64,000 nucleotides of DNA, from contig NZ_CP066339.1 in the NCBI RefSeq assembly GCF_016406125.1, forward strand, positions 1,674,001 through 1,738,000. The letters are read 5' to 3'. The position numbers and the translations under genes were made by a program. Shown here in pieces: positions 1 to 64,000 of the stretch. Under the pieces are notes generated by a model that searched no databases, was not told the origin of the DNA, and saw nothing but the letters and a program-made list of their open reading frames with translations. The number at the start of each line of letters is the position of its first letter. Position 1 is the stretch's first letter. The DNA is from Alicyclobacillus sp. SO9 (GTDB lineage Bacteria > Bacillota > Bacilli > Alicyclobacillales > Alicyclobacillaceae).

Positions 1-435
1 CAACTGCGCCGGGTCGGGAGATGGTGTCAGCTTTCCTCCAGTTACGGGAGAAAACCCTTGGTTCCCGCTGGGCTGTGATGGATGACTGTTGCCCTTTGAG
101 TTGGACTTCTTCGTAGTGTTACCGTCAGAATTTGATTCCTTGTTTGGTTTTGTCGTAGATTTTGAGTTTTTTGCCGAATTACTGGTACTCTTGGACTTTG
201 CCGTAGAGTTAGCGGTACTTGGATTCGTACCGTTAGCTTCGCTCTTTATTTGATGTCCGGTATAGTTCTGAGTCGACACAGTATTGAGGGCCCCAGGGTG
301 CTGCAAAGAAACGGTGTTCTGCTGTTTTTGGTGAATCAAGAATGCCTCAGTTAAAATGAAAGCAGACGCACCCACTGTTAGTATTGGTGGTAAAGTAAGG
401 CGTAGAATGCGAATGGCTTTCTTTCGGTTATTCAC
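1..435 (-). CDS. Membrane-anchored Ser/Thr/Asn/Lys-rich protein, truncated by window edge
   Basis: An uninterrupted frame of 145 codons runs off the left edge. It starts at a GTG preceded by GGGGAG about 8 bases upstream. Residues 1-7 are basic (NNRKKAIR follows the initiator), then a hydrophobic segment of about 20 residues (IRILRLTLPPILTVGASAFI, up to about residue 26) acts as a membrane anchor or uncleaved signal. After it comes a low-complexity linker of about 80 residues rich in S, T, N, K and G with no recognisable domain. Such linkers usually join a membrane anchor to an extracellular enzymatic or wall-binding domain, which would lie outside the window. Function unknown. It is divergent from the HD-domain gene at 536. 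Confidence 0.6.
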   Translation of the reverse strand, partial: MNNRKKAIRILRLTLPPILTVGASAFILTEAFLIHQKQQNTVSLQHPGALNTVSTQNYTGHQIKSEANGTNPSTANSTAKSKSTSNSAKNSKSTTKPNKESNSDGNTTKKSNSKGNSHPSQPSGNQGFSPVTGGKLTPSPDPAQL

Positions 436-535
436 ATCAACATCTCCCCGAAGGCTCCAAATAGGGTAATTTTCTATCTAACATATTAGACGAAATAGAA
501 CCGAAAATGTTACAAGATTTTAGGAGGAAATTATT

Positions 536-1165
536 ATGAATAGTGTGTTTCTAGCGTTACTCCATCGACTTCGTTCGACAAATAGGTGGAGTGGTATGGT
601 GTCTGTGCAATCCGAAGACGTAGCACAGCATTCATTTGGGGTTGCAGTGATTGCGCATATGTTGTGTGAAATTGAAAAAGAGGTCTTCGGAAACCGCCTC
701 AAAACAGAGGATGTTCTGGCTGCTGCATTACTTCACGACGCGACAGAAGCCATTTTAACGGATGTCATTGCACCCGTAAAAAAATACAGTCCGGAGGTGG
801 AAGACGCGTTTCATCATCTTGAATCCGTGGCACAGGTTCAAATGATAAAGTCTTTACCGAAGGAACTTCAGTCCGTGTATCAGCAACATATGTCACGTAA
901 TGACGCGGAGATAGATGCATATGTTCATGCAGCAGATAAACTGGACGCACTGTGCAAATGTAAAATGGAATTGCGTCGCGGCAATCCAGACTTTCGTATC
1001 GCTGCCGAACAAATTGAGCAATCACTAGAGACCTACGCCGAGAGGATGCCATCCGTTCGCTATTTTATGGATATTTTTCTACCGGCTTTCGACTACAGCA
1101 TTGATGAATATCGCTATCTGCAGGGGCGGGACGGTGATGCAAGTCTGTCCAGGGGCGAGGATTGA
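536..1165 (+). CDS. YfbR-like HD-domain 5'-nucleotidase family protein
   Basis: 209 residues with the HD metal-binding pattern of YfbR-type 5'-deoxynucleotidases: an early His in a QHSFG motif (about residue 31), the HD pair in LLHDATEA (about residue 67) and a late Asp in AADKLDAL (about residue 133). YfbR enzymes hydrolyse deoxyribonucleoside 5'-monophosphates, so a role in nucleotide pool balance is likely; this is family knowledge, not shown here. The ATG has a good site (TTAGGAGG, about 8 bases before it). It stands alone between a divergent gene and the LapA-like gene. Length fits the family (about 200). Confidence 0.8.
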   Translation: MNSVFLALLHRLRSTNRWSGMVSVQSEDVAQHSFGVAVIAHMLCEIEKEVFGNRLKTEDVLAAALLHDATEAILTDVIAPVKKYSPEVEDAFHHLESVAQVQMIKSLPKELQSVYQQHMSRNDAEIDAYVHAADKLDALCKCKMELRRGNPDFRIAAEQIEQSLETYAERMPSVRYFMDIFLPAFDYSIDEYRYLQGRDGDASLSRGED

Positions 1166-1358
1166 ATCTGTCACGAGACGAGATGTGGATTCCTTAAATG
1201 AGGCAGGTGCAGGGGGCGTGGTTGGACAAGCGGCCCAAAGTTCCGTCAAAATAGAGGCAACGACATGAATCGCAGGCTTCGACCAAGGTCTGATAGGGTG
1301 AAACGAGTCGCTTGAAATAGGTGTGGATTGATTACTGCAAACATGTTTGTGTACGGAA

Positions 1359-1391
1359 GGCAGTCGGAAGGCAGTCGGAAGGCAGTCGGAA
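1359..1391. repeat. Triplicated 11-bp tandem repeat before LapA-like gene
   Basis: Three exact copies of GGCAGTCGGAA in direct tandem end 14 bases before the ATG at 1406. The last copy supplies part of the purine-rich ribosome site (GGAAGGGGAT). Confidence 0.9.
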
Positions 1392-1405
1392 GGGGATTGA
1401 TAGTC

Positions 1406-1888
1406 ATGAGGTGGAAAGTCATCGGTTTGATTGTTTTTGCAATTATTATTGCAGTTTTTACGCTGGATAACACAACATCAGTAGATGTAAATTTCATTTT
1501 TGTCACGGCCACAACCAAACTGATTTTTGTTATCCTGCTGTCTGTATTATTGGGTATGATCCTGATGGCCATTCTGTGGTCCCTGCGCGCGTGGAAACTT
1601 AGGAGTCAGATGGTTGCTCTCAAGAAACAGTTGGCCAAGGCGGAAGATGAACTGAAAGGTCTGAAACAAGGAGAAACAGAAAAGCTTGGAGAAAAGCAGG
1701 TGAGTGCTGAGGGTACTCATCAGGGCGACAATGAACAGAGAGCTGATGAAGATGAAACTGAAGTACGGACGGCGTCCGAGCAGGAAGACGAGAAGAAGGA
1801 CAATGACACGTCTGTCCTTCCCAACAACCAGTCTTTGAACAAGGAATCCTCGTCTGACGCGGACTTTGACAATGACAATCGGCCATAA
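1406..1888 (+). CDS. LapA-family (DUF1049) membrane protein
   Basis: The chosen ATG follows AAGGGGAT; upstream in-frame starts would read through the 11-bp repeat. The 160-residue product begins with a transmembrane helix (residues about 4-22), a short loop with NTTSVDVNFIF, and a second helix (about 39-62), the standard LapA/YciS N-terminal hairpin. A coiled-coil segment (about 66-95, LKKQLAKAEDELKGLK) follows. The last about 60 residues are very acidic and low in complexity (E, D, N, S). LapA proteins in proteobacteria regulate LPS synthesis, but Firmicute homologues have no settled role. Topology prediction: both termini cytoplasmic. Confidence 0.75.
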   Translation: MRWKVIGLIVFAIIIAVFTLDNTTSVDVNFIFVTATTKLIFVILLSVLLGMILMAILWSLRAWKLRSQMVALKKQLAKAEDELKGLKQGETEKLGEKQVSAEGTHQGDNEQRADEDETEVRTASEQEDEKKDNDTSVLPNNQSLNKESSSDADFDNDNRP

Positions 1889-1925
1889 ACTTCAAGAAAA
1901 GCAAACGACACAGTGAACCCCCAGT

Positions 1926-1958
1926 GAAACCACAAAGAAACCACAAAGAAACCACAAA
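1926..1958. repeat. Triplicated 11-bp tandem repeat
   Basis: Three exact copies of GAAACCACAAA in tandem, in the gap between the LapA-like gene and the sodA terminator. Confidence 0.9.
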
Positions 1959-1961
1959 AGA

Positions 1962-2024
1962 AAAGGCTGCCCAATGCCTTTGTCCAAACATGAATGCTGC
2001 GGACAAAACGGCGGGACAGCCTTT
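1962..2024 (-). terminator. Probable sodA terminator
   Basis: A two-tier hairpin: outer arms AAAGGCTG/CAGCCTTT and inner arms TTTGTCC/GGACAAA. On the minus strand the hairpin is followed by TTTTCTTTT, as expected for an intrinsic terminator of sodA. Confidence 0.6.
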
Positions 2025-2114
2025 CAGTGAACATCAAACTTCCTGTGAACCAGGATTGAGCTCGGTGATGCAGATGACTTGTTCAGGTTCCAACACTTAG
2101 TTCGCTGTCAAGAA

Positions 2115-2723
2115 TTACTTGGCAGCTTCGAAGCGCTTGTTGACCTCTGCCCAGTTGATGACATTCCAGAATGCGGAAATGTAATCAGGACGTTTGTTTT
2201 GGTATTTCAAGTAGTACGCGTGCTCCCAAACATCAAGTCCGAGAACTGGCGTCTTTCCGTCCATGTAGGGGCTGTCTTGGTTTGGCGTGCTGGTAAGTTC
2301 CAACTTCCCGTTGTTGATGACCAACCATGCCCAGCCGCTTCCGAAACGACCTGCTGCTGCCTTTGCAAATTCATCCTTAAATTGGTCAAAGCTGCCGAAA
2401 GCAGAATTAATCGCATCTGCAATTGCTCCCGTAGGTTGACCGCCGCCGTTGGGGCTCATGATTTGCCAAAAGAGGCTATGATTAGCATGACCGCCGCCGT
2501 TGTTACGTACAGCTGTACGGATGGATTCAGGTACGCTGTTGATTGAAGCCATAAGGTCTTCAACGCTCTTGGATTGCAGATCTGCATGTCCTTCAAGTGC
2601 TGCATTTAATTTTGAAACATAGCCGCCGTGGTGTTTGTCATGGTGGATCTCCATTGTCAAAGCGTCAATGTGTGGTTCCAATGCATCAAAAGAATAAGGT
2701 AAGGCTGGTAGTTCGTGTGCCAT
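2115..2723 (-). CDS. sodA: Superoxide dismutase (Mn/Fe family)
   Basis: Converts superoxide to oxygen and hydrogen peroxide in the cytoplasm. The 202-residue length and metal ligands are canonical: H27 (MEIHHDKHH), H82 ([10 protein letters not shown]), D164 and H168 ([11 protein letters not shown]). The GGHANH and RFGSGWAW motifs and Gly-Gln arrangement suit the Mn-type of Bacillus, though Mn versus Fe cannot be settled by eye. The ATG is preceded by AGGAGGGG with 7-8 bases spacing. It is a single-gene unit with its own terminator and faces fabI head to head across a 345-bp gap. Confidence 0.95.
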
Positions 2724-3068
2724 TTACTATTCCCCTCCTATGTAAGCTAATTTGGTCTTGCCTTTCTTCATCTTAAAGCAATCAAATTAAGGAATCAAAT
2801 TGCTGGGGGACGATTATTGTTTGTCAATCACTAATTTTATGATAGAGACCTCCTGTTCTCCATTTGTGCTAAGACGTTCATACCCAATTCATAACCAGTT
2901 CATAACCAATTTTGGATTGAAGGCATGCTTACTGTGTACAAGAATATTTGAACCATATCCGTATTGATGGTATACATAAGGAGATAAGGTGGGACAAGAC
3001 TAGGCTTCCTTATTGGACGAGTTGAACTAAAATGAACTGATTTTATGTCTTAGGCGGTGACTTTACTG
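2724..3068. other. Divergent sodA-fabI intergenic region with 11-bp tandem repeat
   Basis: No gene seen. It should hold promoters for both genes. At 2877-2909 there are three near-identical 11-bp units, TTCATAACCAA (variants ACCC and CCAG), one helical turn each. No known operator could be assigned. Confidence 0.5.
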
Positions 3069-3845
3069 ATGAGTCTGTTAAGTGGAAAAACCATCTTGGT
3101 TATGGGTGTTGCGAATAAGCGAAGCATTGCTTGGGGAATCGCGACCTCGGCGTACAAGCAAGGTGCACGGTTGGCGTTCACATGCTTAAGTGAACGTGAA
3201 AAAGCGAAAGTTGAGAGCTTGGTTCAGGAAGACATGCCGGGAGAAGAGTTCCCCGTTGTGATTTGTAACGTCGCTGAGGACGAATCTCTTGATGCGGCTT
3301 TTGCCGAACTAAGAACACGTGTTGGGGTCCTGCACGGCGTAGCGCACGCAGTTGCCTTTGCGAAAACAGAGGAGCTGCAAGGAGAGTACGCGGATACATC
3401 GCGTGACGGATATCTGCTTGCTCAAAACATCAGCGTGTACTCTTTGGTCGGCGTTGCTCGGCGTGCACGTGACTTGATGACTGAAGGCGGAAGCATAGTA
3501 ACCCTTACATACCTTGGCGGCGAACGAGTGGTCGAGAACTACAACGTAATGGGTGTTGCGAAGGCTGCTCTGGACGCAAGTATGCGTTATCTGGCCAAAG
3601 ACTTGGGTTCTCAAGATATCCGTGTTAACGCAATTTCGTCGGGTCCAATCCGAACGGTCTCGGCTAAGGGTGTTCATGACTTCAACAAGATTGTAAATAC
3701 GTTGGCTGAGCGCGCACCCTTGGGCCGCTCGACAAATCAGGAAGAAGTTGGGGACGTTGCTTCGTTCCTGTTTAGCAATCTTGGTCGCGGCGTAACGGGG
3801 GAAATTATTCACGTCGACGGCGGTTTTCACATTCTTGGATTCTAG
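3069..3845 (+). CDS. fabI: Enoyl-[acyl-carrier-protein] reductase FabI
   Basis: Catalyses the last, NAD(P)H-dependent reduction in each round of fatty-acid elongation. It has the SDR fold with the FabI-type nucleotide loop (GVANKRSIAWGIA, about residues 14-26), the catalytic Tyr-x6-Lys in NYNVMGVAK, and the FabI tail (GEIIHVDGGFHI). 258 residues, the same length as Bacillus FabI. Start choice: the ATG at 3069 has AGGCGGTGA 8 bases upstream; an in-frame GTG at 3057 lies inside that ribosome site and is less likely. It is transcribed alone, ending in a strong terminator shared with the convergent pyrD side. Confidence 0.95.
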   Translation: MSLLSGKTILVMGVANKRSIAWGIATSAYKQGARLAFTCLSEREKAKVESLVQEDMPGEEFPVVICNVAEDESLDAAFAELRTRVGVLHGVAHAVAFAKTEELQGEYADTSRDGYLLAQNISVYSLVGVARRARDLMTEGGSIVTLTYLGGERVVENYNVMGVAKAALDASMRYLAKDLGSQDIRVNAISSGPIRTVSAKGVHDFNKIVNTLAERAPLGRSTNQEEVGDVASFLFSNLGRGVTGEIIHVDGGFHILGF

Positions 3846-3873
3846 AACGCTGAGTAGAAAATGAGGAAGCGCT

Positions 3874-3916
3874 AAAGCAGCGAGAAACGTACGCAGATAC
3901 GTACTCGCTGCTTTTT
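3874..3916 (+). terminator. fabI intrinsic terminator
   Basis: AAAGCAGCGAG ... CTCGCTGCTTTTT: an 11-bp stem with inner ACGTACG/CAGATACGT pairing, followed by a T run. Confidence 0.9.
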
Positions 3917-3941
3917 GCAAAGTTCTCCGGACGAATTTTCA

Positions 3942-4011
3942 CAGCAGGCCTTTCTAAGCAGTGGCTTGTTGTTGATCAACCCTTGCTAAATCGTTGCAGC
4001 AGGCCTTTCTA
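3942..4011. repeat. Direct repeat of a 15-bp word
   Basis: CAGCAGGCCTTTCTA occurs at 3942-3956 and again at 3997-4011 in the fabI-pyrD gap. The rest of this gap shows no gene. Confidence 0.7.
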
Positions 4012-4179
4012 GACACTTGCCTCTTGCTGAGGCGTCGTGCTCAACGGTCGCAACCTGCGCTGGAGGCGGGGTGCGACAGCCTGCGCGGTTACTGTGTCGT
4101 GAGTTACTACAGTGTCATGAGTTACACAATTGTCAGTCCGCATCGTGCCGCGTCAAGGCTCATCGCAAGTGTCAAAGGG

Positions 4180-5286
4180 TCAAATGTCAGGACTTACGTG
4201 GTCTTCGGCTTTACTTCCGACAGCTTCTGTAATGTGATGAAATCCGTTGTGTGCAAGAAGTGCTTCAAGCTCAGTCACAATTTCCGCGATGACTGGGGGC
4301 CCTTTATAGATGAATGCTGTGTAGATTTGCAAAAGACTTGCTCCAGCGCAGATCTTCTCATAGGCATCTTCTGCGGAAAAGACGCCTCCCGATCCGATGA
4401 TGGGAATGGCACCTTGAGTTGCTTGGTACAAAAGACGAATAACCTGGGTAGACCTCTGTGCCAATGGCCGACCGCTGAGTCCTCCGCTTTGGAGCTTATT
4501 TGCGGATAAAAGCTTTGGCCTGTCAAGCGTAGTATTTGTGGCAATAAAACCGTCAACACCGATACCGGCAAGCGACTTCCCAAGTGATTGTACTGCAGAA
4601 TCCGAAAGGTCCGGCGAGAGTTTGACTAAAACTGGCGGGCGATGAGGTTGGACCGTATCCTCATGTGCCCTGTACAATTCGTCTCGTTTTGCCAGTACGC
4701 GCTCGACTAATGGAATGAGTGAGTGTTCTGTCTGCAGGTCTCTAAGACCCGGGGTATTAGGAGAACTTACATTAATTACAATGTAGTCTCCAAGGGGATA
4801 GAGGGTTTCCATCAGTTCCACATAGTCATCTGCGGCACGGTCGTTTGCAGTAATCTTGTTCTTTCCAAAGTTAATCCCCACGGTTCCAATACGACGCTTT
4901 TTCAGGAGGTTTTTTCGCAAAGCCGCTTCGCCGTGGTTATTAAAACCCATGCGATTTATTAGTGCACCGTCTTCAATCAACCGAAAGAGACGAGGCTTGT
5001 CGTTCCCTGGTTGCTCCTTTGGAGTCACAGTACCAACTTCAACAAAGGAGAAACCCGCGTCGAACAGCGCATTGACGGCGACACCGTCCTTATCAAGACC
5101 TGCAGCGAGTCCGACGGGATGTGAAAAATTCAGCCCCCACAAGGACTGCTGCAAAAGTGGAGAAGGACGGGGAGTGACGGTGAGCCAATGTGCTGCGGAC
5201 GGAAACAGCGATAACAAGCGCATTGTGGTGATGTGCGCTCGTTCGGCATCCATGCGAAACAGCGCGTTGCGAATCAACGGGTACAT
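4180..5286 (-). CDS. pyrD: Dihydroorotate dehydrogenase (quinone), class 2
   Basis: Fourth step of pyrimidine synthesis: oxidises dihydroorotate to orotate and passes electrons to membrane quinone. 368 residues. Class 2 is shown by the N-terminal amphipathic extension (MYPLIRNALFRMDAERAH) and by Ser as the catalytic base in NVSSPNTPGLRDLQ. FMN-site motifs are visible: GLAAGLDKDG, RMGFNNHG, GINFGKNK, TNTTLDRP, GLSGRPL and the C-terminal GSGGVFS...GASLLQIYTAF. The class 2 enzyme usually lies outside the pyr operon, as here. The tail after the barrel (HITEAVGSKAEDHVSPDI) is slightly longer than usual. Confidence 0.95.
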   Translation of the reverse strand: MYPLIRNALFRMDAERAHITTMRLLSLFPSAAHWLTVTPRPSPLLQQSLWGLNFSHPVGLAAGLDKDGVAVNALFDAGFSFVEVGTVTPKEQPGNDKPRLFRLIEDGALINRMGFNNHGEAALRKNLLKKRRIGTVGINFGKNKITANDRAADDYVELMETLYPLGDYIVINVSSPNTPGLRDLQTEHSLIPLVERVLAKRDELYRAHEDTVQPHRPPVLVKLSPDLSDSAVQSLGKSLAGIGVDGFIATNTTLDRPKLLSANKLQSGGLSGRPLAQRSTQVIRLLYQATQGAIPIIGSGGVFSAEDAYEKICAGASLLQIYTAFIYKGPPVIAEIVTELEALLAHNGFHHITEAVGSKAEDHVSPDI

Positions 5287-5329
5287 GTTAGGGTTTCGAC
5301 CTCCACATTAAACGTTTCCAACCTGTCAG

Positions 5330-5371
5330 ATAGTGTATCACGGACAGGTCATAGTGTATCACTGACAAGTC
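5330..5371. repeat. 21-bp tandem repeat ahead of sigma-factor gene
   Basis: Two adjacent 21-bp units, ATAGTGTATCACGGACAGGTC and the same word with two changes, spanning two helical turns each. They lie between divergent pyrD and the ECF sigma gene, a position suited to an operator or promoter duplication. Confidence 0.85.
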
Positions 5372-5565
5372 ATATCGACTATGCATTTTGCGTGAATCGG
5401 TGCAGGCTCTGTGGCAGACATGAACTTTGGCCGCACAGTTGTGGTTGGTGGGCTTTGTACTGCAGATTCGCTTTACCCTTTCGTGTTTGTTCGATAAACT
5501 TGTCACAGATTGCCGGCGACACTCGTCATATGGGTGAGGTGTCTGCTGAGGAGGTGCAGTGCCTC

Positions 5566-6108
5566 TTGTCTGAGGCGAAGCAAGACTCTACAGACATCCA
5601 GTTATTAAACGAATGGATGAACCTGTTTGGCACTGACGTACTCAATGTTGCGTACTCATATATCCGAAATTACGCAGAGGCGCAGGATATCACTCAAGAC
5701 GTGTTTTTGCGGGCGTATCGAAACATGGATAAATTTCGGTCCGAAAGCAGCGTGCGTACTTGGCTGCTGTCTATAACGGTAAATCGTTGCAAGGATTATC
5801 TTCGCTCCTGGCATCACCGCAATGTCGCGCCTGAGGAAGACATAGAACCGACAGGTGTTCAGGAGACGCCGGAGCAACGAGTGGTGGACAGCCTTGAGCA
5901 GGAGGCATTATGGAATGAAGTTGGCAAATTGTCTGTGAAGTATCGTGAAGTTTTGACACTGTTTTATCTACGTGATCTGAGCGGCCAAGAAATCGCCCAG
6001 GTGCTGAATATTTCCGAGCAAAGTGTGCGGACCAGGCTGCATCGAGCGCGAAAATTACTTCGAAATCTGCTTGAGGAGGAGGGGTGGAATAATGAATCAC
6101 AATCATGA
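5566..6108 (+). CDS. ECF-type RNA polymerase sigma factor
   Basis: Region 2 is clear (VAYSYIRNYAEAQDITQDVF, followed by the RAYRNMDKF and RTWLLSITVNRCKDYLRS helices) and region 4 ends with a helix-turn-helix (SGQEIAQVLNIS / SVRTRLHRARKLL). No region 1 or 3, so it is a group IV (ECF) sigma factor that redirects RNA polymerase on an extracytoplasmic signal. Start choice: a TTG at 5566 has a perfect AGGAGGTG 9 bases upstream; an ATG at 5530 would add 12 residues but has no ribosome site. It overlaps the next gene by 17 bases, typical of sigma/anti-sigma pairs. Promoter specificity and signal are unknown. Confidence 0.85.
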   Translation: MSEAKQDSTDIQLLNEWMNLFGTDVLNVAYSYIRNYAEAQDITQDVFLRAYRNMDKFRSESSVRTWLLSITVNRCKDYLRSWHHRNVAPEEDIEPTGVQETPEQRVVDSLEQEALWNEVGKLSVKYREVLTLFYLRDLSGQEIAQVLNISEQSVRTRLHRARKLLRNLLEEEGWNNESQS

Positions 6109-7111
6109 AGACAGATTTGAAGCTGAACTTCGACACCTCAAGGAAATCCCCTTTCCAAAGGAACTTCAAGACAGGATTTTGAGGGAAGCACGTCAGATAA
6201 ACCGTGTCCCAGAGCGCAGTCTGCGTTGGCGTCGTAATTGGACTCCATGGCTGGCTGGTGTTGGAGGGGTAGGCACGGCTGCGGCTCTGTTAGTAGGTGT
6301 TATTGGACATCGAACTCATCCAACTGAGCAGAAGTTGTCTACGTCTGGAAAGGGTGCTGCCTACAACCTGCAAAAATCCAAGCTTCATGTGCTGAATGTG
6401 CAGATTGGGACGATTCCTGGAGAACCTAAGGATTCCAGTGTTAAAGCTACAATAGAAAACACAGGAACACAGACGCTTAACCGGAGTGACGTATTCGGCG
6501 TTTTGGCCTTTCCGCGCAGTGTGGCTCAGAAATCCCTGCTTAACAGTGATTCCCTGACCTTCGTGAATGGGCCGCAACAACCGCTTGCTCCGGGGCATAC
6601 GGCGAAATGGACATTTCATCCGGTAGGTGCGCCTCATGACGCCAGAACGAACGGGTTAACGGAACAACCGTACCTTGTCTTTTATCGAACGGGCTTGAAA
6701 AAGGTTGCCGGGGGAGAGTCTGCCCAGCCAGTGGGCACCAATGTATCAACACTTTGGAAGACAAGCGGTCTCAAAATAGAGCAGACATCAGTGAAGATTC
6801 GCAATCGAGGAAACACAGCACAATCCTTTACAGTGGACACCAAAGTAAAAAATGTGACAAAACGCAAAGTAAATGTCACAAACTTGTGGGGCGTTGTATG
6901 GTTCAATCAGAACCCGCCAAACAAAGCGCCAATCAAGGATTCCTGGGATTGGAGCGCGCCGGGTGCTACAAGATTCATTACTTCTCCTCGCACAAATGGA
7001 AAGCAGTATATTGCTCCGGGACAGACGTTGGAGGTATACTTTGACTTAGTTGGTTCGTCCAAGTCGGACTTCCTGCACAGAACGCCTCATGTGGCGATTA
7101 TCCAGCGTTAG
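6092..7111 (+). CDS. Probable membrane anti-sigma factor with two repeated extracellular domains
   Basis: 339 residues from the ATG at 6092 (GGAGGAGGGG upstream), starting inside the sigma gene. Residues 1-48 are charged and cytoplasmic, residues about 49-71 form one membrane helix (WLAGVGGVGTAAALLVGVIG), and the rest is outside. The outer part contains two copies of one beta-sandwich-like unit. The first runs from HVLNVQIGTIPG through NTGTQTLNRSDVFGVLAF to PLAPGHTAKWTFHPVG. The second runs from LKIEQTSVKI through VKNVTKRKVNVTNLWGVVWF to YIAPGQTLEVYFDLVG. No zinc-type anti-sigma motif (HxxxCxxC) is present. The anti-sigma role is inferred from overlap and topology, not from a recognised domain. 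Confidence 0.65.
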   Translation: MNHNHEDRFEAELRHLKEIPFPKELQDRILREARQINRVPERSLRWRRNWTPWLAGVGGVGTAAALLVGVIGHRTHPTEQKLSTSGKGAAYNLQKSKLHVLNVQIGTIPGEPKDSSVKATIENTGTQTLNRSDVFGVLAFPRSVAQKSLLNSDSLTFVNGPQQPLAPGHTAKWTFHPVGAPHDARTNGLTEQPYLVFYRTGLKKVAGGESAQPVGTNVSTLWKTSGLKIEQTSVKIRNRGNTAQSFTVDTKVKNVTKRKVNVTNLWGVVWFNQNPPNKAPIKDSWDWSAPGATRFITSPRTNGKQYIAPGQTLEVYFDLVGSSKSDFLHRTPHVAIIQR

Positions 7112-7171
7112 GTTTCGGGAAAAGACGGTGAAGGAAACGTCTTTCTCGTTTCGTGCGCCTGAAGCGAGGGA

Positions 7172-7441
7172 ATGACTGTGACAACTCGATTTAGTTTGAG
7201 CGAGCTGTCTGAAATGCTCGGTGTACCTGTTGACGTCGTCCGAACAGCTGTTGAGCACTTGGCTGGTCAGAAAGAACTTACCGCAGAGACCTTTGTCTAC
7301 GGTCAGCGAAGTTGGCGTGTCGCTCCGAGTGATGTTAAGCGCTTACAGGATTGGATTCAGTCTGACGCGGGTGGAGAAAACCTTCGTGTTAAACGGCCCC
7401 AGAGGAGAATTAAGCGCAAACAGAAGGTAGAGGATAAATGA
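7172..7441 (+). CDS. Small winged-helix-like DNA-binding protein, unknown role
   Basis: 89 residues. The N-terminal half reads as a helix-turn-helix of MerR/excisionase style (FSLSELSEMLGVPVDVVRTAVEHL), followed by a beta-wing-like stretch (ETFVYGQRSWRV) and a second helix ending in a strongly basic tail (RVKRPQRRIKRKQK) that could bind DNA or RNA. I do not recognise a family. It lies between the anti-sigma-like gene and ald on the same strand. Its ATG follows GAAGCGAGGGA. Confidence 0.55.
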   Translation: MTVTTRFSLSELSEMLGVPVDVVRTAVEHLAGQKELTAETFVYGQRSWRVAPSDVKRLQDWIQSDAGGENLRVKRPQRRIKRKQKVEDK

Positions 7442-7582
7442 AGGGCACAGAGCAGTGCTTCTTTTTGTCTCGCTCTGAGCGCGTGAAATGGTCTCACCTC
7501 TGCATGCGTGAAATTGTACCTTGGTAGAATGTTGTACAATCATGAGTCACAGAACACGAAGCAGGAAAGGGGTTTTGTTGGA

Positions 7583-8698
7583 GTGAGAATCGGGGTACCT
7601 AGGGAAATCAAAAACAATGAGAACCGTGTCGCGATGACGCCGGCGGGCGTTCACAGTTTGGCGATTGCGGGTCACGAAGTTCTTATTGAAAGCAATGCGG
7701 GCGAGGGCAGTGGTTTCAGCGACGACGTCTATGTTGAAGCAGGCGCAGTTATCGTGCAGACAGCTGCAGAAGTATGGAACACCTCCGATATGGTCATGAA
7801 GGTCAAGGAGCCGCTTGAATCTGAATACCAGTATTTTCGTGAAGGACTTATTTTATTTACATATTTACACTTGGCGCCTTTGCCTGAACTAACGAGGGCC
7901 TTGCAAGACAATGGTGTGACTGCAATCGCCTACGAGACAGTGCAACTGCCAAACCGCAGTTTGCCCCTGCTTACACCTATGAGTGAAGTGGCAGGCAGAA
8001 TGTCAATTCAGATTGGTGCTCACTTCTTGGAAAAGCCTCATGAGGGCCGCGGGGTTCTGCTTGGCGGCGTACCGGGTGTGCCCCCGTCGCGGGTCGTTAT
8101 TGTTGGGGCTGGTACGGTCGGTGTCAATGCAGCCAGAATTGCCCTTGGTATGGGTGCACAAGTCACTATGCTGGATGTTAATATGACCCGTCTCGCATAC
8201 ATCGACGAAGTTTACGGGGGACGAATTCGCACTGTCATGTCCAACCCGTATAACCTCTACGACCAACTGGACGGATGTGATTTGCTGGTTGGGGCGGTTT
8301 TGATACCGGGATCACGTGCACCGAAAATTGTAACAGCAGATATGGTGGAAAAAATGAATAAGGGTGCTGTGATTGTGGACGTAGCCATCGATCAAGGCGG
8401 GTCTATTGAAACAATCGATCGCATTACAACCCACGACAATCCCACCTACGAACAGCACGGTGTGGTCCACTATGCGGTTGCAAACATGCCTGGAGCGGTT
8501 CCACGGACGTCTACCCTTGCGTTGACGAACGTTACCATGCCCTACGCGTTGCAACTGGCGAATAAGGGCGCAGTCGCTGCTGTGAGGGAAAACGAGGCTT
8601 TGGCGAAGGGTGTCAACGTAATTGGAGGCAAAGTCACCTATAAGGCTGTTTCCGATTCGTTGAATCTAGAGTATACGGATCTGATGGATGTCATTTAG
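7583..8698 (+). CDS. ald: Alanine dehydrogenase
   Basis: NAD-dependent oxidative deamination of L-alanine to pyruvate and ammonium, used in spore formation and germinating cells of bacilli. 371 residues from a GTG ([19 protein letters not shown] follows), preceded by AAAGG. Key features: substrate-site Lys/Arg segment at the N terminus, the catalytic His in TYLHLAP (about residue 96), and the Rossmann loop [21 protein letters not shown] (about 170-190). The C-terminal [18 protein letters not shown] signature is present. A possible promoter (TTGTAC...TACAAT, also an inverted repeat) sits at 7519-7545. Confidence 0.95.
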
Positions 8699-8974
8699 TC
8701 ATTGTGCGTCCAGATAAGCTTTCAAGCGGCCGTCTGCAGGAGATCTGTGGAGGGCCGCCCTGCTGTTGGGAGTCCAGGCAACACTTCTAGGGAACAAAAA
8801 TCACAGTGGTGCGCAAACTACCTTTGAAACGGCGTTAATGCGTGAGTGGTTTGCAGTCGCCTGCTGCGTTTTGCCCTGACCGGGCTTCTGGTCATTTTGG
8901 CTGAAAGATGCTACCCTTGACTTGGATGTGCTATTAGAGCACTCACTGTAAGTCTTATTGAAAGGGTGGTTGAG

Positions 8975-9283
8975 TTGGTTACCAAGGAACAAGTAATGGG
9001 AATCTTGACGGAAGTCATGGATCCTGAAATTCAGATTGATGTCGTAAATCTGGGTATGGTTTACGGTGTAGATATATCGGAAGACGGGAAACTGGTTACA
9101 ATTACCATGACCTTAACTACGATGGGGTGCCCGGCCTACGACATGATGCGGGAAGATATTATCGATCGCGTTGGCAGTTTCGAGGGCGTAGAACAAGTCG
9201 ACATTAATTTAACGTTCGATCCCCCCTGGGACAAAGAGATGATGTCGGATGAGGCAAAGTTGGTTTTTAAGTACCTTTTTTAA
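8975..9283 (+). CDS. SufT / MIP18-type (DUF59) iron-sulfur assembly protein
   Basis: 102 residues of the MIP18/PaaD-like domain: an N-terminal helix EQVMGILTEVMDPEIQIDVVNLG, the strand-turn MVYGVDIS, and the conserved cysteine in TMGCPAYD (about residue 49), then DINLTFDPPWDKEMMS. Such proteins help mature Fe-S proteins. Its position just before sufC supports this role, although a terminator at 9396-9438 separates it from the operon. Start: a TTG with AAAGGGTGG 5 bases upstream is preferred; an in-frame GTG at 8966 overlaps that site. Confidence 0.8.
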   Translation: MVTKEQVMGILTEVMDPEIQIDVVNLGMVYGVDISEDGKLVTITMTLTTMGCPAYDMMREDIIDRVGSFEGVEQVDINLTFDPPWDKEMMSDEAKLVFKYLF

Positions 9284-9285
9284 CC

Positions 9286-9315
9286 TTTTGAATGTAAAGC
9301 TTTTGAATGTAAAGC
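9286..9315. repeat. 15-bp tandem duplication
   Basis: TTTTGAATGTAAAGC occurs twice in direct tandem immediately after the SufT-like stop codon. Confidence 0.85.
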
Positions 9316-9395
9316 TGTTGAAACGCCATTTCAGAGAAACATTGATACCGGCCCTTAAAATGCCTTATGACGAAAATGTGAAACTTATGTTTAGT

Positions 9396-9438
9396 GCCCC
9401 GGAAACGGTAAAAGCCGAGGCCGGGGCTATTGCTTTTT
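9396..9438 (+). terminator. Intrinsic terminator before suf operon
   Basis: GCCCCGG ... CCGGGGC with inner GGT/GCC pairing, followed by TATTGCTTTTT. It isolates sufC from upstream transcription. Confidence 0.75.
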
Positions 9439-9469
9439 CATGTACATGTGGTACGCTTGAGTCAAAACA

Positions 9470-9484
9470 TGACTGTATTAGTCA
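9470..9484. promoter_or_regulatory. Possible suf operon operator
   Basis: Perfect inverted repeat TGACT-GTATT-AGTCA, 80 bases before the sufC ATG, between the upstream terminator and the gene. It could be a binding site for the Rrf2-type regulator encoded at the end of this block; that is inference from position only. Confidence 0.3.
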
Positions 9485-9564
9485 ACTTTAATTTCAGCGC
9501 TGAATTTGCGTCGATTGCGAAATAGCCGTCGGCGCCCAACATAACGTATGAAAGGTTGGTTGCA

Positions 9565-10350
9565 ATGGCAGCACCGCACTTACAAATCAAAGACTTGCAT
9601 GTATCAGTAGAAGACAAGGAAATTGTGAAGGGGTTGAACCTGGACATTCACGGCGGAGAAATCCACGCCATCATGGGCCCCAACGGTACAGGGAAGAGCA
9701 CCCTTTCTTCTGCGTTAATGGGGCATCCAGCTTACAAAGTGACAAGTGGAACGGCAACTCTCGACGGAGAGGACTTGCTCTCCATGGCGGTAGATGAGCG
9801 GGGCCGCGCGGGGATGTTCCTGGCTATGCAATATCCGGCTGAAGTATCCGGTGTATCCAATGCCAACTTCCTGCGTACTGCATTGAATTCAAGGCTCGGC
9901 GAGGGGAATGAAATGCCTGTTATTAAGTTCCACCGGTCCTTGCAAAAGAAAATGAAAGAACTGGATATTGATCCTTCCTTTGCAGACAGGTACCTAAATG
10001 AAGGTTTTTCCGGCGGAGAGAAAAAGAGGAATGAAATTCTTCAGATGGCAATGCTTGAACCGCGTATTGCGATTTTGGATGAGATTGACTCGGGGTTGGA
10101 CATTGATGCACTCAAAGTTGTTTCCAGTGCAGTCAACTCGTTGCGTTCGCCAGAGACTGGCTTCTTGATTATTACGCACTATCAGCGTTTGCTTCAATAT
10201 ATTGAACCGGATTTCGTGCACATTATGATGCAAGGACGGATTGTGAAGTCCGGCGACAAGAAACTGGCAGAGTATCTCGAAGCAAACGGTTATGACGGTT
10301 TGAAACAGGAGTTGGGTATTGTCGACGAAACTGTCGGAGCAGAGGCATAA
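9565..10350 (+). CDS. sufC: Fe-S assembly ATPase SufC
   Basis: ABC-type ATPase of the SufBCD scaffold that builds [Fe-S] clusters in the cytoplasm. 261 residues: Walker A GPNGTGKST (about residues 35-43), ABC signature SGGEKKRNEILQM, Walker B IAILDEIDSGLDID with the SufC-type DEIDSGLD, and the switch His in LIITHYQRLL. ATG at 9565 with AAAGG 9 bases upstream; a TTG at 9556 is the alternative. First gene of the sufCDSUB operon; sufD follows after a 13-bp gap carrying its own strong ribosome site. Confidence 0.95.
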   Translation: MAAPHLQIKDLHVSVEDKEIVKGLNLDIHGGEIHAIMGPNGTGKSTLSSALMGHPAYKVTSGTATLDGEDLLSMAVDERGRAGMFLAMQYPAEVSGVSNANFLRTALNSRLGEGNEMPVIKFHRSLQKKMKELDIDPSFADRYLNEGFSGGEKKRNEILQMAMLEPRIAILDEIDSGLDIDALKVVSSAVNSLRSPETGFLIITHYQRLLQYIEPDFVHIMMQGRIVKSGDKKLAEYLEANGYDGLKQELGIVDETVGAEA

Positions 10351-10363
10351 GGAGGGGACAAAC

Positions 10364-13321
<2,958 letters not shown>

Positions 13322-13436
13322 GAGTCACGGAAATGAATTCACATACGGATTCATTGAAGACGGTCTTACGGGTTCGCTGAAGATAGGCTTTGAAAGCTGA
13401 TTTTGGACACAATTCAGTACAAGGAGGTCGATTGTC

Positions 13437-14834
13437 GTGGCGAAGACAATGCCGAATTTGGAAGAGTATAAGTATGGGTTCCACGATAAGGACGTTTCTG
13501 TTGTCAAGTTTCAAAAAGGCTTGAACAAGAAAATCGTTGAACAGATTTCCATGATGAAGAATGAACCTGGTTGGATGACAGACTTCCGTCTGCGCTCCTT
13601 GGAGTTGTTTGAAAAGCAGAAAATGCCCAACTGGGGCGGCGATCTGTCTGATCTCAACTTTGACGATATCACGTACTATGTAAAACCTTCCGAGCGACAG
13701 GGCAAGACATGGGAGGAAGTTCCGAGCGAAATTAAGAACACATTTGATAAGCTCGGAATTCCTGAAGCGGAACAAAAGTACCTCGCTGGTGTGTCAGCGC
13801 AGTACGAGTCCGAGGTTGTGTATCACTCTATGCGTAAGGACCTGGAGGATCTCGGTATTCTGTTCACAGATACAGACACTGCCCTTCGCGAGTATCCTGA
13901 ACTGTTCAAGGAGTACTTCGGCACCGTTGTACCTCCTGAAGACAACAAGTTTGCAGCGTTGAACAGCGCAGTGTGGAGCGGAGGAAGTTTCATTTACGTA
14001 CCAAAAGGCGTCAAAAGTGATGTCCCGCTCCAGGCTTACTTCAGGATTAATTCGGAGAACATGGGACAGTTCGAAAGAACTTTGATTCTCTGTGATGATG
14101 ACAGCTTCGTGCACTATGTCGAAGGGTGCACAGCACCGGTTTACAGCACCAACTCTCTGCACAGTGCCGTTGTCGAAATTGTGGTGAAGGACAATGCTCG
14201 CTGTCGTTATTCAACCATTCAGAACTGGGCCCCCAATGTCTATAATCTAGTGACAAAGCGTGCCGTAGCGTATAAGAACGCTACGATGGAATGGGTAGAC
14301 GGCAACATTGGTTCACAACTGACCATGAAATACCCAAGTGTCTATATGATGGAGGAAGGCGCCAAAGCGATGGTGCTATCCATTGCTGTAGGCGGTAAAG
14401 GACAACATCAGGACGCAGGAGCAAAGGTGGTTCACAATGCTCCGAATACGACTTCAACGATTGTCTCCAAGTCCATCAGTAAGCAGGGCGGAAAAACTAC
14501 GTATCGCGGCTTGACCAGTTTTGCGCCAAATGCTTACGGCTCCAAGTCCAACGTAAAGTGTGACACACTTCTGTTTGACGAAAATTCAACTTCGGATACC
14601 ATGCCGTACAATGAAATTATGAACGATGACGTTACATTGGAACACGAGGCGACTGTATCCAAGGTCAGCGAAGAGCAACTGTTCTATTTGATGAGTCGCG
14701 GGTTGTCGGAAGAAGAAGCCACTCGGATGATTGTCATGGGCTTTATCGAACCTTTCACGCGTGAACTGCCGATGGAATACGCGGTGGAAATGAATCGCCT
14801 GATTAAGTTTGAAATGGAAGGTTCTGTAGGATAA
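13437..14834 (+). CDS. sufB: Fe-S assembly scaffold SufB
   Basis: 465 residues, the main scaffold subunit of SufBCD. Typical SufB segments: [10 protein letters not shown] at the start, [23 protein letters not shown], the core [25 protein letters not shown] with its Cys, [20 protein letters not shown], and the C-terminal [19 protein letters not shown] with the [11 protein letters not shown]-like end. GTG start after CAAGGAGG. Closes the sufCDSUB operon, the standard Bacillus order. Confidence 0.95.
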
Positions 14835-14845
14835 TGTTAAAGCGG

Positions 14846-14872
14846 GTTTGGGAAGCGTGATGCTTCCCAAAC
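14846..14872 (+). terminator. Strong hairpin after sufB
   Basis: Perfect 11-bp inverted repeat GTTTGGGAAGC-GTGAT-GCTTCCCAAAC with a 5-base loop. There is no clear T run behind it, so it may be a weak terminator or an mRNA-stabilising stem. Confidence 0.5.
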
Positions 14873-14904
14873 GTCCGATTTGATATGAATTGTGTCGATG
14901 TGTC

Positions 14905-14942
14905 TGAAGAGTTGAAGAGTTGAAGAGTTGAAGAGTTGAAGA
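14905..14942. repeat. Octanucleotide tandem repeat (TGAAGAGT)
   Basis: Four exact copies of TGAAGAGT followed by a partial fifth end directly at the ATG at 14942. A change in copy number would shift spacing upstream of the Rieske gene. Confidence 0.9.
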
Positions 14943-14959
14943 TGAACGGAGATGTGCGT

Positions 14960-15274
14960 GTGAGTTGGACGAAGGTGGCTTCTGCAGCGGAAGTTGCAAA
15001 AGGAAGCATGAGGAATGTAGAAATCGATGACGAATATATCGGTGTGTATCATACGATGGAAGATGAATGGTATGCCACCTCGAACATCTGTACCCATGCA
15101 GGGGAGACTTTGACGGACGGAACACTGGAGGGCTGTGTCGTTCAGTGTCCCAAACACGGAGGACAGTTTGACGTTTCGACGGGTGCGGCAGTGAAGTTTC
15201 CGTGCGTGATGCCTGTGGAGACTTACCAAATTGAGATTCGGGACGGTGAAGTGTACATCGACTTTGAGGAGTAA
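14960..15274 (+). CDS. Rieske [2Fe-2S] ferredoxin (non-haem oxygenase type)
   Basis: 104 residues with both Rieske motifs: CTHAGE (about residue 37) and CPKHGGQFD (about residue 57). Small soluble Rieske ferredoxins carry electrons to oxygenases, but here the partner is not adjacent. Its place right after sufB in many Firmicutes suggests a link to Fe-S metabolism. Start: the GTG at 14960 has GGAG 8 bases upstream and gives the usual short N terminus (SWTKVASAAEVAKG); an ATG at 14942 abuts the octanucleotide repeat and has no proper ribosome site. Confidence 0.85.
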   Translation: MSWTKVASAAEVAKGSMRNVEIDDEYIGVYHTMEDEWYATSNICTHAGETLTDGTLEGCVVQCPKHGGQFDVSTGAAVKFPCVMPVETYQIEIRDGEVYIDFEE

Positions 15275-15366
15275 TTCGGACAAAGCGAATTCAACCTCAA
15301 GGGCGAGTGCTTCTCAGAGATACAGCAGTCTTTGCTAACCCGAACGGAAAGCTGAGGGGATAGGCT

Positions 15367-15819
15367 TTGAAGGTCGCCAAGAAGACGGAATATGGCCTTA
15401 GGGCAATGGTTGCACTGGCTTTGATGGCAGGTGAGCGCCATGCTGTACCCCTTCGTACAATTGCAGAGTCTGAGAATATTCCTGAGCCTTTCCTCGATCA
15501 AATCGTAGCAAAACTCAGAAAGGCAGGCTTTGTGAAAAGTGTACGAGGCGTAAATGGCGGGTACATGCTGAGCAGAGCTGCGTCTGATATTAAAATTGGT
15601 TCATTGGTAAGAGTACTTGAAGGTTCTCTGTCCCCCATTGGATGCATTGGGGATGACGTGCAAGCTGTTGAGGAATTCTGTTGTAGAGTGGAAGGCTGTC
15701 ATACTAGGCCAGTGTGGATTCGGGTTATGGATGCAGTCACCAGAGCATTGGACTCTATATCATTAGAAGACGTCATGCACGATGAAGTGCCCGTGGAAAC
15801 AGTTCTGAGCGAATCGTAA
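15367..15819 (+). CDS. Rrf2-family Fe-S-type transcriptional regulator
   Basis: 150 residues: winged HTH with the Rrf2 signature (KKTEYGLRAMVALAL at the start, LRTIAESENIPEPFLDQIVAKLRKAGFVKSVRGVNGGY). After it lies a cysteine cluster: GCIG, then EFCCRVEGCH. Three or more cysteines in this place bind a [Fe-S] cluster in IscR/NsrR/RsrR-type members; CymR lacks them. It is probably the regulator of the preceding suf block, sensing cluster supply or oxidants, which is inference. TTG start with GAGGGGAT upstream. Confidence 0.85.
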   Translation: MKVAKKTEYGLRAMVALALMAGERHAVPLRTIAESENIPEPFLDQIVAKLRKAGFVKSVRGVNGGYMLSRAASDIKIGSLVRVLEGSLSPIGCIGDDVQAVEEFCCRVEGCHTRPVWIRVMDAVTRALDSISLEDVMHDEVPVETVLSES

Positions 15820-15859
15820 TCGCGTTGCACCGTAATTAGAAGCAGTCGGAAGCGTGTGT

Positions 15860-16044
15860 CGAGGGACTGTGGGAGTACAGGGTGATTTCAAGGGATTGAA
15901 TGGATTAAATGAGGATTCGTCTGAGTCTAGCCGTGTCCGACCAACACTATAAAGCTGGCCCTGCGAGCAGCCCGTGAGAAGGTACCGACCGCAGGAGGCC
16001 AAAATCTAAGGCAGCCCGCAAGTAATTTTGGGCGCCTATTTTTG
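15860..16044 (+). ncRNA. Candidate structured RNA ending in an intrinsic terminator
   Basis: No coding frame fits. There is a strong stem TGGCCCTGCG (15956-15965) with CGCAG-GA-GGCCA (15990-16001) closing a 24-base loop. Then a terminator-like stem GGC-A-GCCC / GGGCGCC (16010-16036) is followed by TATTTTTG. Both loops contain the word CAGCCCG. A transcript ending here could be a small RNA or the 3' end of the Rrf2 mRNA. I could not match it to 6S, SRP, RNase P, tmRNA or a riboswitch class. The 5' end is a guess. Confidence 0.35.
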
Positions 16045-16114
16045 TCGACAGCCAAAGGTTGTTTTTCGTATGCGATGACGCGGACTTCCCGCAGGCTCGC
16101 AGCATGACAAGCAG

Positions 16115-16636
16115 GTGATTGGACGATTAGTTCTTTTGAATAGATTAGGAAGATAAACAGGACAGTCCTGTTTATCTACAATATTAGGATAGTCCAATTG
16201 GAAAACGGGTTGGATTGTACGATAAGCGGATGGACCTGGTCGCCGCAGAGGATGAGGCCCTCGGATGGCGAGGCACGGGTTCTGAATCAAGGGGACAGGC
16301 CTGGAATCAAAGGGATAGGCCCGAAATCAAGGGGATAGGCCCAAATCAAGGGGACAGTCCTGGAATAAGGATCCCAAAAGAGCTTATATGGATCTGACGG
16401 CTCTGTGTTATTGAAATAGACTCCCCAGAAGAGCTTAAGCAAGCAATTATAGCCCGAAATGGCACTCTCACTGCCACTTAAGCTCCTCTCAGGAGCTTAT
16501 TAGGCCGCTTTGTAACAGAAAGCGAGAAATAAGCACCTGTGGGATCGCTATCAGGCAGTCGTTACCTTTGCATATACCCCTGATGGGTATTGGCACTTCA
16601 AAGCCCCCGAATCGTGCTCCAAAGTTGCACTCCAAA
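16115..16636. repeat. Palindrome-rich element, copy 1
   Basis: First of two direct copies of a non-coding element of about 500 bp. It opens with GTGATTGGACGATTAG and contains a perfect 27-base palindrome at 16151-16177 (13-base arms AGATAAACAGGAC). It then has an array of about 20-bp units beginning AATCAAGGGG (16286-16365, four units), a GCTTAAG...CTTAAGC pair, the perfect hairpin AAGCTCCT-CTC-AGGAGCTT (16480-16498) and TGGCA/TGCCA. Apparent minus-strand frames run through it but do not resemble proteins. Confidence 0.85.
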
Positions 16637-16672
16637 GTTACCAACCACATCCAGGCTGGGGTGTGGGATTGA

Positions 16673-17155
16673 GTGATTGGACGATTAGTTCTTTTGAATA
16701 GATTAAGAAGATAAACAGGACAGTCCTGTTTATCTACAATATTAGGATAGTCCAATTGGAAAACGGGTTGGATTGTACGATAAGCGGATGGACTAGGTCG
16801 CCGCAGAGGATGAGGCCCTCGGATGGCGAGGTATGGGTCCTGAATCAAAGGGATAGGCCCGAAATCAAGAGGACAGGCCTGGAATAAGGATCCCAAAAGA
16901 GCTTATATGGATCTGACGGCTCTGTGTTATTGAAATAGACTCCCCAGAAGAGCTTAAGCAAGCAATTTTAGCCCGAAATGGCACTCTCACTGCCACTTAA
17001 GCTCCTCCCAGGAGCTTATTAGGCGGCTTTGTAACAGAAAGCGAGAAATAAGCACCTGTGGGATCGCTATCAGGCAGTCGTTACCTTTGCATATACCCCT
17101 GATGGGTATTGGCACTTCAAAGCCCCCGAATCGTGCTCCAAAGTTGCACTCCAAA
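16673..17155. repeat. Palindrome-rich element, copy 2
   Basis: Near-identical direct copy of 16115-16636, 36 bp further on. It is 39 bp shorter because its AATCAAGGGG array has two units instead of four. The palindrome is conserved at 16709-16735 and the AGGAGCTT hairpin at 16999-17017 keeps its arms while the loop changes (CTC to CCC). Confidence 0.85.
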
Positions 17156-17242
17156 TCGACTACAGACATCCAGGATAGGTAATATATGGACTGTTGTCTA
17201 CTTAGACGTACCAAGCCCCATCCAAGCTAGACACGCGATCCA

Positions 17243-17521
17243 TCAAAAGCCAAGGTCTGTCTTTGGCATTTGCTTTACTTGTTCCAACTCTTCATCACGT
17301 TTCCTACAGGCTTCTAAGTAGGCATTGTACATAGACCGAATGTCGGGATTGCCTGCTGTAACCTGCTGATCCAACAGTAGATGGTGGTTGCGTCGGTCAT
17401 AGGAAATGTGGTTGCTTGGATTATAGCCCTTATCCCGCAGCAAGCCGAGTAATTGTGTCATCAAGTCTGTCACGGCGAGGTGTGATACACTCCATTGTTC
17501 CGTTTGGTCTGGTTCTGACAT
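17243..17521 (-). CDS. Hypothetical protein, 92 residues
   Basis: The ATG is well supported by GGAGG 7 bases upstream; a longer frame reaching 17566 has no ribosome site. The product is acidic at the N terminus (SEPDQTEQW), then helical (VSHLAVTDLMTQLLGLLRDKGY), a polar middle (YDRRNHHLLLDQQ) and a charged C-terminal helix (YLEACRKRDEELEQVKQ). No membrane segment and no recognised domain. It faces the duplicated element and is divergent from the peroxiredoxin. Function unknown. Confidence 0.55.
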   Translation of the reverse strand: MSEPDQTEQWSVSHLAVTDLMTQLLGLLRDKGYNPSNHISYDRRNHHLLLDQQVTAGNPDIRSMYNAYLEACRKRDEELEQVKQMPKTDLGF

Positions 17522-17880
17522 AGTGTTTCCTCCCTCTCCATGTAAATTATCAGGATCCGCTGCCATGGATGAGACGTCTTAATTAGTTCGCTACTAGTGT
17601 TTTGGCAGTCTTTCATACAGTTCGCTGCCGATTGATTGTTAGCCTGTGGAGCTTGCGTTGCAAATCTCTTATCGGCTCCTACCAACCGCCGCATAGCTGG
17701 CAGCCCACCGCCGCATAGCTTGGCAGCCACCTGCACCGGGCTGATATTTTTCAAACTTGCCATAAGAATATGCAATAGGCCCCTTGCCAATTTGAATATG
17801 GGTATCGATAAATAGTATAATTCAGTTTGTGTGGTAAAGCCAATTGCCTCACAATCAGATTACATAGGAGGTTGATGGGA
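17522..17880. other. Intergenic region with promoter for peroxiredoxin
   Basis: Holds a direct repeat CCGCCGCATAGC(T)TGGCAGCC in two copies (about 17689-17731) and a sigma-A-like promoter for the peroxiredoxin gene, TTGAAT-18 bp-TATAAT (about 17792-17822). No PerR box was recognised. Confidence 0.5.
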
Positions 17881-18420
17881 ATGCCGTTAGTTGGGAACCC
17901 AGCTCCAGATTTCGACATGTTGTCAACAAAGAACATGAAAACCTTGGATGAGCGTGTTAAACTGTCTGACTATAAAGGCAAGTGGTTGGTTATGTTTTTC
18001 TATCCCGCCGACTTCACTTTTGTCTGCCCGACAGAGATTATTGCGATGAATGACAGGCTGCAAGAGTTTAAAGACTTGGATGCCGAAGTTCTGGGGATTA
18101 GCACAGACAGTGTGCACAGTCACAAGGCATGGATTAATACACCAAAAGAAGACAATGGCCTGGGCGGTTTGGACTATCCGTTAGGCGGAGACTTCACGAA
18201 GGAAGTTGCCAGCAAATACGACGTGCTGGTTGAGGCTGAAGGTGTAGCACTGCGAGGTCTGTTTATTATCGATCCCGATGGCGTACTCCGCTACCAAGTG
18301 GTACACGATCTGAACATTGGCCGCAGTGTTGATGAGACCCTGCGTGTTCTCGAAGCCTTGCAAGCAGGCGGCATGTGTCCGGCAAACTGGCAGCCTGGAG
18401 ATGCGTTGCTCGAAGTCTGA
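17881..18420 (+). CDS. 2-Cys peroxiredoxin (AhpC/Prx1 type)
   Basis: Thiol peroxidase reducing hydrogen peroxide and organic hydroperoxides. 179 residues: peroxidatic Cys in FTFVCPTEI (about residue 46), resolving Cys near the end in GGMCPANW (about residue 165), so a typical 2-Cys enzyme. The absence of an ahpF neighbour suggests a thioredoxin-type reductant. Start: ATG at 17881 lies 9 bases after AGGAGG; an ATG at 17875 is too close. The thioredoxin-like gene at 18593 follows on the same strand. Confidence 0.92.
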   Translation: MPLVGNPAPDFDMLSTKNMKTLDERVKLSDYKGKWLVMFFYPADFTFVCPTEIIAMNDRLQEFKDLDAEVLGISTDSVHSHKAWINTPKEDNGLGGLDYPLGGDFTKEVASKYDVLVEAEGVALRGLFIIDPDGVLRYQVVHDLNIGRSVDETLRVLEALQAGGMCPANWQPGDALLEV

Positions 18421-18452
18421 GGCGGTTGGCCGCTAGGGCCTGCTGCTGCCAG

Positions 18453-18488
18453 AAAGGGGGATCGGCCTGCGAGCCGTTCCTCTTTTTT
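18453..18488 (+). terminator. Terminator after peroxiredoxin
   Basis: Imperfect stem GGGGGATCGGC / GCCGTTCCTC followed by TTTTTT. Confidence 0.6.
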
Positions 18489-18592
18489 AGCATGTGATAG
18501 AGCTGAAACGTAAATTGTCCAGCCTCGCAGCAGTTACTGTGAATGCTGTCTTTTTGAGAAAGCTGGAAACCATCATTTGGAGGTGATACTGC

Positions 18593-19048
18593 ATGCCCAT
18601 GCGACTAGGGACGGAAATGCCAACTATTGAAGGAGCAACCGAGTGGTTTAACAGCGAAGGAATGCCCGAGCTGGAGCCGGGGAAGGTAACGCTGATTCAC
18701 TTTTGGGCAGTCTCCTGCCACATTTGCCATGAGACAATGCCCGAACTGATGAAAATTAAGTCCAAGTATGAAAAGGACGGTCTACAGGTTGTTGCTGTGC
18801 ATATGCCGCGCTATGATGCGGACGTAGATGTTGAGAAGGTCAAGGGTGACAGGGCGGAGTACCAGATGGATCAGCCTATAGGTCTCGACCACCGCAAGGC
18901 ACTGGCGACTCGATTTCAAAATGAGTACGTACCTGCTTTTTTCATTTTTGACAAGGAAGGTAAATTGAAGTTTCGTGCCGCCGGCGATCGCGGTTTTCAG
19001 AAGGTAGAACCGAAAGTGCGCGAGGCACTGGGACTTCCAAACGAGTAA
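18593..19048 (+). CDS. TlpA/ResA-like thioredoxin-fold protein
   Basis: 151 residues with the AhpC/TSA-thioredoxin fold: IHFWAVSCHICHETMPEL carries the CxxC pair (C-H-I-C, about residues 39-42), and the cis-Pro strand is EYVPAFFIFDKEGKL. No signal peptide or membrane helix, so it is cytoplasmic, unlike ResA. It probably acts as a disulfide reductase, possibly for the preceding peroxiredoxin (inference from adjacency). Ribosome site GGAGGTGA lies before the ATG; a second ATG is six bases further on. Confidence 0.8.
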   Translation: MPMRLGTEMPTIEGATEWFNSEGMPELEPGKVTLIHFWAVSCHICHETMPELMKIKSKYEKDGLQVVAVHMPRYDADVDVEKVKGDRAEYQMDQPIGLDHRKALATRFQNEYVPAFFIFDKEGKLKFRAAGDRGFQKVEPKVREALGLPNE

Positions 19049-19072
19049 ACGTAGACGGTACCCTCTACACCA

Positions 19073-19125
19073 GAGCGGCCGGGATGTGATACCCGAGTTA
19101 AGGAACAGGTAAAGAACGGCCGCTC
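19073..19125 (+). terminator. Inverted repeat after thioredoxin-like gene
   Basis: GAGCGGCCG ... CGGCCGCTC, nine-base perfect arms with a 35-base loop. There is only a short T stretch behind it, so terminator function is moderate. Confidence 0.45.
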
Positions 19126-19235
19126 CCTCATTTGTCCGCCCAGATTGATGTGTCCATTTGAATTCACTTGAATTTTTGCGAGTTTTGCTCTGACTAGGTC
19201 GAGGTTTCATGAAGACTAGGCACAGTTCAGCGTTA

Positions 19236-19264
19236 TTGACAGTTACAGTTTCACCACCTACAAT
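19236..19264 (+). promoter_or_regulatory. Sigma-A promoter of fadR-etfBA
   Basis: TTGACA, 17-base spacer, TACAAT. Transcription would start near 19271, leaving only about five bases before the fadR ATG. Confidence 0.7.
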
Positions 19265-19275
19265 GAGGATGAATA

Positions 19276-19935
19276 ATGAATGAGTATTCATTCACTAGGA
19301 GGAGGAGGGTTATCGCAAATCGCCGGGACGAATTAAAACACGATGCGATTCTTCGTGCTGCAATTACGGTGATGGCCCAGGCGGGATACCATCATGCGCA
19401 GATTTCACGGATCGCCAAAGTGGCCGGTGTCGCTGATGGAACCGTTTACCTCTACTTCAAAAACAAAGAGGACATTTTGATTTCCTTGATTCGCAGTTGT
19501 ATCAGTCAAATTGTGAAACGATCAACCGAGGAACTGCTTTCTGGTATGTCTGCCACCGAGAAACTGTCGAGGCTGGTGACCTTGTATTTCAGGGAATTAG
19601 GCAGTGATGCCGAACTTGCCATGGTCACGCAGGTACACTTGCGGCAAGTGGACGCTAATATTAGAAGGCAAATTGGAGACATCATGAAACCGTTTTACGA
19701 CACGCTTGACGATGTTGTGAATCAAGGCATTGACGAAGGTATGTTTCGCCCTGGCATCAATCGTCGCCTTGCTCGGAGAATGCTGTTTGGAACCATGGAT
19801 GAAACTGTGACTGCGTGGGTTTTGACCGGGAGTAAGTACGACCTGGAGGCTCAAAGTTCCGATGTCGTAGATTTACTGTTACACGGATTGACCGTATCAC
19901 AGTTGGTCAAATCGGAGAGGAGTGCAAACACATGA
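19276..19935 (+). CDS. fadR: TetR-family fatty-acid regulator FadR (YsiA)
   Basis: 219 residues: TetR HTH (AAITVMAQAGYHHAQISRIAKVAGVADGTVYLYFKNKEDIL) closely following Bacillus FadR, then a ligand-binding helical domain. FadR represses beta-oxidation genes and is released by long-chain acyl-CoA. It overlaps etfB by four bases (ATGA), the usual fadR-etfB-etfA order. The ATG at 19276 sits inside its own operator and very close to the predicted transcription start. A strong AGGAGGAGGAGG follows at 19298-19309 but has no standard start codon at the right distance, so the true start is uncertain; codons 8-11 would read as four arginines. Confidence 0.88.
   Translation: MNEYSFTRRRRVIANRRDELKHDAILRAAITVMAQAGYHHAQISRIAKVAGVADGTVYLYFKNKEDILISLIRSCISQIVKRSTEELLSGMSATEKLSRLVTLYFRELGSDAELAMVTQVHLRQVDANIRRQIGDIMKPFYDTLDDVVNQGIDEGMFRPGINRRLARRMLFGTMDETVTAWVLTGSKYDLEAQSSDVVDLLLHGLTVSQLVKSERSANT
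19277..19294. promoter_or_regulatory. FadR operator
   Basis: Perfect inverted repeat TGAATGA-GTAT-TCATTCA. Read on the minus strand it matches the published Bacillus FadR consensus TGAATGAMTANTCATTCA at every position. It lies at about +7 to +24 relative to the predicted start and covers the fadR start codon, so bound FadR would block its own operon. Confidence 0.85.
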
Positions 19936-20702
19936 ACATATTAGTTTGTCTGAAGCAGACATTTGACACAGAAGAAAAGATTGTGGTAGAAAACGGAAGC
20001 ATCAAAGAAGACGGCGTCCGGTTTGTGATTAACCCCTATGACGAATACGCAGTTGAGGAAGCCATTCGCTTGAAAGAAGAGCACGGCGGAGAAGTAACAG
20101 TGATTTCTGTAGGTCCTGAGCGTACAGAGGAAGCATTGCTGACTGCCCTGGCTATGGGTGCTGATTCTGCAGTCCTCGCCAGTGACGAGGAACTGTTTGG
20201 TGACGAATATACTGCCGCAAAAGTGCTGGCCGCAATTATAGAGGACCGTGAGTATGACATCATTCTCGGAGGGAACCAGGCCGTTGATGACGGATCCAGT
20301 CAAGTCGCGGTGCGGTTGGCAGAGGAGTTGAATATCCCTCATATTTCAACAGTTACAGAGTTGAAGGTAGACGGAGATGCCGTAACAGGCCACCGCGATG
20401 CAGAAGGCGATGAAGAAATTGTAACTGCCAAACTGCCTGTAGTCGTTACGGCTCAGCAGGGACTCAACGATCCACGTTATCCCTCACTTATCGGCATTCG
20501 CAAAGCTAAGAAGAAGCCGATGGACCGCTTGACAGCAGCTGACCTGGGCTTAAGCAAGGATGATATCGCAGCGAAAACCGCAGTAACGGAAACCTATCTT
20601 CCAAAGCCCAAGGAGGGCGGAAAGATTCTCAGCGGTGAACTTTCCGACCAAGTAAACGAATTAGTGGATGCGCTGAAGAACGTTGAAAAAGTGCTGGACT
20701 AA
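19932..20702 (+). CDS. etfB: Electron transfer flavoprotein beta subunit
   Basis: 256 residues. Adenine-nucleotide alpha-hydrolase-like fold of ETF beta: MNILVCLKQTFDTEEKI, NPYDEYAVEEAIRL and the ETF-beta signature region (VTAQQGLNDPRYPSLIGIRKAKKKP). Together with EtfA it carries electrons from acyl-CoA dehydrogenases towards the membrane quinone pool. The start overlaps the fadR stop, so expression is coupled to the regulator. EtfA follows after 69 bp with its own GGGAGGGGAA site. Confidence 0.95.
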   Translation: MNILVCLKQTFDTEEKIVVENGSIKEDGVRFVINPYDEYAVEEAIRLKEEHGGEVTVISVGPERTEEALLTALAMGADSAVLASDEELFGDEYTAAKVLAAIIEDREYDIILGGNQAVDDGSSQVAVRLAEELNIPHISTVTELKVDGDAVTGHRDAEGDEEIVTAKLPVVVTAQQGLNDPRYPSLIGIRKAKKKPMDRLTAADLGLSKDDIAAKTAVTETYLPKPKEGGKILSGELSDQVNELVDALKNVEKVLD

Positions 20703-20771
20703 TAAGCTGATGGACGAATGAAGCAAGAAGCAAGGCACAACATGCACAGCAAGCGCGGGAGGGGAATTTAG

Positions 20772-21749
20772 ATGGCTAAAAACGTACTGGTTGTTGCTGA
20801 CATTCGAAACGGAAAACTAAGAAATGTAACTCACGAAATGATTGGCGGAGCCCTTGCCATCGCGGCAGGCGGTGAAGTGAGCGTCGCGTTGATTGGTGAA
20901 AGCGTATCAGGGCTCGCAGAGGGACTGGGCAATCTCGGTGCAGACAAGGTCTATGCGGTAGAATCTGACTCACTGAAGGACTATACACCTGCAGCCTATC
21001 GAAAGGCTCTGATGGAGGTTTATAACACCGCGTCTCCAGAAGTTATTCTCCTGGCACACTCGGCCGTTGGAAAAGACCTAGCGCCAATGATAGCAATGCG
21101 TCTTGGTACGGGCCAAGTCTCCGACGTTGTGGGTATGGAGGTCGAAGGCGATGAATTGGTGTTTACCCGCCCCATCTACGCAGGTAAGGCTTTTACCAAA
21201 GTGACGGTGAACAGCACCCCGGTTGTGGCCACAATTCGTCCCAACAACCTGCCCCCTGCAGAAGCAGGAAAAGGGAAGGCCGGATCTGTCGAGAACCTGG
21301 ACGTTTCCTTTGAACAAGCTGACCTAAACACTGTCATTCAGGAGATTATCAAGAAGACATCAACCGGAGTCGATTTGACAGAAGCCAAGATTATTGTGTC
21401 CGGCGGCCGCGGTGTGAAAAGCAAGGAGGGTTTTGAACCCCTGCAGGAGTTGGCTGATGTGCTTGGTGCCGCGGTGGGTGCATCGCGTGGAGCGTGCGAT
21501 GCGGAATACTGCGACTACTCCCTGCAAATTGGTCAAACAGGAAAAGTGGTCACACCGGATTTGTATATTGCGTGCGGCATTTCAGGAGCCATTCAACACC
21601 TGGCCGGTATGTCCAATTCCAAGGTGATTGTGGCGGTTAATAAAGACCCTGAAGCTCCGATTTTCCAAGTAGCAGATTACGGCATTGTCGGAGACTTGTT
21701 CGAGGTTGTACCGTTGATGACGAAGGCACTGAAAGAGGCTTTAGCATAG
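20772..21749 (+). CDS. etfA: Electron transfer flavoprotein alpha subunit
   Basis: 325 residues. The C-terminal FAD domain is clear: SGGRGVKSKEGFEPLQELA, VGASRGACDAEY, IGQTGKVVTPDLYIACGISGAIQHLAGM and NKDPEAPIFQVADYGIVGD. Binds the catalytic FAD of the ETF heterodimer. The operon ends at a strong terminator, and no acyl-CoA dehydrogenase is adjacent. Confidence 0.95.
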   Translation: MAKNVLVVADIRNGKLRNVTHEMIGGALAIAAGGEVSVALIGESVSGLAEGLGNLGADKVYAVESDSLKDYTPAAYRKALMEVYNTASPEVILLAHSAVGKDLAPMIAMRLGTGQVSDVVGMEVEGDELVFTRPIYAGKAFTKVTVNSTPVVATIRPNNLPPAEAGKGKAGSVENLDVSFEQADLNTVIQEIIKKTSTGVDLTEAKIIVSGGRGVKSKEGFEPLQELADVLGAAVGASRGACDAEYCDYSLQIGQTGKVVTPDLYIACGISGAIQHLAGMSNSKVIVAVNKDPEAPIFQVADYGIVGDLFEVVPLMTKALKEALA

Positions 21750-21785
21750 CGGTCGGACACCCGTGCAGACATCGACAATAGATAG

Positions 21786-21824
21786 AAAACAGGCTCTCCT
21801 CTGTGCTAGAGAGAGCCTGTTTTC
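21786..21824. terminator. Bidirectional terminator between etfA and patB
   Basis: AAAACAGGCTCTC ... GAGAGCCTGTTTT with T runs on both strands; serves the two convergent genes. Confidence 0.9.
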
Positions 21825-21851
21825 TGTCTCAGAGCCTATTTGTAAAGGTGT

Positions 21852-23036
21852 TCAAAATGACGGTGACAGTTCCTTAACGGCAGATTCCAATTGTGCTAGT
21901 GCTTTCTCCAGAAGCATTCTCGGACAAGCCAAGTTCATTCGCATAAAGCCAGTCCCTTCCTCGCCAAACATACTTCCTTCATTGAGGGCAATCCCTGCAG
22001 TATGCGTCATGAAGGATTTGAGTTCTTCCTGGGATAACCCGAGCTTGCGGCAATCAAGCCATACTAAATAAGTCCCTTGCGGCTTTGTCAGGCTGATTTG
22101 CGGGATGCGGCTGTGCAGCGTCTTATCCAGGTACTTGATGTTCTCGTCGATATACTGCAAGAGCCCTTCAAGCCATGGTTCACCTTCTTGATAGGCTGTC
22201 TGTAATGCCACCTTGGCGAGAATGTCAGGTCTGCCAATGTGGAACTTATCCAACGTTGCGATATACTGCTTTCTGAGTTTCTCGTCAGGTATGATTGCGA
22301 TGGCTGCATGAAACCCTGCTAAATTAAAGGTCTTACTTGGGGCCACAAATGTGACTGAGCGACGGGTCAACTCGCCACCGAGGGAAGCATACGGTGTATG
22401 CGTGAAACCTGGCAGAATTAAGTCGGAGTGAATTTCATCAGCAATCACGAATGCGTCGTATTTCTCACATAGTTCTCCAAAAGAGCGCAGTTCGTCTCTG
22501 GTCCAGACACGTCCCACAGGGTTATGCGGGCTGCACAAAACGACGACTTTCACCCCAGACTGCAGGATTTCCTCCAAGTTTTCCAAGTCCATGACATACT
22601 GACCATTTTCGACCTTAAGCGAGTTTGTTACGGGGGTACGACCTAAATTAGTAATGATTTTTTTAAACGGGTGATACACGGGTGTCTGAATTACGACGCT
22701 GTCATCAGGATTGGTTACTAGACTTAATATGTAGGCAAATGCAGCGAGAACACCAGGGGCGTGTGTCAACCATTCGGTTTCAACCGGCCACCCATGGCGT
22801 TTTTGCAGCCAGTGCTGCACTGTTTGGTAGTAATCGTCCGGTAAGCCGCCGTAACCGTAAATTCCGTGCTGAATCCGTGTCGTCAATGCGTCTATGACAG
22901 GCTGCGGAGCAGGAAAATCCATGTCAGCAACCCACATGGGAATAGCATTCTTGTTTTCGTATATGGCTTCTCTGCCACTCCATTTCATAGAATCGGTGGC
23001 TGTGCGGTCAATGAACTCGTCAAACCTAGGGTCCAA
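21852..23036 (-). CDS. patB: PatB/MalY-type C-S lyase (aminotransferase fold)
   Basis: 394 residues, PLP fold type I. PatB-family markers: SMKWS near the N terminus, PMWVADMDFPAP, HGIYGYG, the PLP-site SPHNPVGRVW and the Lys in FVAPSKTFNLAGFHAA. These enzymes split cystathionine or cysteine S-conjugates to a thiol, pyruvate and ammonia. Start: a TTG with GAGAGGAG 8 bases upstream (LDPRFDEFIDR follows); a TTG 18 bases earlier overlaps the ribosome site. Transcribed towards etfA. Confidence 0.88.
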   Translation of the reverse strand: MDPRFDEFIDRTATDSMKWSGREAIYENKNAIPMWVADMDFPAPQPVIDALTTRIQHGIYGYGGLPDDYYQTVQHWLQKRHGWPVETEWLTHAPGVLAAFAYILSLVTNPDDSVVIQTPVYHPFKKIITNLGRTPVTNSLKVENGQYVMDLENLEEILQSGVKVVVLCSPHNPVGRVWTRDELRSFGELCEKYDAFVIADEIHSDLILPGFTHTPYASLGGELTRRSVTFVAPSKTFNLAGFHAAIAIIPDEKLRKQYIATLDKFHIGRPDILAKVALQTAYQEGEPWLEGLLQYIDENIKYLDKTLHSRIPQISLTKPQGTYLVWLDCRKLGLSQEELKSFMTHTAGIALNEGSMFGEEGTGFMRMNLACPRMLLEKALAQLESAVKELSPSF

Positions 23037-23092
23037 GACAAATTCTCCTCTCAAGCTGACTCAAATTCAGGTGACTCAAATCAAGCTGATTC

Positions 23093-23119
23093 AAAAAGAC
23101 TGCTGACAGACCAGCAGTC
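23093..23119 (-). terminator. Terminator of the 43-residue peptide gene
   Basis: On the minus strand GACTGCTG-GTCTGT-CAGCAGTC followed by TTTTT: a perfect 8-bp stem. It separates the small gene from patB. Confidence 0.85.
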
Positions 23120-23135
23120 ATGGGTGGAAACAGGA

Positions 23136-23267
23136 TTACCGTATTGTAGTTGTAACTGCCGCTGCAGAAGCTGCATTAGCCGACGGGAATGCAGGTTGCG
23201 GCTTAAATGTTTCGTAGGCAACAATCACCAGTGCAATGACCATTAAAATAAGAAAGTATCTTCTCAT
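23136..23267 (-). CDS. Small membrane or secreted peptide, 43 residues
   Basis: A short frame with complete signals: GGAGG 9 bases before the ATG, and a perfect intrinsic terminator 17 bp after the stop. The peptide begins MRRYFLILMVIALVIVAYE, a charged start and a hydrophobic helix, followed by a Pro/Ala/Thr-rich tail with ANAA, a possible signal peptidase site. It would end as either a single-helix membrane peptide or a short secreted tail. No family recognised. It is too short for usual gene-length cut-offs. Confidence 0.65.
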   Translation of the reverse strand: MRRYFLILMVIALVIVAYETFKPQPAFPSANAASAAAVTTTIR

Positions 23268-23424
23268 TACAATATTCCTCCATCATCAGTACAAACCTAA
23301 GGTTGTCCTTCGAATACTTACTTATTGTATCAAACCACTGATTATTGTGCACAACTTTCCTCCTCTCATGCGTTGCCTCCGAAACGCTCCTGCGAGTAAA
23401 CTGTTAAGAAAGGAGTGTGCGGTT

Positions 23425-23733
23425 ATGGATCCGTTGGAATGGACTCATCAATGGGACAATTACGAAATGATGATGTATGTTGAAACGGAGGGGGAACACA
23501 CCGGGATCTTCATGCAAGTATCACAGCGTGATAAGCGCGACGGTGCTGAAGAATGGGAAATTCTCTATAATCGGAAATTGAGTGACTATAGTCCTGAGGC
23601 AGGCCGTGGGAAAACAGATTTTGCAGAGTGGGAGGATGCTGTGCTTCGGGATTATTTGCATCAACACCCGCATCTGGTACGGGACGAAAAGGCGTATTTC
23701 GAAACGCGAATGGCAGGTGAGGCGCATGAGTAA
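23425..23733 (+). CDS. Hypothetical acidic protein, 102 residues
   Basis: ATG with AAAGGAG upstream (DPLEWTHQWDNYEMMMYVETE follows). It is rich in acidic and aromatic residues, with beta-strand-like GIFMQVSQRDKRD and EEWEILYNRKLSDY, and a C-terminal helix (AVLRDYLHQHP). No membrane segment, no cysteine and no domain I recognise. It overlaps the DUF3886 gene by 8 bases, so the two are probably made together. Confidence 0.6.
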   Translation: MDPLEWTHQWDNYEMMMYVETEGEHTGIFMQVSQRDKRDGAEEWEILYNRKLSDYSPEAGRGKTDFAEWEDAVLRDYLHQHPHLVRDEKAYFETRMAGEAHE

Positions 23734-24124
23734 ACGAACCCATCACAATCGGGCGGCTTCTGCGGAAAATGATAAGCCGGATTACGCCGCCGACTATCCG
23801 GTTCAAAAAGCGAAGGCAGAAAAGAAAGAAGACGACAAGGCTCATGTTCAAGAACACTTGCAGGGCAGTGTTTTGGAAGAACTGAGCCGGCTCAAATCCA
23901 AGTTGGAGAAAGAAGCCGCGTCAGCGGACACCAAGGGAGAAAAATTGCAACGGGGTTCCCCGTCATTGCGTCAGGACAAACGTGCTGGTTCGTCCAAGCA
24001 AGTAAGGGAAACGCCGGACGAAAAGAAGTCTTTTGCCGAGTTGTTTGAGCCTCAGGAAGAAGAAGATGTGTCTTTCGAAGATATCCTGAAGGAGTCCAAA
24101 CTGGACTGGCGTAAGTTCAAGTGA
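23726..24124 (+). CDS. DUF3886 (YqkK-like) protein
   Basis: 132 residues, very charged. Two segments resemble the DUF3886 family: a helix near the middle (VLEELSRLKSKLEKE) and the C-terminal block ending SFEDILKESKLDWRKFK, which is the family hallmark. The stretch between them is a low-complexity linker. Function of the family is not established. It overlaps the preceding gene by 8 bases and the following regulator by 4, forming a three-gene unit. Confidence 0.6.
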   Translation: MSKRTHHNRAASAENDKPDYAADYPVQKAKAEKKEDDKAHVQEHLQGSVLEELSRLKSKLEKEAASADTKGEKLQRGSPSLRQDKRAGSSKQVRETPDEKKSFAELFEPQEEEDVSFEDILKESKLDWRKFK

Positions 24125-25404
24125 GCATTCGTTGGTGTTTGGAGACAGACGACCGAATTGGAATGGTTCGAGACATTGTGTCGGCGGTTGCAGACTGTGG
24201 TGGAGATGTAGAAGCCATGGAAGTGGTGTCACGGTATGTGTACATCCGCTTACATTGCTCAAACACACAGACAATGCAACTTCAATCCGCCCTACAGTCC
24301 GTGTCGGGGGTGAGGCGGGTCGACGCAATTGATTCACTGCCGTATGAAGCGGATGAGCAGAACCTTATTAGACGGGTCATGGACAGAGAAGGGTCCGACG
24401 AGACCCTGTCCTTTTCCGGATTGATTTACAAGAGTGATTCCATGAAGGCGCAAGTGCATATAGCGAAGGCTATTGCTGCCAGGGATGTACCTGTCTTGAT
24501 TACTGGGGAAAGCGGAACTGGAAAGGAATTGATGGCGAGAGCCATCCACAATGCTTCAGCGCGAAGTCAGCACCGGTTTGTCGCTGTAAACTGTGCTGCA
24601 ATCCCGGAAACTTTGTTGGACAGTGAACTTTTTGGGTATGTGGAAGGTGCGTTTACAGGTGCAAGGCGAGGAGGACGGCTGGGTCTGTTTGAAGTTGCGG
24701 ACGGAGGGACCCTATTTCTGGACGAGATTGGCGAAATGAATCCTGCAGTCCAGGCAAAGCTGTTGCGTGTCTTGTCCGAATCTGAGTTGCGCCGTGTCGG
24801 CGATTCTGAGTCACGAAAGGTAAATGTGCGAGTGCTTGCAGCCACAAATCGAAATCTGGAACATTTGATTTCGACGGGTCAGTTTCGCCAGGACCTCTTC
24901 TTCCGCCTGAATGTCATCCCGATTCAATTGCCGCCCCTTCGTGATCGTAAAGATGATATCGTTCCCTTGGCCATGGCCTTCATCAGTCGAATGGAACGAC
25001 GGTTGGAGCGCAAGTTTCAGCTATCCGTCGAGAGTCAGAATGCCATTCGAGAGTACGCATATCCCGGCAACATTCGTGAACTGCAGAACATCATTGAGCG
25101 GGCCTGCTACCTGTGTGAGTCTGAAGTCCTGTCGCCAAACTTGTTTATGACAGACTCTTTTCTGCCAAAGTCCGTGCCGGCAAATCTTCAGGACGCTGCA
25201 GAAGACGGTGCCAATACGCCTCCGGCTGAGGCTGCTTACAGCAGTTCGAGTTCTGTTCCAGAGACCAGTTTGCGTAACCTTGTCCGGACCTATGAATTAA
25301 AGATCATTCAAGATACGGTCAACCGTCTCGGAAGCGTTCGTAAGGCTGCTGCCGAGCTAGGTGTTTCTCATACCACGCTGCTAAACAAGTTGCATCGTGA
25401 ATAG
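24121..25404 (+). CDS. Sigma-54-dependent activator with N-terminal ACT domain (TyrR-like layout)
   Basis: 427 residues in three parts. Residues 1-75 form an ACT-type ligand domain (RWCLETDDRIGMVRDIVSAVADCGGDVEAME), as in TyrR, likely for an amino acid. About 100-335 is the AAA+ domain with Walker A GESGTGKE, the sigma-54 contact loop GAFTGA, Walker B GTLFLDEIGEM and the arginine finger region FRQDLFFRLNV. The last 40 residues carry a Fis-type HTH (SVRKAAAELGVSHTTLLNKL). No PAS domain. GTG start overlapping the previous stop. It probably drives the methionine gamma-lyase gene through the -24/-12 promoter at 25611. Confidence 0.9.
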   Translation: MSIRWCLETDDRIGMVRDIVSAVADCGGDVEAMEVVSRYVYIRLHCSNTQTMQLQSALQSVSGVRRVDAIDSLPYEADEQNLIRRVMDREGSDETLSFSGLIYKSDSMKAQVHIAKAIAARDVPVLITGESGTGKELMARAIHNASARSQHRFVAVNCAAIPETLLDSELFGYVEGAFTGARRGGRLGLFEVADGGTLFLDEIGEMNPAVQAKLLRVLSESELRRVGDSESRKVNVRVLAATNRNLEHLISTGQFRQDLFFRLNVIPIQLPPLRDRKDDIVPLAMAFISRMERRLERKFQLSVESQNAIREYAYPGNIRELQNIIERACYLCESEVLSPNLFMTDSFLPKSVPANLQDAAEDGANTPPAEAAYSSSSSVPETSLRNLVRTYELKIIQDTVNRLGSVRKAAAELGVSHTTLLNKLHRE

Positions 25405-25428
25405 GACCAGTCAGAATGCAATAACCCC

Positions 25429-25458
25429 ACCAGGTGGAACGTTTTTGTTCCGCCTGGT
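25429..25458 (+). terminator. Hairpin after the sigma-54 activator
   Basis: ACCAGGTGGAAC-GTTTTT-GTTCCGCCTGGT, 12-bp stem with one wobble pair. No T tract follows, so termination strength is uncertain. Confidence 0.5.
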
Positions 25459-25522
25459 CTAAAATCGTTCCACTTATTTTTGAATGACTGTTTTGTACTT
25501 ATAAAAGAATCCGTTCGCAGCA

Positions 25523-25555
25523 TTTCCGCATCTTTCCGCAATCTGCACCGTACGG
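25523..25555. promoter_or_regulatory. Candidate activator binding sites (UAS)
   Basis: Two direct copies of TTTCCGCA (25523-25530, 25533-25540) followed by the palindrome CCGTACGG (25548-25555). They lie about 55-90 bp upstream of the -24/-12 promoter, the usual distance for a sigma-54 enhancer. Confidence 0.4.
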
Positions 25556-25610
25556 CACATTATGAGCATTTCTTCAACGACTGTCCTTCTCTCCTGTAGT
25601 TGGCATGGGG

Positions 25611-25627
25611 TTGGCATAAAAATTGCA
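25611..25627 (+). promoter_or_regulatory. Sigma-54 (-24/-12) promoter
   Basis: TTGGCATAAAAATTGCA has the required GG-N10-GC spacing and matches TTGGCAC-N4/5-TTGCA except at one base. Transcription would start about 12 bases after GC, near 25638, ahead of the lyase start at 25671. Confidence 0.8.
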
Positions 25628-25670
25628 TTAGACTTTGCAAACACTGTATATGTGGAAAGGAAGATGGTAT

Positions 25671-26876
25671 ATGGGGGAGAAACAAGACAGGGCAAGCCAA
25701 TCGATGCGGACAAGACTGATTCATTTACCGGATAAAGACGGACAGGCAGAACTGTTGGGCAGCATCACCCCGCCTCTGTTTCAAACGTCTACGTTCGTCT
25801 TTGACAGCGCCGAGCAGGGAGGTCGTCGATTTGCCGGGGAAGAAAGCGGATACATCTATAGCCGTCTAGGAAATCCCACGACTCGGTTACTGGAGGAAGC
25901 CATTGCAGACGCTGAAGGTGCAGATGATGGGTTAGCGTTTGCCAGCGGCATGGCTGCGATTTCTGCCACACTGATTGCTTTGGTGAAGACAGGTCAGCAT
26001 GTGTTAGTTTCTCGCGGTATCTATGGCTGCACTTTTGGCTTGCTGGAAATGCTCAATCAACGCTTTGGCGTCAGCTTTACGTTGGCTGACCTCGGCAGTG
26101 AAGAGGCTGTTCGTGCCAATATGCGTCCGGAAACCACCGTCATCTACGTAGAAACTCCAATTAATCCCACCATGGAACTTGTCGATCTCGCTGCCTGCGC
26201 CAAGGTCGCACACGAACAGGGTGCGAAGCTGGTGGTAGACAACACGTTTGCCAGCCCTGTACTGCAGCGCCCGCTGGAGTTAGGTGCGGACATCGTTGTG
26301 CACAGCGCTACAAAATACCTAGGCGGACATGGAGATGTCATTCTTGGATTAATGGCCGGACCGAAGGATTTTGTTGCAGAAGTCAGAATGACTACCCTGA
26401 AAGACATCGGTGGTATGGCGGCTCCCTACGATGCCTGGCTTGTCCTGCGCGGTATGAAGACGCTATCCGTAAGAATGAGGGAGCACTGCCGCAGTGCAGA
26501 GGAAATCGCGGTAAAGCTGCAGCAGCATCCGGCGGTAGAGAATGTCTATTATCCAGGGCTGAGTGACTTCCCTCAGAGAGAATTGTACGAGCGACAAATG
26601 GAGGGCGGCGGCGGTGTCATCGGATTTACTGTGAAGAGCGGCTATGACGGGGGCAAGAAACTGATGAATGAACTGGAACTGTGCCGCAGAGCTGTATCCT
26701 TGGGAGAAGTCCATACACTCATTCAGCATCCTGCCAGCATGACTCATTCTCCAGTACCCCCGGAAGTTCGCAAGGAAATGGGCATCGATGACGGCTTGGT
26801 CAGGCTTGCAGTCGGATTGGAAGACCCGCGTGACATTTGGGCGGACTTGGAACAAGCACTGGATTCTGTACGCTAG
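25671..26876 (+). CDS. Methionine gamma-lyase (Cys/Met metabolism PLP family)
   Basis: 401 residues. PLP-binding Lys in HSATKYLGGHGDVI and SRLGNPTTR phosphate contact. The lyase-type cysteine is present in GIYGCTFGLLE, matching the Cys116 region (LYGCTF) of Pseudomonas MGL, and LKDIGGMAAPYDAWLVLRGMKT also follows MGL rather than cystathionine synthases. The enzyme splits methionine into methanethiol, 2-oxobutyrate and ammonia. Start: ATG at 25671 with GGAAAGGAAG upstream. Regulated by sigma-54 and the adjacent ACT activator (inference from promoter). Cystathionine gamma-lyase activity cannot be excluded. Confidence 0.82.
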   Translation: MGEKQDRASQSMRTRLIHLPDKDGQAELLGSITPPLFQTSTFVFDSAEQGGRRFAGEESGYIYSRLGNPTTRLLEEAIADAEGADDGLAFASGMAAISATLIALVKTGQHVLVSRGIYGCTFGLLEMLNQRFGVSFTLADLGSEEAVRANMRPETTVIYVETPINPTMELVDLAACAKVAHEQGAKLVVDNTFASPVLQRPLELGADIVVHSATKYLGGHGDVILGLMAGPKDFVAEVRMTTLKDIGGMAAPYDAWLVLRGMKTLSVRMREHCRSAEEIAVKLQQHPAVENVYYPGLSDFPQRELYERQMEGGGGVIGFTVKSGYDGGKKLMNELELCRRAVSLGEVHTLIQHPASMTHSPVPPEVRKEMGIDDGLVRLAVGLEDPRDIWADLEQALDSVR

Positions 26877-27010
26877 CAGAATGGCTAAATCAGCAAAATC
26901 GAGGTACAATGTATGTATCCGCAATGGGTCAATCCGCAATTGCTTCATGTGCAGGGTTGACGGTTGGTAGTTGACAGCTTAAGTTGCACGTCGTGGTTAA
27001 CAGTCAATTG

Positions 27011-27100
27011 AAGGCTGTAATCGAAAGGCGTAATCGAAGGTTGTAAACGAGAGGCGTAATCGAAATTGAAGGCTGTAATTGAAATCGAAGGCTGTAATCG
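27011..27100. repeat. Imperfect 13-bp repeats upstream of hutH
   Basis: Six copies of AAGGCTGTAATCG (variants GGCG, GGTTG, TAAACG), in order at 27011, 27024, 27037, 27050, 27069 and 27088, two of them set off by 6-bp spacers. The rest of 26877-27135 holds no gene. Confidence 0.85.
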
Positions 27101-27135
27101 AAGGTAACGTTATTTCTATCTGAGGAGAATATGAG

Positions 27136-27225
27136 ATGTGCCGAGGAAGACCCGGAACAGTCGCAGGGCGATTCTGTCGCGGAACAACCTCATTTTTTGA
27201 CAATACGAATGCATACACTGGGTGA
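27136..27225 (+). CDS. Possible 29-residue leader peptide of hutH
   Basis: ATG with GAGGAG 8 bases upstream; product begins CRGRPGTVAGRF after Met, with no notable histidine run. Its TGA stop lies inside the 5' arm of the hairpin GGGTGACC-TTAGC(G)-GGTCACCC (27220-27241), the layout of a translation-coupled attenuator. The hairpin has only TTT behind it. Speculative. Confidence 0.3.
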   Translation: MCRGRPGTVAGRFCRGTTSFFDNTNAYTG

Positions 27226-27241
27226 CCTTAGCGGGTCACCC
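27220..27241 (+). promoter_or_regulatory. Hairpin in hutH leader
   Basis: Perfect 8-bp stem GGGTGACC / GGTCACCC with a 6-base loop, 59 bp before the hutH start. Confidence 0.6.
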
Positions 27242-27299
27242 TTTCCTATGTTAAAGCGACAGTATGGTACCGAAGTAGTGTTGGTTGGGAGGAGATTCT

Positions 27300-28868
27300 G
27301 TGCAAGACAAGATGGTTGTATTAAATGGCAATGACTTAACGCTTGACAATGTCTATAACGTTGTGGTGAGAGGTGCAGAGTGTATCATTTCCGACGATGC
27401 CTGGAAAAAGGTTCGGGCAAGTCGTAATCGTATTGAGAGGCAAGTAACGCAAGGCAACATCGTCTATGGTGTTACAACTGGTTTCGGCAAACTCAGCGAT
27501 GTATCCATTGACGAGCACCATGTGGAACCTTTGCAGGCAAACTTGCTCCGCTCGCATGCGGTCGGCGTCGGTGAGCCCATGCCGCAAGACGTGGTTCGAG
27601 CCATGCTGCTGCTGCGTGCCAATGCCTTGGCAAAAGGGTTTTCCGGAATTCATCCAGACACACTGCAACTGCTGGTAGAGTTACTGAATCACCGTGTACA
27701 CCCTGTAATCCCCAGTCAAGGTTCTCTCGGCGCAAGCGGAGACCTGGCTCCTCTTGCACATATGGCCCTGGTGCTCATCGGTGAGGGTGAAGCAGAAGTG
27801 GACGGACAGGTGTTGTCAGGTTCGGCAGCACTAGCCAAAGCTGGGCTCAGTCCGGTACGCCTTGGGGCAAAAGAGGGACTGGCACTGATTAACGGAACAC
27901 AGGCCATGTCCGGTATTGGCGCAATGACACTGCTCGAAACGAAAAACGTTGGCAAGGCGGCGGATTATGCGGCCGCATTAACCATGGAGGCCTTGCGAGG
28001 AATCGTAACGGCATTCGATAAGGATTTGTTGGCGACTCGACCGCATCGGGAACTGGAAGAGGTTGGTGAGAGACTGCGTACTCTCCTCCATGGAAGCCGA
28101 CGCGTAACGAAGCAGGGTGAGTTGCGGGTGCAGGACGCCTATTCGCTGCGCTGCATTCCGCAGGTGCACGGTGCGTCGTGGCAGGCCTGGAACTATGCAT
28201 ATGAGCGTCTCGCTGTCGAATTGAACGCTGCAACAGATAACCCAATTGTGCTGTCCGACGACAAAATTGTTTCCGGCGGTCAGTTTCACGGTCAGCCCAT
28301 TGCATTGGCCATGGACTTCCTAAAGGTTGGAGCGGCAGAGTGGGCCAATATCTCAGAAAGACGCATTGAACGGCTGGTCAATCCCCAGTTGAGCGGATTG
28401 TCTCCGTTTTTGGCAAAGGAACCTGGGTTGCAGTCAGGATTCATGATAACTCAGTATGTGGCTGCTGCTCTGGTCTCAGAAAACAAGGTTCTGGCCCATC
28501 CGGCCAGCGTGGATTCAATTCCGTCCTCTGCAAATCAGGAAGACCATGTTAGCATGGGCACCATCGCAGCACGCCAATGCCGCCAGATTGTCACAAATGT
28601 AGCAAAAGTGGTGGCCATCGAACTCATTTGTGCAGCTCAAGCGGTCTACCTTCAGGGTGTAGAGAAAGAGTTGGCACCGGCCACAACACATATCCTCAAC
28701 TGGGTTAGAAACTATGTTGGGCCAGTAACGGAGGACAAATCGCTCAGCAAGGAAATTGAGGCTATGGGCAATGCAATTCTGGCTGGCAGCCTGGAGGAAG
28801 CCATGGCTGACTCGGATTCGGCACAGGCAAAACAGGCCTCGTCGATGGAGACGAAGCCTGTCATGTGA
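27300..28868 (+). CDS. hutH: Histidine ammonia-lyase
   Basis: First step of histidine breakdown: histidine to urocanate and ammonia. 522 residues. The self-formed MIO cofactor triad Ala-Ser-Gly is in GSLGASGDLAPLAHM (about residue 146). Other markers: YGVTTGFGKLSDV, the NGTQAMSGIGA stretch, YSLRCIPQVHGA, ELNAATDNP and SSANQEDHVSMGT. GTG start with GGGAGGAG 6-7 bases upstream. No other hut genes are adjacent. The C terminus (about 15 residues after EEAMADSDS) extends past the usual end. Confidence 0.93.
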   Translation: MQDKMVVLNGNDLTLDNVYNVVVRGAECIISDDAWKKVRASRNRIERQVTQGNIVYGVTTGFGKLSDVSIDEHHVEPLQANLLRSHAVGVGEPMPQDVVRAMLLLRANALAKGFSGIHPDTLQLLVELLNHRVHPVIPSQGSLGASGDLAPLAHMALVLIGEGEAEVDGQVLSGSAALAKAGLSPVRLGAKEGLALINGTQAMSGIGAMTLLETKNVGKAADYAAALTMEALRGIVTAFDKDLLATRPHRELEEVGERLRTLLHGSRRVTKQGELRVQDAYSLRCIPQVHGASWQAWNYAYERLAVELNAATDNPIVLSDDKIVSGGQFHGQPIALAMDFLKVGAAEWANISERRIERLVNPQLSGLSPFLAKEPGLQSGFMITQYVAAALVSENKVLAHPASVDSIPSSANQEDHVSMGTIAARQCRQIVTNVAKVVAIELICAAQAVYLQGVEKELAPATTHILNWVRNYVGPVTEDKSLSKEIEAMGNAILAGSLEEAMADSDSAQAKQASSMETKPVM

Positions 28869-28893
28869 GTAACCCGCAATAAGTGAACTATCC

Positions 28894-28933
28894 CGGGGGG
28901 ATTCAACTGATTTTTGTCAGTGTCAATCCCCCG
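28894..28933. terminator. Bidirectional terminator between hutH and the lyase gene
   Basis: Nested stem GGGGGATT / AATCCCCC with inner ACTGA-TTTTTG-TCAGT. It overlaps the last codons of the minus-strand gene. Confidence 0.65.
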
Positions 28934-30428
28934 ATTCTGGTTCGAATCTTTGACTAGTGGTTGCTGGTTGGCGTGTTTTGGCATTCTGGCCCGGGTTGCC
29001 GTAGGTCGAGGGACGTGCGTTTCCTGCGCCGCGAGGTACCACTCTGGAGAGTTTTTCTATATCCAACGCCTTGTTGACAAGGTGCTCTGGAATTTCCAAA
29101 TTGTTTGCCGCTTCCCGCAGACTGATGTCCTTCGCTAAAGCTTCCTTTACGATTTTCGCTGCTTGCTCGTAGCCGAGTTCCACATTGAGTGCTGTGGCCA
29201 GAGACAGCGTGTTTTCTGCATAAAATGTGCATTGTGCCTCATTGGCTTCGATACCGCGAATGCACTTGTCGCTGAATACTCGCACGGATTCAGAGAGAAT
29301 GCTGATTTCGTGCAGGAAGTTCGCAGCCATCACAGGCATCATCACATTCAGCTCCAATTGGCCGGCTCCGCCTGCCTGGGCTACGGTGGTGTCGCAGCCC
29401 TGTACCTGGTAGCACGTCATGTTCAGCATTTCCGCCATGACTGGGTTCACCTTTCCTGGCATAATTGACGATCCCGGTTGCACGGCAGGCAGGTTCAGTT
29501 CCCCAAGTCCTGTCCTCGGCCCGGATGACAGGAGTCTCAAGTCGTTGGCAATGCGTTGCAGTGCGAGGGACAAACTGCGCACAGCGCCGCTGACGAAAAC
29601 AACCTCATCCGGATTCTGGTTAAACGTAAAAGGGTTATCAGGCAGTCGAAAAGAAAGCCCCGTAAATTGTGCCACGTATTCCACGACGGTTTGCGCGTAT
29701 CCCTCAGGCGTATTGATTCCGGTTCCAATCGCGTTTCCGCCAAGGCCGATTTCCAGAAGACTTGCGGCGGATTGTTCAAGCCACCGCCGGTGTCGGCGAA
29801 TGTTGTCCGCAAAAGCGGCAAACTCGTCTCCGAGACGCATAGGAACCGCATCCTGCAAGTGTGTTCTACCGGATTTTACAATGTGATTAAAGGCGCGGGC
29901 CTTGTCTTCCAGACTTTGAATGAGCTCTCCTAGTGCCGGGTCTAGCTGGTGAGCCAACAGCTCTATTCCTGCAACCTGCATTGCGGCATGAATTGTATCG
30001 TTAGTGGATTGAGACTTGTTCACGTCGTCATTAGGGTGAACTCTGCTGTAATCACCGCGCTGTCCGCCTAGAAATTCTGCAGCTCTTGATGCAATCACCT
30101 CATTTACGTTCATATTTTGTGAAGTGCCTGCACCTGCTTGATAGACATCTACCTGAAACCATTCATCGAGTTTGCCGCTCATTACTTCTTCCGCGGCATG
30201 GCAAATTGCTTCTGTCTTTTGCCCGTCCATGACGCCTAAATCTTTGTGAGCTTTTGCTGCTGCCCACTTTAATATGGCTTGTGCACGGACAAATGCAGGC
30301 TGGAGATGCAGCCCGCTGATAGGAAAGTTTTGTATAGCTCGGGCTGTCTGAGCTCCATAGTAGGCCTCCGCCGGAATTTGCAACTCGCCCAAAGAATCAT
30401 GTGCCGTTCGCATAGGTTGCTGTTCCAT
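28923..30428 (-). CDS. Aspartate ammonia-lyase / class II fumarase family protein
   Basis: 501 residues of the aspartase/fumarase superfamily. Signature GSSIMPGKVNPVMAEMLN, substrate-site SGRTHLQDAVP, the VHPNDDVNKSQSTND segment and QAGAGTSQNMNVNEV. The VDVYQAGAGTS wording and PGKVNPV lean to aspartase (fumarases read GSGTQSNMN and PGKVNPTQ), but some thermophile fumarases share these residues, so substrate (aspartate or fumarate/malate) is open. ATG start after GGAGGGG. The last about 35 residues (GNARPSTYGNPGQNAKTR) are an unusual polar tail. Convergent with hutH. Confidence 0.85.
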   Translation of the reverse strand: MEQQPMRTAHDSLGELQIPAEAYYGAQTARAIQNFPISGLHLQPAFVRAQAILKWAAAKAHKDLGVMDGQKTEAICHAAEEVMSGKLDEWFQVDVYQAGAGTSQNMNVNEVIASRAAEFLGGQRGDYSRVHPNDDVNKSQSTNDTIHAAMQVAGIELLAHQLDPALGELIQSLEDKARAFNHIVKSGRTHLQDAVPMRLGDEFAAFADNIRRHRRWLEQSAASLLEIGLGGNAIGTGINTPEGYAQTVVEYVAQFTGLSFRLPDNPFTFNQNPDEVVFVSGAVRSLSLALQRIANDLRLLSSGPRTGLGELNLPAVQPGSSIMPGKVNPVMAEMLNMTCYQVQGCDTTVAQAGGAGQLELNVMMPVMAANFLHEISILSESVRVFSDKCIRGIEANEAQCTFYAENTLSLATALNVELGYEQAAKIVKEALAKDISLREAANNLEIPEHLVNKALDIEKLSRVVPRGAGNARPSTYGNPGQNAKTRQPATTSQRFEPESGD

Positions 30429-30746
30429 CGTACGCCCCTCCAATTCTTGTTTCCAATTCTTGTTTCCAAAAAAATTCTGTAGTTAAATAGTCTCTTCCTA
30501 TTGCCCAGTTTGTCGATTTGTCCAGCTTTTCCGATGTGTTCAGTTTGCCCCGTGTTCAGAAACTGCCCTGTCATTCTTATAACTTTCTTCAGAAAAAGTA
30601 TAACAAAGCCATTTCTCAGAGAAAAATCGCACAGGTGGAGATTACCTGCACCTGTGTCCATGCGCCGGAAAAGTGCGAGGGTCTCATCTGCAACAAGGTT
30701 ATGCTATGCTTTGAAAGAAAAGATACAAAGGTGAGGTGCATAGACT
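30429..30746. other. Divergent intergenic region with 13-bp tandem duplication
   Basis: CCAATTCTTGTTT is present twice in tandem (30440-30465). Promoters for both divergent genes are expected; the stretch TTATGCTATGCTTT (30699-30712) may be a -10 region of the peptidase gene. No gene seen. Confidence 0.4.
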
Positions 30747-33296
30747 ATGAACTTATGGACAGTTGAAGAGTTGCTTCAAATAAAAATTCCACTACATATG
30801 AGTATTGCCCCGGATGAGCGACAAATTACATACAGTTTGAAAACTTTGGACGAAGAGAAGGGAGAATTCCGGCAGAAATTATATCGTCACATGCTTGATG
30901 GTGAAGATGGCGCCGTTCCAATCACATACGGTTCTTCAATTGAAACAAATCCTGAGTACAGCCCAGACGGAAAATGGCTTGCATATGTAAGCACCCGGCA
31001 GCCGGATGAGCAAGACGAAGACGATGAAGAGATGCCGTTACAACGGCTGTATCTCATGCCGCTCACTGGTGGTGAGCCAAAGTGCATGACCAAGGAATTG
31101 GGGCCCGTCCATCAATATCACTTTGCTCCGGACAGCAACAGTTTGTTCCTTTTGACTGATGTTGAAGAGACCTCATTTGATAAGGAAAGAAAGAAGGCGA
31201 TTGAAGAGCAAAAGCGAGATTTGACGCATGAAGAGCGCTCTGTTACGCCTCGACGACTGTGCAGGGTGGACATTTCATCTGGGGATGTTACTACGATTTA
31301 CCCTCGAGATTACGGCTTGCATGAGTTTTTCGTTGCAGAAAACGGCAGGCAAATCGTCTTTGTCACCAATCACACTGGCTTAAACAACGATGAAGACGAA
31401 TTGAATCTGTATGTACTTGAAGCTCCTTTTGCTAAGCATTCTACCCGCACAGATTCCCCACAGTGGCACAAGCGTGCACTGATTGAACGCAAGGGGGCTT
31501 GTCACACACCGCGGGTTTCACCCGACGGGAGCCAAGTTGCTTTCATAGCACCGCGGTATGAGGCCTCGGAACATTCGCAGAGCGAAGTTTGGCTAGTACC
31601 TCTTGACGGGTCTTCTCCCGCCATCAATGTAACCGAGAAAACAGGCTTTGTCGGAGACGTCATGGATTTGCAGTGGGCGTCGAAAAACAGCCTTTTATTT
31701 CAGGCGGAACAAGGTCTGTACTCCCGACTGTTTCTCCTCTCTGACACGGATGCTGCGAAAAATGGGTCGGCTGAAGTGGAGGATGTCATCACAGAACCTT
31801 GTGTCGTAGGGAGCTTTGTTGTGCACAAGACGGGGTCCACGGTGGTGTATTCGGCGGAGACTGAGACAGAGCCCCCTGAAGTCTTTCTGTGGAAAGAGGG
31901 GATGAGTGAACCACAGCAGCTTTCGCACTGGCAGAAGCCGTGGCGCGACAAATACCGTGCTGTTGTACAGGATTATCACTGGCAGGCAGACGACGGCACC
32001 GTCATGGAAGGACTTTTGGTGTTGCCAAGGGAGAGTGCAGAAAACGAAGCTGCATTAGGTCAAAAATGGCCCTTAATTGTGGACATTCACGGCGGACCTG
32101 CATGGCATACTACAAAAAGCTTTACACAGTACTTGAATTTCCACTGGTTGTCCGGCTTGGGTTACGCCGTTTTCCACCCCAACTACAGGGGCGGTTTGGG
32201 TTATGGTCAAGACTATCTTTACGCAAACCACCACGACCTTGGGGGGATTGATTACCGCGACATTATGAGTGGAGTTGATGCCCTTGTGGCAGAGGGTTTG
32301 GCGGATGAAGAGCGCCTGGGTGTGATGGGCGGAAGCTACGGCGGCTACATGACGAATTGGATTATCGGGCACGACCATCGGTTCAAGGCTGCGGTGTCGG
32401 AGTTTGGTATTTGGAGTCTCATGACAGATTTCGGTTGCTCCAGCGCCCGGGGGTGGGAAGTGATGTACCTGGACAGATACTGGGAGCAGCAGACGCTGTA
32501 TTTAGAGCGTTCTCCCGCACAGTATGTGGACAGAATTACAACACCAGTGTTTATTCTGCATGGAGACGAGGATGATAACACGTTTATCGCCAACTCAAAG
32601 GAAATGTACAACGCCTTGCTGGAAGCGGGGAAGACAGTGGAATTTGTGCATTATCCGCGGGAAGGACACGGCTTTCGGGAACCGCAGCACAAGGCCGACG
32701 AGTATCGTAAGATTGCAAAGTGGTTCGGGCATTATCTCCCGACCAAGTGGACGGAACAGCCTGCTGAAGTCATGAACTGGAGAAAGGTGGATGACAGCGT
32801 CCAAGCCAGGGTTGTCGGAGCGTCTATCAGTACTGAGTATGCCGGAGTTGGTGAGGACTTTGAGAGAGTTGTCGTTGTGGACATTGAAACGCAGAGGATG
32901 ACCCAGGGAGAAAATGAAAGTGCATCAACATCTTCTGCGGGAACTGCAGGATCTGCACAGACTGTGGCAGACTCTGATAGTCCAGCAGATAAGAAAGACA
33001 GCAAAAACCTTACAATTGCCAATCCGGAAGACAATGAGGTCGTACTGTTGTGGTCAGGAACCGAGTTGTATCAGCGGCCGTCGGTTTTGGCTGAGGACGT
33101 TATTTCACCATTAGGCTGGACAGTTCCTGACAGCAGCTTTGTCGTGGAGGGAACGTCCAAACTGGTTCTTTATGCAAACACGACCATTGCTAAAATCCGT
33201 TTGCTGTTCCCGGCTGATTGGATACAATATGGAGATTTGAGTGAAACTGTGTTACAAATCAAAGAGACAAACTATCAAATCGATGCGTACTTGTGA
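30747..33296 (+). CDS. S9 family peptidase (acylaminoacyl-peptidase type) with C-terminal extension
   Basis: 849 residues. Residues about 30-420 are WD-like beta-propeller strands (PEYSPDGKWLAYVS, PRVSPDGSQVAFIA). About 425-670 is the alpha/beta hydrolase with nucleophile Ser in MGGSYGGYMTN, acid Asp in LHGDEDDN and His in PREGHGF. S9C enzymes end near here (650-680 residues), but this one continues about 175 residues. The extra part has an acidic Ser/Thr-rich linker (GENESASTSSAGTAGS) between two beta-rich pieces that I do not recognise. No signal peptide, so a cytoplasmic oligopeptidase is likely. Confidence 0.88.
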   Translation: MNLWTVEELLQIKIPLHMSIAPDERQITYSLKTLDEEKGEFRQKLYRHMLDGEDGAVPITYGSSIETNPEYSPDGKWLAYVSTRQPDEQDEDDEEMPLQRLYLMPLTGGEPKCMTKELGPVHQYHFAPDSNSLFLLTDVEETSFDKERKKAIEEQKRDLTHEERSVTPRRLCRVDISSGDVTTIYPRDYGLHEFFVAENGRQIVFVTNHTGLNNDEDELNLYVLEAPFAKHSTRTDSPQWHKRALIERKGACHTPRVSPDGSQVAFIAPRYEASEHSQSEVWLVPLDGSSPAINVTEKTGFVGDVMDLQWASKNSLLFQAEQGLYSRLFLLSDTDAAKNGSAEVEDVITEPCVVGSFVVHKTGSTVVYSAETETEPPEVFLWKEGMSEPQQLSHWQKPWRDKYRAVVQDYHWQADDGTVMEGLLVLPRESAENEAALGQKWPLIVDIHGGPAWHTTKSFTQYLNFHWLSGLGYAVFHPNYRGGLGYGQDYLYANHHDLGGIDYRDIMSGVDALVAEGLADEERLGVMGGSYGGYMTNWIIGHDHRFKAAVSEFGIWSLMTDFGCSSARGWEVMYLDRYWEQQTLYLERSPAQYVDRITTPVFILHGDEDDNTFIANSKEMYNALLEAGKTVEFVHYPREGHGFREPQHKADEYRKIAKWFGHYLPTKWTEQPAEVMNWRKVDDSVQARVVGASISTEYAGVGEDFERVVVVDIETQRMTQGENESASTSSAGTAGSAQTVADSDSPADKKDSKNLTIANPEDNEVVLLWSGTELYQRPSVLAEDVISPLGWTVPDSSFVVEGTSKLVLYANTTIAKIRLLFPADWIQYGDLSETVLQIKETNYQIDAYL

Positions 33297-33334
33297 AAGC
33301 TTGGCGTCTCGATTGAACACGAGATGTGTGAATA

Positions 33335-33364
33335 GACAAGGGAACAAAAGACAAGGGAACAAAA
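33335..33364. repeat. 15-bp tandem duplication
   Basis: GACAAGGGAACAAAA occurs twice in tandem between the peptidase and the phosphatase gene. Confidence 0.9.
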
Positions 33365-33383
33365 GGTCGCATCACAGGGCCTG

Positions 33384-34304
33384 ATGAGAGGTATGAGGAT
33401 AGTGTCGAACTATACATTAGAACTTCAGGTTGCAGTTCGAGCGGCTTTGGCTGCCGGGCAGCACTTTTCTAAAGCAGTGGGCGGAGAAAAACAGGTATCG
33501 GCAAAGTCTTCGCCGGCAGATTTAGTAACGGAATACGATCCAGAATGTGAAAGCATGATTCGTCAAGTGATTCATCAAGCGTTTCCGGACCATTCCATTC
33601 TCGGTGAGGAGACCACCGCACCAGGGAGTGCTGCATCAAAAAAGGCCGCACAGGAGGTCTACCAGGAAGAGCATTTATGGATTGTCGATCCCATTGACGG
33701 AACGACCAACTTTGTCTACCAGTTGCCCTTGTCGGTTGTTTCCATTGCCTACGCTGAGAACGGCGAAGTCAAGGCAGGGGTGATTTATGACCCCTATCGT
33801 CATGAGGTGTTTGCTTCCGCCACAGGCTTTGACGCCGTGAAAATGAGCAGCCAGGAAGCGGCTGACTGGATTGAGGGTACGGCCGCGGAACAGACAGAAA
33901 CCACGTTGCCTGGGCAAACTCTCCATGTACTCTCCCGTGACGGAGTAAGGGGAAGTGTCCTTGCCACTGGTTTTCCGCCTCGTGCGGCTTCGCGAGAACT
34001 GGCAACGGCATCTGCTCTGAAACTTGCCCACCGGGTCAAGAGCCTGCGGGCGCTGGGAGCCGCTGCACTGCACCTTGCCTACGTAGCCGCCGGTCGCTTG
34101 GATGGATTCTGGGAATACGACCTGAACCTCTGGGATTTGGCGGCAGGAGTGTTTCTCATTAAGCAAGCTGGTGGAGCTGTCAAGTCACTTCACGGCGAGC
34201 CCTATGGTCTTTTGGTCCGCGACATCGTGACTGCAGGGACGCCGGGCTTACTGGAGGAGATGATAGAGAGCGTGACAGCAAAGCCGGATGGGAGCGGTGA
34301 ATGA
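33384..34304 (+). CDS. Inositol monophosphatase family protein
   Basis: 306 residues with both family motifs: DPIDGTTNFVYQLP (about residues 95-108) binds metal and phosphate, and WDLAAGVFLIKQAGG lies near the C terminus; GEET and SSPADLVTEYD complete the site. Members dephosphorylate inositol phosphates, fructose bisphosphate or PAP/NADP; the substrate here cannot be told. An insertion of about 35 residues (AADWIEGTAAEQTETTLPG) sits between the motifs. Start uncertain: ATG at 33384, or GTG at 33402 with GAGAGG upstream. pncB starts at its stop codon, so the two are co-transcribed. Confidence 0.85.
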   Translation: MRGMRIVSNYTLELQVAVRAALAAGQHFSKAVGGEKQVSAKSSPADLVTEYDPECESMIRQVIHQAFPDHSILGEETTAPGSAASKKAAQEVYQEEHLWIVDPIDGTTNFVYQLPLSVVSIAYAENGEVKAGVIYDPYRHEVFASATGFDAVKMSSQEAADWIEGTAAEQTETTLPGQTLHVLSRDGVRGSVLATGFPPRAASRELATASALKLAHRVKSLRALGAAALHLAYVAAGRLDGFWEYDLNLWDLAAGVFLIKQAGGAVKSLHGEPYGLLVRDIVTAGTPGLLEEMIESVTAKPDGSGE

Positions 34305-35837
34305 ATGGCGATTGCAGATGAGAAACGGATGGCAATTCAGCAACGGATAGAGGCAGTTTCTGCGTTGCCTGTGTATCGGGATCGGAAGCTGGCACTGTTG
34401 ACGGATTTGTATCAATTGACCATGATGTATGGCCATTACCATTCCGGTGATTGGGACAAGCAGGTCGTATTCGACCTCTTTTATCGCACAAATCCCTGCA
34501 ATAATGGCTACGTGATTTCGGCTGGACTTGAACAGGTGGTCTGGTACCTGTACAATCTCCAGTTCAGCAGCGAAGACATTACATATTTGCAGAGTCTCAA
34601 CATGTTTTCAGAGGAGTTTCTGGAGAAGCTGCGTCAGTTTCGGTTTTCCGGGACCTTGTATGCTGTTCAAGAGGGGTCGCTGGTTTTTCCCAACGAACCC
34701 ATCCTGCGATTTGAGGGTTCTGTTTTCGAACTTCAGTTAATCGAATCAGCGGTCTTATCTTTCATAAATCATCAAAGCCTGATTGCAACCAAGGCTCAAA
34801 GAATTGTGGATGCAGCTCGAACGGACAGACGCAATCCAACGGCTCCAGTCATTGAGATGGGTCTGCGTCGGGCTCAAAACGCAGATGCTTCCATCTTTGG
34901 CGCGAGAGCTGCTTATATTGGCGGGTGTGTTGGAACGAGCAACGTCATGGCCGGTCAGAGTTTTTCCATTCCTGTGGTGGGAACGCAAGGACACAGCTGG
35001 ATTCAGAGCTTTCCTTCTGAACTGGAAGCTTTCCGGGCCTATGCCAGTGCATTTCCAAATCACGTCGCTCTGTTGGTCGACACATATGATGTGGTGAAGA
35101 GCGGGATCCCTAATGCCATTGCTGTAGCTGCAGAACTGAAAGCAGAGGGGAAGAAACTGGAGTCTATCCGAATTGACAGCGGAGACTTAGCCTATCTGTC
35201 AAAAAAAGCGAGGGAAATGCTGGATGAGGCTGGGTTGACGGATGTGGGTATCATCGCTTCGTCTGATTTGGATGAACACACCATTCGTGAATTGATTCTG
35301 CAAGGAGCTGAGATTACCTCTTGGGGGGTAGGTACGAATTTAATTACGAGCTATGACTGTCCAGCCTTGGGTGCGGTGTATAAAATGACCGCTCAGCAAG
35401 AGGATGGGCATCTTAAGCCAACGATTAAAGTCTCTGAAAATCCTGCCAAAGTGACAAATCCGGGCAAAAAACGAGTTATTAGGTTGTATAATAAGGGATA
35501 TGCATCCGCGGACTTGATTGTCCTGGATGATGAACAACTGGATAGAAGCGAACCGTTGGAACTTTTTGATCCAATTCACACCTATAAACGCAAGACACTG
35601 TACCAGTATGAAGTGGAGGAAATGCTAAAGCCGATTTTTGTAGATGGGGAGCTTGTCTATGAGCTTCCATCGCTCAAAGAAATCAGACGTCACGTGGCAA
35701 ATTGCATGAGTCACTTTCCGTCTGAAATTTTGCGGCCGGTCAATCCACACATCTACCATGTTGACCTGTCCGAAAGTCTTTGGGACCTAAAACAAAAATT
35801 GCTTCATCAGTGGCGTCCCCAGGCTCAGCAAGGCTGA
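34305..35837 (+). CDS. pncB: Nicotinate phosphoribosyltransferase
   Basis: Salvages nicotinate into NAD: nicotinate + PRPP + ATP to nicotinate mononucleotide. 510 residues, class of the longer Gram-positive enzymes. Markers: LLTDLYQLTMMYGHYHSG at the start, FDLFYRTNPCNNGY, FINHQSLIATKAQRI, EMGLRRAQNADA, and VGTQGHSWIQSF with the phosphorylated His. Also IRIDSGDLAYLSKKAR and WGVGTNLITS. The ATG directly follows the phosphatase stop. A link between the two neighbours in NAD(P) metabolism is possible but inferred. Confidence 0.95.
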   Translation: MAIADEKRMAIQQRIEAVSALPVYRDRKLALLTDLYQLTMMYGHYHSGDWDKQVVFDLFYRTNPCNNGYVISAGLEQVVWYLYNLQFSSEDITYLQSLNMFSEEFLEKLRQFRFSGTLYAVQEGSLVFPNEPILRFEGSVFELQLIESAVLSFINHQSLIATKAQRIVDAARTDRRNPTAPVIEMGLRRAQNADASIFGARAAYIGGCVGTSNVMAGQSFSIPVVGTQGHSWIQSFPSELEAFRAYASAFPNHVALLVDTYDVVKSGIPNAIAVAAELKAEGKKLESIRIDSGDLAYLSKKAREMLDEAGLTDVGIIASSDLDEHTIRELILQGAEITSWGVGTNLITSYDCPALGAVYKMTAQQEDGHLKPTIKVSENPAKVTNPGKKRVIRLYNKGYASADLIVLDDEQLDRSEPLELFDPIHTYKRKTLYQYEVEEMLKPIFVDGELVYELPSLKEIRRHVANCMSHFPSEILRPVNPHIYHVDLSESLWDLKQKLLHQWRPQAQQG

Positions 35838-35901
35838 CCCGTTTTCTGGGTGCGAGGCTGGTGTGCAGTGGCTTGCAGGTTAGAAAGAGAGGGATGACCA
35901 A

Positions 35902-36840
35902 GTGGAAGTAACACGCATTACGCCTAGGGGATACTGCTACGGGGTTGTTGATGCCATGGTTGTTGCGAAGCGCGCAGCCGACGATAAGGCTTTGCCGCGG
36001 CCTATCTATATTCTTGGTATGATTGTTCACAATCGTCATGTTGTAGATGCATTTGAACGGGCAGGTGTCATTACCCTTGACGGGGCCAACCGGTTAGAGT
36101 TACTTGAACAGATTCAGGAAGGAACCGTAATTTTCACTGCGCACGGTGTTTCACCGGAAGTAAAAAGCAGAGCAAGAGAACGGGGCTTGCATGTCATTGA
36201 TGCGACCTGTCCGGACGTAACGCGTACCCATGATTTGATTCGGGACAAAGTCTCGGAAGGCTACGATATCATTTATATAGGAAGAAAGGGGCACCCTGAA
36301 CCGGAGGGTGCTGTCGGCGTCGCTCCGGAGCATGTGCATTTGGTCGAAAACACGGAAGACATCGAAACACTTGATGTGCACAATGACAATATTGCAATTA
36401 CCAATCAAACAACCATGAGCCAGTGGGATACGGCAGAGCTGATGGAGGAAGTCAGAGAGAAGTACCCGCAGGCTGAAGTCCATAACGAGATTTGCATGGC
36501 GACACAGACGCGGCAACAGGCGGTTGCAGAGCAAGCCAAAAACGTAGATCTGTGTATTGTAGTTGGAGACCCGCGCAGCAACAATTCAAACAGACTGGCG
36601 CAAGTAGCAGAAGAAGTCGCGGGAACCACAGCGTACAGGATTGCCGACGTTACTGAACTTAAGCAGGAATGGCTGCATTCGGTCGAGACGGTCGCTGTCA
36701 CTGCGGGGGCTTCAACGCCCACGGCCATTACCAATGAGGTAGTTCACTATCTAGAGCAATACGACCCTCTGAATTCTGAAACATGGACTGTCAAGCGCAC
36801 TGCAGACCCAGAGCGGTTGCTGCCTACCGTGCGTCACTGA
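35902..36840 (+). CDS. ispH: 4-hydroxy-3-methylbut-2-enyl diphosphate reductase
   Basis: Last step of the MEP isoprenoid pathway, yielding IPP and DMAPP; holds a [4Fe-4S] cluster. 312 residues. The three cluster cysteines are in PRGYCYGV (about residue 12), IDATCPDVT (about 98) and [11 protein letters not shown] (about 196). Substrate-binding residues are in [18 protein letters not shown] and [12 protein letters not shown] start, with GAGAGGGATG upstream. It is a lone gene; the Fe-S need ties it loosely to the suf operon on the left. Confidence 0.95.
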
Positions 36841-36980
36841 ACAGTTGAATATAAATGGAAATGTGTACTTTATAAACTGAGAAGTTTTCAACAAGTGTAT
36901 GTTTCAATGACTGTGAGGGTATGCACGTATAATGTCAGGCCGTTAAGGGCTTGATAAAGAATGATTAGGAGAGTTGTCCT

Positions 36981-37172
36981 TTGCTCATCTTTTTGTTGGT
37001 TTTACTGCTGCTTATTGCCGTACTCTGTACTTACTTGCGGCGAAAGGCGGTTCGCTGGCTGTTTACAATTCTCGCCATCCTGTTTTGGATTGCGTTTCTT
37101 GCGCTGCTCGGATTTGTCATCGGGTATCACTTGGGGCAAGACCATCTGCACCTCTCCAAATTGTTGTTTTAG
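36981..37172 (+). CDS. Small two-helix membrane protein
   Basis: 63 residues from a TTG start with TTAGGAG about 9-12 bases upstream. Two hydrophobic helices (LIFLLVLLLLIAVLCTYL and LFTILAILFWIAFLALLGFVIGY) joined by the basic turn RRKAVRW, then a short HLGQDHLHLSKLLF tail. The basic loop should be cytoplasmic. No family recognised. It precedes proline dehydrogenase by 31 bp and may be co-transcribed. Confidence 0.6.
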   Translation: MLIFLLVLLLLIAVLCTYLRRKAVRWLFTILAILFWIAFLALLGFVIGYHLGQDHLHLSKLLF

Positions 37173-37203
37173 ATGTCAGTTTTGTTGAAGGAAGAGATGA
37201 AAC

Positions 37204-38118
37204 ATGGAGCAACTGTTGCGTTCACTGTTTCAGTCTATGGCTAAGAGCAAATCGGCAAACAGGTGGGCGAAACGATACGGTCTTCACTTGGGTGCCCAAA
37301 GGTTTGTGGCCGGCGAAACCATTCAGAGCGCAATTGAAGCGATACGGCAGTTGAATCAGCAGGGTATGGCGGCCACACTCGATCACCTTGGGGAGTTTGT
37401 TAGTGACCCTGCGGAAGCCAGAGCTTCAGCAGATTATGGTATTCGCACTCTGGAGGCCATATACAATTCGGGTGTGCAGTCATCTCTTTCGCTAAAACTG
37501 ACGCAGATGGGGTTGGATATCGATAGAACCCTTTGTATGGAAAATATGCACAGAATTTTGACGGCAGCAAGGGAACTTGGCTTACTCGTAACAATTGATA
37601 TGGAAGACTCTCGCCATTGTCAAGAAACACTGGATATTTTGGATGAGTTGCGCATTGATTACAAAAGTGTAGGGACGGTCATTCAGTCATCTTTGTATCG
37701 CAGCATTCAGGATGTGAAGCGGCTTGGCGAGGCAGGTGTCCACCTGCGAATTGTAAAGGGTGCCTATCGGGAACCGGCATCTGTTGCGTATCAGGACAAA
37801 GCCGATGTAGATGTGAACTACATCAAATTAGTTGAGACACACTTAAAAAGCCCGGGTTTTACAGCTATCGCAACTCATGACGAAACCATCGTCAATTATG
37901 CACTACAGTTCATCGAAAAGTTCAAGTTCGACAAGAAGACCTACGAGTTTCAAATGCTGTATGGCATTGGGACAGTTCTTCAAAAGAAGCTTGTGGATGA
38001 AGGCTACCCTGTCCGCGTCTACGTGCCGTACGGAAATGACTGGTACGGTTATTTTATGCGCCGTCTTGCTGAGCGGCCTGCTAATGTCAGCTTTGTTTTA
38101 CGAGGGATATTCAGATGA
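37204..38118 (+). CDS. Proline dehydrogenase
   Basis: FAD enzyme oxidising proline to pyrroline-5-carboxylate, giving electrons to quinone. 304 residues, the usual length of monofunctional Firmicute enzymes. Motifs: LDHLGE (start of barrel), SLKLTQMGLDID, TIDMEDSRH, VKGAYREP, IATHDE, YEFQMLYGIG and the C-terminal VRVYVPYGNDWYGYFMRRLAERPAN that closes on proline. ATG with GGAAGAG upstream. The partner P5C dehydrogenase is not in the window. Confidence 0.94.
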   Translation: MEQLLRSLFQSMAKSKSANRWAKRYGLHLGAQRFVAGETIQSAIEAIRQLNQQGMAATLDHLGEFVSDPAEARASADYGIRTLEAIYNSGVQSSLSLKLTQMGLDIDRTLCMENMHRILTAARELGLLVTIDMEDSRHCQETLDILDELRIDYKSVGTVIQSSLYRSIQDVKRLGEAGVHLRIVKGAYREPASVAYQDKADVDVNYIKLVETHLKSPGFTAIATHDETIVNYALQFIEKFKFDKKTYEFQMLYGIGTVLQKKLVDEGYPVRVYVPYGNDWYGYFMRRLAERPANVSFVLRGIFR

Positions 38119-38144
38119 AGATGAGTTGAGCAACGAGGGGGGAC

Positions 38145-39755
38145 TTGCTTGTGGAAACAACGATTCTAATTGTACTTTTGGTGGTTTTTGTCGTCACTCC
38201 GGGAGCATTTATGGTATTTCTCTACCTGGCATCCCGTAAACCCCAGCACTCTGTGATTAGAGCTCATCCGTACTTGGGCTGGGTTCGGTACTTCCTCGAG
38301 AAAATGGGTCCGGAATTTCGACAATACTGGTTTGATCAGGACTCACAAGGCAAGCCCTTTTCCCGCGCAGACTTCACAGGGTTGGTGTACTCGGCCAAAT
38401 ATCGTACTGACTTGATTAGTTTCGGAGCAAAGCGGGACTATGAGCAGGCCGGGTTTTATATTTCCAACTCAATGTTTCCAAAGTTGGTTGAAGAACTGCG
38501 TGTAGACAACTTGGAAGAGGCATCAGGGAAGAAATACGAGATTGACAAGGAGGGCCTGCTGACAAGGCGAGAACATATGGTGGATGATACAGTCAGCAAG
38601 TGGCTGTACACAGAACCCGATGAAATTGTTGTCGGCGAAAGGCGCAAAGTTCCCTGGAGAATGAGAGGTTTCTTTGGTGCGTCTGCAACCTCCTACGGTG
38701 CTGTGGGCGAACACTATATTCTCTCAACCGGAAACGGTGCAAGAATGGCAGGCGGTTCCTGGATTAACACTGGGGAAGGCGGTATAGCCAAGGAGCATCT
38801 TGAAACGGGTGCAGATATTGTGGCACAGATTGGACCCGGATTGTTTGGCTACAGAGACGACAAGGGCAACTTTTCCATTGAGGAATTTCGCAAGCAGGCG
38901 GCTCATGAAAATGTGAAGGCATTTGAACTTAAATTTGCACAGGGTGCTAAAATCCGTGGCGGGCACCTGGAAGGTTCAAAGGTCAATGAAAAAATTGCCG
39001 AGATTCGCAAGGTACCTGTTGGTCAGACCGTAAACTCACCAAACCGATTTCCGTTTCTTCACTCCGTTGAAGACACGGTCCGTTTTGTTCAAATGTTGCA
39101 GGAAGAAGGCGGCAAGCCTGTCGGCATCAAGATTGTGGTTGGAGACAAAGACAGACTTGAACGGTTTATTGAAGAAATGGCAGCACTCAAAGCTTATCCT
39201 GACTTTATTACTGTGGACGGAAGCGAAGGCGGTTCTGGAGCCACATTTAAATCGATGGCGGATTCCATGGGGCTCCCCCTGTATCCAGCCCTGGTGTTGA
39301 TAGACAATGCACTTAGAAAGTATGGAATTCGTGATGAAGTAAAAGTCTTTGCTTCCGGGAAGTTGATTTCCGCAGATAAGGTGGCTATTGCACTGGCGCT
39401 TGGCGCAGATGCCGTCAATTCGGCTCGCGGGTTTATGATGGCCAATGGCTGCATTATGGCCCTGCAGTGCCATACAGGGAAGTGCCCAACGGGTATCACT
39501 ACCACGGACCCCAAGTATCAGGAGGCACTGGTCCCCAAAGAAAAACAGTGGCGTGTTATGAATTACATTGTGAGTCTGCGCCAAGGTGTCTTTGCATTGG
39601 CAGCTGCTTGCGGGTTGGAGAGTCCCCGCGAACTAAAGCGGGAACACGTAGTCTATCAAAACGAGTTTGGGCGAACGGTTCGAGTTTGTGACTTGTTCCC
39701 TTATCCGGATTCTAATTTACAATCCAATGATTCCTTGGAGGATGTCATTAGCTGA
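38145..39755 (+). CDS. Membrane-anchored FMN-binding glutamate-synthase-like protein
   Basis: 536 residues. An N-terminal membrane helix (TTILIVLLVVFVVTPGAFMVFLYLA) precedes a GltS alpha-subunit FMN barrel: LSTGNGARMAGGSWINTGEGG, QIGPGLFGYRD, GAKIRGGHLEG, VDGSEGGSGA, SGKLISADKVAIALALGAD and the cluster cysteines in GCIMALQCHTGKCPTGI. The glutaminase domain of glutamate synthase is missing, so it is an uncharacterised membrane oxidoreductase of the GltB-like family. Starts: TTG at 38145 or GTG at 38151, the latter with AGGGGGG 8 bases upstream. Confidence 0.82.
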   Translation: MLVETTILIVLLVVFVVTPGAFMVFLYLASRKPQHSVIRAHPYLGWVRYFLEKMGPEFRQYWFDQDSQGKPFSRADFTGLVYSAKYRTDLISFGAKRDYEQAGFYISNSMFPKLVEELRVDNLEEASGKKYEIDKEGLLTRREHMVDDTVSKWLYTEPDEIVVGERRKVPWRMRGFFGASATSYGAVGEHYILSTGNGARMAGGSWINTGEGGIAKEHLETGADIVAQIGPGLFGYRDDKGNFSIEEFRKQAAHENVKAFELKFAQGAKIRGGHLEGSKVNEKIAEIRKVPVGQTVNSPNRFPFLHSVEDTVRFVQMLQEEGGKPVGIKIVVGDKDRLERFIEEMAALKAYPDFITVDGSEGGSGATFKSMADSMGLPLYPALVLIDNALRKYGIRDEVKVFASGKLISADKVAIALALGADAVNSARGFMMANGCIMALQCHTGKCPTGITTTDPKYQEALVPKEKQWRVMNYIVSLRQGVFALAAACGLESPRELKREHVVYQNEFGRTVRVCDLFPYPDSNLQSNDSLEDVIS

Positions 39756-39771
39756 TTTCCAGATAACTGTT

Positions 39772-41016
39772 TCACCTACTCCGGTGCCGCCATGTGGATG
39801 ATTGTTGTGACGGCACCCCGGAAGGTGTGCCTCCTGTCAGTGGTTCTGTCAACGACGCTGTCAATGGTTCTGTCAATGGTTCTGTCAATGATTGATAGAG
39901 TTTCTTAAACCGATGTGCTGTAGACTGCCACGAGAACTCGCCAGCACGTGCTCTCGACACGAAAGACTGGCTGTGCAAGTCATGAGGATTCTGCAAGAAA
40001 TAGGCGATGGCAGCGCGAAATGATTCCGCACTATGGGGGTTGTCAACGAGCATGCCAGCTCCCTTTTCTAGGATTTCCTCAATTCCCCCCACTCGGCTGC
40101 CGATGACAGGCAAGCCGCTGGACATGGCTTCCAAGTTGACTAGACCAAATGCCTCCCGGTATTGAGACGGACATACGAATAAATGGTGTCGGCTATAGTA
40201 AAGAGGTAATTCCTCATGTGCAACAAATCCTGTGAAAGTAACGGGATAGCCCGCAGCTGACTTCTTCACTTGATTCTCGTACTGTTGCTCCCATGGATGC
40301 GTTTTTCCAACAATGGTAAGTTCAACTGGGTAGCCCGCGTTCACCAGCCGTTTGACCGCATCTACCAAAACCTGTACACCCTTTTGACGAATTACCCGCC
40401 CGACAAACAATACCTTTAGGGGTTGCTCCTTTGAGAAGCTTTCCAAGTCACGCTTGACCGAAGTGCTGTCAGGAAACAGCGATGTATCAATGCCTGGATA
40501 AATGACGGTAGCGTTCCAGTGGCTCTTTTTCATAGAATACTTGTCAACAATCATGTTGCGAAGATAACGGCTGATGAGAACGACAGTGTCCAGTGACTCT
40601 AGTGTGGTCTTGACCTCGTTCTGAAGGATGTGTCGAGGGCCAAGAAACGTATTGGAGTACAGGTGAACAAGTGTCGGCTTTTTCATGGTTTGTTTAACGA
40701 AACCAGCAAATTTCGGACGGTTGTCAATTTGAATGACGTCTGGATTGATTTGGGATAGAACGTGAAGCGCCTGTTTTTGGTAGTCTTGTTTGCCTGCAGC
40801 GCGAATCGTGTAATGAAAAACTCCGTTGTCGTAGGTCTGTCGCCAACCACTTTGGCGGGTCTTGTCAGGACTTATCAAAAAGATTGTTGGTTCATCACTT
40901 GCAAAAGGGTTTGCCTGAGAAAAATGCCGAAGCAGTGTATGTGTGTATATTTGCACGGAACCTCCTCTGACTGGCGGGATTGGGAGGTCTTCCGGCGTTA
41001 CGTACCCAACTTTCAT
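39772..41016 (-). CDS. GT4 family glycosyltransferase
   Basis: 414 residues with the GT-B fold: N terminus KVGYVTPEDLPIPPVRGGSVQIYT, IYPGIDTSLF, KVLFVGRVIRQKGVQVLVDAV, TFTGFV and the donor-site EAFGLVNLEAMSSGLPVIGSRVGGIEEIL. Retaining sugar transfer from a nucleotide sugar is expected. It resembles CotSA-type spore-coat glycosyltransferases and faces a YheC/D gene (spore-coat associated), which suggests a spore role (inference). The C terminus has a repeated LTEPLTEPLTASLTEPLT tail coded by 12-bp repeats. ATG 7 bases after GAGGAGG. Confidence 0.85.
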   Translation of the reverse strand: MKVGYVTPEDLPIPPVRGGSVQIYTHTLLRHFSQANPFASDEPTIFLISPDKTRQSGWRQTYDNGVFHYTIRAAGKQDYQKQALHVLSQINPDVIQIDNRPKFAGFVKQTMKKPTLVHLYSNTFLGPRHILQNEVKTTLESLDTVVLISRYLRNMIVDKYSMKKSHWNATVIYPGIDTSLFPDSTSVKRDLESFSKEQPLKVLFVGRVIRQKGVQVLVDAVKRLVNAGYPVELTIVGKTHPWEQQYENQVKKSAAGYPVTFTGFVAHEELPLYYSRHHLFVCPSQYREAFGLVNLEAMSSGLPVIGSRVGGIEEILEKGAGMLVDNPHSAESFRAAIAYFLQNPHDLHSQSFVSRARAGEFSWQSTAHRFKKLYQSLTEPLTEPLTASLTEPLTGGTPSGVPSQQSSTWRHRSR

Positions 41017-41195
41017 TTTCAAACCTCCTCTGTCCGTACAGTGAACGGGCGCAAACGTAGTTCTCCAACAAGCATATGGCTGTGCCCCTCAAGTTCGCAT
41101 CTGGCACCCGTCATTAGTCCTGCTAAATCAAGCAAACGCCTACCCCTCAAGAAAACTCAGTACATACGCTGTAGGGAACACTGGAGGGGTTTTGA

Positions 41196-42311
41196 ATGCT
41201 GGCTGTTGTGACCAATGTCTTTCCTTTGGATCCAAATCTGCAGCGGCGCGCGACCGCATTTCGAATACTGGCAGAAACAGTGGCTTTCTATGGTCAAGAT
41301 ATCATTGTTAGTTCTCCCCAAAAGCTAGGCAAAGACGGAAGCATTACGGGATGGGAATTTGTTGCTCCTACGCCGGCACAAGGACTCGAATGGAGGCAAT
41401 CGGTTCGCCCGCTGCCCACGCAGACAGTCTTCTTTGATTCGATGTACCTCGGTGCGGGAAAAGCGGAGCGCAATCTCCTTCAAAGTATGCGGGTGCTTGC
41501 ACAGAGTAAGAACCTCCCTTGGTTCAACCCCGTTTTACCTGGCAAACATCGGTTGTTTCGGTGGTTGTCGCAACAACCTCTGGAACTGGGGTCTGTACCT
41601 GTCACATACGGCAGATTCACGATAAAAAAGCTGCAGGCGGATTTGAAAGACGGGAAGACACTATGGCTTAAACCCGCATTTGGTTCCGGCGGAATGAACA
41701 TGGTTCGGATGCAGTATGTTCCTCCCAATCAGTACCGTGTGGTCGGAGAACGGATGAGTGATGGTCGGGTCGATGAAGTGATGGAGGATGGAGAGTTACA
41801 ACGAATGCTCCAACTCCTATTGGCGCGCCAGCCCTACTTCTTGCAGGAGAACGTGCCTCTGTTGGCCGATACTAAGGGGAGCAGAGTGGATTTTCGGGTT
41901 ACACTTGTCCGGGATGTAACCGGTGCATGGCAGACCGTTGCCATAACACTGCGCAAGAGTGCGCCAGAGTCCTATCTGACCAATTATCATGCAGGAGGAA
42001 ACATTTTTTCCCTGGCCTTTCAGAAAGAAAATGTAGTGCCAAAAGACCTGTCCGTTGACCCCGAGATGGTCTCATTGGAGAACATCAAGGGATTTTCCTA
42101 CAGTATTGCTTCAGTCCTGCAAGCTCGGTATCCCGCTCTAGGGGTCCTTGGTGTTGATGTAGCGCAGGCCGACAACGGCCAACTCTACGTGTATGACTGT
42201 AACACTCGGCCGGGACGAGACATTCTGACAGATGACGAACTCGTTCATTTTATGAAACACGTCGCCGGGTTTGCAGAGTACCTACGACGACAGAGTTCGT
42301 TGGATGGCTAA
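41196..42311 (+). CDS. YheC/YheD family ATP-grasp protein (spore-coat associated)
   Basis: 371 residues. The N-terminal part carries the YheC/D pattern (FNPVLPGKHRLFRWLSQQP); the C-terminal ATP-grasp part has WLKPAFGSGGMNMVRM, PYFLQENVPLL, RVDFRVTLVRD, LGVLGVDVAQADNGQLYVYDCNTRPGRDIL. B. subtilis YheC and YheD are endospore coat-associated proteins of unknown reaction, with YheD forming rings around the forespore. It starts the long plus-strand glycan gene run, divergent from the GT4 gene. Confidence 0.82.
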   Translation: MLAVVTNVFPLDPNLQRRATAFRILAETVAFYGQDIIVSSPQKLGKDGSITGWEFVAPTPAQGLEWRQSVRPLPTQTVFFDSMYLGAGKAERNLLQSMRVLAQSKNLPWFNPVLPGKHRLFRWLSQQPLELGSVPVTYGRFTIKKLQADLKDGKTLWLKPAFGSGGMNMVRMQYVPPNQYRVVGERMSDGRVDEVMEDGELQRMLQLLLARQPYFLQENVPLLADTKGSRVDFRVTLVRDVTGAWQTVAITLRKSAPESYLTNYHAGGNIFSLAFQKENVVPKDLSVDPEMVSLENIKGFSYSIASVLQARYPALGVLGVDVAQADNGQLYVYDCNTRPGRDILTDDELVHFMKHVAGFAEYLRRQSSLDG

Positions 42312-42332
42312 GGTGAGGAGTGTGCATTTCTA

Positions 42333-43331
42333 ATGAAAATTTTAGTGACTGGTGGTGCGGGTTTCATCGGGTCTCATTTGGCGGACACGCTGTTGGAAGA
42401 GGGTCACAAAGTAACCGTTCTGGACGATCTCTCTAATGGACACTTGTCTTACACAGAAAGTGCGAGGAAGTATTCGCAGTATCAATTTGTTAAAGGAAGT
42501 GTCCTGAACAAGGCGTTGGTTTCATCCCTCGTACAGAGTCACGATGCGGTGTTTCATCTGGCTGCTGTACTGGGGGTTAAGAAGTGTATGGAAGATCCGC
42601 TGACGACGATTGAAGCCTCGATTTTCGGAACGCATAATGTGGCGACCGCATGCTGGATTTGGGATAAAAAGCTGGTTTTTGCATCGACGTCAGAAGTCTA
42701 CGGGAAGAATACTGCATTGCCTTTTCATGAAGAGTCGAACCGTGTATTGGGGGCAACCACATACCAGCGTTGGGCCTATGCAACGGCAAAAGCTGTTGAT
42801 GAACACGTTTGTCTCGGTTATGCACAGAAAGGACTTAGGGTAACGATTCTTCGTTACTTTAATATGTACGGTCCGCGTGCTACGGCAACACCTTATGCTG
42901 GTGTCATACCACAAATGATAGAGCGTGCAATTCGCGACAAGCCTGTGATTGTGCACCAAGATGGAACGCAAACGCGGTGTTTTACGTTTGTTAAGGACGG
43001 CGTTCAGGCGACAGTTCGAGCCCTGTCCCAAACTGCAGATGGACTTGTAATAAATGTAGGTACTTCCGACGAGATACAAATTAAGGACCTGGCAGATAAA
43101 ATTGTCGGATTGTCGAAATCGGGATCGGCCACAGCCTATGTTCCCTACAAGGAGATTTATGGTTCCGGATACGAAGATTCTCCTCGACGTGTTCCGTTTT
43201 TGCAGCGTCAAATTGAAGTGTTGGGCTGGCAGGCGCAAACCTCCCTCGACGAAGGATTAAGGCAGACAATTGCATGGCATAGACAGGAAGCAGCTGTGAC
43301 TAAAGAGGGTTCCGTACATGCAGAGAAATAG
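42333..43331 (+). CDS. NAD-dependent nucleotide-sugar epimerase/dehydratase
   Basis: 332 residues of the extended SDR family: NAD loop TGGAGFIGSHLADTL, VFHLAAVLGVKKC, ASTSEVYGK and catalytic Tyr-x3-Lys in WAYATAKAVDEH. The closest wording is UDP-glucuronate decarboxylase / GalE-type enzymes, but the sugar cannot be assigned by eye. It follows YheC/D by 21 bp and overlaps the next glycosyltransferase by 14 bases. Confidence 0.85.
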   Translation: MKILVTGGAGFIGSHLADTLLEEGHKVTVLDDLSNGHLSYTESARKYSQYQFVKGSVLNKALVSSLVQSHDAVFHLAAVLGVKKCMEDPLTTIEASIFGTHNVATACWIWDKKLVFASTSEVYGKNTALPFHEESNRVLGATTYQRWAYATAKAVDEHVCLGYAQKGLRVTILRYFNMYGPRATATPYAGVIPQMIERAIRDKPVIVHQDGTQTRCFTFVKDGVQATVRALSQTADGLVINVGTSDEIQIKDLADKIVGLSKSGSATAYVPYKEIYGSGYEDSPRRVPFLQRQIEVLGWQAQTSLDEGLRQTIAWHRQEAAVTKEGSVHAEK

Positions 43332-45174
43332 GGTGGGTCAAAGGAGAAGGAAACAAGGAACTGCTTTCAGCGGGGTTCGCCCGGAAAGGTTGAAACCGAG
43401 AGGGAAAAGCACAGTGAAAACACAGAGTCTGCAGGGTGCAAATAGAAGACTAAAGAGACAGATGGATGAGCCGAAAGAACAACAGGGAATGTCTTCTGGG
43501 CAACCAGTCTTATTCTACAAGCCGGTGAGTGTGAGCAGAAAACCGGCAAAACCGGCAGAACGGGCAAAATCGGCAAAACCGACAAAACCGGCAGAACGGG
43601 CTCGAAGTCACCAACCTGTCCCTTCGGCTCCATTGCGAAATAAGCGGTACAGGTTGTCAGTGATTGTGCCAGCCATGAATGAGGCGCAGTCGATTGGGGA
43701 AGTTCTGCGTGAAGTGCAGCGGTTGGGGCCGAATGAGGTGATTGTGGTCGTCAACGGATCGGGGGATGCAACTTCCCAGATTGCGCGAAGTTTTGGGGCC
43801 AAGGTGATTGAGTTTGCACACCCGCTTGGTAATGATGTCGGAAGAGCCGTAGGTGCTTTGCACACAGACGCTGACATTTATTTGTTTATTGACGGAGACT
43901 TCGCAGTGAAAGCGGATGTACTGTTGAAACTGATTCGTGAAGTACAGACAGGGACTGATGTCGCATTAAACAGTCTACATTGGTTGGCCAGGTATGAGCG
44001 GCCCGATATACCCAGTATGGATCGGTATTTCCTTAACATGCTGGCTGGCAGAAATGATTTGGGGCTGGAAAACCTGCTCACCATTCCACATGCGCTGAGT
44101 CGTCAAGCTGTGAATGCGATTGGTTCATCGACCTTGGCGAATCCACTGTTGGCTACTGTTATAGCAATCGATAAGGGTTTGAAAATAGCTTGTCCTACGG
44201 CTCTTGATGTCTTGGCCAAAAACAAGTTTAGACCGAATCACAGACGGCAGCGCGGAGAGAAGATGTCTTCTGCATTTCAGAGAATGCATGGAGACACCGT
44301 GGAGGCGGTTCGATACTGGATGGATATGCACCCGCCCCGAGAGAGTGCGCTTTTATCTGCTTGGACATTGGAGGGTTTGGAACATGAGGACGAATCTCCT
44401 CCGGGAAAGTCATCGCTATCTGCCGACAGTGTTGTGCTATGGATGCCGAAATGGGTAGAGCAACATCAAACCGTGATTCAAGACCTTCAACAAGAGGACG
44501 TACAGATTGTGTTGGTGACACCGAAACAAGTCTGGAATGCTTCCGGACTCGCTTCCAGTCCAATCATTCAAAACGTGGAGCTTGTACAGCTAAACTCACT
44601 TGGATACCAGCAACTGGCGTTCGCGGCGGGTGCGCTGAAAGCAACTGGACATTCTGTTGTATTTCACGACTTATCGGTTCCGATTCATGCAGCACAACTC
44701 TTGGAGTTTACAGAAATGCTGCATGAAGGCAAAGCAGATGTAGTTGTCACCAACCAAATTCCTCATCCCGTTGCATTGAAGCAGATGTCACCAGCGGCTT
44801 TGGGAAACTGGTTTGTCAATGTCACAGAGGGACAGGACCATCTCAGGGCTTCAGGCATGCTGTTGCCGCCATTTGCCTTGCGGTCATCTGTCTTGCACGT
44901 CCTCACACCGAAGGCTCTTTTAAATCTGGTGCTTGCGCAAGCCAAGGCTGCAATGTCAGCCTTTAGCATTCAGAGCGGGCCGTCTCTTAACACTTTGGCT
45001 GGGTACGATGAATCGCAACGAAAGAGGAACTTTGCACTCCCTCAGATTCTTAACCAGTTTTCGGAAACACTGGATTACTGGACTGCTCACATGGGGCGGC
45101 GAGGAGGTTTTACTGATGAAGGCAGGGACAGGAGTGTACTCCCTGCCATCCCTCCTCGCTACTATACAGACTAG
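43318..45174 (+). CDS. GT2 glycosyltransferase with basic tail and a second, degenerate half
   Basis: 618 residues. Residues 1-112 are basic and low in complexity, with repeats of KPAKPAERAKSAKPTKPAERA type. About 113-345 is a GT-A domain: LSVIVPAMNEAQSIGEVLRE, EVIVVVNGSGDATSQIA, and the metal motif as DGDF in LFIDGDFAVKADV. From about 375 the protein continues with a second block (VVLWMPKWVEQHQTVIQDL, SLGYQQLAFAAGALKATGHSVVFHDLS) that again looks like a GT-A core but keeps only HDLS where DxD is expected. It may be a non-catalytic GT domain. ATG overlaps the upstream gene. Confidence 0.78.
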   Translation: MQRNRVGQRRRKQGTAFSGVRPERLKPRGKSTVKTQSLQGANRRLKRQMDEPKEQQGMSSGQPVLFYKPVSVSRKPAKPAERAKSAKPTKPAERARSHQPVPSAPLRNKRYRLSVIVPAMNEAQSIGEVLREVQRLGPNEVIVVVNGSGDATSQIARSFGAKVIEFAHPLGNDVGRAVGALHTDADIYLFIDGDFAVKADVLLKLIREVQTGTDVALNSLHWLARYERPDIPSMDRYFLNMLAGRNDLGLENLLTIPHALSRQAVNAIGSSTLANPLLATVIAIDKGLKIACPTALDVLAKNKFRPNHRRQRGEKMSSAFQRMHGDTVEAVRYWMDMHPPRESALLSAWTLEGLEHEDESPPGKSSLSADSVVLWMPKWVEQHQTVIQDLQQEDVQIVLVTPKQVWNASGLASSPIIQNVELVQLNSLGYQQLAFAAGALKATGHSVVFHDLSVPIHAAQLLEFTEMLHEGKADVVVTNQIPHPVALKQMSPAALGNWFVNVTEGQDHLRASGMLLPPFALRSSVLHVLTPKALLNLVLAQAKAAMSAFSIQSGPSLNTLAGYDESQRKRNFALPQILNQFSETLDYWTAHMGRRGGFTDEGRDRSVLPAIPPRYYTD

Positions 45175-45237
45175 CCGTGCACTTTGTCCGCGCTCATGTC
45201 AGTAATCGTAATCGTACATGATATCCGCACATTTCTA

Positions 45238-45263
45238 GACGCGCAGGTTGTATGCCTGCGCGT
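45238..45263 (+). promoter_or_regulatory. Strong hairpin before the nucleotide-sugar dehydrogenase
   Basis: Perfect 10-bp stem GACGCGCAGG-TTGTAT-CCTGCGCGTC, 57 bp before the next start codon. No T run follows, so it is either a weak terminator or a leader structure. Confidence 0.5.
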
Positions 45264-45319
45264 CCGTGCTTGTTCCTCCGTACTATAGCGTAGGTGTCGT
45301 GCTGAAAGGAGGAAGGCAA

Positions 45320-46600
45320 GTGCATGTAGCAAGTGAAAGCCCAACAACATTTGCGCGAGTCTCCGTGGTAGGACTCGGTTTTGTAGGCTTGCCTTTGGCA
45401 TTAGCATTTTGGCGCAGTGGATATCATGTGACCGGCATCGATGTAGATACCTCAAAGTTGAATCGGCTTCGTGAGGGAAAGAGTTACCTGAGTAGTGTTT
45501 GTAATGAGGAACTTGCAGAGCTGATGGCGTCACCCGCCTTTTCGGTCAGCGGCAACTTTGATGCAGTAGCTGAAACAGATGCGGTGATTGTCTGTGTACC
45601 AACCCCTTTAAACGAGGCGAAGCTTCCAGACTTGAAGTATGTCACAGATGCCTGTGTTTCAATCTCTCCTCATTTGCATTCGAATCAACTGTTTGTATTG
45701 GAGAGCTCAACGTACCCAGGAACAACAGAAGACGAAATCATTCCCTTACTCGAAAAATCGGGACTCAGGGCAGGCCGGGATTTTTACGTGGCTTATTCTC
45801 CGGAGCGAATTAATCCGGGAAGTGACGCTCCCTTGGAAGAGATTCCGAAAGTGATTGGCGGAGTAAATGACCTGTCTTTGCAGCAGGCAGTAGGGTTGTA
45901 TTCACGTGTATTTCACAAGCTGGTACCTGTTTCGTCTCTAAAGACAGCAGAAATGACCAAATTGGTCGAGAACACACAGCGTTTTGTGAATATCTCCTTA
46001 ATGAACCAGTTGACGAGGCTCTGTCAGACACTGGACGTCAGCATTTGGGAAGTCATTGATGCTGCGGCAACGAAACCCTACGGCTTTACACCCTATTATC
46101 CGGGGCCTGGAATTGGGGGGCATTGTATTCCGGTGGATCCGCTGTATCTGCAGTGGTTGGCAAATGAAAACGGGTATTCCCTTGGGCTTGTGAAGGAATC
46201 GCAAGCGGTTAACGATGAAATGCCAAGCTATATCGCCGACCGTATTTTGCTGCTGGCAAAGGACAAGAATCCGCGCGTACTCATTGTCGGAGTAACGTAC
46301 AAACCGGATGTCAATGACATCCGCGAATCAGCGTCACTGGAAGTAGTGAGACAGTTGATTGAACGAGGTGTTGACGTGGATTATTTCGATCCGTTTGTAC
46401 CCGAAATTGTTGTGCCAAAAGCCCGGCTGCAATCTGTAGTGCTCAGTCCCGATGCGATTGCAGGATATGATGCAGTCGCTGTTTTAACCGCACATTCCGC
46501 TGTTGACTACAGCCTGCTTCAAAGCAGAGCCAAGGTGATTTTGGACACTCAAAATACGTTTCGAGCGGGCGACAGACGAGAAAACGTAGTGAAGCTTTAA
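45320..46600 (+). CDS. UDP-N-acetylglucosamine 6-dehydrogenase-type enzyme (WbpA-like)
   Basis: 426 residues of the UDP-sugar 6-dehydrogenase family: VVGLGFVGLPLALAF, VCVPTPLN, ESSTYPGTTE, YSPERINPG, and catalytic Cys in GGHCIPVDPLYL. The AATKPYGFTPYYPGPGIGGHCIPVDP string is typical of WbpA (UDP-GlcNAc to UDP-GlcNAcA) rather than UDP-glucose dehydrogenases. GTG with AAAGGAGG 7 bases upstream. With the next gene and those at 50601 and 51381 it completes a UDP-diacetamido-uronate pathway. Confidence 0.85.
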   Translation: MHVASESPTTFARVSVVGLGFVGLPLALAFWRSGYHVTGIDVDTSKLNRLREGKSYLSSVCNEELAELMASPAFSVSGNFDAVAETDAVIVCVPTPLNEAKLPDLKYVTDACVSISPHLHSNQLFVLESSTYPGTTEDEIIPLLEKSGLRAGRDFYVAYSPERINPGSDAPLEEIPKVIGGVNDLSLQQAVGLYSRVFHKLVPVSSLKTAEMTKLVENTQRFVNISLMNQLTRLCQTLDVSIWEVIDAAATKPYGFTPYYPGPGIGGHCIPVDPLYLQWLANENGYSLGLVKESQAVNDEMPSYIADRILLLAKDKNPRVLIVGVTYKPDVNDIRESASLEVVRQLIERGVDVDYFDPFVPEIVVPKARLQSVVLSPDAIAGYDAVAVLTAHSAVDYSLLQSRAKVILDTQNTFRAGDRRENVVKL

Positions 46601-46629
46601 CGACATTATGAATTGCACAGTGGTGAGAG

Positions 46630-47721
46630 ATGATGACAATGAATGTCGGACTAATTGGTTGCGGTTTTATTGGGAAGAAACATGCAAAGAGCATTGCGAG
46701 TGCCCATGACATTCGTTTACGGGCTGTTTGCGACACGGAGACGGACCGGGCGGCGGAACTTAGAAGATACTACGCATCGCTGACGCAAGACCCGCTCGAG
46801 ATAGAAAGCTACCAGTTCTATGAATCGCTGCTGGAGAATCCTCAACTGGATACTATCGCAATCACTGTACCAAGCGGCCTGCACTACCGCATTGCACGGG
46901 AAGCACTGCTGAGAGGTAAGCATGTTGTTCTGGAAAAACCCATGACCCTGTCGTTGATAGAAGCAAGATCATTGATTCAAATTGCAGAGACCAGGCAAAG
47001 GAAGTTAATTGTGTGTCACCAGAAACGGTTCTTCCCACATTTAAGAAGCATCAAGGGGTTAATGGACCGACGAGGACTTGGCAGAGTGGTCACTGCCTCC
47101 CTCTCGTTAATGTACAACCGCAACGACAATTACTACAACCAAAGTGCGTGGCGAGGGACGTGGAAAATGGACGGCGGTGTCCTGTTGAATCAAGCTATCC
47201 ACGACATCGATATTCTTCTCTGGCTCACGGGACAGCCAAGGACTGTACAGGGTTTCGTAGAACGTTTGATTCGCCCCATCGAAGCAGAGGACACGGCAGC
47301 GGCCGCCATTGTCTTGGAGAACGGGACTCTGCTGACGATTGACGCTACGGTATGTGCAACAGAGGGGACTTCGAGGGAGGCCGTAGCCGTCACAGGAAGC
47401 GCCGGAGCGTTTGTTCTCGAAGGAAAGAACTTAAAGCCGACTTACTGGAACGTGCCGGGTGTCGAGGAGCCAGTTGTTTCTGCAGTGGACCCCTATGCTC
47501 AGTTATACCAGGATGTTCACGACTCGATTTACAACAATTGTCCGCCTCTGGTTGAAGCCGTCGAAGCGGTGACTGCACTCGAAACCATTTTTGCGATTTA
47601 TCGATCTTCTGTTTTGGAGAAAGCCGTCACGCTTCCATTGAACACCATGTCCACACTCATTATGAAAGATAAACTGCAGCGAAGAGCAGCGGTACGATGT
47701 CAAGGCCCTAAGGTGACATAA
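46630..47721 (+). CDS. Gfo/Idh/MocA sugar-nucleotide oxidoreductase (WbpB/WlbA-like)
   Basis: 363 residues. Rossmann loop LIGCGFIGKKHAKSI, EKPMTLSLIEA, and the C-terminal active-site pattern WRGTWKMDGGVLLNQAIHDIDILLW with His-x3-Asp, as in WlbA/WbpB, which oxidise C3 of UDP-GlcNAc-uronate. Starts: three in-frame ATGs within 10 bases; the first is used, with GGTGAGAG upstream. The IS110 element inserted behind it separates this gene from its probable partners. Confidence 0.82.
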   Translation: MMTMNVGLIGCGFIGKKHAKSIASAHDIRLRAVCDTETDRAAELRRYYASLTQDPLEIESYQFYESLLENPQLDTIAITVPSGLHYRIAREALLRGKHVVLEKPMTLSLIEARSLIQIAETRQRKLIVCHQKRFFPHLRSIKGLMDRRGLGRVVTASLSLMYNRNDNYYNQSAWRGTWKMDGGVLLNQAIHDIDILLWLTGQPRTVQGFVERLIRPIEAEDTAAAAIVLENGTLLTIDATVCATEGTSREAVAVTGSAGAFVLEGKNLKPTYWNVPGVEEPVVSAVDPYAQLYQDVHDSIYNNCPPLVEAVEAVTALETIFAIYRSSVLEKAVTLPLNTMSTLIMKDKLQRRAAVRCQGPKVT

Positions 47722-47853
47722 TATTTGTCGAATTGCTACTACGTTGGACGTGGTGCCAAAATTAGCAATACTCAACTAAGCCCACCCTACCTAGATTTTT
47801 AAAATATGGTGAAAAACCTAGGAACTGGTGGATAGAGGTCGATCGCGGTAAGT

Positions 47854-49104
47854 TTATGCGCGTTGTCGGACCCCTCCTTCCGGAGTGTAAAGTCGGTTGG
47901 TCTTTAGCAGATAGAAGACCACTCGCATCAGTTTCCGGGCTGTAAGCGCAAGGGTACGTCCCTCGGCAAATTCCTTTGGCTCCGCTCTCTTCTTGGCATA
48001 GTACTCGGCGAAAACAGGGTCGTGCACCCGGACACTGTTTGCCGCTTCAACCATGTAGTACTTGAGGTAGCGGTTGCCAGAATGAATCAGTCGAGTTCGG
48101 TTGGCTGTGAATTTCCCGGACTGGTGAACGGTCCAAGCGAGCCCGGCGTGTTTAGCGGCTTCCGCGTGGCTCTTAAACTGGCTTACATCCAGCTCAGCTA
48201 CAATGCCGGAAGCAAGAATGGGACCGATACCGGGAATGGAATCAAGGGTTTGCGGGATCGTCGCCAAGTGGTCCTCAATTCCTTTGCGTAGTGCCTTCAG
48301 TTGCTCTTGTACCGTTCGAATCACGCGAATACTAGAAGCCATTGCGAGATTGACCGAGTCCGACATCGACTGGGGTAGCCGGTACGAGGAGCGAGCAGCC
48401 TTCTGTAGCACTTTAGCAACGACCTCAGGATTTTCGAATCGGTTCTTGCCATGTGCCACAAGGAATTCAATGAGACGCTCAAGGGGCATCTCACAGAGTT
48501 CCTCAACGGATTCGAATTCCTCCATGACAGCAATGGAAGTTGCCGAGAGCTTGTTTCTCTTAAAGGGACCTGTGCTGCTGTAGTCACTGAACTTGAGATA
48601 CAAGTTCGTCATGAGGAAGTTGCTCTCTCTAGACAGATCCTGCATCAGGTGGTAGCGGGCTCGCGTCAAGCGCTGCAACGCCATGAGCGGCTCGCTCCAG
48701 GTAAAGGGATGCGGGAGAAGGCCTGTCCGAAGCTTAGCTGCGATAAACCAGGCATCTACTCTATCGTTCTTGGGGGCACTCAGGTAATGGGATTTCTTAA
48801 ACTCCCTGATAAGACTGGGGTTAAAGACGTAGACCCTACGCTGAACACCAAAGTCCAAATGACGTTGCAGATACATGGCGGCATGGGTTGAGTAGCATCC
48901 AGTATGTTCGAGACCAAAGAGAATCTCTTCAGCCTGTTTCTGTTTTGCCAGCTTGGAGATACGATCCTGAAACTCTAAAATCCCAGGACGATTGTTGGTA
49001 ACGGTGAATCGACTCACAGGTCGTTTCTCATCGTCCTGTGTTAAGCAGCAAACCACGTTCTCTTGGCTGCCTACATCAATTCCGACAAACAAGGAGGAAG
49101 TCAA
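47854..49104 (-). CDS. IS110-family transposase
   Basis: 416 residues. The N-terminal RuvC-like DEDD domain opens with LFVGIDVGSQENVVC (first Asp) and contains FGLEHTGCYS and PKNDRVDAWFIAAKL. The C-terminal Transposase_20 domain shows IPGIGPILASGIVAELDVSQFKSHAEAAKHAGL and the serine in HSGNRYLKYYMVEAA. Start: TTG 7 bases after AAGGAGGTG. The gene appears intact, so the element may be active. In this family the DEDD and Ser residues work together with a bridge RNA. Confidence 0.93.
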   Translation of the reverse strand: MTSSLFVGIDVGSQENVVCCLTQDDEKRPVSRFTVTNNRPGILEFQDRISKLAKQKQAEEILFGLEHTGCYSTHAAMYLQRHLDFGVQRRVYVFNPSLIREFKKSHYLSAPKNDRVDAWFIAAKLRTGLLPHPFTWSEPLMALQRLTRARYHLMQDLSRESNFLMTNLYLKFSDYSSTGPFKRNKLSATSIAVMEEFESVEELCEMPLERLIEFLVAHGKNRFENPEVVAKVLQKAARSSYRLPQSMSDSVNLAMASSIRVIRTVQEQLKALRKGIEDHLATIPQTLDSIPGIGPILASGIVAELDVSQFKSHAEAAKHAGLAWTVHQSGKFTANRTRLIHSGNRYLKYYMVEAANSVRVHDPVFAEYYAKKRAEPKEFAEGRTLALTARKLMRVVFYLLKTNRLYTPEGGVRQRA

Positions 49105-49440
49105 TATAATCACCTCCTTCAGGTTGGGATGCAGATGCCTGCGACCTCGGGATGACCCTGGGAAACCCATGAACGACAGCCTTGCGAGCTATTGGAATAC
49201 ACCAGACGTCATCGGTGCACGAGCCTCCTTCTGCTGGCAGGAGGGATGACGGACCGGGAAACAGTCAGCGTGTAGGTCTATTCCATGGGGCCAGGGGAAC
49301 AATCTTTCCTCGGAAGACACCCTCAGATGAGGGGCAACGGGAGGGATAGGAACATTCCCTTGGTAGACACCTACGGCTATTTTCCCAAGATCAGCCCGAG
49401 GTCGTAAACACTCACTTTGTCACAGAAAGGTCTATCAACA
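49105..49440 (-). ncRNA. Predicted IS110 bridge-RNA region
   Basis: Non-coding 5' flank of the transposase, conserved in place with the bridge RNA of IS110-group elements (IS621). It has inverted repeats such as CCTCATCTGAGG, and twice the word GGTGTCT(A/T)CC with AAGGGAA/GAGGAAA behind it, suiting two similar loops. Exact ends are not visible. Confidence 0.45.
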
Positions 49441-49543
49441 TTTGATTAGGTTTTCAAGGAACAGAAATTTAATAGAGCAACTACATTATGGTTTTACGTA
49501 AACCAATTCAGCAGCTGTTCTTAATATACAAGGAGGGATACAG

Positions 49544-50518
49544 ATGTATAAGCAATCCCGAATTCTCGTCACAGGCGGCGCTGGATTCCTTGGCAGTCAA
49601 CTGATTCGCCGCCTGGCAGCTGAAGAGCCTCGTCACATCACTGTGCTGGATGACTTGTTTACTGGAAATGAGAACAGTATTTTGCGACAAGACAACATTA
49701 CATTTGTCCACGGATCCGTTACAGACAGCACTCTAGTTCGAACTTTGCTGCAGGATGCTGACTATGTTTTTCATTTTGCAGCTCGCAACATGCTGCTCTC
49801 CATCCCTTATCCTGAGTCGGATTTCACAGTTAACGCCATGGGTACACTACAGCTTTTGCTCAACCTGTTGCCGCAGCGAAATCATGTAAAGAGATTCGTT
49901 TATGCGTCGACTTCCTCCATCTACGGGAACGCCAAGGAATTGCCGATAACAGAGGAACGGTTTCACGTCAGTACTCCGTATGCCGCCAGCAAATTTGCCG
50001 GGGAACTCTTGGTCGCAGCGTATTGTGAATCCTTTGGTCTGCCGGCAACAGCAGTACGGTTCTCAAATGTCTACGGACCGGGCCAGGTAAGTTCCAACCC
50101 GTACTGCGGGGTCGTTTCAAAGTTCATGCAGGCTGTTGTGGACGGCGTTCCGATGACTGTTTATGACGATGGAGAGCAGTCTCGTGATTTTACTTACGTA
50201 GATGATGCCATCAATGCGGTTTTACTGGCCGGCCTATCGAAGAGGACTGAAGGTCAGGTAATGAATGTCGGAACCGGGGTCGAAACCACTGTAAACCAGT
50301 TAGCAGCTCTCATCGCTGAAATTGCGAATCACGTGGATTATCCGGTGAGGCATACGACGAAGAGAAAAGTTGATACCGTTCGGCGTCGCGTCATGGATAC
50401 AACCAGACTCCGTCAGTTGACAGGCTGGGAACCGCAAGTGTCTTTGCGAGAAGGGCTGATGAATACATGGGAGTGGTTTGTGAAGGAGAATCAAAGCCAC
50501 AATTCTGCGGGGAAATAG
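49544..50518 (+). CDS. NAD-dependent epimerase/dehydratase (GalE/WbpP-like)
   Basis: 324 residues, extended SDR: TGGAGFLGSQLIRRL, DYVFHFAARN, VYASTSSIYGNAKE and the catalytic Tyr-x3-Lys in TPYAASKFAGE, with RFSNVYGPGQ. Probably a C4-epimerase of UDP-sugars, though the substrate is unknown. ATG with CAAGGAGGG upstream. First intact gene right of the IS. Confidence 0.85.
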   Translation: MYKQSRILVTGGAGFLGSQLIRRLAAEEPRHITVLDDLFTGNENSILRQDNITFVHGSVTDSTLVRTLLQDADYVFHFAARNMLLSIPYPESDFTVNAMGTLQLLLNLLPQRNHVKRFVYASTSSIYGNAKELPITEERFHVSTPYAASKFAGELLVAAYCESFGLPATAVRFSNVYGPGQVSSNPYCGVVSKFMQAVVDGVPMTVYDDGEQSRDFTYVDDAINAVLLAGLSKRTEGQVMNVGTGVETTVNQLAALIAEIANHVDYPVRHTTKRKVDTVRRRVMDTTRLRQLTGWEPQVSLREGLMNTWEWFVKENQSHNSAGK

Positions 50519-50600
50519 TCCTGAATTGCGGGTCATCCACAGGACACTGCAGCCAATCAAGATGATGCTGGAGACCACCAGCGAGAGAGGAGAGGGAGTC

Positions 50601-51347
50601 GTGGAACGCGAGACATCAAATGCTGTGGTGCATCAGACTGCAATCCTCGGAGAGCGTGTGAAGTTGGGGTGGAATGTTGTTATCGCAGAAAACGTGAAGA
50701 TTGGTGATGACGTGAACATTGAAGACAATGTCGTAGTGAGGGAAGGGACTGTGGTTGGAAGCGGATCGGCCGTAGGCAGTAACTCAGTCTTGGGAAAAGC
50801 TCCGATAACGAACCTGCGTATAAAACGAAAGCCCAAGGCGTTACCCCCACTAGAGATAGGGAACAACGTCAGTATTGGTGCAGGAGTGGTGATAAACAGG
50901 GGCTCTGTTATTGGCAACGGTGTTTTAGTAGGAGACTTGGCATCGATTCGAGAGCGTGTTTCGATTGCTGCGAATTCAGTCATTGGAAGGTCTGCTTCAA
51001 TCGAGTTAAACACGAAAATTGGCAACCGTGTCGTCGTGGAAACGGGAGCATACATTACAGGAGACAGCATTTTGGAAGATGACGTATTTGTTGGGCCGGA
51101 AGTTTCGACTTCCAACGATAAATACATGGGACTGAGACCCTACCCCTATCAAGGTTCCATTATTAGACAAGGCGCAAGAATCGGCAACAATGCCACACTG
51201 TTGCCTGGTGTGGAGATTGGCATCGGCGCTGTTGTGGGTGCAGGTGCAGTTGTGACACAAGCTGTAAATGCAAATCAGGTGGCAGTTGGCGTACCTGCCA
51301 GAGAAATCGGTCAGGTATCAAGTTTGTTTCACAAAGACGATGAGTAA
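50601..51347 (+). CDS. Left-handed beta-helix N-acetyltransferase (WbpD/WlbB-like)
   Basis: 248 residues made of hexapeptide repeats (VHQTAILGERVKLGWNVVIAENVKIGDDVNI and so on), with an inserted loop near residues 60-85 (APITNLRIKRKPKALPP) and a C-terminal VGVPAREIG. This is the shape of WbpD/WlbB, which acetylate the 3-amino group of UDP-GlcNAc3NA from acetyl-CoA. GTG start with GGAGAGGGAG upstream; a longer frame from 50526 lacks a ribosome site. Sits directly before the aminotransferase that would supply its substrate. Confidence 0.85.
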   Translation: MERETSNAVVHQTAILGERVKLGWNVVIAENVKIGDDVNIEDNVVVREGTVVGSGSAVGSNSVLGKAPITNLRIKRKPKALPPLEIGNNVSIGAGVVINRGSVIGNGVLVGDLASIRERVSIAANSVIGRSASIELNTKIGNRVVVETGAYITGDSILEDDVFVGPEVSTSNDKYMGLRPYPYQGSIIRQGARIGNNATLLPGVEIGIGAVVGAGAVVTQAVNANQVAVGVPAREIGQVSSLFHKDDE

Positions 51348-51380
51348 GACCAACGGGTAGAAAGTTAGGCAGGTGAACCC

Positions 51381-52493
51381 ATGATGGGAAAAATCCCAGT
51401 TATTGATTTGTCGTATCAATGGCAGTCTGTAAAAACCGAGTCTCTGAGCGTGCTCGAAGAAGTACTGAATCAGGGACAGTACATTTTAGGAAATCATGTT
51501 GCCGCTCTTGAACAGGAGGTAGCTGAATACACTGGAAATCGATACGGCGTAGGCGTGGGTAATGGAACAGACGCGCTCACTTTGGCACTGCACGGACTTG
51601 GTGTGGGGGCAGGTGATGAGGTCATTACAACACCGTTTACGTTTTTTGCGACTGCAGAAGCGATTGCAGCTGTAGGGGCAATACCGGTGTTTGCGGATAT
51701 AGACCCGAAAACGTTTGTGATTACGGCTGAGACAGTGAAAGAGAAAATCTCATCGAAAACAAAAGCGATTCTGCCAGTGCACATTTTTGGACTGATGGCA
51801 GATATGAAAAGCCTTCAGGAGTTGGCTCGGGCAGACGGTTTGAAACTTGTTGAAGACGCCTGTCAGGCGATTGGAGCCAAGCAGGATTCGCGTGGCATTG
51901 GCGTGTACAGCGACGCTGCTGCGGTCTCTTTCTTTCCCACAAAGAACCTCGGTTCCTATGGGGACGGGGGAATGGTTCTCATGGAAGATGAAGAATTAGC
52001 GGCTCGCATCAAGCGATTACGCGTTCACGGGAGCACTCAAAAATACAGGCATGCGGAGCTGGGCTGGAACAGCCGTTTAGATGAAATTCAAGCTGCTTTA
52101 CTTCGGATTAAACTGAGAAAACTGGACGAATGGACAAAACAAAGACAGACCCTGGCTGCTCGTTATCAGGAGGCTCTCAATCAAGTCCCAATCCAACTGC
52201 CTTCCTCTCCAAGAGATACGGAGCATGTCTACCATCTCTATACCATCCTTGCACAGGATCGCGATGGACTGAAGCAGCATTTATCCAACCAGCAAATTGG
52301 CAGTTCCGTTTATTACCCTTTGCCTCTGCATTTACAACCGGCTTTGGCGGGATTGGGGTATCAGAAAGGGGCTTTGCCTGCAGCGGAAGATGTATCAGAA
52401 CACTGCTTGAGTTTGCCCTTGTACCCTGGTATGGAGGAGCAGCAGCAGGATGAAGTTATCAAAGCTGTAAAAGCGTATTTTGCAGGTGCTTAG
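51381..52493 (+). CDS. DegT/DnrJ/EryC1-family aminotransferase (WbpE/WlbC-like)
   Basis: 370 residues. PLP Lys in FFPTKNLGSYGDGG (about residue 185), DLSYQWQSVKTE start, GNGTDALTLALHGLGVGAGDEVITTPFTFFATAEAI and VEDACQAIGA. In the WbpABDE pathway it puts an amino group on C3 of the keto-sugar made by the Gfo/Idh/MocA enzyme. Two ATGs three bases apart; the first is used. It lies 33 bp after the acetyltransferase. Confidence 0.9.
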   Translation: MMGKIPVIDLSYQWQSVKTESLSVLEEVLNQGQYILGNHVAALEQEVAEYTGNRYGVGVGNGTDALTLALHGLGVGAGDEVITTPFTFFATAEAIAAVGAIPVFADIDPKTFVITAETVKEKISSKTKAILPVHIFGLMADMKSLQELARADGLKLVEDACQAIGAKQDSRGIGVYSDAAAVSFFPTKNLGSYGDGGMVLMEDEELAARIKRLRVHGSTQKYRHAELGWNSRLDEIQAALLRIKLRKLDEWTKQRQTLAARYQEALNQVPIQLPSSPRDTEHVYHLYTILAQDRDGLKQHLSNQQIGSSVYYPLPLHLQPALAGLGYQKGALPAAEDVSEHCLSLPLYPGMEEQQQDEVIKAVKAYFAGA

Positions 52494-52590
52494 CGTACTT
52501 GTCCTAAGTTTTACGCTTCGCGTTGCATACAAGTGTGGGGTGTGCGAACAGCACACATCTCGTGAGCGGTAGAAAGGGCGGTGACACAAA

Positions 52591-53589
52591 TTGATTACGG
52601 TGTTGCACACACCCATCGAAATAGCCGGTCAAATGGGTATTTTATGTCAAGGACTCCGCTCTGTTGGCTGGCGCGCAAACGGGTACAACTGGTTTCAGAC
52701 CTACCTCAACTATGAAAGTCCCATTGTTGAGACAGATGCTTACGAATTGCAGCACGTATTTGACCAAGTGGTTCATGCCGCTGATATCATTCATTTTCAC
52801 AACGGAGATACAATGTTGGCAGATTACAAAGATTTACAGATAGCAAAAGCGCTGAACAAAAAAATGGTCATGCATCATTGGGGAAACGATGTACGCGACG
52901 TTGAAAGACTTAATCAAAGGCTCAAATATCCTTTACCGTTGGGTTATCACAGCACTCAACAGATTCAAGACAAGTTGCAAAAGCTGTCTGCGTATATTGA
53001 TACGGCAATCATTCAAGACAATGAACTGTATGAGTTCATCAAACCCTATTACAAAAATGTATACATTCTTCCCTTAGCATTGAACACTTCTGACCTTGCG
53101 CCAGCCTATCCGGATATGACTAAGCAAAAACCGTTGCTTGTACACGCACCTACTAATGATGAATTCAAGGGAACAAAGTATGTTGAGGCTGCCATCGCTG
53201 CATTGCAGACAAGACACCAGTTCGATTACCAGCGGATTGAAAAGATGGACCACAAAACCGCGATGAGCTGGTATTCAAAAGCTGATGTTGTGATAGACCA
53301 GCTGCTTTGCGGCACCTATGGACTGTTGAGCGTGGAAGCCATGGCGATGGGAAAGCCAGTTGTCACGTATATACGAGAAGAACTGAAGCCAACGTATCCT
53401 GGACAACTGCCAATTGTTTCAGCCTCGCCGGATACATTGGAAAGCACCTTGGAGGACTTAATACTACATCCGAAGAAGCGAAGGATTTTAGGTCAACAGG
53501 GCAGGCATTATGTTGAGAAGTATCACGATGTGCGGGTTGTTACGAAACAGTTGATAGCAATCTACAAACAGGTCTACGCAGATGGATAA
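52591..53589 (+). CDS. GT4-like glycosyltransferase, module copy A
   Basis: 332 residues. The start reads ITVLHTPIEIAGQMGILCQGLRSVG, mid part IIHFHNGDTMLADYKDL and MHHWGNDVRDVERL, and the C-terminal donor lobe LLVHAPTNDEFKGTKYVE, VVIDQLLCGTYGLLSVEAMAMGKPVV. The same words recur in the gene at 54444, so the two are paralogues. TTG/ATG-type start at 52591 after GGGCGGTGA. Acceptor and sugar unknown. Confidence 0.82.
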   Translation: MITVLHTPIEIAGQMGILCQGLRSVGWRANGYNWFQTYLNYESPIVETDAYELQHVFDQVVHAADIIHFHNGDTMLADYKDLQIAKALNKKMVMHHWGNDVRDVERLNQRLKYPLPLGYHSTQQIQDKLQKLSAYIDTAIIQDNELYEFIKPYYKNVYILPLALNTSDLAPAYPDMTKQKPLLVHAPTNDEFKGTKYVEAAIAALQTRHQFDYQRIEKMDHKTAMSWYSKADVVIDQLLCGTYGLLSVEAMAMGKPVVTYIREELKPTYPGQLPIVSASPDTLESTLEDLILHPKKRRILGQQGRHYVEKYHDVRVVTKQLIAIYKQVYADG

Positions 53590-53613
53590 CCGGACGAGGG
53601 GGTGAAGCCCGCC

Positions 53614-54447
53614 ATGGACAAAGTCGCAAGTCAAGTTCAATCGTTCGAGTCGCTTCGCATAGTGCGGCTTCCAATCCTTACGTCGGTCTCTGATTTTAAG
53701 TCGCATCAATGGACGGCACAGGACCTACGGGCTTACCTTAGCGCGAACCGGTCTAATCCGAATTCATTACCGCTGTACAACGGTGTGTTATTTGATGCGG
53801 ACCTGACAAATCAGGGAGCCATGATATCACCATGGTCTATGGGATTTGGACACCTTGCCAAAATAGACGATTGGCTGGCGGTGGCGAAAGAGCTGTTTCA
53901 ACCGAAAATAAACGTCACTGCGCTGAGAGAATGTTCACAATGGTACGGAGCGAAACCTGTGGATGTCTGGATTGGATTACCGTATCCCTTCGAACAAAAG
54001 TCTGTTTTTGGGATTGTCGGGGCACAGGAGCTTCGGTTTTTAAACAATGCAGATGCACGCGCTGATGCACTGTTGTGGTGGATTGATAGGGTACTCACAA
54101 CGATGCTCACGGACCATCGGGATGTAAATGACAAAGTGTTTGAAACGACTGTGAGGATGCGGGGGTTCGTATGGACGCGGGGGACCTTCTGGGGAACGGA
54201 CCAGGAGACTTTTAGGAAGGTTGCGCAAGGACTTCACAGACGTAAACTGGCACTGGTGCGAATCCAAAATGAGAATGCAGATGATACGGACACCCATGAA
54301 CCTGGCGGTGCTTCACCTGACATCACGGTGATTCGCCCTTCCTATCGCCAACATCGAACTTCAGGATTGTATGCTTTTTTCAGTCCAGATAACAAAGTCG
54401 CCCTGGTTGAATCAGTAGCTCCCAAGAGAGGGGCGGGAGAGCCGTGA
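53614..54447 (+). CDS. DUF4855-like protein, module copy A (short form)
   Basis: 277 residues. The central part matches the gene at 55501: PVDVWIGLPYPFEQKSVFGIVGAQELRF, ALLWWIDRVLTTM and RMRGFVWTRGTFWGTDQETFRKV. This is the DUF4855 pattern, whose members look like TIM-barrel sugar-acting enzymes of unknown activity. Compared with 55501 the last about 80 residues that complete the barrel are replaced by a polar tail, so activity is doubtful. ATG chosen because GAGGGGGTG lies 9 bases upstream. Stop overlaps the next gene by four bases. Confidence 0.6.
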   Translation: MDKVASQVQSFESLRIVRLPILTSVSDFKSHQWTAQDLRAYLSANRSNPNSLPLYNGVLFDADLTNQGAMISPWSMGFGHLAKIDDWLAVAKELFQPKINVTALRECSQWYGAKPVDVWIGLPYPFEQKSVFGIVGAQELRFLNNADARADALLWWIDRVLTTMLTDHRDVNDKVFETTVRMRGFVWTRGTFWGTDQETFRKVAQGLHRRKLALVRIQNENADDTDTHEPGGASPDITVIRPSYRQHRTSGLYAFFSPDNKVALVESVAPKRGAGEP

Positions 54448-55466
54448 GAGTATTTCAAGGACCCACTGAAATCGCAGGACAAATGGGTATTATCAGCAAG
54501 GTGTTAAACAAACTGGGCGTGCATGCTGCAGCGTACAATACGTTTCACTCGTATTTGGGGTACAGAGACGGACTCTATAATGTGGACCGGTTTGAACTGC
54601 AGTGGATGATGAAAAACATCATTTCCTATTTCGACTTGTTTCATTTTCACTACGCGGATACGCTCTGTGAGAATTACTGTGACCTTGCGGAAATACACCG
54701 TGTGGGCAAGTCGGTACTCATGCATCATTGGGGAAATGATGTACGGATCCATGAACTTGCAGCACAAAACAATCCGTATGTGTATACCGGTGATTCACCC
54801 CCTTCAGATGTAGTTCACAAACACTTGTCCGAGTTGTCGCAATACATCACAGACGCAGTGGTTCAGGATTACGAAGTCTATCCGTATGTTGCACCGTACT
54901 ATAAACGGGTTCACGTTGTTCCCATAGCATTGGATGTCGGCGCGGTTACGCCTCGCTTTCCATCACTGACAGCGTCTAAGCCTCTTGTTGTTCATGCACC
55001 CACAAATCCATTATTCAAAGGGACAGTACATGTAGAACAGGCAATAGAGCGGTTGTACAAAGAGGGTGTACAGTTTCGCTACAAGCGAATTGAGAAGATG
55101 GCAAACAAAGATGCTGTTCGCTTATACCAAGAGGCTGATATTGTTGTCGATCAAGTCCTGTGCGGTTCCTACGGACTCCTGGCCGTCGAATCGATGAGCC
55201 TGGGAAAACCGGTGATTGGCTATATTCGTGAGGATTTAAAAGAGGCATTTCCAGAAGTGCCTCCCATTGTATCAGCGAATCCGGACTCGCTGTTTGAAGT
55301 ACTTCGAACAGTGATACAAAACCCCGAACTACGGCTGGTACATGGAAAAAAGGGACGAGAATATGCACTGAGGTATCACAGTGCAGAAACAGTTGTAAAA
55401 CAATTACTTCGGATTTATCAGAGACTTGATGAGAAATTTGATGAGAAGCTTGATGAGGAACGGTAA
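54444..55466 (+). CDS. GT4-like glycosyltransferase, module copy B
   Basis: 340 residues, paralogue of 52591: PTEIAGQMGIISKVLNKLG, LFHFHYADTLCENYCDL, LMHHWGNDVRIHEL, VVHAPTNPLFKGTVHVE and VVDQVLCGSYGLLAVESMSLGKPVI. GTG start overlapping the DUF4855 stop (GTGA). The C terminus ends with repeated DEKFDEKLDEE, coded by a 12-15-bp repeat. The donor sugar is unknown. Confidence 0.82.
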   Translation: MRVFQGPTEIAGQMGIISKVLNKLGVHAAAYNTFHSYLGYRDGLYNVDRFELQWMMKNIISYFDLFHFHYADTLCENYCDLAEIHRVGKSVLMHHWGNDVRIHELAAQNNPYVYTGDSPPSDVVHKHLSELSQYITDAVVQDYEVYPYVAPYYKRVHVVPIALDVGAVTPRFPSLTASKPLVVHAPTNPLFKGTVHVEQAIERLYKEGVQFRYKRIEKMANKDAVRLYQEADIVVDQVLCGSYGLLAVESMSLGKPVIGYIREDLKEAFPEVPPIVSANPDSLFEVLRTVIQNPELRLVHGKKGREYALRYHSAETVVKQLLRIYQRLDEKFDEKLDEER

Positions 55467-55500
55467 GAAGTCTTGAATACTCACGGTGTGAGAAATTCTG

Positions 55501-56547
55501 ATGCAGGTGGTGGCGGCGATGGGCGAGCAGTCCGAGAAAGGCTACGCAGGACGTAATGTTTACGGTAATTACAGTCCTGTTGTCCAGTTGTATTGCGGAA
55601 ATGATTTGGTTGACAGCGGTTATCAAAGATGGAACCAAAACAGCTTGGAAGATTATTTGCTCTACCGCATTAATGACATGCCGGCAGATGTGATGTTTAA
55701 GTCCTTCTTGTTTTCTCCGCGGAGAATGAAAAGCAGACGTTTTCTCACACCAGCGCTCACGGGCTTTGAACAGCCAGCGAATGCAAGTGATTGGACCGAA
55801 TGGCTCAATGAACTGTTTCATCGCGGAGGCAACTTAATGGCTCTGAGAGACGCAGTATCTAGTTGTGCACTTCCGGTTGCTCCGGTGGATGTATGGGTAA
55901 CGGTGCCGTATCCAGAAATCAAACAGACTAGATTTGGGAAAGCAGATGGACAGAAACTGAATTTTTCCTCTTCAGAAGACCGGATTGTTGCTGTGAATTG
56001 GTGGATTAAGGAGTTCGCGAACCGGTGGAACCAGTCAGGATTGGAGGGTCTGCTTCGCTGGCGGGGGATAAGTTGGGGGCGTGAGGTGATAAACGATGCA
56101 GACATAGAGGTCATTCCGTCTGTCAGTTCCTTTGTACACGGGCTGGGAAAACAACTCCTATGGATGAGCAATTACGGTACAGCTCATGCAGAAAAGTGGC
56201 AAAGCCTTGGGTTTGAAATTGCAGTGTTATATCCCAATTATTACGGGAACACCGCATTTGGATGGGAATGGATTGATTATGCAGCACAGTTCGCGCGGTC
56301 TCATGGTTGCGGCTTGCAGTGGCGGTATGGGAAGGGTTTATTGTACGACCGCCATCACCTCTATGATTACTTCAATCGAGGTCTGCCGGAATACAACGAC
56401 TATATGGACAAAAGCTTTATAGTGGCCTCGTTTGACAATGTGCCAATCAGCGAAATTTATCAAAATCAGTTGGAGTTGTACATTGGCATTTACAGCTTTA
56501 ATAAGGGAATCTATCAAAAGTGGAACTATGAAGGGATAGACTATTGA
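55501..56547 (+). CDS. DUF4855 protein, module copy B (full form)
   Basis: 348 residues. DUF4855 features: VMFKSFLFSPRR, PVDVWVTVPYPEIKQTRFGKADGQKLNFSSSEDRI, VNWWIKEFANRW, LRWRGISWGREV, then WMSNYGTAHAEKWQSLGFEIAVLYPNYYGNTAFGWEW and KSFIVASFDNVP. The acidic residues after the strands (for instance the Glu in SWGREV) are placed as in glycoside hydrolases. It could trim or modify the glycan, but this is conjecture. ATG start at 55501; an in-frame GTG nearby is possible. Confidence 0.7.
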   Translation: MQVVAAMGEQSEKGYAGRNVYGNYSPVVQLYCGNDLVDSGYQRWNQNSLEDYLLYRINDMPADVMFKSFLFSPRRMKSRRFLTPALTGFEQPANASDWTEWLNELFHRGGNLMALRDAVSSCALPVAPVDVWVTVPYPEIKQTRFGKADGQKLNFSSSEDRIVAVNWWIKEFANRWNQSGLEGLLRWRGISWGREVINDADIEVIPSVSSFVHGLGKQLLWMSNYGTAHAEKWQSLGFEIAVLYPNYYGNTAFGWEWIDYAAQFARSHGCGLQWRYGKGLLYDRHHLYDYFNRGLPEYNDYMDKSFIVASFDNVPISEIYQNQLELYIGIYSFNKGIYQKWNYEGIDY

Positions 56548-56812
56548 CACTAGTTTGAGACGGCTGTTGAGTGTCAGTGTTTCCTCGTCTTTGTTGTCCC
56601 TCGGCAGATGCTTTGTAATTCGTCGTCGCAACGGTTACCGCACATTCATGCTTTGGCACAGATACCCGCCCGTACAGATTGCAGTGAATTTCATACGATG
56701 ACAATGCGCCTGTTACTAGCGGGCGGTCTTTCTAACAAGCATCGTACAATCTGTGCATGGTTCAATGTCAGTTTGAAAATGAACCAGCCGCAGGGGAACA
56801 GCGGGGGGTGTA

Positions 56813-57910
56813 ATGCCTGTGCGGGTAATGACAATCTTGGGTACACGTCCGGAAATTATTCGTCTATCACTTGTTATTAAAAAACTGGATGCGCTATCTG
56901 AACATATTTTGGTGCACACAGGTCAGAACTACAACTACTACTTGAACGACATTTTCTTTGAGCAAATGGAGATTCGCAAACCAGACCTTATGATAACAGG
57001 AAAGACGCATTCATTTGGTCAACAGCTTGGCTCTTTGATGCCTCGCCTGGAAGAACTCATCAAGGAACAGCAACCAGAACGGGTTCTGGTTTTGGGCGAT
57101 ACAAATACTGCTTTGGCTGCCACAGTCATTGCGTCTCGTTTGGGTGTTCCTATCTTTCATATGGAAGCAGGAAACCGTTGCTTTGACAGAAGTGTTCCAG
57201 AGGAATTAAACCGGAAGATGATTGACAGTATTGCTGATTTGAATCTTCCGTATACAAGTGGGAGCAGGGAAAATCTGCTTCGTGAAGGCATTGACACCAA
57301 CCGAATCAGTGTCTCTGGAAATCCAATTTACGAAGTTCTCTTGCATTATGCAGACCAGATACAGAGAAGTGACATTCATAAGCGACTGCAGATAGAAAAC
57401 CGGAATTATATGTTGATGACGGCACACAGAGCCGAGAACGTAGATAACCCCGAACGTCTCCGTAACATATTCAAAGCGGCCACGATGATTGCCGAGAGTA
57501 CAGATATGCCTGTCATTTGCAGTATTCACCCGCGCACAAAAGCACGCTTGCAGGAATACGGTGTCAGGTTCAATTCCAACCGTATCCAGACACATACGCC
57601 ATTTGGTTTCTATGATTTTATTGCTTTGGAAAAGCATGCTTCGCTTGTTCTCACAGACAGTGGAACAGTACAGGAGGAATGCTGTCTCTTTCACGTGCCT
57701 GCCGTCACAATGCGAAGAACCACAGAAAGACCTGAAACCATTGCATGTGGCAGCAACACCCTCGGAAGCGTAGAGACAGAGTCTATCGTCCTGGCTGCAA
57801 ATCTTGCAAACAGTAAGTCAGTCAACTGGAAGTGTCCGGAGGGGTATGAAGACACGGATGTTTCCTCACGTGTTGTGAACATTGTGTTGGGAGGACAGAT
57901 GTATGTTTGA
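56813..57910 (+). CDS. UDP-GlcNAc 2-epimerase family, CapG/FnlC/WbjD-like
   Basis: 365 residues. The WecB fold: ILGTRPEIIRLSLVIKKLD, HTGQNYNYYLNDIFFEQM, LVLGDTNTALAA, and the CapG-type FHMEAGNRCFDRSVPEELNRKM (plain WecB reads differently here). Also MTAHRAENVDNPERL and LTDSGTVQEECC. CapG epimerises C2 of the reduced 6-deoxy-sugar to give UDP-L-FucNAc (or L-QuiNAc). ATG with GGGGGGTG upstream. Overlaps the next gene by 8 bases; with the two following genes it forms a CapGEF-type set. Confidence 0.88.
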   Translation: MPVRVMTILGTRPEIIRLSLVIKKLDALSEHILVHTGQNYNYYLNDIFFEQMEIRKPDLMITGKTHSFGQQLGSLMPRLEELIKEQQPERVLVLGDTNTALAATVIASRLGVPIFHMEAGNRCFDRSVPEELNRKMIDSIADLNLPYTSGSRENLLREGIDTNRISVSGNPIYEVLLHYADQIQRSDIHKRLQIENRNYMLMTAHRAENVDNPERLRNIFKAATMIAESTDMPVICSIHPRTKARLQEYGVRFNSNRIQTHTPFGFYDFIALEKHASLVLTDSGTVQEECCLFHVPAVTMRRTTERPETIACGSNTLGSVETESIVLAANLANSKSVNWKCPEGYEDTDVSSRVVNIVLGGQMYV

Positions 57911-58892
57911 AAACGCGACTTGTCTGATTACGGGTGGAACGGGTTCCTGGGGACACGAACTTACACGCAAACTCCTTTCTTTTCATCCTAAGGAAATTCG
58001 TATTCTTTCCAGAAATGAATTTGCGCAAGTTCAGATGCAACGGAGATTTCAAGCCAATCCAATTCTGCATTTTGTGGTTGGAGATGTGAGGGACAGGGAA
58101 GCTGTGGAAGCGGCTTGTAAGAATGTTGATTACGTGTTTCATCTGGCTGCGCTAAAACACGTTCCCATTTGTGAATACCAACCGGAAGAAGCACTCAAAA
58201 CCAACCTGCAGGGCACACAAAATGTGATTAGGGCCAGTGTGGCAGCGGGCGTGAGAAAAGTCATTGACGTTTCCACTGACAAGGCGGTCGATCCCGTCAA
58301 TTTCTATGGCATGACCAAAGCCTTAGGCGAAAAGTTAATGATTCATGCCAACGACGAGTCAACAAGAACGCGGTTTGTCTGCATCCGCGGGGGCAATGTG
58401 TTGGGGACGAACGGAAGTGTTGTTCCTTTTTTCAAGAATCAAATTCTAGCAAATCGAAGGGTATCGCTAACACATCGAGACATGACTCGTTTTTTCCTGA
58501 CTGTAGGAGACGCCATCGAATTGCTTACGAAAGCAGCAAACCTCGCGGTTGGCGGCGAGACGTTCGTCATGAAAATGAAGAAGTGCAGCATTTTAGACTT
58601 GGCACAAGTCATGGGTGAAAGCTTGTCAGACAAAGGTATTGAAATTCAGGAAACTGGGATTCGCCCCGGTGAAAAGCTTCATGAAGTCCTGGTTTCCCGC
58701 AATGAAGCATCTCGAACCTATAAATTTGGTGAAGAATACTTTGTCATTCTACCTTCTCATCCGTCAGAAATGTTACAACGTGCATACCAGTCACTCGAAC
58801 CCGTCGAATTTACACAATATGATTCGAGTACCAATCTAATGGCAAAACCGTCGATTCGCTCCATGCTGACAGAAGGGGGCTTTCTTCCGTGA
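57903..58892 (+). CDS. UDP-GlcNAc 4,6-dehydratase (5-inverting), CapE/FnlA/PseB-like
   Basis: 329 residues of the short polysaccharide-synthesis SDR group: LITGGTGSWGHELTRKLL, LSRNEFAQVQMQRRF, VVGDVRDREAVEAAC, VFHLAALKHVPICEYQPEEALKTN, STDKAVDPVNFYGMTKALGEK with Tyr-x3-Lys, and RGGNVLGTNGSV. CapE of S. aureus has Met in place of the catalytic Tyr; here Tyr is kept, as in PseB. The reaction (UDP-GlcNAc to a 4-keto-6-deoxy-L-sugar) is assigned from context. ATG 8 bases after GGGAGG. Confidence 0.85.
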   Translation: MFENATCLITGGTGSWGHELTRKLLSFHPKEIRILSRNEFAQVQMQRRFQANPILHFVVGDVRDREAVEAACKNVDYVFHLAALKHVPICEYQPEEALKTNLQGTQNVIRASVAAGVRKVIDVSTDKAVDPVNFYGMTKALGEKLMIHANDESTRTRFVCIRGGNVLGTNGSVVPFFKNQILANRRVSLTHRDMTRFFLTVGDAIELLTKAANLAVGGETFVMKMKKCSILDLAQVMGESLSDKGIEIQETGIRPGEKLHEVLVSRNEASRTYKFGEEYFVILPSHPSEMLQRAYQSLEPVEFTQYDSSTNLMAKPSIRSMLTEGGFLP

Positions 58893-59758
58893 AGATCCTC
58901 GTTCTCGGCGGCGATGGCATGGCGGGGCATATGATTGTGGACTATTTTCGCAGTCTAAAGCAGCATGAAGTCTGGTTTACAGTTCGGAGAAGCATTACTG
59001 AGACCAATCCCTTGATACTTCACTTAAATGCCAAAGATAAGACGCGGTTGAAAAGTGTTTTACGACAGGTGCAGCCTGATGTCGTGATAAATGCCATCGG
59101 GCTATTAAATCAGGATGCAGAAGATCACACAGTGGACGCAATTATTGTGAATGCCTTGTTTCCCCATTGGCTTGTGGAGTATAGTCATGAGTTTCAATAT
59201 CGGATTTTGCACATTAGTACAGACTGTGTGTTTTCCGGCCATAAGGGAAGTTACGTAGAATCTGACAGAAAAGACGGCACAGGTGTTTATGCGAATACCA
59301 AGAGCCTGGGTGAAATAGACGAGAAGAGTCACCTAACCATTCGTACTTCCATCATCGGGCCGGAAATTAAAGCCGACGGTATTGGCTTATTTGAGTGGTT
59401 TATGCGTCAAAGTGGCACCATTTCGGGATATTCAAATGTGTTTTGGAATGGCATTACGACCTTGCAGTTGGCAAAGGTATTGAATGGTTTAGTTGACCGC
59501 GATTCAGACGGCATTATCCATGTTTTTTCACCTTATAGGATTTCCAAGTTTGACTTACTTCTGCTGTTCCAGGAAATTTTCGAGAAAGATGACGTTACTA
59601 TGAAGAGGGATGGCAGGGTTGTGTCAGACAAGACACTACATCGATTGAGGACAGACATTGAACCGGACATTCCGTCGTATAAAGACATGCTTCTGGAACT
59701 GAAGAGTTGGATGAGGGAACATCCAGACAAGTATCCACGCCATAAGCTGCCGTCATAA
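58889..59758 (+). CDS. RmlD-like sugar-nucleotide reductase
   Basis: 289 residues: VLGGDGMAGHMIVDYF, VVINAIGLLNQ, ISTDCVFSGHKGSYVESD, catalytic Tyr-x3-Lys in GVYANTKSLGE and RTSIIGPE. It reduces the 4-keto group made by the preceding enzyme. CapF/FnlB proteins of the FucNAc pathway carry an extra C-terminal cupin domain; it is absent here, as in WbvR-type reductases of the UDP-L-QuiNAc route. GTG start overlaps the previous stop by four bases. Confidence 0.85.
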   Translation: MKILVLGGDGMAGHMIVDYFRSLKQHEVWFTVRRSITETNPLILHLNAKDKTRLKSVLRQVQPDVVINAIGLLNQDAEDHTVDAIIVNALFPHWLVEYSHEFQYRILHISTDCVFSGHKGSYVESDRKDGTGVYANTKSLGEIDEKSHLTIRTSIIGPEIKADGIGLFEWFMRQSGTISGYSNVFWNGITTLQLAKVLNGLVDRDSDGIIHVFSPYRISKFDLLLLFQEIFEKDDVTMKRDGRVVSDKTLHRLRTDIEPDIPSYKDMLLELKSWMREHPDKYPRHKLPS

Positions 59759-59849
59759 GCTGCGACAAACAAGCCTCAACTTTTGTGGGGCAGGCTGGGC
59801 GGGGAAATCCCCTTCGACTTAAATGTGAGAGAATTGAAAGATGAAATGC

Positions 59850-60476
59850 CTATTTAGACAGTGTTTGCACAATACGCTGTAGTGCCAGAAGTACCACTTC
59901 GATGTGTTCCTGAACAAGAAGCCAGTTCATTTCAAGTTGTACGCCCCAAAGATTTGTTTCTTGCACTGCATGTCGAGTGACGACACTTGGACGCGATGCT
60001 TTAAAGTATCGATTGACGGTTGGAGAAAGACCAAACTGGGAGAATATGCTGATGATTTAGCTCAAGGCTTGCGGGTCCGAGTGAGTATTTCTCCCGTTTG
60101 CAGTCCCAATATCGATACCACTGTGTCGAGACGGGTGCATCATATGCAAATCAAGCAAATACTGGACACTGTTCGCTTGTATGTGTTGAATCAATGCATC
60201 GCGGTAAGTACTTCTTTTATCAAAGTTTGCATCATCCATCTTGTTTTTCGTTTTATAAATAGCATGACAGTTCGTGGTCTGGTGCAGCCACAGGCTGATG
60301 GGTCCAGTTCTAAATTCCCCGCGCTTGATTTTATCCTCACGCCACTGTGAGACAGCGTGAGATGCTGAGACGATGACAGGTATGACTCCTTGTTCAATGC
60401 GAAAACCGCTGTCATCGTCAAACTGCTCCAGTGCAAATCTTCGTTCCATCTCATAAAACCACTCATTGGAATACAT
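59850..60476 (-). pseudogene. N-formylglutamate amidohydrolase-like gene with in-frame stop
   Basis: A 209-codon frame from a well-placed ATG (GGGAAGGAT upstream) is interrupted at codon 140 by TAA (60057-60059). Before the stop, VIPVIVSASHAV, TGPISLWLHQTTN, DDANFD, YLLDLHMMHPSRHSGIDIGTANGRN resemble the amidohydrolase family. After the stop the frame continues for 68 residues with sensible protein sequence (SQFGLSPTVNRYFKAS, VVTRHAVQETNLWGVQLEMNW), so the full gene was recently intact. Either a nonsense mutation, a sequencing error or readthrough. The 139-residue N-terminal product is the alternative reading. Confidence 0.65.
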
Positions 60477-60498
60477 CGATATCCTTCCCAACACAATC

Positions 60499-61086
60499 CT
60501 ATGATTGGCCGCATTCCTTCCATGCCAAGAGTGCGTCAACTGGCGCATGGTTCGTTCCAAATGCCTTGACGAAGGAAGAGTTACGGGTGTCGTGGTAATT
60601 TTCAAAAACAGTGACGTTGTAATTGCGACTTGTAAAATCCTCTGGTTCCCAACCACTCCTGTGTTCCTGGTACGATTCACCGCCCATGTCGAAGTGGTCG
60701 TAGGCCTTTTGCGGGAAAAAGCCCCGTGGTGTGAACACCACCACTCGCTTGTTGGCAATTTCCTCACACATCTGCAGCAGATGTAGTCCATCATCTTTTG
60801 GAAAGTGTTCAATCACATCGTTCAGCAGAACTGTTGATACTGTTTTGGGCAGAAATAGCTTTTGAATATTCATGGCATCTTCATTGATGGGTATCAGATG
60901 AGGCTGCGTGTTTTTTCGTTTTTCCAGATACGGTCTATGGACCTCCAATGCCAGGATAACTTTACAATTATACTCGTGAGAATTTAGGCATAAACCACTC
61001 CCGACATCTAATAAGCTGTCAGAACCGTTGACTAAATTACGTAGTGTTGCATGAACATTTCTTGCAGATGTACGTGTGTATTCCAT
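60499..61086 (-). CDS. SAM-dependent methyltransferase (class I, Methyltransf_11/23 type)
   Basis: 195 residues. SAM site LLDVGSGLCLNS (about residue 25) and the later LLNDVIEHFPKDDGLHLLQ motif; the end of the domain is VVVFTPRGFFPQKAYD. The polar residues after it (FDMGGESYQEHRSGWEPEDF) are typical of methyltransferases found in cell-surface sugar clusters. Start: second ATG after AAAGGAGATGG (MEYTRTS); a first ATG is nine bases upstream. Followed by the broken amidohydrolase-like gene. Confidence 0.82.
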   Translation of the reverse strand: MEYTRTSARNVHATLRNLVNGSDSLLDVGSGLCLNSHEYNCKVILALEVHRPYLEKRKNTQPHLIPINEDAMNIQKLFLPKTVSTVLLNDVIEHFPKDDGLHLLQMCEEIANKRVVVFTPRGFFPQKAYDHFDMGGESYQEHRSGWEPEDFTSRNYNVTVFENYHDTRNSSFVKAFGTNHAPVDALLAWKECGQS

Positions 61087-61213
61087 TTGTTCCATCTCCT
61101 TTGAAAAAGTGTATATTAATTTGGTTGCTAACAACTGATTTCCGTCGTGTATACATACTTAAGGCATACATATTATGCGCGTCTAGCTTGTGGTGTTTGT
61201 CGTCTGCCTGCTG

Positions 61214-63514
61214 CTATGTGGTCACATTTTGGTCCAGTAACTGGCTGATTTGGGTTTGGTAATCATCTGCGTGATGTAAGCTCAAGTTAAAGTGATACTG
61301 TGCTTTTGACAGCAGAGGCTCGAGACAATCGGTTTTTGCTTGACTGTCGAGCGCAGCTACAAAAGGCGTTTTTGCATAATCAATCTTCATTTGCCAATAT
61401 GAAACGCCGGCAAAATAGTGTTTGGCAGCCCTTTGCTGTTCCTTGTTTAATGCCTGCCAGTTTACTTGTGGAAGGTAAATTTTTTCGTCAAAATTATTTA
61501 CAATGTAGTCCATGACAGAGGTTACAGACTTGATTCTTTTGGTCATGTTATAGGTCAAATTATTCTGGTGACGCCGATGACACAAAATCGGTACGTTTAC
61601 GTATTTATAGCGCCAGCCGCGATTCACATTGACGAGGCAGTTCAGCGTATCTCCGGCGTTGGTGTTTCCCTCTTCTATAATCCACTCATATTGGTGTTTT
61701 CGATAAAAATCAAGCTTAAACATCCCAGCCATTGGAATAATTCCGGATCCTTTCCGTTGGAAAATGTATTTGACAACCTCATTATCAGTGTATTGACGGT
61801 ATGTCCAATGCCCTGTAATTTGGGACGCATCGCCGACCAGAAGTAAATCTCCGTAAATATAGTCAAGGTGTTTGTCTTCTGAAAAAACTTTCATGTATCG
61901 CTCAACAACTTGATGGTCGGGCAAGAAATCGTCAGCGTTGACAATAATCAGATAATCCCCCTGTGCCTGACTAAGAATTTCTCTGATGGCAACAGCCTCG
62001 GTTCCACAATTTTCTGCGTGGAAGATACCTCTGACTTGCGGGTGTTTAGACATATAACCATGAATTTTCTGTACAGAATCATCGGTAGAACAATCGTCAA
62101 CCACAAGGACTTCGAGATTCCGGTAGGATTGTTCTAGCGCCGACGGGATTACTTCATCCAAAAATCGGCTGTAGTTGTAGTTGATAATCCCGATTGTGAC
62201 AAGGGGACCGTTGGTGAGCGGAGATGCTGGGTTGTTTTGGCTGGGTTCTGAGGTATCAACAGGGAGCAACGCTTCAATTTCCGTCCCAATCTTTTTCATC
62301 TGGTTTGTAAATTCGTAGTGTTCTTTAATAAATGTCCGATAACCTTCTGAGGCATAGTCCTTACTCGTCACCATCTCAATTAAATCCTCAATCCCAGACC
62401 AAATGTACGACTTGTCGTAGACCGATTCGGCGCCGTAGAAATGATGTACCAAGGGTTTAATTCCCTTCGCCATAGCCTCCATAATGGACAAATGTTGGCT
62501 CTCCAGCGGACTGGCAGAAATGATGTAGTTTTTATCTTCCAGGTAATGGTCGATGTCATTTTGCCAGCCATCGAAATGAACGCTGTCCTCAAGGTCCCAT
62601 TCTTTTATCATTTGTTCGAAATAGAGTCTGTAGCGAATATCCTGGTACGCGCCTGCAATGTGCAGTTGATACCGTGAGTCTTTGTCGTGCAGCATCTTAA
62701 ATCCGTGCAGCAGCAGCATGGGTCCTTTCTTGTGATTGATATAGCCAACATAAGCAATGTTGAATCCAGGCTTTCTATCTGCAAAGGAATGCTTACTCAG
62801 GTCTATGCCGTTGGGAATGATAACTGTCTTGGCTGTGTGAAGCTGAGGTTGTTTGTCAAGGACATAATCTCTGATGTGAGAACCAACAAATACGACCTTA
62901 TCCACGCTGCTCCAGTTTACGTTGAAGATATAGGAAGTAAATGCCTCGTAACTGTGCAGCCTGCAAATAATTTTCTTTTGCATCGACATTGGCTGCTTGC
63001 TGGCATACGCAATTAAATTATCGCACCATTCGAACCAGCAGATGTCGGCCCACTTCATGGCAGAATTTATGACCGTTATGTCACGGATGACGAACTTTTT
63101 GGTGCGAATTGTGTTTGGAAGAGTATTTGACAGATGCTCTATGACAGGAGATAGGAAATTATCCAGTCCCGGCCTTACGAAAAAGGCAATTTTTCTTCTT
63201 GGGCAAATGTCTGTTTGTCGAAGTACAGGGCTATTCTCAATGAGTTGTTCTTTTTGCTGACTGTCCAGGAATAAAAGTGCATCTTGATAAAATTCATAGG
63301 CTTCTTGGTCATTGTTTAATTGTTCGCAAACATAGCCGGCAGTCAGCAGCAATTCGGGTCTGAAAGTTGATGTTTTCAGTTCAGCTTGAATGAGCGGCTG
63401 TGCTTGTTGGTGTTTGTGGTTGGAAATGAGAGTGTAGATATTTTTATAGGCATCTTTACTGTCATTCAAATTTAATTGTTCCATTAAATGTAGAAGGTCA
63501 AACGAATCGGACAT
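61214..63514 (-). CDS. Dual-domain glycosyltransferase: GT4 then GT2
   Basis: 766 residues. Residues 1-110 are helical repeats (LNLNDSKDAYKNIYTLISNHKHQQAQPLIQAEL, then TAGYVCEQLNNDQEAYEFYQDALLFL; TPR-like). About 118-430 is a GT-B domain with IPNGIDLSKHSF, FNIAYVGYINHKKGPMLLLHGF and SPLESQHLSIMEAMAKGIKPLV. About 450-690 is a GT-A domain: VTIGIINYNYSRFLDEVIPSALEQ, VLVVDDCSTDDSV and IVNADDFLPDHQVV (DxD as NADD). The two transferases may add successive sugars. ATG 8 bases after GGAG. A sigma-K-like promoter lies upstream. Confidence 0.88.
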   Translation of the reverse strand: MSDSFDLLHLMEQLNLNDSKDAYKNIYTLISNHKHQQAQPLIQAELKTSTFRPELLLTAGYVCEQLNNDQEAYEFYQDALLFLDSQQKEQLIENSPVLRQTDICPRRKIAFFVRPGLDNFLSPVIEHLSNTLPNTIRTKKFVIRDITVINSAMKWADICWFEWCDNLIAYASKQPMSMQKKIICRLHSYEAFTSYIFNVNWSSVDKVVFVGSHIRDYVLDKQPQLHTAKTVIIPNGIDLSKHSFADRKPGFNIAYVGYINHKKGPMLLLHGFKMLHDKDSRYQLHIAGAYQDIRYRLYFEQMIKEWDLEDSVHFDGWQNDIDHYLEDKNYIISASPLESQHLSIMEAMAKGIKPLVHHFYGAESVYDKSYIWSGIEDLIEMVTSKDYASEGYRTFIKEHYEFTNQMKKIGTEIEALLPVDTSEPSQNNPASPLTNGPLVTIGIINYNYSRFLDEVIPSALEQSYRNLEVLVVDDCSTDDSVQKIHGYMSKHPQVRGIFHAENCGTEAVAIREILSQAQGDYLIIVNADDFLPDHQVVERYMKVFSEDKHLDYIYGDLLLVGDASQITGHWTYRQYTDNEVVKYIFQRKGSGIIPMAGMFKLDFYRKHQYEWIIEEGNTNAGDTLNCLVNVNRGWRYKYVNVPILCHRRHQNNLTYNMTKRIKSVTSVMDYIVNNFDEKIYLPQVNWQALNKEQQRAAKHYFAGVSYWQMKIDYAKTPFVAALDSQAKTDCLEPLLSKAQYHFNLSLHHADDYQTQISQLLDQNVTT

Positions 63515-63553
63515 AGAAACAGCTCCGTTTCTTTCGCAGATGCAGCCAATCAC

Positions 63554-63581
63554 TAAAGTATGTTGATGGAACTGGAAATGT
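63554..63581 (-). promoter_or_regulatory. Sigma-K-like promoter of the dual glycosyltransferase
   Basis: On the minus strand: AC, 17-base spacer, CATACTTTA, matching the sigma-K form AC-N17-CATANNNTA. The predicted start is about 33 bases before the ATG. Confidence 0.5.
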
Positions 63582-63691
63582 GTCAGAGCAGGTCAGCAGA
63601 CATCTATGCGCTTCTTCAGCGAATCCGAAATCAGCGAGTGAAAATGTGTTCTCAACCATATTTAAATGTCTAGTCCATTTTCTCATAAAGG

Positions 63692-63700
63692 CATAGAGTA
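63692..63700 (+). promoter_or_regulatory. Sigma-K-like -10 element before the collagen-type gene
   Basis: CATAGAGTA fits CATANNNTA about 66 bp before the ATG at 63766, but no AC is seen at the -35 position. Confidence 0.3.
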
Positions 63701-63765
63701 ACCTGAGATCATTTGAGATAACATCCTTGTGGTCTCAATTCACACTCTGGAGGTGAGATGAGACT

Positions 63766-64000
63766 ATGCCAACGAATAAAATTGTCAACGGAGGTTTTGA
63801 AACCGGGGGACTGTCCCCTTGGATTGGATTCAATGCTTCAGTGACAAGTTCAGCAAGTCATTCAGGTTTCTTTTCAGCACTATTGGCGGGAGGAGCTTCA
63901 AGTGCCTATATTTATCAGTTTGTTCCGATAAGTCCTGGTGAGACGTTTGAGTTCATCGTTTCATTGGCAAAACAAGGTGCTTCACCAAGCCCGCTAGTGT
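63766..64000 (+). CDS. NTTRR-F1-type N-terminal domain of a collagen-like spore-surface protein, truncated
   Basis: 78 codons remain before the window edge, from an ATG 8 bases after GGAGGTGAG. The sequence IVNGGFETGGLSPWIGFNASVTSSASHSG followed by SALLAGGASSAYIYQFVPISPGETFEFIVSLAKQG matches the NTTRR-F1 domain that precedes collagen triple-helix (GXX) repeats in Firmicutes. Such proteins are commonly on the spore surface or exosporium and are heavily glycosylated. The collagen region must lie past the edge. Its neighbours are glycosyltransferases, making it the likely acceptor. Confidence 0.7.
   Translation, partial: MPTNKIVNGGFETGGLSPWIGFNASVTSSASHSGFFSALLAGGASSAYIYQFVPISPGETFEFIVSLAKQGASPSPLV

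Follow-up and report, generated by a model that had tools for sequence, protein, structure and literature searches.

Glycosidases of clan GH-A, those of GH5 type included, use carboxylates of strand 4 and strand 7 of their barrel. Some glycosidase barrels serve without hydrolysis, as narbonin and the 4F2hc ectodomain do, and neither of the two is, to our knowledge, encoded next to glycosyltransferases (GTs). Streptococcal GtfA/GtfB couples a GT with a non-catalytic partner, the two forming a physical complex in which the partner is needed for activity or stability. For spores, the SgtA/BclA3 pair represents an O-GlcNAc system of a collagen-like glycoprotein, and the sections of that paper at hand do not name DUF4855 (PMC7157674). 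In the literature searched no function of DUF4855 is described, the name being met in a single paper, as an entry in a table of gene names.

We compare with these systems a gene run in Alicyclobacillus sp. SO9, situated in the window, i.e. the whole stretch of 64,000 nucleotides that was analysed; all features given below lie on its plus strand. The run begins with a YheC/D-like ATP-grasp protein (41196..42311; PF14398, 123.6 bits), YheC/D being spore-coat proteins, and 33 bases ahead of its start stands the element CATACGCTGT (41163..41172), which also occurs upstream of many GT-linked DUF4855 genes elsewhere. It is followed by a nucleotide-sugar dehydrogenase (45248..46600; TIGR03026, 402.1 bits against a cut-off of 189.8), a GFO/IDH/MocA oxidoreductase (46630..47721; PF01408) that resembles UDP-GlcNAc 3-dehydrogenase, yet stays below the cut-off of 450 with NF040723 (118.5 bits), an NAD-dependent epimerase/dehydratase-like protein (49544..50518; PF01370, 182.3 bits), a hexapeptide N-acyltransferase-like protein (50526..51347; PF00132) and a sugar aminotransferase of DegT/DnrJ type, likewise in the cluster (51381..52493; PF01041, 405.9 bits). 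An ORF resembling this aminotransferase was seen by eye to adjoin the GT-DUF4855 pair in four further loci as well (L062-L065).

Next come GT and DUF4855 genes in the order A-B-A'-B', just as the earlier note had described them: GT-A (52591..53589, 332 aa, TTG start), a GT-B/GT4-type glycosyltransferase; DUF-A (53602..54447, 281 aa, starting with GTG at 53602 or ATG at 53614), a truncated DUF4855; GT-A' (54444..55466, 340 aa), a second glycosyltransferase; and DUF-A' (55501..56547, 348 aa), with an intact DUF4855 barrel. The likeness of the two GTs is confirmed (145/328 identical, 44%, E=1e-102), and the key words quoted earlier are present in both. They exceed the PF13524 cut-off of 25 bits (33.0 for GT-A, 35.3 for GT-A'), while PF00534 and PF13692 match below cut-off. 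Both GT neighbours do match DUF4855, scoring above the PF16147 cut-off of 27 with 37.9 bits for DUF-A (covering 15-196 of 313) and 141.4 bits for DUF-A' (15-260 of 313), and in BLASTP they share 61/238 residues (26%, E=6e-18).

The C-terminal part is indeed missing from DUF-A, whose 281 aa compare with 324-361 aa in its orthologues (L068, L070, L071, L069, L197), lengths that depend on script-chosen starts. About 60-70 residues corresponding to barrel strands 7-8 are absent or replaced; the AF2 model has a mean pLDDT of 82.1, its last four blocks of ten fall to 40-52, and the strands in region 7-8 are of low confidence only. Since the DUF-A stop already overlaps GT-A', we infer a deletion as the source of the shortening; a frameshift is unlikely, the frame continuing into that overlap. 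The overlap itself, of 4 bases, suggests translational coupling of GT-A' to DUF-A.

An E-x7-E motif is typical of retaining GT4 enzymes and not universal among them. At the first Glu position GT-A' has Gly241, the second Glu being Glu249, and throughout the GT alignment, with the register verified on 3c4q, the first Glu is replaced by Gly in 171/171 rows and the second is kept in 171/171. As the motif is not universal, its missing first Glu is compatible with membership of the GT4/GT-B fold. A PDB sequence search with GT-A' gave weak GT-B matches only; 3c4q, presumably MshA (the entry itself speaks of predicted glycosyltransferases), aligns in the C-terminal half (E=1.5e-4) and shares the second Glu, while differing from the window-type GTs, which have Gly for the first Glu and an N-terminal E-I-A-G-Q motif. 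The idea that the DUF repairs a GT defect caused by the lost Glu was rejected, because the same Gly occurs in a sister GT clade devoid of the DUF (40/40).

The search for GT-DUF4855 pairs in other spore formers, proposed earlier, found them recurring in many. In the GT tree, built from matches of at least 300 bits and more than 270 aa from 70 loci plus two from L197, a DUF4855 gene lies within 1.5 kb of 116 of the 131 GTs of one clade and of 0/40 in the sister clade; among the loci, a set of 69 represents the best 80 of 156 matches, L069 and L112 are one record, and L096/L101 and L073/L077 are near copies. Of 398 genomes chosen to sample the class, 11 have the GT-linked DUF type, in searches that scored up to five candidates per genome, and all 11 are among the 13 genomes carrying the GT clade. 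The DUF type adjoins a GT in ten of them, and in the remaining one (G140) it is located away from the GTs. It is missing from some GT-clade genomes, namely G075, G220 (the source of locus L079) and the one that carries L086, as seen in a follow-up of ten GT-clade loci without the DUF that covered all but L100, L110 and L118. No full-length copy was found in any of the eight sister-clade genomes searched. In most Bacillus and Paenibacillus loci the DUF gene is on the opposite strand, the pair still being kept. The 70 loci have 181 GT ORFs and 61 DUF ORFs, of which none matches both profiles, so a GT-DUF complex gains no support from fusions.

GT-linked DUF4855 proteins are shorter than the long members of the family, mostly above 500 aa. 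One such protein of 574 aa, with a signal-like N-terminus as judged by eye, is the remaining PF16147 match of this genome, about 0.27 Mb away. N-terminal hydrophobicity was discarded as a proof of cytoplasmic location, its ranges overlapping (0.47-1.82 for 15 GT-linked proteins, 0.97-2.24 for 7 long ones); we place the GT-linked proteins in the cytoplasm, conditionally, because of their length and architecture. A separate group of short DUF4855 proteins with the E-x-E kept also exists. Further short DUF4855 genes, some of them Paenibacillus-like, were considered as GT partners and dropped, because the regions taken around them show no adjoining A1-type GT and because these proteins retain the E-x-E.

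Structure prediction, suggested earlier as a check for acidic barrel residues, had a divided outcome: the predicted fold of DUF-A' is sugar-enzyme-like, and the presumed strand-7 carboxylates are missing. Neither of the objections foreseen in the earlier note, a lack of such pairs elsewhere or an unrelated fold, was borne out. Its AF2 model (pLDDT 94.4, pTM 0.92) is an eight-stranded (beta/alpha)8 barrel, with GH5 endoglucanases as the best VIA matches (Z 15.5-14.9), 5e09 leading with Z 15.5, rmsd 3.6 and 262 aligned residues; identity is 5-11% in the listed rows. Narbonin (1nar, Z 13.2) and 4F2hc (2dh2, Z 12.9), which belong to a family other than DUF4855, are in the same VIA list. The GH5 ranking comes from VIA and not from Foldseek, where 15 PDB matches with E up to 0.001 mix non-glycosidase TIM barrels with four glycosidases by title (2yl6, 4yzp, 5yli, 1kqy), the best match being a pyridoxine 5'-phosphate synthase (E=1.6e-5, TM 0.36). 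The DUF profile had a single match among PDB sequences, a designed TIM barrel (E=0.0013).

With strands 4 and 7 assigned by topology only and catalytic roles in DUF4855 presumed, the Glu of W-x-x-E after strand 4 is present in 80 of 81 other DUF4855 proteins, and the two Glu of the strand-7 E-x-E in 78/81 and 80/81. In the GT-linked proteins (58 rows) the strand-4 Glu is kept in 26/57, giving way to Ala in 14/57 and to other residues in 17 more, whereas the E-x-E Glu are found in 0/56 and 0/56, with Gln at the first position in 51/56; these counts took in all rows left out of the DUF tree, and also the misaligned row of L005. DUF-A' keeps E195 and has Q273 and R275 where others have E-x-E, and DUF-A has Gly at the strand-4 position and lacks the strand-7 region. 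Having lost the presumed catalytic carboxylates of strand 7, the GT-linked proteins, as opposed to clan GH-A enzymes, are unlikely to cut glycans.

From our analysis it would be reasonable to suggest, at about an even chance, that GT-linked DUF4855 serves the GT as a partner that has a glycosidase fold and does not hydrolyse, both belonging to a mother-cell cluster for a spore-surface glycan. The synteny, the co-occurrence across genomes, the predicted fold and the residue loss are what the analysis shows; glycan binding, the partnership, the timing in sporulation and the destination at the spore surface are conjectural. Such a cluster, active in sporulation, would make a nucleotide sugar of an amino-sugar-uronate type and assemble the glycan, one sugar being added per GT. 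The DUF would be a cytoplasmic pseudo-glycosidase with a GH5-like barrel that has lost its cutting ability with the strand-7 carboxylates, probably still binds a glycan or a sugar end, and may assist the GT by holding or presenting the acceptor or by stabilising the enzyme. DUF-A' would then be the intact partner, and DUF-A a decaying copy retained through its putative translational coupling to GT-A'. That GT and DUF4855 work on the same glycan, as the earlier note thought, is plausible. More tentatively, in a form that we would sooner expect to fail than to hold, a cytoplasmic pseudo-glycosidase family of Bacilli and Clostridia would have become the dedicated partner of one GT clade and would read, or hold on to, the glycan as it grows on glycoproteins of the spore surface (collagen-like in Bacillus), the former cutting pocket, turned from E-x-E to Q-x-x, controlling sugar addition.

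If true, DUF4855 splits: the bulk of the family, with its Glu at strand 4 and its E-x-E at strand 7, resembles ordinary glycosidases, and one clade has lost the E-x-E and become tied to a glycosyltransferase. This would be a clean and testable example of a glycosidase fold taken over for building glycans, and the cluster could mark spore-surface glycans across many spore formers that are not model species.

The GT-linked proteins might, on the other hand, be active enzymes of changed chemistry, for instance a trimming hydrolase, transglycosidase, phosphorylase or epimerase acting on a glycan intermediate with clade-only residues (R194, D201, Q273 or D289), which we consider unlikely. The barrel is intact, E195 is retained in part of the rows, and over 51 sequences W132 and D201 are invariant and D130, R194, Q273, G277, G279, D289 and N292 are conserved in at least 90%; in the DUF-A' model the loops that follow strands 4 and 7 contain R194, D201 and D289, D201 being on the active-site side, so that a new active site is possible. 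Against it stand the absence of Glu from both E-x-E positions in all 56 rows reaching them, the frequent replacement of the strand-4 Glu, and the position of D130 close to the N-terminus of strand 3, off the usual active-site face. Against the partner reading, in turn, count the strand-4 Glu kept in about half of the GT-linked proteins, the possible new active site, the GT-clade genomes that lack the DUF type, and the separate DUF of G140; an excess of conservation on the active-site face of the barrel was not significant (2.48 vs 2.35 bits, p=0.21).

Still less probable, in our opinion, is that the DUF belongs to the spore coat in a structural or regulatory capacity, co-regulated with the GT and functionally independent of it. 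The pattern CATANNCTRT, which resembles the -10 element of B. subtilis sigma-K (given in print as GCATANNNTA), was found in the 90 bases ahead of the gene for 22 of 41 DUF genes, where 0.19 are expected, the pattern having been defined after seeing the sequences; such a promoter-like element of its own, together with the frequent opposite strand and the separate DUF of G140, speaks for this independence. It is opposed by the confinement of the DUF type to genomes with the GT clade in the class sample (11/11) and by the lack of a full-length copy in the eight sister-clade genomes searched. The longer pattern AC-N14-17-CATAN2-3TA precedes 6/42 DUF genes (null mean 1.62, max 6), CATANNNTA stands 25-60 bases upstream of 5/41 (background mean 0.42, max 2), and a sigma-E pattern was found in 0/42. 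No strict sigma-K match lies upstream of 45248, 49544, 52591 or 56813 in the window. For the partner reading, CATANNCTRT may point to sporulation, as may the collagen-like repeats of some DUF loci.

Collagen-like repeats occur in 12 of 48 DUF loci and 3 of 22 loci without the DUF and are not DUF-specific; the scans gave 8 loci with the Pro rule and 15/70 with a looser one, the 0/63 of the control referring to loci of about 4 kb, which is not a fair comparison. No collagen-like gene was found in the window, and in one genome (G000) there are 26 collagen matches, their places not being among the matches listed. Five loci (L077, L092, L104, L106, L114) combine such repeats with a GT2 protein having an SgtA-like start, the SgtA family being inferred from the start as printed in a primer (PMC7157674), and a check for TPR repeats beside the GT2 domain covered L104 only.

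That a two-gene GT-DUF operon was recently duplicated in tandem in this lineage, with both pairs doing one same step, has the A-B-A'-B' order for it and is very improbable indeed, because both GTs and both DUFs come from old lineages and DUF-A goes with GT-A' and not with GT-A; the two-gene duplication proposed earlier is thus contradicted by both trees. GT-A and GT-A' each have a lineage of their own (47 rows and 61 rows), found in both cases across Bacillus-, Paenibacillus- and Clostridia-type genomes, and in 6/6 cases DUF-A immediately precedes an orthologue of GT-A', one genome (G059, L197) having DUF-A without an adjoining GT-A. In the DUF tree, which included 20 of 37 usable long rows and 4 of 30 rows of another search and excluded the L113 fragments, DUF-A and DUF-A' are placed in separate old clades, and the GT-linked DUFs stand together on the same side of a branch whose SH-aLRT is 99.

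The four genes of the module are confirmed where the earlier note had placed them, all on the forward strand: two paralogous glycosyltransferases (GTs) of GT-B/GT4 type, GT-A (52591-53589) and GT-A' (54444-55466), both above the PF13524 cut-off, and their DUF4855 neighbours, DUF-A (53602-54447, overlapping the start of GT-A' by four bases) and DUF-A' (55501-56547), both above that of PF16147. Pairwise identity is 44% between the GTs over 328 residues and 26% between the DUF4855 proteins over 238. The note had taken the order GT-A, DUF-A, GT-A', DUF-A' for a two-gene duplication, which, as a recent event, the trees contradict. GT-A belongs to a lineage of 47 rows (support 97) and GT-A' to another of 61 (support 96), each with members in Bacillus, Paenibacillus, Clostridia and Alicyclobacillus; DUF-A clusters with proteins encoded in loci L068, L070, L071, L069 and L197 from other genomes (support 100), and DUF-A' with those of L068, L070 and L123 (support 98). 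A GT-A' orthologue lies directly downstream of the DUF-A orthologue in six of six regions (the window, L068, L070, L071, L069 and L197), and no GT-A stands beside it in L197; the longest-kept neighbours are therefore DUF-A and GT-A', and in the present arrangement old paralogues stand in a local order. What replaces the duplication reading, judging from these sequence comparisons, is an old and conserved GT-DUF partnership.

The loss of the C-terminal part of DUF-A, also claimed before, was upheld: the protein has 281 residues against 324-361 in orthologues, in the alignment the residues for barrel strands 7 and 8 are either absent or substituted by other sequence, and its AlphaFold model, good as far as roughly strand 6, is poor in the final 40 or so residues (mean pLDDT 82.1, last blocks 40-52). 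Its very long branch in the DUF tree (1.67) would be in keeping with decay of the window copy.

The pairing extends far beyond the window. Of 41 genomes of the family, only five have GTs at E below 1e-80, and all 12 copies of these GTs have a short DUF4855 gene next to them. When named genomes were searched with the GT alignment, the best 80 of 156 matches yielded 69 loci; with the window added, 48 of the resulting 70 loci carry a DUF4855 gene by the GT-linked profile, the usual order in Bacillus, Paenibacillus and Clostridia being GT, opposite-strand DUF, GT, often with a third GT. Co-occurrence in other spore formers, which the earlier note had named as a check, is borne out by the GT tree of 171 rows, where one branch (SH-aLRT 98) separates rows with a DUF within 1.5 kb in 116 of 131 cases from a sister clade with 0 of 40, and by 398 genomes sampled from the class. 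Thirteen of these hold the GT clade, at 410 bits or above; eleven of the thirteen, and no other genome of the sample, hold the GT-linked DUF type, at 261.9 bits or above with the next score at 137.1, and in 10 of the 11 it adjoins the GT, G140 being the exception. Being related to one another, the genomes counted do not amount to independent events. Ten GT-clade loci had no DUF in the fetched stretch; of the seven followed to the whole genome, five have it elsewhere (one apparently just beyond the stretch's end) and two, the genomes of L079 and L086, lack the type, which is missing also from the whole genomes G075 and G220, the latter being the genome of L079. Eight sister-clade genomes searched held no full-length GT-linked DUF, only one 144-position fragment (120 bits) and one distant match in a 1475-aa frame.

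Of the unbroken arrays in the 70 loci, the richest is that of Paenibacillus thermotolerans (L069, 2863-17950), where 15 kb hold six GTs of this kind and four GT-linked DUF4855 genes. The module was also met on a contig of 4.3 kb assigned to a Flavobacteriales bin (L082), probably by misbinning, since its proteins group with Clostridia-type records (L108, L125, L074, L084).

The model of DUF-A' (pLDDT 94.4, pTM 0.92) has eight barrel strands (27-34, 68-73, 129-134, 185-192, 218-224, 240-244, 271-277 and 307-312), and a fold related to sugar enzymes, as had been expected, is supported by the VIA structure ranking, led by GH5 endoglucanases (Z 15.5 to 14.9) and followed by Cwp19 (14.6) and further glycosidases; the best Foldseek rows mix other TIM barrels with glycosidases. 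Of the acidic barrel residues that the note had proposed to look for, E195 after strand 4 is there, but the glutamates of strand 7 are replaced by Q273 and R275. By topology, the site after strand 4 and that on strand 7 are the acid/base and nucleophile places, respectively, of clan GH-A. In a joint alignment of 81 non-GT-linked DUF4855 proteins (38 + 30 long, 13 others) and 58 GT-linked rows, Glu occupies the E195, Q273 and R275 positions in 80/81, 78/81 and 80/81 of the former against 26/57, 0/56 and 0/56 of the latter, 51/56 of which have Gln at Q273. Both strand-7 glutamates are absent too from L193 and L197, two further members of the GT-linked clade, which a branch of support 99 divides from the other 37 in the tree of 94 sequences. 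Among 51 GT-linked sequences W132 and D201 are invariant, and D130, R194, Q273, G277, G279, D289 and N292 are kept in 90% or more; extra conservation on the active-site face of the barrel was tested and was not significant. We read the GT-linked DUF4855 as a putative pseudo-glycosidase under strong constraint, the presumed catalytic residues being assigned by topology. That it works instead through a changed chemistry, for which speak R194, D201 and D289, placed by the model in loops after strands 4 and 7, seems to us rather unlikely.

A different short DUF4855 group (L187-L192, L194) keeps the E-x-E motif of strand 7, with Met for the first Glu in L191, and adjoins large helicase-like or PTS-type genes, kinds judged by eye.

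Candidate sporulation signals accompany part of the genes. Among 41 loci with the DUF on the opposite strand, some of them close relatives, 22 have CATANNCTRT, a pattern chosen after inspection of the sequences, no more than 90 bases ahead of the DUF start, where its density across these loci would predict 0.19; stricter promoter patterns gave 6/42 (null mean 1.62, maximum 6) and 5/41 (background mean 0.42, maximum 2). In a table of PMC3416734 the sigma-K -10 element of B. subtilis is printed as GCATANNNTA. The window copy of CATANNCTRT lies 33 bases ahead of the ATP-grasp gene heading the run. Collagen-like repeats of Gly-X-Thr type are present in 12 of the 48 loci with a DUF and in 3 of the 22 without, and lie about 1-5 kb from GT and DUF genes in G227 and G244, genomes of one genus not picked for collagen; six of 12 sampled genomes checked gave no collagen match whatever. 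According to PMC7157674, SgtA, whose gene directly precedes bclA3, attaches GlcNAc in beta-O-linkage to threonines in the collagen-like part of BclA3; a GT2-like ORF with SgtA's ISLCM-type start is seen in 8 of 70 loci. Because of these repeats and ORFs a spore-surface glycoprotein target is plausible in Bacillus, by analogy with SgtA as described there; in the window itself no neighbour of this kind was found.

The most likely function of the DUF4855 neighbour, on which our confidence is evenly balanced, would be that of a non-hydrolytic glycosidase-fold partner of the glycosyltransferase in spore-surface glycan assembly. In a literature search outside which most subscription papers lay, DUF4855 appeared only as a gene-table entry of one paper, and no relevant work was met on a pseudoglycosidase or inactive glycoside hydrolase as complex partner or chaperone of a glycosyltransferase; such absence proves little.

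The C-terminal half of the GT aligns with 3c4q, and all 171 rows have Gly in place of the first Glu of E-x7-E while retaining the second. A DUF standing in for the lost Glu is ruled out, since the DUF-less sister clade has the same Gly. Cys precedes this Gly in 128/131 DUF-linked-clade GTs against 1/40 of the sister clade. In Clostridium thermopalmarium (L124, 6679-9999) a 1107-aa ORF joins a GT2, TPR repeats and a sister-clade GT.

The window spans 1,674,001-1,738,000 of the contig in a 5.3 Mb genome. The genes upstream of the pair on its strand begin with a YheC/D-like ATP-grasp gene, followed by an epimerase, a GT2, a nucleotide-sugar dehydrogenase (TIGR03026 above cut-off) and a GFO/MocA oxidoreductase; beyond an IS110 element come a second epimerase, a hexapeptide acyltransferase and a DegT aminotransferase. 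The set resembles the WbpA/B/D/E route, in which a 2,3-diacetamido uronic acid nucleotide is made; for the exact sugar this is a candidate only, since the equivalog models stayed below their cut-offs. ORF translations inspected by eye show largely the same genes around the pair in four Alicyclobacillaceae regions, in genome G059 and in Bacillus, Paenibacillus and Alkaliphilus-type loci. A CgeB-like GT (DUF3880 + PF13524) was confirmed in locus L099, similar ORFs being seen by eye in others. The IS110-family transposase (47854-49170, reverse strand) lies within this run, between the oxidoreductase and the second epimerase, which adjoin in relatives (by eye); the genome has 11 essentially identical copies, so that the insertion is recent, and it may have a polar effect on the GT-DUF genes. 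After the pair, at 56813-59758, follow a WecB-like UDP-GlcNAc 2-epimerase, a PseB/CapE-like dehydratase and an RmlD-like reductase, together looking, we presume, like a UDP-L-FucNAc/QuiNAc-type pathway.
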